From: Saccoglossus kowalevskii
Lineage: Eukaryota; Hemichordata; Enteropneusta; Harrimaniidae
Direction: 5' to 3'
Assembly (NCBI RefSeq): GCF_000003605.2
Contig: NW_003147387.1
Location: forward strand, 1 to 41,925
DNA length: 41,925 nt
Every line of letters starts with the position of its first letter. Position 1 is the stretch's first letter. The notes beneath the pieces are model-generated. The model worked only from the letters and a program-made list of their open reading frames with translations. It ran no database searches and had not been told where the DNA came from. Of the stretch, positions 1 through 41,925 are shown piece after piece. The translations under genes were made by a program, and so were the position numbers.

Positions 1-221
1 TCAGGCAGCGTTCCTCATAATGTATTTTGTATAACATAATTATTTGTCTAGCCTTTAATAACAAACCACCTAAGTTTCTGTAAGAAATTACACATAGTAC
101 ACAAAATCGAAAGATATTTGTTTTCCCACTTTACTCACCTTATCCGAAGTTGTGGTCACTGAAACGTATGTATTACACCACAACCATATGTCGAATTAAC
201 TCTGGTTTTTCTGCAGGCCGC

Positions 222-240
222 ATAAATCTTTCGCCTTTTA
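222..240 (+). other. Unoccupied LINE target site in a satellite monomer
   Basis: The sequence ATAAATCTT^TCGCCTTTTA, cleaved conceptually between 230 and 231, is the uninterrupted form of the position where LINEs C, D and E sit and which LINE A enters within 2 bp. It recurs in every complete monomer with rare substitutions (aaatccttcgcc near 8955; tcgtctttta near 7021). It lies about 15 bp downstream of a PstI-like ctgcag that is itself preceded by a pyrimidine run. Confidence 0.85.
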
Positions 241-296
241 CTAAAGATTTCCGTGTAGAGGAACAACTAATGAGTCTATAATCAAATTTTTGATAA

Positions 297-314
297 CCCC
301 GCTCAATTGCGGGG
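297..314. other. Hairpin in satellite monomer (CCCCGC/GCGGGG)
   Basis: A perfect 6-bp GC stem closes a TCAATT loop, and it recurs in nearly every monomer of both arrays. One monomer (near 8065) changes the base just after the stem, from ggggcg to ggggtg. It resembles a bacterial terminator stem, but the eukaryotic context and the lack of a gene make that reading inappropriate. Its function is unknown. Confidence 0.6.
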
Positions 315-354
315 CGATAAATAAACAAATATTAGAAATAATTGAATCGGCAAC

Positions 355-375
355 CTGAATATGTACGATATTCAG
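355..375. other. 8-bp inverted repeat in satellite monomer
   Basis: The arms CTGAATAT and ATATTCAG flank a GTACG centre. The structure is perfect in this copy and in most monomers. It could be a cruciform or a binding site for a dimeric protein, or it could be incidental. It overlaps the start of the recurring 73/108-codon frame at 361. Confidence 0.55.
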
Positions 376-3300
376 ATGACCAAATCTTTCAGTATCCAAA
401 TTTCGACGATGGCCAGGCTCTATGGGGCGGGTTTACAACAGACGGGCAGGTTTCATGACTGTCTAATCAGGCCCGGGTATGCTTGGGCAAAATTCAACAT
501 CGCCGTTTTTTGTTTGTTTGTTTTTTTCATTTTTATTTCACAGATTACTTCCAATTGGCGGATCTTTGTGGCCGGGCACTGACCTTCTGTAGAAATTTAC
601 ACTTTGGTTTGATAGCTCATCAAATTCGCACGAGTTGCGCCCTCTACCAGCGGATACAGGGATATGTTGAAGTAGCTGTCGACTGAAAGGGCAAGTTATT
701 AAAAAAATCATGAAGGTAAACTATTAATTACATTGTTGACTATCAACAGTTTGTACTGACTGGCAGCTAAACTTTGAAGTGCTATATGCTAAAACAATGT
801 TACAATCATACTGGACATTATGACGAAAAGAAATCTAAGATTACTTATAATATCCGAAATGACGAGACGGTTTTCACTTTGAACAACATTGTTACAGTAT
901 CGTCGCTATAGAGCGCGACTTAAACGTTTATTGGTCAGAAAGCAGGGGCAAATTATGTATTTCTCATATTCAAGGCAGCGTTCCTCATAATGTATTTTGT
1001 ATAACATAATTATTTGTCTAGCCTTTAATAACAAACCACCTAAGTTTCTGTAAGAAATTACACATAGTACACAAAATCGAAAGATATTTGTTTTCCCACT
1101 TTACTCACCTTATCCGAAGTTGTGGTCACTGAAACGTATGTATTACACCACAACCATATGTCGAATTAACTCTGGTTTTTCTGCAGGCCGCATAAATCTT
1201 TCGCCTTTTACTAAAGATTTCCGTGCAGAGGAACAACTAATGAGTCTATAATCAAATTTTTGATAACCCCGCTCAATTGCGGGGCGATAAATAAACAAAT
1301 ATTTGAAATAATTGAATCGGCAACCTGAATATGTACGATATTCAGATGACCAAATCTTTCAGTATCCAAATTTCGACGATGGCCAGGCTCTATCGGGCGG
1401 GTTTACAACAGACGGGCAGGTTTCATGACTGTCTAATCAGGCCCGGGTATGCTTGGGCAAAATTCAACATCGCCGTTTTTTGTTTGTTTGTTTTTTTCAT
1501 TTTTATTTCACAGATTACTTCCAATTGGCGGATCTTTGTGGCCGGGCACTGACCTTCTGTAGAAATTTACACTTTGGTTTGATAGCTCATCAAATTCGCA
1601 CGAGTTGCGCCCTCTACCAGCGGATACAGGGATATGTTGAAGTAGCTGTCGACTGAAAGGGCAAGTTATTAAAAAAATCATGAAGGTAAACTATTAATTA
1701 CATTGTTGACTATCAACAGTTTGTACTGACTGGCAGCTAAACTTTGAAGTGCTATATGCTAAAACAATGTTACAATCATACTGGACATTATGCCGAAAAG
1801 AAATCTAAGATTAATTATAATATCCGAAATGACGAGACGGTTTTCACTTTGAACAACATTGTTACAGTATCGTCGCTATAGAGCGCGACTTAAACGTTTA
1901 TTGGTCAGAAAGCAGGGGCAAATTATGTATTTCTCATATTCAAGGCAGCGTTCCTCATAATGTATTTTGTATAACATAATTATTTGTCTAGCCTTTAATA
2001 ACAAACCACCTAAGTTTCTGTAAGAAATTACACATAGTACACAAAATCGAAATATATTTGTTTTCCCACTTTACTCACCTTATCCGAAGTTGTAGTCACT
2101 GAAACGTATGTATTACACCACAACCATATGTCGAATTAACTCTGGTTTTTCTGCAGGCCGCATAAATCTTTCGCCTTTTACTAAAGATTTCCGTGCAGAG
2201 GAACAACTAATGAGTCTATAATCAAATTTTTGATAACCCCGCTCAATTGCGGGGCGATAAATAAACAAATATTAGAAATAATTGAATCGGCAACCTGAAT
2301 ATGTACGATATTCAGATGACCAAATCTTTCAGTATCCAAATTTCGACGATGGCCAGGCTCTATCGGGCGGGTTTACAACAGACGGGCAGGTTTCATGACT
2401 GTCTAATCAGGCCCGGGTATGCTTGGGCAAAATTCAACATCGCCGTTTTTTGTTTGTTTGTTTTTTTCATTTTTATTTCACAGATTACTTCCAATTGGCG
2501 GATCTTTGTGGCCGGGCACTGACCTTCTGTAGAAATTTACACTTTGGTTTGATAGCTCATCAAATTCGCACGAGTTGCGCCCTCTACCAGCGGATACAGG
2601 GATATGTTGAAGTAGCTGTCGACTGAAAGGGCAAGTTATTAAAAAAATCATGAAGGTAAACTATTAATTACATTGTTGACTATCAACAGTTTGTACTGAC
2701 TGGCAGCTAAACTTTGAAGTGCTATATGCTAAAACAATGTTACAATCATACTGGACATTATGCCGAAAAGAAATCTAAGATTAATTATAATATCCGAAAT
2801 GACGAGACGGTTTTCACTTTGAACAACATTGTTACAGTATCGTCGCTATAGAGCGCGACTTAAACGTTTATTGGTCAGAAAGCAGGGGCAAATTATGTAT
2901 TTCTCATATTCAAGGCAGCGTTCCTCATAATGTATTTTGTATAACATAATTATTTGTCTAGCCTTTAATAACAAACCACCTAAGTTTCTGTAAGAAATTA
3001 CACATAGTACACAAAATCGAAAGATATTTGTTTTCCCACTTTACTCACCTTATCCGAAGTTGTGGTCACTGAAACGTATGTATTACACCACAACCATATG
3101 TCGAATTAACTCTGGTTTTTCTGCAGGCCGCATAAATCTTTCGCCTTTTACTAAAGATTTCCGTGCAGAGGAACAACTAATGAGTCTATAATCAAATTTT
3201 TGATAACCCCGCTCAATTGCGGGGCGATAAATAAACAAATATTAGAAATAATTGAATCGGCAACCTGAATATGTACGATATTCAGATGACCAAATCTTTC

Positions 3301-6300
3301 AGTATCCAAATTTCGACGATGGCCAGGCTCTATCGGGCGGGTTTACAACAGACGGGCAGGTTTCATGACTGTCTAATCAGGCCCGGGTATGCTTGGGCAA
3401 AATTCAACATCGCCGTTTTTTGTTTGTTTGTTTTTTTTCATTTTTATTTCACAGATTACTTCCAATTGGCGGATCTTTGTGGCCGGGCACTGACCTTCTG
3501 TAGAAATTTACACTTTGGTTTGATAGCTCATCAAATTCGCACGAGTTGCGCCCTCTACCAGCGGATACAGGGATATGTTGAAGTAGCTGTCGACTGAAAG
3601 GGCAAGTTATTAAAAAAATCATGAAGGTAAACTATTAATTACATTGTTGACTATCAACAGTTTGTACTGACTGGCAGCTAAACTTTGAAGTGCTATATGC
3701 TAAAACAATGTTACAATCATACTGGACATTATGCCGAAAAGAAATCTAAGATTAATTATAATATCCGAAATGACGAGACGGTTTTCACTTTGAACAAAAT
3801 TGTTACAGTATCGTCGCTATAGAGCGCGACTTAAACGTTTATTGGTCAGAAAGCAGGGGCAAATTATGTATTTCTCATATTCAAGGCAGCGTTCCTCATA
3901 ATGTATTTTGTATAACATAATTATTTGTCTAGCCTTTAATAACAAACCACCTAAGTTTCTGTAAGAAATTACACATAGTACACAAAATCGAAAGATATTT
4001 GTTTTCCCACTTTACTCACCTTATCCGAAGTTGTGGTCACTGAAACGTATGTATTACACCACAACCATATGTCGAATTAACTCTGGTTTTTCTGCAGCCG
4101 CATAAATCTTTCGCCTTTTACTAAAGATTTCCGTGCAGAGGACAACTAATGAGTCTATAATCAAATTTTTGATAACCCCGCTCAATTGCGGGGCGATAAA
4201 TAAACAAATATTAGAAATAATTGAATCGGCAACCTGAATATGTACGATATTCAGATGACCAAATCTTTCAGTATCCAAATTTCGACGATGGCCAGGCTCT
4301 ATCGGGCGGGTTTACAACAGACGGGCAGGTTTCATGACTGTCTAATCAGGCCCGGGTATGCTTGGGCAAAATTCAACATCGCCGTTTTTTGTTTGTTTGT
4401 TTTTTTTCATTTTTATTTCACAGATTACTTCCAATTGGCGGATCTTTGTGGCCGGGCACTGACCTTCTGTAGAAATTTACACTTTGGTTTGATAGCTCAT
4501 CAAATTCGCACGAGTTGCGCCCTCTACCAGCGGATACAGGGATATGTTGAAGTAGCTGTCGACTGAAAGGGCAAGTTATTAAAAAAATCATGAAGGTAAA
4601 CTATTAATTACATTGTTGACTATCAACAGTTTGTACTGACTGGCAGCTAAACTTTGAAGTGCTATATGCTAAAACAATGTTACAATCATACTGGACATTA
4701 TGCCGAAAAGAAATCTAAGATTAATTATAATATCCGAAATGACGAGACGGTTTTCACTTTGAACAAAATTGTTACAGTATCGTCGCTATAGAGCGCGACT
4801 TAAACGTTTATTGGTCAGAAAGCAGGGGCAAATTATGTATTTCTCATATTCAAGGCAGCGTTCCTCATAATGTATTTTGTATAACATAATTATTTGTCTA
4901 GCCTTTAATAACAAACCACCTAAGTTTCTGTAAGAAATTACACATAGTACACAAAATCGAAAGATATTTGTTTTCCCACTTTACTCACCTTATCCGAAGT
5001 TGTGGTCACTGAAACGTATGTATTACACCACAACCATATGTCGAATTAACTCTGGTTTTTCTGCAGGCCGCATAAATCTTTCGCCTTTTACTAAAGATTT
5101 CCGTGCAGAGGAACAACTAATGAGTCTATAATCAAATTTTTGATAACCCCGCTCAATTGCGGGGCGATAAATAAACAAATATTAGAAATAATTGAATCGG
5201 CAACCTGAATATGTACGATATTCAGATGACCAAATCTTTCAGTATCCAAATTTCGACGATGGCCAGGCTCTATCGGGCGGGTTTACAACAGACGGGCAGG
5301 TTTCATGACTGTCTAATCAGGCCCGGGTATGCTTGGGCAAAATTCAACATCGCCGTTTTTTGTTTGTTTGTTTTTTTCATTTTTATTTCACAGATTACTT
5401 CCAATTGGCGGATCTTTGTGGCCGGGCACTGACCTTCTGTAGAAATTTACACTTTGGTTTGATAGCTCATCAAATTCGCACGAGTTGCGCCCTCTACCAG
5501 CGGATACAGGGATATGTTGAAGTAGCTGTCGACTGAAAGGGCAAGTTATTAAAAAAATCATGAAGGTAAACTATTAATTACATTGTTGACTATCAACAGT
5601 TTGTACTGACTGGCAGCTAAACTTTGAAGTGCTATATGCTAAAACAATGTTACAATCATACTGGACATTATGCCGAAAAGAAATCTAAGATTAATTATAA
5701 TATCCGAAATGACGAGACGGTTTTCACTTTGAACAACATTGTTACAGTATCGTCGCTATAGAGCGCGACTTAAACGTTTATTGGTCAGAAAGCAGGGGCA
5801 AATTATGTATTTCTCATATTCAAGGCAGCGTTCCTCATAATGTATTTTGTATAACATAATTATTTGTCTAGCCTTTAATAACAAACCACCTAAGTTTCTG
5901 TAAGAAATTACACATAGTACACAAAATCGAAAGATATTTGTTTTCCCACTTTACTCACCTTATCCGAAGTTGTGGTCACTGAAACGTATGTATTACACCA
6001 CAACCATATGTCGAATTAACTCTGGTTTTTCTGCAGGCCGCATAAATCTTTCGCCTTTTACTAAAGATTTCCGTGCAGAGGAACAACTAATGAGTCTATA
6101 ATCAAATTTTTGATAACCCCGCTCAATTGCGGGGCGATAAATAAACAAATATTAGAAATAATTGAATCGGCAACCTGAATATGTACGATATTCAGATGAC
6201 CAAATCTTTCAGTATCCAAATTTCGACGATGGCCAGGCTCTATCGGGCGGGTTTACAACAGACGGGCAGGTTTCATGACTGTCTAATCAGGCCCGGGTAT

Positions 6301-9300
6301 GCTTGGGCAAAATTCAACATCGCCGTTTTTTGTTTGTTTGTTTTTTTCATTTTTATTTCACAGATTACTTCCAATTGGCGGATCTTTGTGGCCGGGCACT
6401 GACCTTCTGTAGAAATTTACACTTTGGTTTGATAGCTCATCAAATTCGCACGAGTTGCGCCCTCTACCAGCGGATACAGGGATATGTTGAAGTAGCTGTC
6501 GACTGAAAGGGCAAGTTATTAAAAAAATCATGAAGGTAAACTATTAATTACATTGTTGACTATCAACAGTTTGTACTGACTGGCAGCTAAACTTTAAAGT
6601 GCTATATGCTAAAACAATGTTACAATCATACTGGACATTATGCCGAAAAGAAATCTAAGATTAATTATAATATCCGAAATGACGAGACGGTTTTCACTTT
6701 GAACAACATTGTTACAGTATCGTCGCTATAGAGCGCGACTTAAACGTTTATTGGTCAGAAAGCAGGGGCAAATTATGTATTTCTCATATTCAAGGCAGCG
6801 TTCCTCATAATGTATTTTGTATAACATAATTATTTGTCTAGCCTTTAATAACAAACCACCTAAGTTTCTGTAAGAAATTACACATAGTACACAAAATCGA
6901 AAGATATTTGTTTTCCCACTTTACTCACCTTATCCGAAGTTGTGGTCACTGAAACGTATGTATTACACCACAACCATATGTCGAATTAACTCTGGTTTTT
7001 CTGCAGGCCGCATAAATCTTTCGTCTTTTACTAAAGATTTCCGTGCAGAGGAACAACTAATGAGTCTATAATCAAATTTTTGATAACCCCGCTCAATTGC
7101 GGGGCGATAAATAAACAAATATTAGAAATAATTGAATCGGCAACCTGAATATGTACGATATTCAGATGACCAAATCTTTCAGTATCCAAATTTCGACGAT
7201 GGCCAGGCTCTATCGGGCGGGTTTACAACAGACGGGCAGTTTCATGACTGTCTAATCAGGCCCGGGTATGCTTGGGCAAAATTCAACATCGCCGTTTTTG
7301 TTTGTTTGTTTTTTCATTTTTATTTCACAGATTACTTCCAATTGGCGGATCTTTGTGGCCGGGCACTGACCTTCTGTAGAAATTTACACTTTGGTTTGAT
7401 AGCTCATCAAATTCGCACGAGTTGCGCCCTCTACCAGCGGATACAGGGATATGTTGAAGTAGCTGTCGACTGAAAGGGCAAGTTATTAAAAAAATCATGA
7501 AGGTAAACTATTAATTACATTGTTGACTATCAACAGTTTGTACTGACTGGCAGCTAAACTTTGAAGTGCTATATGCTAAAACAATGTTACAATCATACTG
7601 GACATTATGCCGAAAAGAAATCTAAGATTAATTATAATATCCGAAATGACGAGACGGTTTTCACTTTGAACAACATTGTTACAGTATCGTCGCTATAGAG
7701 CGCGACTTAAACGTTTATTGGTCAGAAAGCAGGGGCAAATTATGTATTTCTCATATTCAAGGCAGCGTTCCTCATAATGTATTTTGTATAACATAATTAT
7801 TTGTCTAGCCTTTAATAACAAACCACCTAAGTTTCTGTAAGAAATTACACATAGTACACAAAATCGAAAGATATTTGTTTTCCCACTTTACTCACCTTAT
7901 CCGAAGTTGTGGTCACTGAAACGTATGTATTACACCACAACCATATGTCGAATTAACCCTGGTTTTTCTGCAGGCCGCATAAATCTTTCGCCTTTTACTA
8001 AAGATTTCCGTGCAGAGGAACAACTAATGAGTCTATAATCAAATTTTTGATAACCCCGCTCAATTGCGGGGTGATAAATAAACAAATATTAGAAATAATT
8101 GAATCGGCAACCTGAATATGTACGATATTCAGATGACCAAATCTTTCAGTATCCAAATTTCGACGATGGCCAGGCTCTATCGGGCGGGTTTACAACAGAC
8201 GGGCAGGTTTCATGACTGTCTAATCAGGCCCGGGTATGCTTGGGCAAAATTCAACATCGCCGTTTTTTGTTCGTTTGTTTTTTTTCATTTTTATTTCACA
8301 GATTACTTCCAATTGGCGGATCTTTGTGGCCGGGCACTGACCTTCTGTAGAAATTTACACTTTGGTTTGATAGCTCATCAAATTCGCACGAGTTGTGCCC
8401 TCTACCAGCGGATACAGGGATATGTTGAAGTAGCTGTCGACTGAAAGGGCAAGTTATTAAAAAAATCATGAAGGTAAACTATTAATTACATTGTTGACTA
8501 TCAACAGTTTGTACTGACTGGCAGCTAAACTTTGAAGTGCTATATGCTAAAACAATGTTACAATCATACTGGACATTATGCCGAAAAGAAATCTAAGATT
8601 AATTATAATATCCGAAATGACGAGACGGTTTTCACTTTGAACAACATTGTTACAGTATCGTCGCTATAGAGCGCGACTTAAACGTTTATTGGTCAGAAAG
8701 CAGGGGCAAATTATGTATTTCTCATATTCAAGGCAGCGTTCCTCATAATGTATTTTGTATAACATAATTATTTGTCTAGCCTTTAATAACAAACCACCTA
8801 AGTTTATGTAAGAAATTACACATAGTACACAAAATCGAAAGATATTTGTTTTCCCACTTTACTTCACCTTATCCGAAGTTGTAGTCACTGAAACGTATGT
8901 ATTACACCACAACCATATGTCGAATTAACTCTGGTTTTTCTGCAGGCCGCATAAATCCTTCGCCTTTTACTAAAGATTTCCGTGCAGAGGAACAACTAAT
9001 GAGTCTATAATCAAATTTTTGATAACCCCGCTCAATTGCGGGGCGATAAATAAACAAATATTAGAAATAATTGAATCGGCAACCTGAATATGTACGATAT
9101 TCAGATGACCAAATCTTTCAGTATCCAAATTTCGACGAAGGCCAGGCTCTATCGGGCGGGTTTACAACAGACGGGCAGGTTTCATGACTGTCTAATCAGG
9201 CCCGGGTATGCTTGGGCAAAATTCAACATCGCCGTTTTTTGTTTGTTTGTTTTTTTCATTTTTATTTCACAGATTACTTCCAATTGGCGCATCTTTGTGG

Positions 9301-9702
9301 CCGGGCACTGACCTTCTGTAGAAATTTACACTTTGGTTTGATAGCTCATCAAATTCGCACGAGTTGCGCCCTCTACCAGCGGATACAGGGATATGTTGAA
9401 GTAGCTGTCGACTGAAAGGGCAAGTTATTAAAAAAATCATGAAGGTAAACTATTAATTACATTGTTGACTATCAACAGTTTGTACTGACTGGCAGCTAAA
9501 CTTTGAAGTGCTATATGCTAAAACAATGTTACAATCATACTGGACATTATGCCGAAAAGAAATCTAAGATTAATTATAATATCCGAAATGACAAGACGGT
9601 TTTCACTTTGAACAACATTGTTACAGTATCGTCGCTATAGAGCGCGACTTAAACGTTTATTGGTCAGAAAGCAGGGGCAAATTATGTATTTCTCATATTC
9701 AA

Positions 9703-12700
9703 GGCAGCGTTCCTCATAATGTATTTTGTATAACATAATTATTTGTCTAGCCTTTAATAACAAACCACCTAAGTTTCTGTAAGAAATTACACATAGTACA
9801 CAAAATCGAAAGATATTTGTTTTCCCACTTTACTCACCTTATCCGAAGTTGTGGTCACTGAAACGTATGTATTACACCACAACCATATGTCGAATTAACT
9901 CTGGTTTTTCTGCAGACCGCATAAATCTTTCGCCTTTTACTAAAGATTTCCGTGCAGAGGAACAACTAATGAGTCTATAATCAAATTTTTGATAACCCCG
10001 CTCAATTGCGGGGCGATAAATAAACAAATATTAGAAATAATTGAATCGGCAACCTGAATATGTACGATATTCAGATGACCAAATCTTTCAGTATCCAAAT
10101 TTCGACGATGGCCAGGCTCTATAGGGCGGGTTTACAACAGACGGGCAGGTTTCATGACTGTCTAATCAGGCCCGGGTATGCTTGGGCAAAATTCAACATC
10201 GCCGTTTTTTGTTTGTTTGTTTTTTTCATTTTTATTTCACAGATTACTTCCAATTGGCGGATCTTTGTGGCCGGGCACTGACCTTCCGTAGAAATTTACA
10301 CTTTGGTTTGATAGCTCATCAAATTCGCACGAGTTGCGCCCTCTACCAGCGGATACAGGGATATGTTGAAGTAGCTGTCGACTGAAAGGGCAAGTTATTA
10401 AAAAAATCATGAAGGTAAACTATTAATTACATTGTTGACTATCAACAGTTTGTACTGACTGGCAGCTAAACTTTAAAGTGCTATATGCTAAAACAATGTT
10501 ACAATCATACTGGACATTATGCCGAAAAGAAATCTAAGATTAATTATAATATCCGAAATGACGAGACGATTTTCACTTTGAACAACATTGTTACAGTATC
10601 GTCGCTATAGAGCGCGACTTAAACGTTTATTGGTCAGAAAGCAGGGGCAAATTATGTATTTCTCATATTCAAGGCAGCGTTTCTCATAATGTATTTTGTA
10701 TAACATAATTATTTGTCTAGCCTTTAATAACAAACCACCTAAGTTTCTGTAAGAAATTACACATAGTACACAAAATCGAAAGATATTTGTTTTCCCACTT
10801 TACTCACCTTATCCGAAGTTGTGGTCACTGAAACGTATGTATTACACCACAACCATATGTCGAATTAACTCTGGTTTTTCTGCAGACCGCATAAATCTTT
10901 CGCCTTTTACTAAAGATTTCCGTGCAGAGGAACAACTAATGAGTCTATAATCAAATTTTTGATAACCCCGCTCAATTGCGGGGCGATAAATAAACAAATA
11001 TTAGAAATAATTGAATCGGCAACCTGAATATGTACGATATTCAGATGACCAAATCTTTCAGTATCCAAATTTCGACGATGGCCAGGCTCTATCGGGCGGG
11101 TTTACAACAGACGGGCAGGTTTCATGACTGTCTAATCAGGCCCGGGTATGCTTGGGCAAAATTCAACATCGCCGTTTTTTGTTTGTTTGTTTTTTTCATT
11201 TTTATTTCACAGATTACTTCCAATTGGCGGATCTTTGTGGCCGGGCACTGACCTTCCGTAGAAATTTACACTTTGGTTTGATAGCTCATCAAATTCGCAC
11301 GAGTTGCGCCCTCTACCAGCGGATACAGGGATATGTTGAAGTAGCTGTCGACTGAAAGGGCAAGTTATTAAAAAAATCATGAAGGTAAACTATTAATTAC
11401 ATTGTTGACTATCAACAGTTTGTACTGACTGGCAGCTAAACTTTAAAGTGCTATATGCTAAAACAATGTTACAATCATACTGGACATTATGCCGAAAAGA
11501 AATCTAAGATTAATTATAATATCCGAAATGACGAGACGATTTTCACTTTGAACAACATTGTTACAGTATCGTCGCTATAGAGCGCGACTTAAACGTTTAT
11601 TGGTCAGAAAGCAGGGGCAAATTATGTATTTCTCATATTCAAGGCAGCGTTTCTCATAATGTATTTTGTATAACATAATTATTTGTCTAGCCTTTAATAA
11701 CAAACCACCTAAGTTTCTGTAAGAAATTACACATAGTACACAAAATCGAAAGATATTTGTTTTCCCACTTTACTCACCTTATCCGAAGTTGTGGTCACTG
11801 AAACGTATGTATTACACCACAACCATATGTCGAATTAACTCTGGTTTTTCTGCAGACCGCATAAATCTTTCGCCTTTTACTAAAGATTTCCGTGCAGAGG
11901 AACAACTAATGAGTCTATAATCAAATTTTTGATAACCCCGCTCAATTGCGGGGCGATAAATAAACAAATATTAGAAATAATTGAATCGGCAACCTGAATA
12001 TGTACGATATTCAGATGACCAAATCTTTCAGTATCCAAATTTCGACGATGGCCAGGCTCTATCGGGCGGGTTTACAACAGACGGGCAGGTTTCATGACTG
12101 TCTAATCAGGCCCGGGTATGCTTGGGCAAAATTCAACATCGCCGTTTTTTGTTTGTTTGTTTTTTTCATTTTTATTTCACAGATTACTTCCAATTGGCGG
12201 ATCTTTGTGGCCGGGCACTGACCTTCCGTAGAAATTTACACTTTGGTTTGATAGCTCATCAAATTCGCACGAGTTGCGCCCTCTACCAGCGGATACAGGG
12301 ATATGTTGAAGTAGCTGTCGACTGAAAGGGCAAGTTATTAAAAAAATCATGAAGGTAAACTATTAATTACATTGTTGACTATCAACAGTTTGTACTGACT
12401 GGCAGCTAAACTTTAAAGTGCTATATGCTAAAACAATGTTACAATCATACTGGACATTATGCCGAAAAGAAATCTAAGATTAATTATAATATCCGAAATG
12501 ACGAGACGATTTTCACTTTGAACAACATTGTTACAGTATCGTCGCTATAGAGCGCGACTTAAACGTTTATTGGTCAGAAAGCAGGGGCAAATTATGTATT
12601 TCTCATATTCAAGGCAGCGTTTCTCATAATGTATTTTGTATAACATAATTATTTGTCTAGCCTTTAATAACAAACCACCTAAGTTTCTGTAAGAAATTAC

Positions 12701-12837
12701 ACATAGTACACAAAATCGAAAGATATTTGTTTTCCCACTTTACTCACCTTATCCGAAGTTGTGGTCACTGAAACGTATGTATTACACCACAACCATATGT
12801 CGAATTAACTCTGGTTTTTCTGCAGACCGCATAAATC
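9703..12837 (+). repeat. Satellite variant subgroup next to LINE A
   Basis: These monomers share linked differences from the upstream array: ctgcagACCGC instead of ctgcagGCCGC (from ~9910), accttcCgtag instead of accttcTgtag, ctttAaagtg, gagacgAtttt, and (from 10673) gcgtTtctc. The monomers at 10673-11642 and 11643-12612 show no difference I could find by eye, indicating recent duplication. The same linked variants mark the '-' strand monomers that touch LINEs C, D and E (26.9-27.9, 33.3-34.3 and 39.7-40.7 kb). Only ctttAaagtg also occurs alone elsewhere (near 6595). Confidence 0.8.
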
Positions 12838-13145
12838 GTCGTTGGATGCCGGAGCTATTCTTCACTTCAGGTTTACCTGTACCGAGTGGTGTATTCTGTG
12901 TTTGCAGCCTAATCGTACAAGTCACAACCGGACGCTGAAGCCGTTCTTCAATTCAAGGTCACCTGTGTTGAGTGCTGTGTCCTGATTGCTGTTTGGTTCG
13001 TTAGCTTTTCCCTGCTTTTTTTTGCTCTGTGTTTGCTCTCCTTTTGGCGTCTGCTGTTCCTCTGCCCATAGTCAAATAGACTATTGGGCTGAGGGGCCCT
13101 CCCCTCTTCTCCATTCCTGTTTCTTTCTCACTACGTTTGGCTGCC
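12838..13145 (+). promoter_or_regulatory. LINE A 5' UTR with two 86-bp tandem units
   Basis: The leader contains two imperfect direct repeats with 86-bp spacing: 12844-12898 (GGATGCCGGAGC, TTCTTCACTTCAGG, ACCTGTACCGAGTGGTGT) and 12930-12984 (GGACGCTGAAGC, TTCTTCAATTCAAGG, ACCTGTGTTGAGTGCTGT). In some other LINEs, such as mouse L1, tandem 5' monomers carry internal promoter activity; assigning that role here is inference. Downstream is a pyrimidine-rich stretch (13006-13140) leading to the ORF1 start. Confidence 0.6.
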
Positions 13146-14525
13146 ATGACTGGAGCTCCATCAATGGCAAGAAAGGACAGAGTTCTCTGCCTTTCCTTCC
13201 AGAGCGAAAGTGTCCCTCCCAAAGAGGTATTCTCATTTTTAGCTTCTGGTGACGTTGTCGTCGAGCCACATCTGGAGGCAGTTGAAAAACTATCTGCCTC
13301 AAAGTATGATGTGACCTTTCGGTCTATCTCTCTCAGGCGTGAGTTCTTTACTAAGCTAAAGGGCTTGGATACGCAAGTTTGTGTGTCTTCTTATGAAGAA
13401 TTTGTGATTGTTACTGCCTCCTTTGTGGGGAATGATTTAGACGATTCATTTGTTCGCCACGCTTTAAATGCTTTTGGAGAAGTTGTTGCAGCGAGAAAAT
13501 GTGTGTACGCAGACCACCCTTCATGTTTCAACGGTCTGCGACAGTACAAGATCAGACTACGTCATAATATCCCACCACGCCTTCGTGTATGTAATCGTAA
13601 CATCTGGTTCTCATACCTTGGTCAACCGAAGATTTGCGCACGGTGCAATAAGAATGGTCATTTTGCCAAAGACTGTAAAGAAGTTATTTGTTACAGGTGC
13701 CTCGAAATGGGCCACTCAGTTGACAGCTGCACAAATCCCATCACTTGCACTGTCTGTCATAAAGGTGGACACAATTACCGCAACTGTCCAATTTCTTTCG
13801 CCGGCAGAGTCAACCTAGGTAAAACTTGGACCCCTACCAATCCACCAGCCTCAGATCCTATTCCCCCACCTGAGCCCTCGAGTGCAACCGCACCCCACGA
13901 TCCTCCTTCTGAGCCCCAAGCAGCTACAATGCACAGGGAGGAACCAACAAACGAACATCTCACCGACCCCCACTCCACATCTCTGGACCCTGCAAAGAAC
14001 CTACCAAGAACCCTGGATATGAACAGCCAAGTCTCCACTACCAAAGATCCTCTACCCACCACAGCAGAGACCAATAAAGGAGAGAAGCGTCCCGCTTCAA
14101 ACGAAGATCCCACCAATGAAGACAACAAGAGACCGAAAGCGCCCGAAGACGATGAGTTCTGCGCCTCTTCGGACCAAGAATCAGTGGATAGTGGAAAAGA
14201 AGAACCCCTCCTTTCCAGACGTGTTCGTAACACTCTATCAAAATGTCGTGACTCCCCACTGCACAAGCTTTCCGAAGTTGATGTCAGATGCTGCTCAATA
14301 TCTAGCACAGACTGCCGGAAAATTCTCACAGGTTGGGCTGACGTGGTAAACCACCTACAAACCTCCCACAACTTCTTTGATACCATCCATCTTTTGTGCC
14401 CTGTAAAACAATGCAAAGCCACTTCTATCAACACCTCAGAATGGCTTTCCCACTGCTGCAACTGCCATCCTGAGTTTGTTCTGGCCAAGGACTCATCCTT
14501 CTTTGACTATTATTACATCACCTAA
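13146..14525 (+). CDS. LINE A ORF1: gag-like nucleic-acid-binding protein (459 aa)
   Basis: This is an intact ORF1, predicted to coat element RNA in the retrotransposition particle. I chose the ATG at 13146 (context GCCATGA) because it aligns with the LINE C start (MAGIRP...RKDR versus MTGAPS...RKDR); a second in-frame ATG is at 13164. Residues ~10-160 form an N-terminal region resembling tandem RRM-like folds. Three CCHC knuckles (C-X2-C-X4-H-X4-C) follow at 164-177, 182-195 and 201-214. Residues ~225-375 are Pro/Ser/Thr-rich and charged, probably disordered. The C-terminus has two C2H2-like motifs: C382/C390/H403/H408 and C418/C423/H436/H441. The ORF ends 33 nt before the ORF2 ATG, in the same frame. 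The RRM-like assignment is by general pattern only; the zinc motifs are directly visible. Confidence 0.9.
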   Translation: MTGAPSMARKDRVLCLSFQSESVPPKEVFSFLASGDVVVEPHLEAVEKLSASKYDVTFRSISLRREFFTKLKGLDTQVCVSSYEEFVIVTASFVGNDLDDSFVRHALNAFGEVVAARKCVYADHPSCFNGLRQYKIRLRHNIPPRLRVCNRNIWFSYLGQPKICARCNKNGHFAKDCKEVICYRCLEMGHSVDSCTNPITCTVCHKGGHNYRNCPISFAGRVNLGKTWTPTNPPASDPIPPPEPSSATAPHDPPSEPQAATMHREEPTNEHLTDPHSTSLDPAKNLPRTLDMNSQVSTTKDPLPTTAETNKGEKRPASNEDPTNEDNKRPKAPEDDEFCASSDQESVDSGKEEPLLSRRVRNTLSKCRDSPLHKLSEVDVRCCSISSTDCRKILTGWADVVNHLQTSHNFFDTIHLLCPVKQCKATSINTSEWLSHCCNCHPEFVLAKDSSFFDYYYIT

Positions 14526-14558
14526 CTCGTCATGCTTCACACCACCCTACCCCTTATT

Positions 14559-16990
14559 ATGGCTTCTCTGTCCATACTCACCATCAATACTAATGGTTTA
14601 AAAGAGTACAATAAACGTGCTCAGCTTTTTTCAGACTGCCGTAACAACTACAACATTGTTTTCATCCAGGAAGCTCATGTCAGCACTCTTGCAGAAGAAC
14701 AACAGTGGACGTGCGAGTGGGGAGGCGAGGCCATTTGGAGTATCGGCGCTAACAACAGCAAGGGTGTTGGGATTTTGTTTTCGCCAAACTCTGGCATTTC
14801 TCCAACTAACATCATGAAAGACGGCGATGGTAGAGTAATCGCCTGTACAGTTAAAGTCAGCGGGTCACCTTTAACTCTGGTCAACATTTATGGGCCTAAT
14901 GTCCCTGGGCGCAGGTCTGATTTTTTCAACTCACTTCATGAATTCTGTGGCAGCGGCTTCCCAATCGTACTTGGAGGAGACTTTAACTGCATCGAGTCCA
15001 CCAATGACAAATGTGATGGTTTACTTTCCAGTCGTCACTCCTTTGTCGGTAGTAGGCAACTTTGCCAACTGGTCAGTGATTTCTCCATGGTCGATTCTTG
15101 GCGCAAAGACCACCCTACTGCTCAGCAGTTTACCTGGCGGGATGCTAATAACACCACTGCCTCCCGGCTTGACAGATTTTACGTCTCCATCTGCTTAAAC
15201 ACTGAAACTAGCATTTCTCCTTGTTCGCTATCTGATCATGAGTTTATGAAACTCTCTATTTCTCCTTTCTCCTCCCCACATCGTGGCCCAGGAGTTTGGA
15301 AGTGTAACACGTCTCTTTTCCAGGACCCTAAAATTACTAAAGACCTAGAAGAGCATTATAACAAGTGGAAGACACTGCAACCAGCTTTCAATACCATGGC
15401 AGATTGGTGGGATATGATAAAACATCGTATGCAGCTTCTTCTGAAGTCCCATTCTCATCGCAAGGCAAAAGCCCACAAGGCAGCGTTGGAATCGCTCCAT
15501 CAACAGCTTGTGCTCTATACATCAAAACTGAATCAGGGAGATCGCTCCAAGCCAACCCTAGACAACTACCACGAAATTAAAAACAAAATTAATAAGCTTA
15601 AAGCCAAGCGCTTGCAGGGAGTCAAGATCCGGGCCCGTATGCAAAAACTGGATATGGATGAGAAATGCTCCAGATACTTCTTCAGCCGGGAACATCGCAG
15701 AGGAAAGGAGAAAATCATCACTGCCATCTTGAATAAACATGGTACTATTCACCATTCTCAGAATAAAATCTCTGAAACCCTCATCGACTTTTACCAAACG
15801 CTGTACATGGCTGAACCTTGTCTCAACACCACGGAACAGGAGTACTTCCTATTTAAATTTCTAACAAACTCTCACCTAATCAGTAATCTACTCTGGAAGG
15901 GCTTCTCACCTCTGCAGAGGTTCAACAGTCACTTTGCTGCATGCAAAACCACAAAACCCCCGGAAGCGATGGATTACCTAAGGAATTTTATTCTGCATGT
16001 TGGCGTTTTATAGGGGAAGACCTCACTGAAGTACTCAATCAAGAACTTGAGCTTGGGAAACTCTCGTCCTCCCAGCGCCATGGTACCATCATCCTGCTGA
16101 ACAAACCCGGTGATTCCTCCACTCCAGCTAACGAAAATGCCCATTTGAGCCCACAAAACTAACCGTCAATTTCCCTACTCAACACCGATTACAAGCTCAT
16201 CTCCAAATCCTTCTGCAACCGTTTAAAATCTGTTACCTCTCACCTGCTGTCTCCATACCAAACGTGTGGGACCCTGGGAGGTCCATCCAGGAGAACGTCC
16301 AGGTTATTCGAGACGTTGTCTACCTTGCCAATGAACGCAACTTTCCCTGTGCTCTGGTATCGCTAGACCAGCAAAAGGCTTTCGACCGTGTTGAGTGGCC
16401 CTTCCTTGTAAAGGTTCTGCAGAGAATGAATTTTGGCCCCTCGTTCATCCAAACCATTCAGACCTTCTATAATGACATCCACAGCTCAGTTCTGGTTAAT
16501 GGGTTCCTCTCAAAAGTCTTTCCCTCTTTCAAGAGGTGTGCGGCAGGGCTGCCCCATTTCACCACTGCTGTACACCCTTTACATTGAACCCTTTGCTGCT
16601 GCAGTTAGGCAATCCCCGTGCATCCAAGGGTTTAACCTGCCAGGAGCTCCCTCACCATCCAAACTCTTCCAGTACGCCGATGACAACACTGCCATTATTA
16701 CCAGCTCAGAGTCCTTGGAAGCTCTGATGTCCATCAGTGAGCGTTTTGGTTTAGCATCCGGATCCCGACTAAATAAGCAAAAGACCAAAGGCATGTGGGC
16801 TGGAAGCTGGAAACACAGAGTGGACTCTCCAAGTGGCATATCTTTCAATAACAAGAGACTTAAAGTCAATGGGGTTTGGATCTCAAACGAGGACATGCCA
16901 TCAGAAAACTGGTCCGTTAGACACAACAAGCTGAGAAATATGCTCATGTCCTGGAGATCTAGACGTCTCACCTTAACTGGCAAAACCACC
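14559..16990 (+). pseudogene. LINE A ORF2: endonuclease-reverse transcriptase, broken and truncated
   Basis: The start ATG at 14559 aligns with the LINE C ORF2 start; an upstream in-frame ATG at 14532 is less likely. The endonuclease domain is well preserved: INTNGL, IQEAHV, NIYGPN, LGGDFNCIES, SRLDRFY and LSDHE match the catalytic motifs of AP-type LINE endonucleases. A basic linker (HRKAKAHK, KCSRYFF) precedes the RT. The reading frame is then disrupted by a frameshift near 15880-15895, an in-frame TAA at 16160-16162, a frameshift near 16265 and another near 16510-16530. RT motifs are recognisable across frames: [26 protein letters not shown] and QYADDNTA. Homology stops at 16990 where LINE B begins, so the C-terminal third is missing. 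It cannot encode a working enzyme as it stands. Confidence 0.9.
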
Positions 16991-18332
16991 AGTTTTCAGA
17001 GGTGATTCCAAAGAATCACGCTGGCTACTTGAAAGACTGTGAGTCACCTGTGAAAGAAAAAAATCCTGATCTTCTTCGTCAAGTGATGATTTAGAAGTGA
17101 ACAGAGATGCATAGAAGTTGTGAATTGTATTCAAAATATTTTTCTGAGAATGGTGAATGTCTCCATTCGTGTCTCTGATGGCAGAAATTACTTTCATTTT
17201 TCCGCGACGGCGTTCACGACCAAGAAAATAACGAGAGCACTTCTCATTTTCATCAAGATTCTGAACCCGCGCACGAATTTTGGCGCCTTCGAGATTAGAC
17301 ATATTCAGGGAGTTGATTTGATCCCTTACAGAAGAATACTGCTCAAGGCTGGATTGGGACCGGTCCCCCTGATTCAGCTTGGACGTCAGATGCTGAAGCT
17401 CATCATTAAGATATTTAAGTTTGACCTTTCTTGCATGAGATTTTTGACAAGCATATGAAATGAGACAAGATTTACAACGGTCTTTAACCATATCCCACCA
17501 TTCACTGATGTTATCAAAGGCCGGCTTCAGAGTCTTCCATCTTTCATAGTCGTCTTCGATGGATCTTATAATCTCCGGATCCTGGAAGAGTGAGACGTTA
17601 CATTTCCATACTCCAGGTCCCCGAGCAGGGGAATTAAAGGCTTTAAGCAGAATACATACAGCATCATGATCAGAAAGAGTGAAAGCAGAAATAGTTGCAG
17701 AAGATACATTCAGGGATGAAGATACATACAATCGGTCAATCCTAGATGAAACAGAGTTGTTCTTGTTGCGCCAGGTGAATTGTGATGTAGAAGGATGATG
17801 CTTTCGCCAAACATCCACAAGGCTAAGTTCAGAGCAAAGATCACCCAGCTCTAAGCCCCCTACATAGGAATGGGAGCATGTTAGAGAACCTCCCAACTTG
17901 TCCATACTACTCTCAATACAATTAAAGTCCCCACCAAGAATCAGGGGGGGGGTTACCTCCAAGAAATTGATGAAGCGAGTCAAGGAATTTTTTCCTCTGA
18001 GAAGGCATATTAGGAGCATACACAGAAATAACTTTAAAAAGGTTTGTGTTCCACTTCACAACACTTGATACCACTCTGCCACTATCATCAGAAACATTAC
18101 ATTTCGGTGAAAGGAGGATCCCCACACCTCTGCTGTTGTTCGAGCCGAGACTCCATATCGCACTACCACCCCATTCTCTCTCCCACTGCTTTCCTTCCTC
18201 AAGAGAACAAACATGTGCCTCCTGGACAAGGATGATATCAAAGTTAGATTCATGACAGTATTTGAAAAAAAGAGACCTTTTCATATAATCTTTTAAACCA
18301 TTTATGTTTATTGAAATAATAGAGACAGACAT
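16991..18332 (-). pseudogene. LINE B ORF2 remnant: endonuclease domain only
   Basis: Starting at the ATG at 18332 (MSVSIISIN), the fragment keeps the AP-type endonuclease motifs VQEAHV, SVYAPN, GGDFNCIES, SRIDRLY and LSDHDA, plus the basic linker up to SPLKT. It then stops at the 16991 junction, so the RT and C-terminal domains are gone. Two further lesions are visible relative to LINE C. An 18-bp deletion near 18100 lies between two GAAAC copies and removes six codons in frame. A G-run expansion at 17944-17951 shifts the frame inside the sequence before LGGDFN. The 20-nt spacing from the ORF1 stop is as in C and D. Confidence 0.88.
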
Positions 18333-18352
18333 ATTTTTGGTGAGAAGAACTT

Positions 18353-19807
18353 TTATTTCGTAAAATAATCATCAAAATAGCTGGATTCTTTGTTCAGAAC
18401 CCATTGTGGGTGGGCTTCGCAACAGTGGACGAGCCACTCGGATGGCGTGACAGACACAGCTTCACATGCTTCGACAGGGCAGAGCAGTTGCACCGTGTCC
18501 AGAAAAGAGTGGTGAGCTTGGAGATGAGAAACTAGGGCAGGCCATCCAGTAAATTCGCTATTGCAGTCCGCATCAGACACTCGGTGACATGTAACTTCCA
18601 CCTGGTTCAGTTTGTGGAGGCGAGAATCTCTTGTCCTCGACAAGGCAGCCTTAGTTTCAGTATTCACATTCGGTGTGTTTACACTTTGTTCGTCAGCACT
18701 GGTGAAGCTCTCGCAATCAGAAACAATAGTGACATCGTGTGAAAAGCCAGGGACCCTAGTTCGTTTGTGATCTTCAGTGGAGGGAACATAGTCATCTTCT
18801 GCTGGGCGTTTTCCGCTAGCAAGATGGGGAAGAATAGGAGCTTCAGCCACCATATCAGAAATGTCTTCGGGTTCACTACCAACAGTTTCAGATGGTGATA
18901 CACTGGCGGGTGAAGAAGAGATGGCGCCTGGACCAGAAGTAGTTTTCGCAGAATCATGTTTAGAAATACGCAAGATCGGAGGAGAATCGTAATTCATATC
19001 AGATTGAACCGGACAGGCAGGTGAGATTACAGGGTCAGTGATATCAGCCGAATCAGCTGGAGAGGTATCATGGACAGGTTTGGCAGGAGCAGGATCAGAT
19101 GTCCGGCTTGCTTGTGGTGCTGTGGACCACTTGTTCAGAACACTGGCTTTGTTCGCAAAAGAGACTTTACATTGGCGGAAGTTGTGCCCGTTTTCATGGC
19201 ACACAGTACATTTTATGTCATTGGTACAGTTGTCAAGAGAGTGGCCAACTCCAAGACAGCGAAAGCAAACAATTTCTTTGCATTCTTTAGCAAAGTGATC
19301 AACTCCGTGACAGCGGGCACAGATTTTAGGCTGACCGGGATAAGAAATCCAAACATTTCTATTACAGATGCGCTGACGGGGAGGAATATTTCCCCCCAAT
19401 TTAACTTTATATTGACGAATTCCATTAAAGCAAGTAGGAAACTCAGAGTAGACGCATTTTCGTGCAGCAAGAACCTTTCCAAATCTAGATAAAGCATGTT
19501 GCATGTATGAGTCATCTAGATCATTGCCCACGTATGAGGCGGTGACGATAGTGGATTCTTCATATGAAGATGAGGAACAGTCTGCTGAGGCAGCAATTTT
19601 CTCTTCAAAATTTCTTCTGAAGGATAAGGAATGACAGGTGACATCATATTTTGACGGACCAAGCTTTTCAACAGCTTCCAAGTGAAGCTTCACATCAATG
19701 TCGAAGGATTTTAAATAATCAAACACCTGTTTAGGTGTTGCAGATTCAGATTTTAAAACCAAACAAAGAACTCTGTCTTTTCTACCAATAGGCTGAATTC
19801 CAGCCAT
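18353..19807 (-). CDS. LINE B ORF1: gag-like zinc-knuckle protein (484 aa)
   Basis: This is an intact ORF1 nearly identical to those of LINEs C and D. The ATG at 19807 (context GCCATGG) was chosen because it is shared by B, C and D; the frame stays open upstream through 5' UTR into satellite DNA, which is chimeric and not expected to be coding. It has three CCHC knuckles (CARCHGVDHFAKEC, CFRCLGVGHSLDNC, CTVCHENGHNFRQC), a Ser/Pro/acidic middle and the two C-terminal C2H2-like motifs. Substitutions versus C include CHSLSFRR for FRSLSFRR and SLDNC for SIDNC. The predicted role is RNA binding in the element RNP. The copy has lost its normal 5' end, so expression from its own promoter is doubtful. 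Confidence 0.88.
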   Translation of the reverse strand: MAGIQPIGRKDRVLCLVLKSESATPKQVFDYLKSFDIDVKLHLEAVEKLGPSKYDVTCHSLSFRRNFEEKIAASADCSSSSYEESTIVTASYVGNDLDDSYMQHALSRFGKVLAARKCVYSEFPTCFNGIRQYKVKLGGNIPPRQRICNRNVWISYPGQPKICARCHGVDHFAKECKEIVCFRCLGVGHSLDNCTNDIKCTVCHENGHNFRQCKVSFANKASVLNKWSTAPQASRTSDPAPAKPVHDTSPADSADITDPVISPACPVQSDMNYDSPPILRISKHDSAKTTSGPGAISSSPASVSPSETVGSEPEDISDMVAEAPILPHLASGKRPAEDDYVPSTEDHKRTRVPGFSHDVTIVSDCESFTSADEQSVNTPNVNTETKAALSRTRDSRLHKLNQVEVTCHRVSDADCNSEFTGWPALVSHLQAHHSFLDTVQLLCPVEACEAVSVTPSEWLVHCCEAHPQWVLNKESSYFDDYFTK

Positions 19808-19845
19808 GGCAACAGAGAGACAAAACAAAAAAGATGAAAACAGCA

Positions 19846-19860
19846 CGAGGCAAAGCCTCG
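19846..19860 (-). other. 5' UTR hairpin of LINE B (CGAGGC/GCCTCG)
   Basis: A perfect 6-bp stem with an AAA loop on the strand shown sits about 40 nt upstream of the ORF1 ATG. The identical hairpin is at 33187-33201 (LINE C) and 39579-39593 (LINE D). In B the element ends only 11 bp beyond it. A role in translation or as a reverse-transcription pause is possible but untested. Confidence 0.5.
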
Positions 19861-20248
19861 AGCAAGACAAGCAAACAAAAAACGGCGATGTTGAATTTTG
19901 CCCAAGCATACCCGGGCCTGATTAGACAGTCATGAAACCTGCCCGTCTGTGTAAACCCGCCCGATAGAGCCTGGCCATCGTCGAAATTTGGATACTGAAA
20001 GATTTGGTCATCTGAATATCGTACATATTCAGGTTGCCGATTCAATTATTTCTAATATTTGTTTATTTATCGCCCCGCAATTGAGCGGGGTTATCAAAAA
20101 TTTGATTATAGACTCATTAGTTGTTCCTCTGCACGGAAATCTTTAGTAAAAGGCGAAAGATTTATGCGGCCTGCAGAAAAACCAGAGTTAATTCGACATA
20201 TGGTTGTGGTGTAATACATACGTTTCAGTGACTACAACTTCGGATAAG

Positions 20249-20309
20249 GTGAGTAAAGTGGGAAAACAAATATCTTTCGATTTTGTGTACTATGTGTAAT
20301 TTCTTACAG
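20249..20309 (+). other. Intron-like segment in satellite (GTGAGT...TTACAG, 61 bp)
   Basis: On the strand opposite to the satellite orientation used above, each monomer carries AAG|GTGAGT, a full consensus 5' splice site, and 61 bp later TTTCTTACAG|A, a good 3' splice site. The spacing suits a small invertebrate-type intron. The signal recurs in essentially every monomer of both arrays, though a single base insertion affects the acceptor-side flank near 8863. It may be a real intron of a transcribed ancestor, or a chance match preserved only because the satellite is homogenised. Confidence 0.4.
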
Positions 20310-20675
20310 AAACTTAGGTGGTTTGTTATTAAAGGCTAGACAAATAATTATGTTATACAAAATACATTATGAGGAACGCTGCCTTGAATATGAGAAATAC
20401 ATAATTTGCCCCTGCTTTCTGACCAATAAACGTTTAAGTCGCGCTCTATAGCGACGATACTGTAACAATGTTGTTCAAAGTGAAAACCGTCTCGTCATTT
20501 CGGATATTATAATTAATCTTAGATTTCTTTTCGGCATAATGTCCAGTATGATTGTAACATTGTTTTAGCATATAGCACTTCAAAGTTTAGCTGCCAGTCA
20601 GTACAAACTGTTGATAGTCAACAATGTAATTAATAGTTTACCTTCATGATTTTTTTTAATAACTTGCCCTTTCAG

Positions 20676-20774
20676 TCGACAGCTACTTCAACATATCCCT
20701 GTATCCGCTGGTGGAGGGCGCAACTCGTGCGAATTTGATGAGCTATCAAACCAAAGTGTAAATTTCTACAGAAG
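20676..20774 (+). other. Exon-like open segment in satellite (99 bp)
   Basis: The segment is bounded by a pyrimidine-rich acceptor (CTTGCCCTTTCAG) and a donor (AAG|GTCAGT). In one frame it reads RQLLQHIPVSAG(R/G)GRNSCE... without a stop and continues to VNFYR. That frame joins in phase to the frame after the 61-bp intron-like segment (NLGGLLLKARQIIM...). Two monomers have a G-for-A change in the GGTAGAGG stretch. No homologue was recognised. It is listed as a possible coding relic only. Confidence 0.25.
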
Positions 20775-23700
20775 GTCAGTGCCCGGCCACAAAGATCCGC
20801 CAATTGGAAGTAATCTGTGAAATAAAAATGAAAAAAACAAACAAACAAAAAACGGCGATGTTGAATTTTGCCCAATCATACCCGGGCCTGATTAGACAGT
20901 CATGAAACCTGCCCGTCTGTTGTAAACCCGCCCGATAGAGCCTGGCCATCGTCGAAATTTGGATACTGAAAGATTTGGTCATCTGAATATCGTACATATT
21001 CAGGTTGCCGATTCAATTATTTCTAATATTTGTTTATTTATCGCCCCGCAATTGAGCGGGGTTATCAAAAATTTGATTATAGACTCATTAGTTGTTCCTC
21101 TGCACGGAAATCTTTAGTAAAAGGCGAAAGATTTATGCGGCCTGCAGAAAAACCAGAGTTAATTCGACATATGGTTGTGGTGTAATACATACGTTTCAGT
21201 GACTACAACTTCGGATAAGGTGAGTAAAGTGGGAAAACAAATATCTTTCGATTTTGTGTACTATGTGTAATTTCTTACAGAAACTTAGGTGGTTTGTTAT
21301 TAAAGGCTAGACAAATAATTATGTTATACAAAATACATTATGAGGAACGCTGCCTTGAATATGAGAAATACATAATTTGCCCCTGCTTTCTGACCAATAA
21401 ACGTTTAAGTCGCGCTCTATAGCGACGATACTGTAACAATGTTGTTCAAAGTGAAAACCGTCTCGTCATTTCGGATATTATAATTAATCTTAGATTTCTT
21501 TTCGGCATAATGTCCAGTATGATTGTAACATTGTTTTAGCATATAGCACTTCAAAGTTTAGCTGCCAGTCAGTACAAACTGTTGATAGTCAACAATGTAA
21601 TTAATAGTTTACCTTCATGATTTTTTTAATAACTTGCCCTTTCAGTCGACAGCTACTTCAACATATCCCTGTATCCGCTGGTGGAGGGCGCAACTCGTGC
21701 GAATTTGATGAGCTATCAAACCAAAGTGTAAATTTCTACAGAAGGTCAGTGCCCGGCCACAAAGATCCGCCAATTGGAAGTAATCTGTGAAATAAAAATG
21801 AAAAAAACAAACAAACAAAAAACGGCGATGTTGAATTTTGCCCAAGCATACCCGGGCCTGATTAGACAGTCATGAAACCTGCCCGTCTGTTGTAAACCCG
21901 CCCGATAGAGCCTGGCCATCGTCGAAATTTGGATACTGAAAGATTTGGTCATCTGAATATCGTACATATTCAGGTTGCCGATTCAATTATTTCTAATATT
22001 TGTTTATTTATCGCCCCGCAATTGAGCGGGGTTATCAAAAATTTGATTATAGACTCATTAGTTGTTCCTCTGCACGGAAATCTTTAGTAAAAGGCGAAAG
22101 ATTTATGCGGCCTGCAGAAAAACCAGAGTTAATTCGACATATGGTTGTGGTGTAATACATACGTTTCAGTGACCACAACTTCGGATAAGGTGAGTAAAGT
22201 GGGAAAACAAATATCTTTCGATTTTGTGTACTATGTGTAATTTCTTACAGAAACTTAGGTGGTTTGTTATTAAAGGCTAGACAAATAATTATGTTATACA
22301 AAATACATTACGAGGAACGCTGCCTTGAATATGAGAAATACATAATTTGCCCCTGCTTTCTGACCAATAAACGTTTAAGTCGCGCTCTATAGCGACGATA
22401 CTGTAACAATGTTGTTCAAAGTGAAAACCGTCTCGTCATTTCGGATATTATAATTAATCTTAGATTTCTTTTCGGCATAATGTCCAGTATGATTGTAACA
22501 TTGTTTTAGCATATAGCACTTCAAAGTTTAGCTGCCAGTCAGTACAAACTGTTGATAGTCAACAATGTAATTAATAGTTTACCTTCATGATTTTTTTAAT
22601 AACTTGCCCTTTCAGTCGACAGCTACTTCAACATATCCCTGTATCCGCTGGTAGAGGGCGCAACTCGTGCGAATTTGATGAGCTATCAAACCAAAGTGTA
22701 AATTTCTACAGAAGGTCAGTGCCCGGCCACAAAGATCCGCCAATTGGAAGTAATCTGTGAAATAAAAATGAAAAAAACAAACAAACAAAAAACGGCGATG
22801 TTGAATTTTGCCCAAGCATACCCGGGCCTGATTAGACAGTCATGAAACCTGCCCGTCTGTTGTAAACCCGCCCGATAGAGCCTGGCCATCGTCGAAATTT
22901 GGATACTGAAAGATTTGGTCATCTGAATATCGTACATATTCAGGTTGCCGATTCAATTATTTCTAATATTTGTTTATTTATCGCCCCGCAATTGAGCGGG
23001 GTTATCAAAAATTTGATTATAGACTCATTAGTTGTTCCTCTGCACGGAAATCTTTAGTAAAAGGCGAAAGATTTATGCGGCCTGCAGAAAAACCAGAGTT
23101 AATTCGACATATGGTCGTGGTGTAATACATACGTTTCAGTGACTACAACTTCGGATAAGGTGAGTAAAGTGGGAAAACAAATATCTTTCGATTTTGTGTA
23201 CTATGTGTAATTTCTTACAGAAACTTAGGTGGTTTGTTATTAAAGGCTAGACAAATAATTATGTTATACAAAATACATTATGAGGAACGCTGCCTTGAAT
23301 ATGAGAAATACATAATTTGCCCCTGCTTTCTGACCAATAAACGTTTAAGTCGCGCTCTATAGCGACGATACTGTAACAATGTTGTTCAAAGTGAAAACCG
23401 TCTCGTCATTTCGGATATTATAATTAATCTTAGATTTCTTTTCGGCATAATGTCCAGTATGATTGTAACATTGTTTTAGCATATAGCACTTCAAAGTTTA
23501 GCTGCCAGTCAGTACAAACTGTTGATAGTCAACAATGTAATTAATAGTTTACCTTCATGATTTTTTTAATAACTTGCCCTTTCAGTCGACAGCTACTTCA
23601 ACATATCCCTGTATCCGCTGGTAGAGGGCGCAACTCGTGCGAATTTGATGAGCTATCAAACCAAAGTGTAAATTTCTACAGAAGGTCAGTGCCCGGCCAC

Positions 23701-26700
23701 ACAGATGCGCCAATTGGAAGTAATCTGTGAAATAAAAATGAAAAAAACAAACAAACAAAAAACGGCGATGTTGAATTTTGCCCAAGCATACCCGGGCCTG
23801 ATTAGACAGTCATGAAACCTGCCCGTCTGTTGTAAACCCGCCCGATAGAGCCTGGCCTTCGTCGAAATTTGGATACTGAAAGATTTGGTCATCTGAATAT
23901 CGTACATATTCAGGTTGCCGATTCAATTATTTCTAATATTTGTTTATTTATCGCCCCGCAATTGAGCGGGGTTATCAAAAATTTGATTATAGACTCATTA
24001 GTTGTTCCTCTGCACGGAAATCTTTAGTAAAAGGCGAAAGATTTATGCGGCCTGCAGAAAAACCAGAGTTAATTCGACATATGGTTGTGGTGTAATACAT
24101 ACGTTTCAGTGACTACAACTTCGGATAAGGTGAGTAAAGTGGGAAAACAAATATCTTTCGATTTTGTGTACTATGTGTAATTTCTTACAGAAACTTAGGT
24201 GGTTTGTTATTAAAGGCTAGACAAATAATTATGTTATACAAAATACATTATGAGGAACGCTGCCTTGAATATGAGAAATACATAATTTGCCCCTGCTTTC
24301 TGACCAATAAACGTTTAAGTCGCGCTCTATAGCGACGATACTGTAACAATGTTGTTCAAAGTGAAAACCGTCTCGTCATTTCGGATATTATAATTAATCT
24401 TAGATTTCTTTTCGGCATAATGTCCAGTATGATTGTAACATTGTTTTAGCATATAGCACTTCAAAGTTTAGCTGCCAGTCAGTACAAACTGTTGATAGTC
24501 AACAATGTAATTAATAGTTTACCTTCATGATTTTTTTAATAACTTGCCCTTTCAGTCGACAGCTACTTCAACATATCCCTGTATCCGCTGGTAGAGGGCG
24601 CAACTCGTGCGAATTTGATGAGCTATCAAACCAAAGTGTAAATTTCTACAGAAGGTCAGTGCCCGGCCACAAAGATCCGCCAATTGGAAGTAATCTGTGA
24701 AATAAAAATGAAAAAAACAAACAAACAAAAAACGGCGATGTTGAATTTTGCCCAAGCATACCCGGGCCTGATTAGACAGTCATGAAACCTGCCCGTCTGT
24801 TGTAAACCCGCCCGATAGAGCCTGGCCATCGTCGAAATTTGGATACTGAAAGATTTGGTCATCTGAATATCGTACATATTCAGGTTGCCGATTCAATTAT
24901 TTCTAATATTTGTTTATTTATCGCCCCGCAATTGAGCGGGGTTATCAAAAATTTGATTATAGACTCATTAGTTGTTCCTCTGCACGGAAATCTTTAGTAA
25001 AAGGCGAAAGATTTATGCGGCCTGCAGAAAAACCAGAGTTAATTCGACATATGGTTGTGGTGTAATACATACGTTTCAGTGACCACAACTTCGGATAAGG
25101 TGAGTAAAGTGGGAAAACAAATATCTTTCGATTTTGTGTACTATGTGTAATTTCTTACAGAAACTTAGGTGGTTTGTTATTAAAGGCTAGACAAATAATT
25201 ATGTTATACAAAATACATTATGAGGAACGCTGCCTTGAATATGAGAAATACATAATTTGCCCCTGCTTTCTGACCAATAAACGTTTAAGTCGCGCTCTAT
25301 AGCGACGATACTGTAACAATGTTGTTCAAAGTGAAAACCGTCTCGTCATTTCGGATATTATAATTAATCTTAGATTTCTTTTCGGCATAATGTCCAGTAT
25401 GATTGTAACATTGTTTTAGCATATACGCACTTCAAAGTTTAGCTGCCAGTCAGTACAAACTGTTGATAGTCAACAATGTAATTAATAGTTTACCTTCATG
25501 ATTTTTTTAATAACTTGCCCTTTCAGTCGACAGCTACTTCAACACATCCCTGTATCCGCTGGTAGAGGGCGCAACTCGTGCGAATTTGATGAGCTATCAA
25601 ACCAAAGTGTAAATTTCTACAGAAGGTCAGTGCCCGGCCACAAAGATCCGCCAATTGGAAGTAATCTGTGAAATAAAAATGAAAACAAAAAACAAAAAAC
25701 GGCGATGTTCAATTTTGCCCAAGCTTACCCGGGCCTGATTAGACAGTCATGAAACCTGCCCGTCAGTTGTAAACCCGCCCGATAGACCCTAGCCATCGTC
25801 GAAATTTGGATACTGAAAGATTTGGTCATCTGAATATCGTACATATTCAGGTTGCCGATTCAATTATTTCTAATATTTGTTTATTTATCGCCCCGCAATT
25901 GAGCGGGGTTATCAAAAATTTGATTATAGACTCATTAGTTGTTCCTCTGAACGGAAATCTTTAGTAAAAGGCGAAAGATTTATGCGGCCTGCAGAAAAAC
26001 CAGAGTTAATTCGACATATGGTTGTGGTGTAATACATACGTTTCAGTGACCACAACTTCGGATAAGGTGAGTAAAGTGGGAAAACAAATATCTTTCGATT
26101 TTGTGTACTATGTGTAATTTCTTACAGAAACTTAGGTGGTTTGTTATTAAAGGCTAGACAAATAATTATGTTATACAAAATACATTATGAGGAACGCTGC
26201 CTTGAATATGAGAAATACATAATTTGCTCCTGCTTTCTGACCAATAAACGTTTAAGTCGCGCTCTATAGCGACGATACTGTAACAATGTTGTTCAAAGTG
26301 AAAACCGTCTCGTCATATCGGATATTATAATTAATCTTAGATTTCTTTTCGGCATAATGTCCAGTATGATTGTAACATTGTTTTAGCATATAGCACTTCA
26401 AAGTTTAGCTGCCAGTCAGTACAAACTGTTGATAGTCAACAATGTAATTAATAGTTTACCTTCATGATTTTTTTAATAACTTGCCCTTTCAGTCGACAGC
26501 TACTTCAACATATCCCTGTATCCGCTGGTAGAGGGCGCAACTCGTGCGAATTTGATGAGCTATCAAACCAAAGTGTAAATTTCTACAGAAGGTCAGTGGC
26601 CGGCCACAAAGATCCGCCAATTGGAAGTAATCTGTGAAATAAAAATGAAAAAAACAAACAAACAAAAAACGGCGATGTTGAATTTTGCCCAAGCATACCC

Positions 26701-27914
26701 GGGCCTGATTAGACAGTCATGAAACCTGCCCGTCTGTTGTAAACCCGCCCGATAGAGCCTGGCCATCGTCGAAATTTGGATACTGAAAGATTTGGTCATC
26801 TGAATATCGTACATATTCAGGTTGCCGATTCAATTATTTCTAATATTTGTTTATTTATCGCCCCGCAATTGAGCGGGGTTATCAAAAATTTGATTATAGA
26901 CTCATTAGTTGTTCCTCTGCACGGAAATCTTTAGTAAAAGGCGAAAGATTTATGCGGCCTGCAGAAAAACCAGAGTTAATTCGACATATGGTTGTGGTGT
27001 AATACATACGTTTCAGTGACCACAACTTCGGATAAGGTGAGTAAAGTGGGAAAACAAATATCTTTCGATTTTGTGTACTATGTGTAATTTCTTACAGAAA
27101 CTTAGGTGGTTTGTTATTAAAGGCTAGACAAATAATTATGTTATACAAAATACATTATGAGAAACGCTGCCTTGAATATGAGAAATACATAATTTGCCCC
27201 TGCTTTCTGACAATAAACGTTTAAGTCGCGCTCTATAGCGACGATACTGTAACAATGTTGTTCAAAGTGAAAATCGTCTCGTCATTTCGGATATTATAAT
27301 TAATCTTAGATTTCTTTTCGGCATAATGTCCAGTATGATTGTAACATTGTTTTAGCATATAGCACTTTAAAGTTTAGCTGCCAGTCAGTACAAACTGTTG
27401 ATAGTCAACAATGTAATTAATAGTTTACCTTCATGATTTTTTTAATAACTTGCCCTTTCAGTCGACAGCTACTTCAACATATCCCTGTATCCGCTGGTAG
27501 AGGGCGCAACTCGTGCGAATTTGATGAGCTATCAAACCAAAGTGTAAATTTCTACGGAAGGTCAGTGCCCGGCCACAAAGATCCGCCAATTGGAAGTAAT
27601 CTGTGAAATAAAAATGAAAAAAAACAAACAAACAAAAAACGGCGATGTTGAATTTTGCCCAAGCATACCCGGGCCTGATTAGACAGTCATGAAACCTGCC
27701 CGTCTGTTGTAAACCCGCCCGATAGAGCCTGGCCATCGTCGAAATTTGGATACTGAAAGATTTGGTCATCTGAATATCGTACATATTCAGGTTGCCGATT
27801 CAATTATTTCTAATATTTGTTTATTTATCGCCCCGCAATTGAGCGGGGTTATCAAAAATTTGATTATAGACTCATTAGTTGTTCCTCTGCACGGAAATCT
27901 TTAGTAAAAGGCGA

Positions 27915-28183
27915 TTTTTAGTTTGTAGGAAAAATCAATTTAACTTATCTTGAAACAGATGTGCAGAGGATCAAACATATACAAATGAACTGCAGGAGCC
28001 TCCTACTAGCAGGCTGGTCTCACCAGTTCTCGCCACAAGAGGGTACGATCCTCCCTACTGTAAAACTCCTGCTGAAATTAAATATTTAGGGAACAAATGT
28101 GTTGTACTTGGAGGGATGTATCGAGAAAAGTTAACTCGAAAAGTTGAATAGATCAGGCATAGAATAGTGGTTACAAGACAAAT
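27915..28183 (-). promoter_or_regulatory. LINE C 3' UTR
   Basis: This 269-bp region lies between the ORF2 stop and the target junction. It contains a block (about 27990-28075) partly shared with the otherwise diverged LINE E 3' UTR: a GCAGGAGCCTCCT-like stretch, then GCAGGCTGGTCTCACCA, then a CGATCCTCCCTACTG-like stretch. It includes a potential short stem AGCCT/AGGCT. A conserved 3' UTR block is what an RT would need to recognise template RNA during target-primed reverse transcription; that role is inferred. The extreme 3' end reads ...CTAAAAA in sense. Confidence 0.65.
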
Positions 28184-31100
28184 TCATGACAAAATGGTGG
28201 CATACCCAGTCTGTGTTTTTTGGACGACAGGACCCCATCTGAAGAAGAAATCTGGTCTTGCCAAACGGAGAAAATCAGTTTTCAAACGTGTTTTAATAGA
28301 GATCTTTACTTGTTGCAATAGTTGGTCCTGAGAAAGATGAATATTTTCAAATGCCGATTTGCATCGAGACTTCCAGATGTGCAATTTGACGATGTTAATC
28401 AAATAGAGTGCTGTACTCGATGGAAAGGATGAAGGTGACGCATCAGATATGCTATAGAAAATTAAGTTCAGATCACAAGCAGATATAATATTGAACCATT
28501 TAAAGAACAAATTATCCAGCCAAGACCACAAGAAAGCGGCAAGGTGGCAGGTGATGAACATGTGAATCATAGTTTCAGGGGAAGTACAGGTCGCACGTGG
28601 GCATTTGGAACATGAAACATATCCCCATTTGTGCATTACTGATGTTGTAACGACAGCACGGTGAACAATTTTCCAGGACAGACAGATCATATTGTTTTCC
28701 AGAATACACGAGTGCATACGATGCCAAATCAAAGGCCAGTCAAGGTTCGGGTTTTCTCCCACGACCTTTGGGTAGATTACCGTATTTCTGGAGAGGTGAT
28801 CGGACAATTCTCTAGTTGATGATGTCTCCCAGTTGATGCTTGGGCTTTTCCTCATGATCTGTTTAACCAATTCAGTTGTTGTTTTGTACCAAACTGGGCA
28901 CGATTCAAAGTGAGGACTAGAATTAGACCAAAGGTGAGGAAGATAGCGTCTGAGTTCAGAGGCACAGTATGCTGTGAAATAAAGGTTGCAAGGTTTAGTC
29001 TGAAAAGAGATTTTTATGCTTTTCAGAAGAAGTGACATAGCTTTTGAGGGCAGATGTGATAGGCCCCAACCACCCTTTTCCTTCGGTAAGCAGATCACAT
29101 CTCTTCGGACGTGTTCTTTGCGTCCTCCCCAAAAAAAACCCAAAGATATCGGCCATGATTGACTTCCTAATTGGAAGGGGGCAGGGGAAGAGAGGAGCAA
29201 TATAGAAAAAGAGTGGCAAAGCAACAGAGTTCAGAAGAGTTGTCTTACCGGCATAAGTGAGATTTCTTGATTTCCAAGAATTTAGCACATGCTTCAGTTT
29301 GATTTGCCGATCATACCAATTCAAAGCAGACATATCAGAATTTGAAATCCAGACACCGTTAACTTTTAGTTTATTGCTGTTAAAGGTGAATTGGCAAGGC
29401 GAGTCACTACGGTGCTTCCACCTGCCAAGCCACAGACCTTTGCACTTAGATTTATTCAGACAAGAGCCCGAGGCTTTAGAAAATCTATCAGACAACATGA
29501 TAAGGTGGTTGAGAGATGACAGGTCCGATAGTGAGGCTGTATTATCATCAGCATACTGCACAAGCTTACACTCATCAGTTGATCCAGGAAGGTAAAAGCC
29601 CTTGATCTTTTGGCAGTTCCTCACAGCGGCTGCAAATGGCTCGATGAATAGCACATAAAGCAGGGGAGAAAGAGGGCATCCTTGGCGAACTCCTCTAGAT
29701 AACATGATGGGGGGTGACAAATGACCATTAACCAGAACAGAGCTGGTGATACCATTATACAGACATGATATGAAGTGACTGAATTGGGGACCAAAATTCA
29801 TACGAAAAAGAACTTTGTGCAGAAAACTCCATTCCACCTGGTCAAAGGCTTTCTGTTGGTCCAATGAGATAAGCAGACCTGACATATTACGATCATTAGC
29901 ATGAAACACAATATCACGGATGATCTGAATGTTTTCTTGGATCGATCTTCCAGAGACACCACATGTTTGAAAGGGAGATAACAGACTAGAGATGACAGGT
30001 TTCAGGCGGTTACAGAGAGATTTGGAGATCAGCTTGTAGTCCACATTCAAAAGCGATATAGGACGTTTGTTCTTTGGATCGAGGTGAGAGTTTTCATTGC
30101 CAGGTTTGGTGACATCAATATCCTTATTGATAAGGGTGATGACGCCTTTCTTTTGAGATGAAGAAAGATGACCCGAAGAAAGCTCTTCATTGATGACGTC
30201 AGTCAGATCATATTTCAGAAAGTGCCAGCAATGAATATAAAATTCCTTTGGCAAACCATCCCTTCCGGGTGTTTTGTTGTTCTCCATGCCCCTAAGGGCA
30301 TGTTCAATTTCAGAAGTTTTCAGAGGTGATTCCAAAGAATCACGCTGGCTACTTGAAAGACTGTGAGTCACCTGTGAAAGAAAAAAATCCTGATCTTCTT
30401 CGTCAAGTGATGATTTAGAAGTGAACAGAGATGCATAGAAGTTGTGAATTGTATTCAAAATATTTTTCTGAGAATGGTGAATGTCTCCATTCGTGTCTCT
30501 GATGGCAGAAATTACTTTCCTTTTTCCGCGACGGCGTTCACGACCAAGAAAATAACGAGAGCACTTCTCATTTTCATCAAGATTCTGAACCCGCGCACGG
30601 ATTTTGGCGCCTTCGAGATTAGACATATTCAGGGAGTTGATTTGATCCCTTACAGAAGAATACTGCTCAAGGCTGGATTGGGACCGGTCCCCCTGATTCA
30701 GCTTGGACGTCAGATGCTGAAGCTTATCATTAAGATATTTAAGTTTGACCTTTCTTGCATGAGATTTTTGACAAGCATATGAAATGAGACAAGATTTACA
30801 ACGGTCTTTAACCATATCCCACCATTCACTGATGTTATCAAAGGCCGGCTTCAGAGTCTTCCATCTTTCATAGTCGTCTTCGATGGATCTTATAATCTCC
30901 GGATCCTGGAAGAGTGAGACGTTACATTTCCATACTCCAGGTCCCCGAGCAGGGGAATTAAAGGCTTTAAGCAGAATACATACAGCATCATGATCAGAAA
31001 GAGTGAAAGCAGAAATAGTCGCAGAAGATACATTCAGGGATGAAGATACATACAATCGGTCAATCCTAGATGAAACAGAGTTGTTCTTGTTGCGCCAGGT

Positions 31101-31673
31101 GAATTGTGATGTAGAAGGATGATGCTTTCGCCAAACATCCACAAGACTAAGTTCAGAGCAAAGATCACCCAACTCTAAGCCCCCTACATAGGAATGGGAG
31201 CATGTTAGAGAACCTCCCAACTTGTCCATACTACTCTCAATACAATTAAAGTCCCCACCAAGAATCAGGGGGTAGTTACCTCCAAGAAATTGATGAAGCG
31301 AGTCAAGGAATTTTTTCCTCTGAGAAGGCATATTAGGAGCATACACAGAAATAACTTTAAAAAGGTTTGTGTTCCACTTCACAACACTTGATACCACTCT
31401 GCCACTATCATCAGAAACCGCGTTGTCAAATGAAACATTACATTTCGGTGAAAGGAGGATCCCCACACCTCTGCTGTTGTTCGAGCCGAGACTCCATATC
31501 GCACTACCACCCCATTCTCTCTCCCACTGCTTTCCTTCCTCAAGAGAACAGACATGTGCCTCCTGGACAAGGATGATATCAAAGTTAGATTCATGACAGT
31601 ATTTGAAAAAAAGAGACCTTTTCATATAATCTTTTAAACCATTTATGTTTATTGAAATAATAGAGACAGACAT
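28184..31673 (-). CDS. LINE C ORF2: endonuclease-reverse transcriptase (~1162 aa, one frameshift)
   Basis: This would be the enzyme that nicks the satellite and reverse-transcribes element RNA. Endonuclease (1-~235): NINGL, E38 in VQEAHV, Y111, D141/N143 in GGDFN, R203/D205 in SRIDR and D227/H228 in SDHD. A linker with a basic segment follows (~300-390). RT (~500-800): LINK, NKRPISLLNVDYK, D605 in [23 protein letters not shown] and YADD at 707-710. The C-terminal region has C-X4-C-X7-H-X4-C (CPRATC...HMFITC), a motif common in LINE ORF2s. One extra T in an 8-T run (29131-29138, A's on the + strand) shifts the frame at residue ~847; the rest continues open to 28184. The total length, 3490 nt, equals 1163 codons plus one base. 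It starts 20 nt after the ORF1 stop, in another frame. The frameshift may be real or a homopolymer sequencing error. Confidence 0.92.
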
Positions 31674-31693
31674 ATTTTTGGTGAGAAGAACCT

Positions 31694-33148
31694 TTATTTC
31701 GTAAAATAATCATCAAAATAGCTGGATTCTTTGTTCAGAACCCATTGTGGGTGGGCTTCGCAACAGTGGACGAGCCACTCGGATGGCGTGACAGACACCG
31801 CTTCACATGCTTCGACAGGGCAGAGCAGTTGCACCGTGTCCAGAAAAGAGTGGTGAGCTTGGAGATGAGAAACCAGGGCAGGCCATCCAGTAAATTCGCT
31901 ATTGCAGTCCGCATCAGACACTCGGTGACATGTAACTTCCACCTGGTTCAGTTTGTGGAGGCGAGAATCTCTTGTCCTCGACAAGGCAGCCTTAGTTTCA
32001 GTATTCACATTCGGTGTGTTTAGACTTTGTTCGTCAGCACTGGTGAAGCTCTCGCAATCAGAAACAATAGTGACATCGTGTGAAAAGCCAGGGACCCTAG
32101 TTCGTTTATGATCTTCAGTGGAGGGAACATAGTCATCTTCTGCTGGGCGTTTTCCGCTAGCAAGATGGGGAAGAATAGGAGCTTCAGCCACCATATCAGA
32201 AATGTCTTCAGGTTCACTACCAACAGTTTCAGATGGTGATACACTGGCGGGTGAAGAAGAGATGGCGCCTGGACCAGAAGTAGTTTTCGCAGAATCATGT
32301 TTAGAAATAGGCAAGATCGGAGGAGAATCGTAATTCATATCAGATTGAACCGGACAGGCAGGTGAGATTACAGGGTCAGTGATATTAGCCGAATCAGCTG
32401 GAGAGGTATCATGGACAGGTTTGTCAGGAGCAGGATCAGATGTCCGGCTTGCTTGTGGTGCTGTGGACCACTTGTTCAGAACACTGGCTTTGTTCGCAAA
32501 AGAGACTTTACATTGGCGGAAGTTGTGCCCGTTTTCATGGCACACAGTACACTTTATGTCATTGGTACAGTTGTCAATAGAGTGGCCAACTCCAAGACAG
32601 CGAAAGCAAACTATTTCCTTGCATTCTTTAGCAAAGTGATCAACTCCGTGACAGCGGGCACAGATTTTAGGCTGACCGGGATAAGAAATCCAAACATTTC
32701 TGTTACAGATCCGTAGACGGGGAGGAATATTTCCCCCCAATTTAACTTTATATTGACGAATTCCATTAAAGCAAGTAGGAAACTCAGAGTAGACGCATTT
32801 TCGTGCAGCAAGAACCTTTCCAAATCTAGATAAAGCATGTTGCATGTATGAGTCATCTAGATCATTGCCCACGTATGAGGCAGTGACGATAGTGGATTCT
32901 TCATATGAAGATGAGGAACAGTCTGCTGAGGCAGCAATTTTCTCTTCAAAATTTCTTCTGAAGGATAAGGAACGAAAGGTGACATCATATTTTGACGGAC
33001 CAAGCTTTTCAACAGCTTCCAAGTGAAGCTTCACATCAATGTCGAAGGATTTTAAATAATCAAACACCTGTTTAGGTGTTGCAGATTCAGATTTTAAAAC
33101 CAAACAAAGAACTCTGTCTTTTCTGCCAATAGGCCGAATTCCAGCCAT
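31694..33148 (-). CDS. LINE C ORF1: gag-like zinc-knuckle protein (484 aa)
   Basis: This is an intact ORF1, the predicted RNA-binding partner of ORF2. The start is ATG at 33148 in the context TTGCCATGG; the frame is open further upstream from a TTG at 33283, but that lies in the 5' UTR and is not conserved in LINE A. Residues ~10-160 resemble paired RRM-like folds (VGNDLDDSYMQHALSRFGKVLAAR is typical). CCHC knuckles are at C163/C166/H171/C176, C181/C184/H189/C194 and C200/C203/H208/C213. A Ser/Pro/acidic middle (~220-400) is probably disordered. Two C-terminal C2H2-like motifs lie at C407/C415/H428/H433 and C443/C448/H461/H466, with the same spacings as in LINE A. These fingers are a candidate for nucleic-acid recognition. 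It ends DDYFTK, 20 nt before ORF2. Confidence 0.92.
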   Translation of the reverse strand: MAGIRPIGRKDRVLCLVLKSESATPKQVFDYLKSFDIDVKLHLEAVEKLGPSKYDVTFRSLSFRRNFEEKIAASADCSSSSYEESTIVTASYVGNDLDDSYMQHALSRFGKVLAARKCVYSEFPTCFNGIRQYKVKLGGNIPPRLRICNRNVWISYPGQPKICARCHGVDHFAKECKEIVCFRCLGVGHSIDNCTNDIKCTVCHENGHNFRQCKVSFANKASVLNKWSTAPQASRTSDPAPDKPVHDTSPADSANITDPVISPACPVQSDMNYDSPPILPISKHDSAKTTSGPGAISSSPASVSPSETVGSEPEDISDMVAEAPILPHLASGKRPAEDDYVPSTEDHKRTRVPGFSHDVTIVSDCESFTSADEQSLNTPNVNTETKAALSRTRDSRLHKLNQVEVTCHRVSDADCNSEFTGWPALVSHLQAHHSFLDTVQLLCPVEACEAVSVTPSEWLVHCCEAHPQWVLNKESSYFDDYFTK

Positions 33149-33340
33149 GGCAACAGAGAGACAAAACAAAAAAGATGAAAACAGCACGAGGCAAAGCCTC
33201 GAGCAAGACAAGTCCAATAACCAGCAAGCAAACTGAAGGCAGCAGCACACGTGAGAGGACAGCAGCGAATCAGAAAATATCAAACGATGATCAAAGCAAG
33301 AAGAGAATTACTTACAGGATCCAGTGACTTGGTAACAGCG
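33149..33340 (-). promoter_or_regulatory. LINE C 5' UTR
   Basis: A 192-bp leader, shared with LINE D, begins CGCTGTTACC at the satellite junction. It contains a strong donor-like CCT|GTAAGTAA (GT at 33315-33314) and an acceptor-like CTGCCTTCAG ending at 33233, which would define an 83-nt intron. A perfect hairpin CGAGGC/GCCTCG is at 33187-33201. A pyrimidine-rich run (TTTTTTGTTTTGTCTCTCTG) lies just before the ATG. Splicing and promoter functions are not demonstrated. It is unrelated in sequence to the LINE A leader. Confidence 0.6.
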
Positions 33341-34310
33341 AAGATTTATGCGGTCTGCAGAAAAACCAGAGTTAATTCGACATATGGTTGTGGTGTAATA
33401 CATACGTTTCAGTGACCACAACTTCGGATAAGGTGAGTAAAGTGGGAAAACAAATATCTTTCGATTTTGTGTACTATGTGTAATTTCTTACAGAAACTTA
33501 GGTGGTTTGTTATTAAAGGCTAGACAAATAATTATGTTATACAAAATACATTATGAGAAACGCTGCCTTGAATATGAGAAATACATAATTTGCCCCTGCT
33601 TTCTGACCAATAAACGTTTAAGTCGCGCTCTATAGCGACGATACTGTAACAATGTTGTTCAAAGTGAAAATCGTCTCGTCATTTCGGATATTATAATTAA
33701 TCTTAGATTTCTTTTCGGCATAATGTCCAGTATGATTGTAACATTGTTTTAGCATATAGCACTTTAAAGTTTAGCTGCCAGTCAGTACAAACTGTTGATA
33801 GTCAACAATGTAATTAATAGTTTACCTTCATGATTTTTTTAATAACTTGCCCTTTCAGTCGACAGCTACTTCAACATATCCCTGTATCCGCTGGTAGAGG
33901 GCGCAACTCGTGCGAATTTGATGAGCTATCAAACCAAAGTGTAAATTTCTACGGAAGGTCAGTGCCCGGCCACAAAGATCCGCCAATTGGAAGTAATCTG
34001 TGAAATAAAAATGAAAAAAACAAACAAACAAAAAACGGCGATGTTGAATTTTGCCCAAGCATACCCGGGCCTGATTAGACAGTCATGAAACCTGCCCGTC
34101 TGTTGTAAACCCGCCCGATAGAGCCTGGCCATCGTCGAAATTTGGATACTGAAAGATTTGGTCATCTGAATATCGTACATATTCAGGTTGCCGATTCAAT
34201 TATTTCTAATATTTGTTTATTTATCGCCCCGCAATTGAGCGGGGTTATCAAAAATTTGATTATAGACTCATTAGTTGTTCCTCTGCACGGAAATCTTTAG
34301 TAAAAGGCGA
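33341..34310 (-). repeat. Single satellite monomer between LINEs C and D (exactly 970 bp)
   Basis: This is one complete monomer, phased on the target site: it starts AAGATTTATGCGG and ends TAAAAGGCGA. It carries the second-variant markers (gcggTctgcag, gagAaacgc, gaaaAtcgtc, acttTaaagt, ctacGgaag). Because both of its ends are target sites, two adjacent monomers of the array are both occupied by LINEs. Confidence 0.97.
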
Positions 34311-34579
34311 TTTTTAGTTTGTAGGAAAAATCAATTTAACTTATCTTGAGACAGATGTGCAGAGGATCAAACATATACAAATGAACTGCAGGAGCCTCCT
34401 ACTAGCAGGCTGGTCTCACCAGTTCTCGCCACAAGAGGGTACGATCCTCCCTACTGTAAAACTCCTGCTGAAAATAAATATTTAGGGAACAAATGTGTTG
34501 TACTTGGAGGGATGTATCGAGAAAAGTTAACTCGAAAAGTTGAATAGATCAGCATAGAATAGTGGTTTACAAGACAAAT
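34311..34579 (-). promoter_or_regulatory. LINE D 3' UTR
   Basis: This region is almost identical to the LINE C 3' UTR (27915-28183), with a few changes such as cttgAgacag for cttgAaacag and gaaaAtaaat for gaaaTtaaat. It has the same AAAAA end at the satellite junction and the same GCAGGCTGGTCTCACCA block. Confidence 0.65.
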
Positions 34580-37500
34580 TCATGACAAAATGGCGGCATA
34601 CCCAGTCTGTGTTTTTGGACGACAGGACCCCATCTGAGAGAAATCTGGTCTTGCCAACGGTGAAATCAGTTTTCAAACGTGTTTTAATAGAGATCTTTAC
34701 TTGTTGCAATAGTTGGTCCTGAGAAAGATGAATATTTTCAAATGCCGATTTGCATCGAGACTTCCAGATGTGCAATTTGACGATGTTAATCAAATAGAGT
34801 GCTGTACTCGATGGAAAGGATGAAGGTGACGCATCAGATATGCTATAGAAAATTAAGTTCAGATCACAAGGAGATATAATATTGAACCATTTAAAGAACA
34901 AATTATCCAGCCAAGACCACAAGAAAGCGGCAAGGTGGCAGGTGATGAACATGTGAATCATAGTTTCAGGGGAAGTACAGGTCGCACGTGGGCATTTGGA
35001 ACATGAAACATATCCCCATTTGTGCATTACTGATGTTGTAACGACAGCACGGTGAACAATTTTCCAGGACAGACAGATCATATTGTTTTCCAGAATACAC
35101 GAGTGCATACGATGCCAAATCAAAGGCCAGTCAAGGTTCGGGTTTTCTCCCACGACCTTTGGGTAGGTTACCGTATTTCTGGAGAGGTGATCGGACAATT
35201 CTCTAGTTGATGATGTCTTCCAGTTGATGCTTGGGCTTTTCCTCACGATCTGTTTAACCAATTCAGTTGTTGTTTTGTACCAAACTGGGCACGATTCAAA
35301 GTGAGGACTAGAATTAGACCAAAGGTGAGGAAGATAGCGTCTGAGTTCAGAGGCACAGTATGCTGTGAAATAAAGGTTGCAAGGTTTAGTCTGAAAAGAG
35401 ATTTTTATGCTTTTCAGAAGAAGTGACATAGCTTTTGTGAGCAGATGTGATAGGCCCCAACCACCCTTTTCCTTCGGTAAGCAGATCACATCTCTTCGGA
35501 CGTGTTCGTTGCGTCCTCCCCCAAAAAAACCCAAAGATATCGGCCATGATTGACTTCCTAATTGGAAGGGGGCAGGGGAAGAGAGGAGCAATATAGAAAA
35601 AGAGTGGCAAAGCAACAGAGTTCAGAAGAGTTGTCTTACCGGCATAAGTGAGATTTCTTGATTTCCAAGAATTGAGCACATGCTTCAGTTTGATTTGCCG
35701 ATCATACCAATTCAAAGCAGACATATCAGAATTTGAAATCCAGACACCGTTAACTTTTAGTTTATTGCTGTTAAAGGTGAATTGGCAAGGCGAGTCACTA
35801 CGGTGCCTCCACCTGCCAAGCCACAGACCTTTGCACTTAGATTTATTCAGACAAGAGCCCGAGGCTTTAGAAAATCTATCAGACAACATGATAAGGTGGT
35901 TGAGAGATGACAGGTCCGATAGTGAGGCTGTATTATCATCAGCATACTGCACGAGCTTACACTCATCAGTTGATCCAGGAAGGTAAAAGCCCTTGATCTT
36001 TTGGCAGTTCCTCACAGCGGCTGCAAATGGCTCGATGAACAGCACATAAAGCAGGGGAGAAAGAGGGCATCCTTGGCGAACTCCTCTAGATAACATAATG
36101 GGGGGGTGACAAATGACCATTAACCAGAACAGAGCTGGTGATACCATTATACAGACATGATATGAAGTGACTGAATTGGGGACCAAAATTCATACGAAAA
36201 AGAACTTTGTGCAGAAAACTCCATTCCACCTGGTCAAAGGCTTTCTGTTGGTCCAATGAGATAAGCAGGCCTGACATATTACGATCATTAGCATGAAACA
36301 CAATATCACGGATGATTTGAATGTTTTCTTGGATCGATCTTCCAGAGACACCACATGTTTGAAAGGGAGATAACAGACTAGAGATGACAGGTTTCAGGCG
36401 GTTACAGAGAGATTTGGAGATCAGCTTGTAGTCCACATTCAAAAGCGATATAGGACGTTTGTTCTTTGGATCGAGGTGAGAGTTTTCATTGCCAGGTTTG
36501 GTGACATCAATATCCTTATTGATAAGGGTGATGACGCCTTTCTTTTGAGATGAAGAAAGATGACCGGAAGAAAGCTCTTCATTGATGACGTCAGTCAGAT
36601 CATATTTCAGAAAGTGCCAGCAATGAATATAAAATTCCTTTGGCAAACCATCCCTTCCGGGTGTTTTGTTGTTCTCCATGCCCCTAAGGGCATGTTCAAT
36701 TTCAGAAGTTTTCAGAGGTGATTCCAAAGAATCACGCTGGCTACTTGAAAGACTGTGAGTCACCTGTGAAAGAAAAAAATCCTGATCTTCTTCGTCAAGT
36801 GATGATTTAGAAGTGAACAGAGATGCATAGAAGTTGTGAATTGTATTCAAAATATTTTTCTGAGAATGGTGAATGTCTTCATTCGTGTCTCTGATGGCAG
36901 AAATTACTTTCCTTTTTCCGCGACGGCGTTCACGACCAAGAAAATAACGAGAGCACTTCTCATTTTCATCAAGATTCTGAACCCGCGCACGGATTTTGGC
37001 GCCTTCGAGATTAGACATATTCAGGGAGTTGATTTGATCCCTTACAGAAGAATACTGCTCAAGGCTGGATTGGGACCGGTCCCCCTGATTCAGCTTGGAC
37101 GTCAGATGCTGAAGCTCATCATTAAGATATTTAAGTTTGACCTTTCTTGCATGAGATTTTTGACAAGCATATGAAATGAGACAAGATTTACAACGGTCTT
37201 TAACCATATCCCACCATTCACTGATGTTATCAAAGGCCGGCTTCAGAGTCTTCCATCTTTCATAGTCGTCTTCGATGGATCTTATAATCTCCGGATCCTG
37301 GAAGAGTGAGACGTTACATTTCCATACTCCAGGTCCCCGAGCAGGGGAATTAAAGGCTTTAAGCAGAATACATACAGCATCATGATCAGAAAGAGTGAAA
37401 GCAGAAATAGTCGCAGAAGATACATTCAGGGATGAAGATACATACAATCGGTCAATCCTAGATGAAACAGAGTTGTTCTTGTTGCGCCAGGTGAATTGTG

Positions 37501-38065
37501 ATGTAGAAGGATGATGCTTTCGCCAAACATCCACAAGACTAAGTTCAGAGCAAAGATCTCCCAACTCTAAGCCCCCTACATAGGAATGGGAGCATGTTAG
37601 AGAACCTCCCAACTTGTCCATACTACTCTCAATACAATTAAAGTCCCCACCAAGAATCAGGGGGTAGTTACCTCCAAGAAATTGATGAAGCGAGTCAAGG
37701 AATTTTTTCCTCCGAGAAGGCATATTAGGAGCATACACAGAAATAACTTTAAAAAGGTTTGTGTTCCACTTCACAACACTTGATACCACTCTGCCACTAT
37801 CATCAGAAACCGCGTTGTCAAATGAAACATTACATTTCGGTGAAAGGAGGATCCCCACACCTCTGCTGTTGTTCGAGCCGAGACTCCATATCGCACTACC
37901 ACCCCATTCTCTCTCCCACTGCTTTCCTTCCTCAAGAGAACAGACATGTGCCTCCTGGACAAGGATGATATCAAAGTTAGATTCATGACAGTATTTGAAA
38001 AAAAGAGACCTTTTCATATAATCTTTTAAACCATTTATGTTTACTGAAATAATAGAGACGGACAT
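34580..38065 (-). pseudogene. LINE D ORF2: endonuclease-reverse transcriptase with several frameshifts
   Basis: It starts at ATG 38065 (MSVSIISVN) and keeps all endonuclease motifs (VQEAHV, SVYAPN, GGDFN, SRIDR, SDHD) and RT motifs ([31 protein letters not shown]), but the frame is interrupted. A 7-G run at about 36101-36107 (6 G in C) shifts it between VNGHLSPP and MLSRGVRQ. The homopolymer near 35518-35528 (CCCCC then AAAAAAA) shifts it at GFFWG. Several small indels at 34610-34670 corrupt the last ~35 codons, so the open frame overruns to 34527 while the homologous stop is at 34580. The C-terminal CPRATC...HMFITC motif is present. This copy should be inactive unless the indels are sequencing errors. 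Confidence 0.9.
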
Positions 38066-38085
38066 ATTTTTGGTGAGAAGAACCT

Positions 38086-39540
38086 TTATTTCGTAAAATA
38101 ATCATCAAAATAGCTGGATTCTTTGTTCAGAACCCATTGTGGGTGGGCTTCGCAACAGTGGACGAGCCACTCGGATGGCGTGACAGACACCGCTTCACAT
38201 GCTTCGACAGGGCAGAGCAGTTGCACCGTGTCCAGAAAAGAGTGGTGAGCTTGGAGATGAGAAACCAGGGCAGGCCATCCAGTAAATTCGCTATTGCAGT
38301 CCGCATCAGACACTCGGTGACATGTAACTTCCACCTGGTTCAGTTTGTGGAGGCGAGAATCTCTTGTCCTCAACAAGGCAGCCTTAGTTTCAGTATTCAC
38401 ATTCGGTGTGTTTAGACTTTGTTCGTCAGCACTGGTGAAGCTCTCGCAATCAGAAACAATAGTGACATCGTGTGAAAAGCCAGGGACCCTAGTTCGTTTG
38501 TGATCTTCAGTGGAGGGAACATAGTCATCTTCTGCTGGGCGTTTTCCGCTAGCAAGATGGGGAAGAATAGGAGCTTCAGCCACCATATCAGAAATGTCTT
38601 CGGGTTCACTACCAACAGTTTCAGATGGTGATACACTGGCGGGTGAAGAAGAGATGGCGCCTGGACCAGAAGTAGTTTTCGCAGAATCATGTTTAGAAAT
38701 AGGCAAGATCGGAGGAGAATCGTAATTCATATCAGATTGAACCGGACAGGCAGGTGAGATTACAGGGTCAGTGATATCAGCCGAATCAGCTGGAGAGGTA
38801 TCATGGACAGGTTTGTCAGGAGCAGGATCAGATGTCCGGCTTGCTTGTGGTGCTGTGGACCACTTGTTCAGAACACTGGCTTTGTTCGCAAAAGAGACTT
38901 TACATTGGCGGAAGTTGTGCCCGTTTTCATGGCACACAGTACACTTTATGTCATTGGTACAGTTGTCAATAGAGTGGCCAACTCCAAGACAGCGAAAGCA
39001 AACTATTTCTTTGCATTCTTTAGCAAAGTGATCAACTCCGTGACAGCGGGCACAGATTTTAGGCTGACCGGGATAAGAAATCCAAACATTTCTGTTACAG
39101 ATCCGTAGACGGGGGGGAATATTTCCCCCCAATTTAACTTTATATTGACGAATTCCATTAAAGCAAGTAGGAAACTCAGAGTAGATGCATTTTCGTGCAG
39201 CAAGAACCTTTCCAAATCTAGATAAAGCATGTTGCATGTATGAGTCATCTAGATCATTGCCCACGTATGAGGCGGTGACGATAGTGGATTCTTCATATGA
39301 AGATGAGGAACAGTCTGCTGAGGCAGCAATTTTCTCTTCAAAATTTCTTCTGAAGGATAAGGAACGAAAGGTGACATCATATTTTGATGGACCAAGCTTT
39401 TCAACAGCTTCCAAGTGAAGCTTCACATCAATGTCGAAGGATTTTAAATAATCAAACACCTGTTTAGGTGTTGCAGATTCAGATTTTAAAACCAAACAAA
39501 GAACTCTGTCTTTTCTGCCAATAGGCCGAATTCCAGCCAT
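38086..39540 (-). CDS. LINE D ORF1: gag-like zinc-knuckle protein (484 aa)
   Basis: This is an intact ORF1 with the same start context (GCCATGG, ATG at 39540), length and architecture as LINE C: an RRM-like N-terminal region, three CCHC knuckles at residues 163-213 and two C2H2-like motifs at 407-433 and 443-466. Only a few substitutions separate it from C (for example KCIYSE for KCVYSE and ALLRTRD for ALSRTRD). A full-length ORF1 in three C-family copies next to damaged ORF2s indicates young copies. It ends 20 nt before ORF2, as in C. Confidence 0.92.
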   Translation of the reverse strand: MAGIRPIGRKDRVLCLVLKSESATPKQVFDYLKSFDIDVKLHLEAVEKLGPSKYDVTFRSLSFRRNFEEKIAASADCSSSSYEESTIVTASYVGNDLDDSYMQHALSRFGKVLAARKCIYSEFPTCFNGIRQYKVKLGGNIPPRLRICNRNVWISYPGQPKICARCHGVDHFAKECKEIVCFRCLGVGHSIDNCTNDIKCTVCHENGHNFRQCKVSFANKASVLNKWSTAPQASRTSDPAPDKPVHDTSPADSADITDPVISPACPVQSDMNYDSPPILPISKHDSAKTTSGPGAISSSPASVSPSETVGSEPEDISDMVAEAPILPHLASGKRPAEDDYVPSTEDHKRTRVPGFSHDVTIVSDCESFTSADEQSLNTPNVNTETKAALLRTRDSRLHKLNQVEVTCHRVSDADCNSEFTGWPALVSHLQAHHSFLDTVQLLCPVEACEAVSVTPSEWLVHCCEAHPQWVLNKESSYFDDYFTK

Positions 39541-39732
39541 GGCAACAGAGAGACAAAACAAAAAAGATGAAAACAGCACGAGGCAAAGCCTCGAGCAAGA
39601 CAAGTCCAATATCCAGCAAGCAAACTGAAGGCAGCAGCACACGTGAGAGGACAGCAGCGAATCAGAAAATATCAAACGATGATCAAAGCAAGAAGAGAAT
39701 TACTTACAGGATCCAGTGACTTGGTAACAGCG
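39541..39732 (-). promoter_or_regulatory. LINE D 5' UTR
   Basis: This 192-bp leader is nearly identical to that of LINE C, including the donor-like GTAAGTAA, the acceptor-like CTGCCTTCAG, the CGAGGC/GCCTCG hairpin at 39579-39593 and the pyrimidine run before the ATG. Sharing the complete leader with C supports full-length mobilisation or duplication. Confidence 0.6.
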
Positions 39733-40703
39733 AAGATTTATGCGGTCTGCAGAAAAACCAGAGTTAATTCGACATATGGTTGTGGTGTAATACATACGTT
39801 TCAGTGACCACAACTTCGGATAAGGTGAGTAAAGTGGGAAAACAAATATCTTTCGATTTTGTGTACTATGTGTAATTTCTTACAGAAACTTAGGTGGTTT
39901 GTTATTAAAGGCTAGACAAATAATTATGTTATACAAAATACATTATGAGAAACGCTGCCTTGAATATGAGAAATACATAATTTGCCCCTGCTTTCTGACC
40001 AATAAACGTTTAAGTCGCGCTCTATAGCGACGATACTGTAACAATGTTGTTCAAAGTGAAAATCGTCTCGTCATTTCGGATATTATAATTAATCTTAGAT
40101 TTCTTTTCGGCATAATGTCCAGTATGATTGTAACATTGTTTTAGCATATAGCACTTTAAAGTTTAGCTGCCAGTCAGTACAAACTGTTGATAGTCAACAA
40201 TGTAATTAATAGTTTACCTTCATGATTTTTTTATAACTTGCCCTTTCAGTCGACAGCTACTTCAACATATCCCTGTATCCGCTGGTAGAGGGCGCAACTC
40301 GTGCGAATTTGATGAGCTATCAAACCAAAGTGTAAATTTTTTACGGAAGGTCAGTGCCCGGCCACAAAGATCCGCCAATTGGAAGTAATCTGTGAAATAA
40401 AAATGAAAAAAACAAACAAACAAAAAACGGCGATGTTTGAATTTTGCCCAAGCATACCCGGGCCTGATTAGACAGTCATGAAACCTGCCCGTCTGTTGTA
40501 AACCCGCCCGATAGAGCCTGGCCATCGTCGAAATTTGGATACTGAAAGATTTGGTCATCTGAATATCGTACATATTCAGGTTGCCGATTCAATTATTTCT
40601 AATATTTGTTTATTTATCGCCCCGCAATTGAGCGGGGTTATCAAAAATTTGATTATAGACTCATTAGTTGTTCCTCTGCACGGAAATCTTTAGTAAAAGG
40701 CGA
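39733..40703 (-). repeat. Single satellite monomer between LINEs D and E (971 bp)
   Basis: This is one complete second-variant monomer, bounded on both sides by the LINE target site. Private indels include ttttttTataac near 40230, aattttttTacgg near 40337 and gatgtTTgaa near 40435, the last shifting the recurring short frame. It shows that three consecutive monomers carry LINEs. Confidence 0.96.
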
Positions 40704-40952
40704 TTTTTGATTTAGGAGGTTAAATCAATCAATCAATCATTCATCAAGAAGACGAAATGAGATTACAGGCCCCTCCTAGGCAGGCCAGCCTCGCTGGATC
40801 TCACCACATAAGACTTCGAGTCCTCCTGCCTGATGTTATGTAGCCTGAATGTCTATGGAAAAGTCCAAAAGCAACAGAAACAGAGATGTGTAACTTTGAA
40901 TTGATTGCGCTAATCGATGAACAGTAGTGATGCTGAGCTCGGGCCATTATGA
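40704..40952 (-). promoter_or_regulatory. LINE E 3' UTR
   Basis: It shares with the C/D 3' UTR a C/T-rich block in the same place (CAGGCCCCTCCTAGGCAGG, then GGATCTCACCACA, then CGAGTCCTCCTGCCTGATG on the strand shown), although flanking sequence differs. It ends with GATT repeats and five A's at the junction in sense. The shared block is a candidate RT-recognition structure. Confidence 0.55.
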
Positions 40953-41924
40953 TTAAGTTGGAGAACTGGGTTGATTGGTCAGGTGGAGTGGTTGCCAAAG
41001 GGAGACGTATTTCGCTCTGGAGAAACGCAGTTGATCAGTCTGGAGTCGTCTTTTGATGTCTTCATTGATGTTCAAAATGGCCGATTCAGATGACAAGTGG
41101 ATGTTTTCAAAGGCGGCTTTACATCTGGTCTTCCAAATATGGAGTTTAACTAAGTTAATGATGTAAAGGGCGGAGTTGTTGGGAAATGACGTGTGCACGG
41201 GGTCGGCTAAGCTGTAGATGATGAGGTTGGATGTACAGACGTTTAAGAGACCAAAGTGACGAAAAATGAAGCTTTCCACCCAAGACCATAGGGAAGCCGA
41301 AAAATCGCAAGAAATAAACATGTGATGTATTGTCTCTGGCATAGTACAAGAGAGACGAGGACACATTTGACTGGTGGCGTATCCCCATCTATGCATCATA
41401 ATGGTGGTGGTAAGTGCATTATGGATTATTCTCCAAGACAGGTCCCTCATGTTCATGTCCAGAAGGGGGGCATGAACTCTGTGCCAAATAGTGTTCCAGT
41501 CGAGACAGCCCTTCAACTCCATCACACGTGGGTATATAGAAGCTTGATTCAGGAGTAAGCCATATAATTCTTTCGTGGTGGCTTTATTGCAAATAATGTT
41601 GTTGTCCATTCTATGTACTGTACGAGCAAGGGTGATGATAGAAGCATACCAGGGAGGTTCCGGTGGGAAGTGTGGGCCAATGTTTGACCACATGTTCGGC
41701 AGAAGCCACCTGAGATCTGAGGCACAGTATGCCTTGGTGAAATAGCAGCAGGGACGATCATGGAAGCATGAGAAGACAGTTTTCAACAGCAGAGCATTTG
41801 CCATGCTGTGGAGATGTACGAGGCCCCAACCCCCCTTCGTCATAGGCAGATGAATAACATCGCGGCGGACCTTTTCCTTTCTTTCTTCCCCAAAGAAGCG
41901 GAATATATCAACTTGAATTTGTTT
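40953..41924 (-). CDS. LINE E ORF2 C-terminal part (323 aa, partial)
   Basis: The open frame runs from the window edge (codons from 41924) to the stop at 40953, so the true start lies outside. It corresponds to the region after the RT core: IFRFFGEERKEKVRRDVIHL aligns with the [18 protein letters not shown]-type segment of LINE C without a frameshift. This supports the C and D homopolymer indels being lesions or errors. KGGWGLVHL follows, then the C-terminal motif C-X4-C-X7-H-X4-C (CPRLSC...HMFISC), then NLVKLHIWKTRCKAAFENIHLS, closely matching the NIVKLHIWKSRCKSAFENIHLS segment of C. It ends RLQTDQLRFSRAKYVSLWQP. An internal ATG at 41843 is not a real start. The product would be the C-terminal domain of the endonuclease-RT. 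Confidence 0.88.
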   Translation of the reverse strand, partial: KQIQVDIFRFFGEERKEKVRRDVIHLPMTKGGWGLVHLHSMANALLLKTVFSCFHDRPCCYFTKAYCASDLRWLLPNMWSNIGPHFPPEPPWYASIITLARTVHRMDNNIICNKATTKELYGLLLNQASIYPRVMELKGCLDWNTIWHRVHAPLLDMNMRDLSWRIIHNALTTTIMMHRWGYATSQMCPRLSCTMPETIHHMFISCDFSASLWSWVESFIFRHFGLLNVCTSNLIIYSLADPVHTSFPNNSALYIINLVKLHIWKTRCKAAFENIHLSSESAILNINEDIKRRLQTDQLRFSRAKYVSLWQPLHLTNQPSSPT

Positions 41925-41925
41925 T

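Follow-up and report, generated by a model that had tools for sequence, protein, structure and literature searches.

Why do several LINE retrotransposons in one stretch of Saccoglossus kowalevskii DNA meet the surrounding ~970-bp repeat at the same base? The window, meaning the whole 41,925-nucleotide stretch that was analysed, had earlier been taken, in a sequence-only reading, to house a satellite-specific LINE lineage. The site specificity in that proposal stands, but the target is a different one: what repeats every ~970 bp is the gene for U5 snRNA, an RNA gene present in many copies, and its 24 RF00020 matches in the window (Rfam) rule out a satellite. We conclude with high confidence that the LINEs are non-LTR retrotransposons of the L1 group, in two families specific for U5 snRNA genes, equipped with an APE endonuclease and living in tandem U5 arrays.

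Two LINE families in a U5 gene array

The window contains the following features (family 1, fam1; family 2, fam2):

1..12837, + strand: tandem U5 snRNA gene array of ~970-bp units (RF00020; units map at 98.9-100% identity)
1167-1286 and 9896-10015, + strand: example U5 genes of this first array (Rfam RF00020)
12838..16990, + strand: LINE A, the 5' portion of a fam2 element, entering U5 after ATAAATC with TT lost (2 bp)
13080..14525, + strand: LINE A ORF1, 481 aa stop to stop, CCHC zinc knuckle PF00098 (Pfam)
14526..16013, + strand: LINE A ORF2, APE endonuclease PF03372; the reverse transcriptase (RT) runs on in other frames to 17005
16991..19871, - strand: LINE B, 5'-truncated fam1 copy beginning at fam1 nt 129; 3' part absent
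19864..27914, - strand: U5 snRNA gene array in reversed orientation (unit mapping, Rfam)
27915..33340, - strand: LINE C, fam1, 5,426 bp, both ends exact at the U5 site
28009..28058, - strand: LINE C conserved 50-nt 3' RNA element, a three-way junction (comparison across lineages)
28184..31673, - strand: LINE C ORF2 with APE endonuclease, RT and zf-RVT; +1 frameshift at 29127-29138
31694..33148, - strand: LINE C ORF1, 484 aa from a MAGI start to the stop, zinc-knuckle-like CX2CX4HX4C repeats (pattern by eye)
33341..34310, - strand: single U5 repeat unit separating D and C, with the U5 3' half and U5 5' half at opposite ends (unit mapping, Rfam)
34311..39732, - strand: LINE D, fam1, 5,422 bp, both ends exact at the U5 site; several frameshifts in ORF2
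39733..40703, - strand: single U5 repeat unit separating E and D (unit mapping)
40704..41925, - strand: LINE E, the 3' portion of a fam2 element that runs off the contig; its 3' end is exact at TCGCC of U5
40780..40829, - strand: LINE E conserved 50-nt 3' RNA element (comparison across lineages)

The final U5 gene of the first array is interrupted by LINE A, whose 3' part is lost where A fuses with B. The 5' end of B lies off the U5 site and joins spacer position 294 with an 8-bp overlap.

The LINEs fall into two families with 57.5% amino acid identity across endonuclease and RT. Family 1 comprises B, C and D, and family 2 comprises A and E, the two ends of one element type (contigs C191 and C2012). 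A division into three families, with A and E distinct, was hinted at by an endonuclease-only tree (A with P0001) and a C-terminal tree (E with C). We dropped it because C191 and C2012 join A and E in one element and longer trees pair fam1 with fam2.

Insertion at one base of U5 loop I

The LINEs share an insertion base on the 5' margin of U5 loop I, ATAAATCTT^TCGCC. Few parts of spliceosomal RNA are as conserved as this loop, so the target is to be expected in almost all eukaryotes. The sequence-only reading had put both junctions of C and D at one base, in one orientation and without gain or loss, the 3' junction of E at the same base, and the entry of A within 2 bp of it. Each placement was confirmed: C and D sit exactly between ATAAATCTT and TCGCC, E abuts TCGCC at 40704, and A begins at 12838 after ATAAATC, 2 bp short. 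The window has 21 copies of the intact 14-mer spanning the site (19 perfect and two with a single mismatch), where 0.32 would be expected at up to two mismatches, and since the junction also recurs at every readable 3' end on three contigs, it is not due to chance.

The earlier reading had asked for genomic copies to be tabulated, and we searched the 572-Mb host genome at the DNA level with the fam1 3' end, the fam2 3' end and the fam1 5' part. Close copies found with these queries were confined to three U5-array contigs: seven with the fam1 3' end (plus one relic), five with the fam2 3' end (plus two relic pieces) and eight with the fam1 5' part, 8/8 in U5 arrays (plus two relic pieces). All 12 readable 3' ends, spread over three contigs, lie at the U5 base before TCGCC in the gene's orientation, confining the genomic copies to one target base; because the three arrays, all from a single assembly, could be allelic or duplicated, the 12 insertions need not all be independent. 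Every relic lies on another contig, C1645, whose U5 array has decayed; one fam1 3' junction there can still be read as CTAAAAA followed directly by TCGCCTTTTACTAAAG. Searches of viral and other genome contig collections confirmed no relatives.

The 5' ends are nearly as regular, with 10 of 13 readable ones at the U5 site. Family 1 joins exactly after ATAAATCTT (6/6), and family 2 joins 2 bp short (4/4), after ATAAATC in two copies and ATTAATC in two. The remaining three belong to 5'-truncated copies joined off-site to upstream sequence with 4-10 bp overlaps. These three copies have three distinct 5' ends, and the sole readable 3' end among them is at the exact site.

Enzymes and coding state

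ORF2 carries PF03372, PF00078 and zf-RVT, with an APE/EEP-type endonuclease at its N terminus; no restriction-like endonuclease domain, the hallmark of Utopia, R2 and NeSL, was found with Pfam at 1e-3. The catalytic positions align with those of L1-EN. Human LINE-1 is not site-specific; its ORF2p (PDB 8uw3) has the same order of endonuclease and RT and matches them at E 2e-76. The AP-type endonuclease proposed earlier is thus borne out by domain, match and alignment alike, and these sequence comparisons support placing the LINEs in the L1 group with an APE-type endonuclease. CCHC zinc knuckles in ORF1 are a trait of the Tx1 clade and occur in LINE A ORF1 (PF00098); ORF1 of B and C has no Pfam match at 1e-3, the knuckle motif there being visible by eye alone. 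The listings of the 212 proteins retrieved include none named Tx1, limiting the placement to the L1 group.

Both ORFs are open in three fam2 copies. Between C and D, ORF1 and ORF2 ahead of the frameshift differ by 15 synonymous versus 8 nonsynonymous changes (P 3e-4); this bias and the open fam2 copies argue for an active history. Downstream of the frameshift the counts are 0 versus 6 (1 versus 10 across a longer stretch). The frameshift is a +1 slip at one homopolymer, common to C and D and absent from at least three other copies. The shared slip and the nonsynonymous changes behind it fit tandem duplication and favour C and D as simple tandem copies, whereas the synonymous bias before the slip disfavours it; the conclusion of site specificity is independent of either.

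A sister lineage in U1 genes and a shared 3' RNA element

The next-closest lineage, at 46% amino acid identity among the 50 of 1139 candidates scored in a protein search, sits inside U1 snRNA genes. These relatives are located in U1 tandem arrays, inserted in the first U1 stem-loop, and they too end at one base, the site being at U1 nt 36/37. They share with fam1 and fam2 a 50-nt 3' RNA element in which 14/14 pairs are kept in the three lineages, 5 of them with double (compensatory) changes. The element is visible because lineages were compared; the LINE C 3' end folded as a single sequence is unremarkable (z -0.56).

Proposed mechanism and the U5 sequence ahead of the LINEs

In the proposed mechanism, the ORF2 endonuclease would nick the bottom strand at GGCGA^AAGATTTAT, and the 3'-OH at the nick would prime reverse transcription of LINE RNA recognised through its conserved three-way junction. 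Each LINE has a U5 promoter upstream in the same orientation, so its RNA probably starts with the U5 5' half. That U5 end may pair with the target and yield the exact 5' joins. The copy number of the array would shield the host. A promoter-like block is common to the arrays and the isolated U5 gene (20/25 bases).

Column 968 of the U5 5' half-gene alignment bears on the RNA-borne U5 segment. It is A in 10/10 units before LINEs versus 9/41 elsewhere. The A variant is compatible with a conversion barrier too, in place of an RNA-borne segment, and we give close to an even chance to the alternative that it persists because a LINE blocks gene conversion, the element RNA carrying no U5 sequence. The isolated U5 gene also carries A, making A probably the older state, as that alternative would have it; against it, five of the ten units before LINEs are otherwise of plain consensus type, with A in 0/16 other such units, and the fixed, family-specific 5' joins fit a templated junction.

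Tentatively, and at a little less than that chance, we propose that an L1-group LINE clade radiated by switching among spliceosomal snRNA genes (with two families at U5 loop I and the sister at the first U1 stem-loop), keeping one 3' RNA tag for its RT, borrowing the snRNA promoter and using the snRNA 5' half in its RNA to template the exact 5' junction.

Array context and array amplification

Could the LINEs favour the chromatin or array context of any tandem snRNA repeat, with a short cleavage consensus alone fixing the base? We consider this improbable: relatives do occupy both U5 and U1 tandem arrays, and the isolated U5 gene (C4724) and a chance 14-mer (C4441) are empty, but these are only two sites, and the identical base was used 12/12 times within 970-bp units.

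Far less probable still is multiplication of one or a few random insertions by array amplification, with the shared base inherited, a reading aided by the slip common to C and D, a 58-bp internal deletion in both C191 and C2012 copies and the single subtype of the LINE-flanking window units, but opposed by two divergent families at the same base and orientation, the distinct 5' ends of the truncated copies beside the exact 3' end readable in one of them, a synonymous lean in many (not all) copy pairs, the exact relic junction and the sister's occupation of another snRNA gene. The scattered copies that would have counted against the earlier reading were not seen; array duplication may account for some copies, C and D included.

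Relation to known elements

R2 uses a restriction-like endonuclease, unlike the APE type of the U5 LINEs, and matches them more weakly, over the RT only (1.8e-15). Its lifestyle is similar, with a precise site, in 28S rDNA, within a multicopy RNA gene array (excerpts of PMC3706591). Keno, according to the excerpted text of PMC4640811, is likewise an APE-type LINE at one snRNA gene site, reported from animals including the lancelet; compared by description rather than sequence, it differs in targeting U2, where the present LINEs target U5 and their sister U1. The same excerpts describe several Utopia families within one snRNA gene array, the arthropod families without target-site duplication; Utopia differs in its restriction-like endonuclease and U2 target. 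Dada-U1 and Dada-U6 also target conserved snRNA genes but are DNA transposons with 6-7 bp duplications (excerpts of PMC3706591 and PMC8869645). The term 'U5 snRNA' has 0 occurrences in the main texts of those two papers.

As of 2015, the excerpted PMC4640811 text gives Keno and Utopia (U2), Dada-U1 and Dada-U6 as the only reported transposons targeting snRNA genes. The literature searched, with Repbase outside its scope, contained no U5-specific LINE, the known targets there being U2, U1 (DNA transposon) and U6; among snRNA genes, the LINE homes would then include U5 and U1 besides U2. With the three open fam2 copies, the 50-nt 3' RNA tag and the U1-targeting sister, target switching and recognition of the 3' RNA can be tested directly. 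With exact-base insertion in U5 and U1 genes, the LINEs look like natural tools for writing DNA into selected copies of strongly conserved genes, and they could provide an APE-type substitute for R2 where DNA is to be inserted at a defined site.

Seven 3'-flank pieces beside remoter LINEs (32-35% identity; C3736, 55% over 120 aa), which may miss the true ends, contained no snRNA. One mir-205 match, below the gathering score, lies in these pieces.

The LINEs target U5 snRNA genes

The ~970-bp repeat that the sequence-only reading took for a satellite is a spliceosomal RNA gene array, with a complete U5 gene (Rfam RF00020) inside each unit. RF00020 matches the window 24 times, 21 times at 86–99 bits and three times weakly at 40–45 bits; the weak matches lie at LINE 3' junctions, where the U5 5' half is replaced. 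On the Rfam structure line, the insertion base within U5, AUAAAUCUU^UCGCCUUUUAC, falls at loop I's 5' edge. Compared with one reference unit, the units show 98.3–100% identity. A 25-bp block some 65 bp upstream of U5 has 20 positions identical between the array and an isolated gene for U5 (contig C4724); it is a likely promoter element, presumably the PSE. The isolated gene (L019:5379–5497) lies outside the arrays, has the top U5 score seen (105.7 bits) and carries no LINE.

Layout of the window
to 12837, + strand: U5 units
from 12838: LINE A (family 2), fused tail to tail at 16990/16991 with LINE B (family 1, − strand)
to 27914, − strand: U5 units after LINE B
beyond 27914, in order: LINE C, a single unit, LINE D, a single unit, LINE E (cut at the contig end)

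The A/B fusion coincides with a flip of array orientation and is either an inversion or a misassembly. LINEs C and D are 5.4 kb each and 99.2% alike. Family 1 (B, C, D) and family 2 (A, E) share 57.5% identity across 811 aa, and at C191:2286–7710, C191:15460–20908 and C2012:19774–25220 A and E join as the two ends of a single element. ORF2 encodes APE endonuclease, RT and zf-RVT domains, and ORF1 of LINE A has a zinc knuckle. The closest solved relative is human L1 ORF2p (2e-76), with R2 far weaker (1.8e-15); the L1-EN catalytic positions are kept in the alignment. We take Tx1-clade membership to be plausible. Close to the family 1 5' end (nt 23–33; window 33308–33318, − strand) is a 5' splice-site-like string, CCTGTAAGTAA, and a fossil copy has a similar one, CCCGTAAGTAA.

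Insertion occurs at one exact base

We searched the host assembly (572 Mb, 4,830 contigs; the window is all 41,925 bp of C3795) and analysed two further array contigs, C191 (44.7 kb) and C2012 (32.5 kb), over their entire span. We located 42 exact copies of the 14-mer site: 15 on C191, 6 on C2012, 19 on C3795, and once each on C4441 and C4724. The C4441 occurrence is a chance site without U5, where the LINE is absent.

Across the three array contigs we count 16 whole or partial copies, nine of family 1 and seven of family 2. All 12 readable 3' ends (seven and five, respectively) adjoin TCGCC, confirming the earlier claim of junctions at a single base; the other four are unreadable at the A/B fusion (A and B) or at contig ends (two). 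Thirteen 5' ends are readable, with three lost at contig ends. All six complete family 1 copies begin directly after ATAAATCTT, and their family 2 counterparts (4/4) come after ATAAATC or ATTAATC, always 2 bp short. The remaining three belong to truncated copies, and 5' truncations of this kind are the usual residue of target-primed reverse transcription.

Truncated copies
LINE B: family 1 nt 129 joined to spacer 294, 8-bp overlap
C191:26149: family 1 nt 404 joined to spacer 414, 10-bp overlap, 3' end at the site
family 2 copy on C2012: nt 1323, joined ~44 bp inside a unit, TGAG common to both sides

Units that precede LINEs have one base in common. Column 968 of the unit alignment, ~13 bases short of the insertion point, has A in all 10 LINE-preceding units and in 9/41 others (Fisher 7e-6). 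Among units with no more than one further informative difference, the counts are 5/5 versus 0/16 (5e-5). Because the units are related, these P values overstate the significance. The isolated U5 gene also has A here. One reading is that the LINE RNA itself supplies the U5 5' half, which would also account for the fixed, family-specific 5' joins. The other, to which we give slightly less than even odds, is that the LINE protects the last bases against conversion to G.

Close copies found by DNA search lie in U5 arrays

Genome-wide DNA searches covered the 3' parts of both families and the 5' part of family 1. The 3' 600 bp of family 1 gave eight matches (8/8 candidates scored), seven of them close (98–100%) in the three arrays and the eighth a relic on contig C1645. 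For family 2, the 3' 600 bp gave seven, five close (99–100%) in arrays and two relic pieces on C1645, and 599 bp from the family 1 ORF1 start gave ten, eight close in arrays and two relic pieces on C1645. Every close match thus lies in a U5 array. The proposed site specificity is thereby strengthened, but its target is the U5 gene rather than a satellite. A protein search gave at least 58 matches, with 50 of 1139 candidates scored; among the matches listed, those reaching 48% identity all map to the three arrays or to C1645, the one exception being a 55% match over 120 residues on C3736.

The C1645 relics (784–797 kb, L035–L036) are pieces of both families at 64–92% nucleotide identity amid decayed U5-unit pieces. 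After the family 1 3' end at 793815 (− strand) comes TCGCCTTTTACTAAAGATTTCTGTGCAG; the 5' half of a decayed U5 gene stands ahead of family 1 nt 11 near 788494, and where the two meet some bases are absent. We read these relics as also sitting at U5, in a decayed fossil array. Because Rfam finds no U5 in the relic region, even at E 1, the evidence for this reading is the junction strings together with the unit pieces.

Array duplication probably explains only some copies

Could the copies share a junction through array duplication? For some this is likely, because C has a +1 homopolymer slip (29127–29138, T8G4) and D has one at the same place (T7G5), whereas the frame stays intact there in at least three further copies, and because of the changes behind the slip: 0 synonymous and 6 nonsynonymous (1 to 10 when a longer, partly misaligned stretch is counted). 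Pointing the other way, ORF1 and ORF2 before the frameshift show 15 synonymous against 8 nonsynonymous changes between C and D (dN/dS 0.15, P 3e-4). Pairs with at least 100 codons give 0.15–0.49 in family 1 and 0.14–0.62 in family 2, significance not being reached in every pair. Both ORFs are open in the family 2 copies C191:15460, C2012:25220 and C2012:32488, the contig end having cut off the 5' end of the last; no family 1 copy on the array contigs is fully open. Duplication cannot account for two families, differing truncations, relics and a sister LINE in U1 genes.

A sister LINE targets U1

The next-closest LINE in the genome (C876:11167–13797, C3935:8124–10079; 46% aa identity to family 1) is housed in tandem U1 snRNA arrays of ~792-bp units (L038, C876:8001–17000; L039, C3935:4001–10106), with nine RF00003 matches across the two loci, one a broken gene. 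Three copies or parts were seen. Both readable 3' ends adjoin U1 nt 37 (AGGCGG); the third copy, the second on C876, has lost its 3' end and is joined to spacer. At the only readable 5' end the LINE begins after U1 nt 32 (GATC), and four bases (ATGG) are absent between the U1 halves, which are seen in different copies. A degenerate relative at L049 (C4612:695220–695346), ending AAAAAT/AGGC, is perhaps a fossil U1 insertion.

In a 73-row tree, families 1 and 2 pair (SH-aLRT 95), joined by related proteins P0001 (92) and then P0014 (97); the U1 LINE plus P0002 (100) is sister (99) to this group. Family 1, P0001 and P0014 share a 9-residue RT insertion, seen in A as well; a length scan of 212 proteins, some without a match to the scan, flagged one other, P0169 (three shorter, different letters). 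The insertion is not private to U5 LINEs, since the U1 LINE has a 7-residue one at that place.

We conclude that these LINEs are U5 snRNA gene-specific, with a U1-specific sister. They belong with the site-specific APE LINEs. According to PMC4640811, the transposons known by 2015 to target snRNA genes were limited to Keno and Utopia (U2), Dada-U1 and Dada-U6, and 'U5 snRNA' has 0 occurrences in the main texts of PMC3706591 and PMC8869645. In the open-access literature searched, we found no U5-targeting LINE.

A shared 3' RNA element

Both families and the U1 LINE retain a three-way junction of 50 nt close to the 3' end. All 14 pairs form in all three lineages and five are altered on both sides, in an alignment of only three rows from which the structure was itself derived; 1/500 shuffles was equally good, and slid versions pair 19–49% of cells. 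The U1 LINE part with this element matches 22 further genome places at 81–84%. The three of these that were examined (L050, L051, L052) all belong to a short dispersed repeat that carries this 3' RNA core, so other mobile elements appear to use it too. The repeat is SINE-like, with ~280–290 bp shared (L050 masked in part). It terminates in AAATCAAAAATCACAATA, ACAAT repeats being present in 2/3, and apparently employs the U5/U1 LINE clade's 3' tail.
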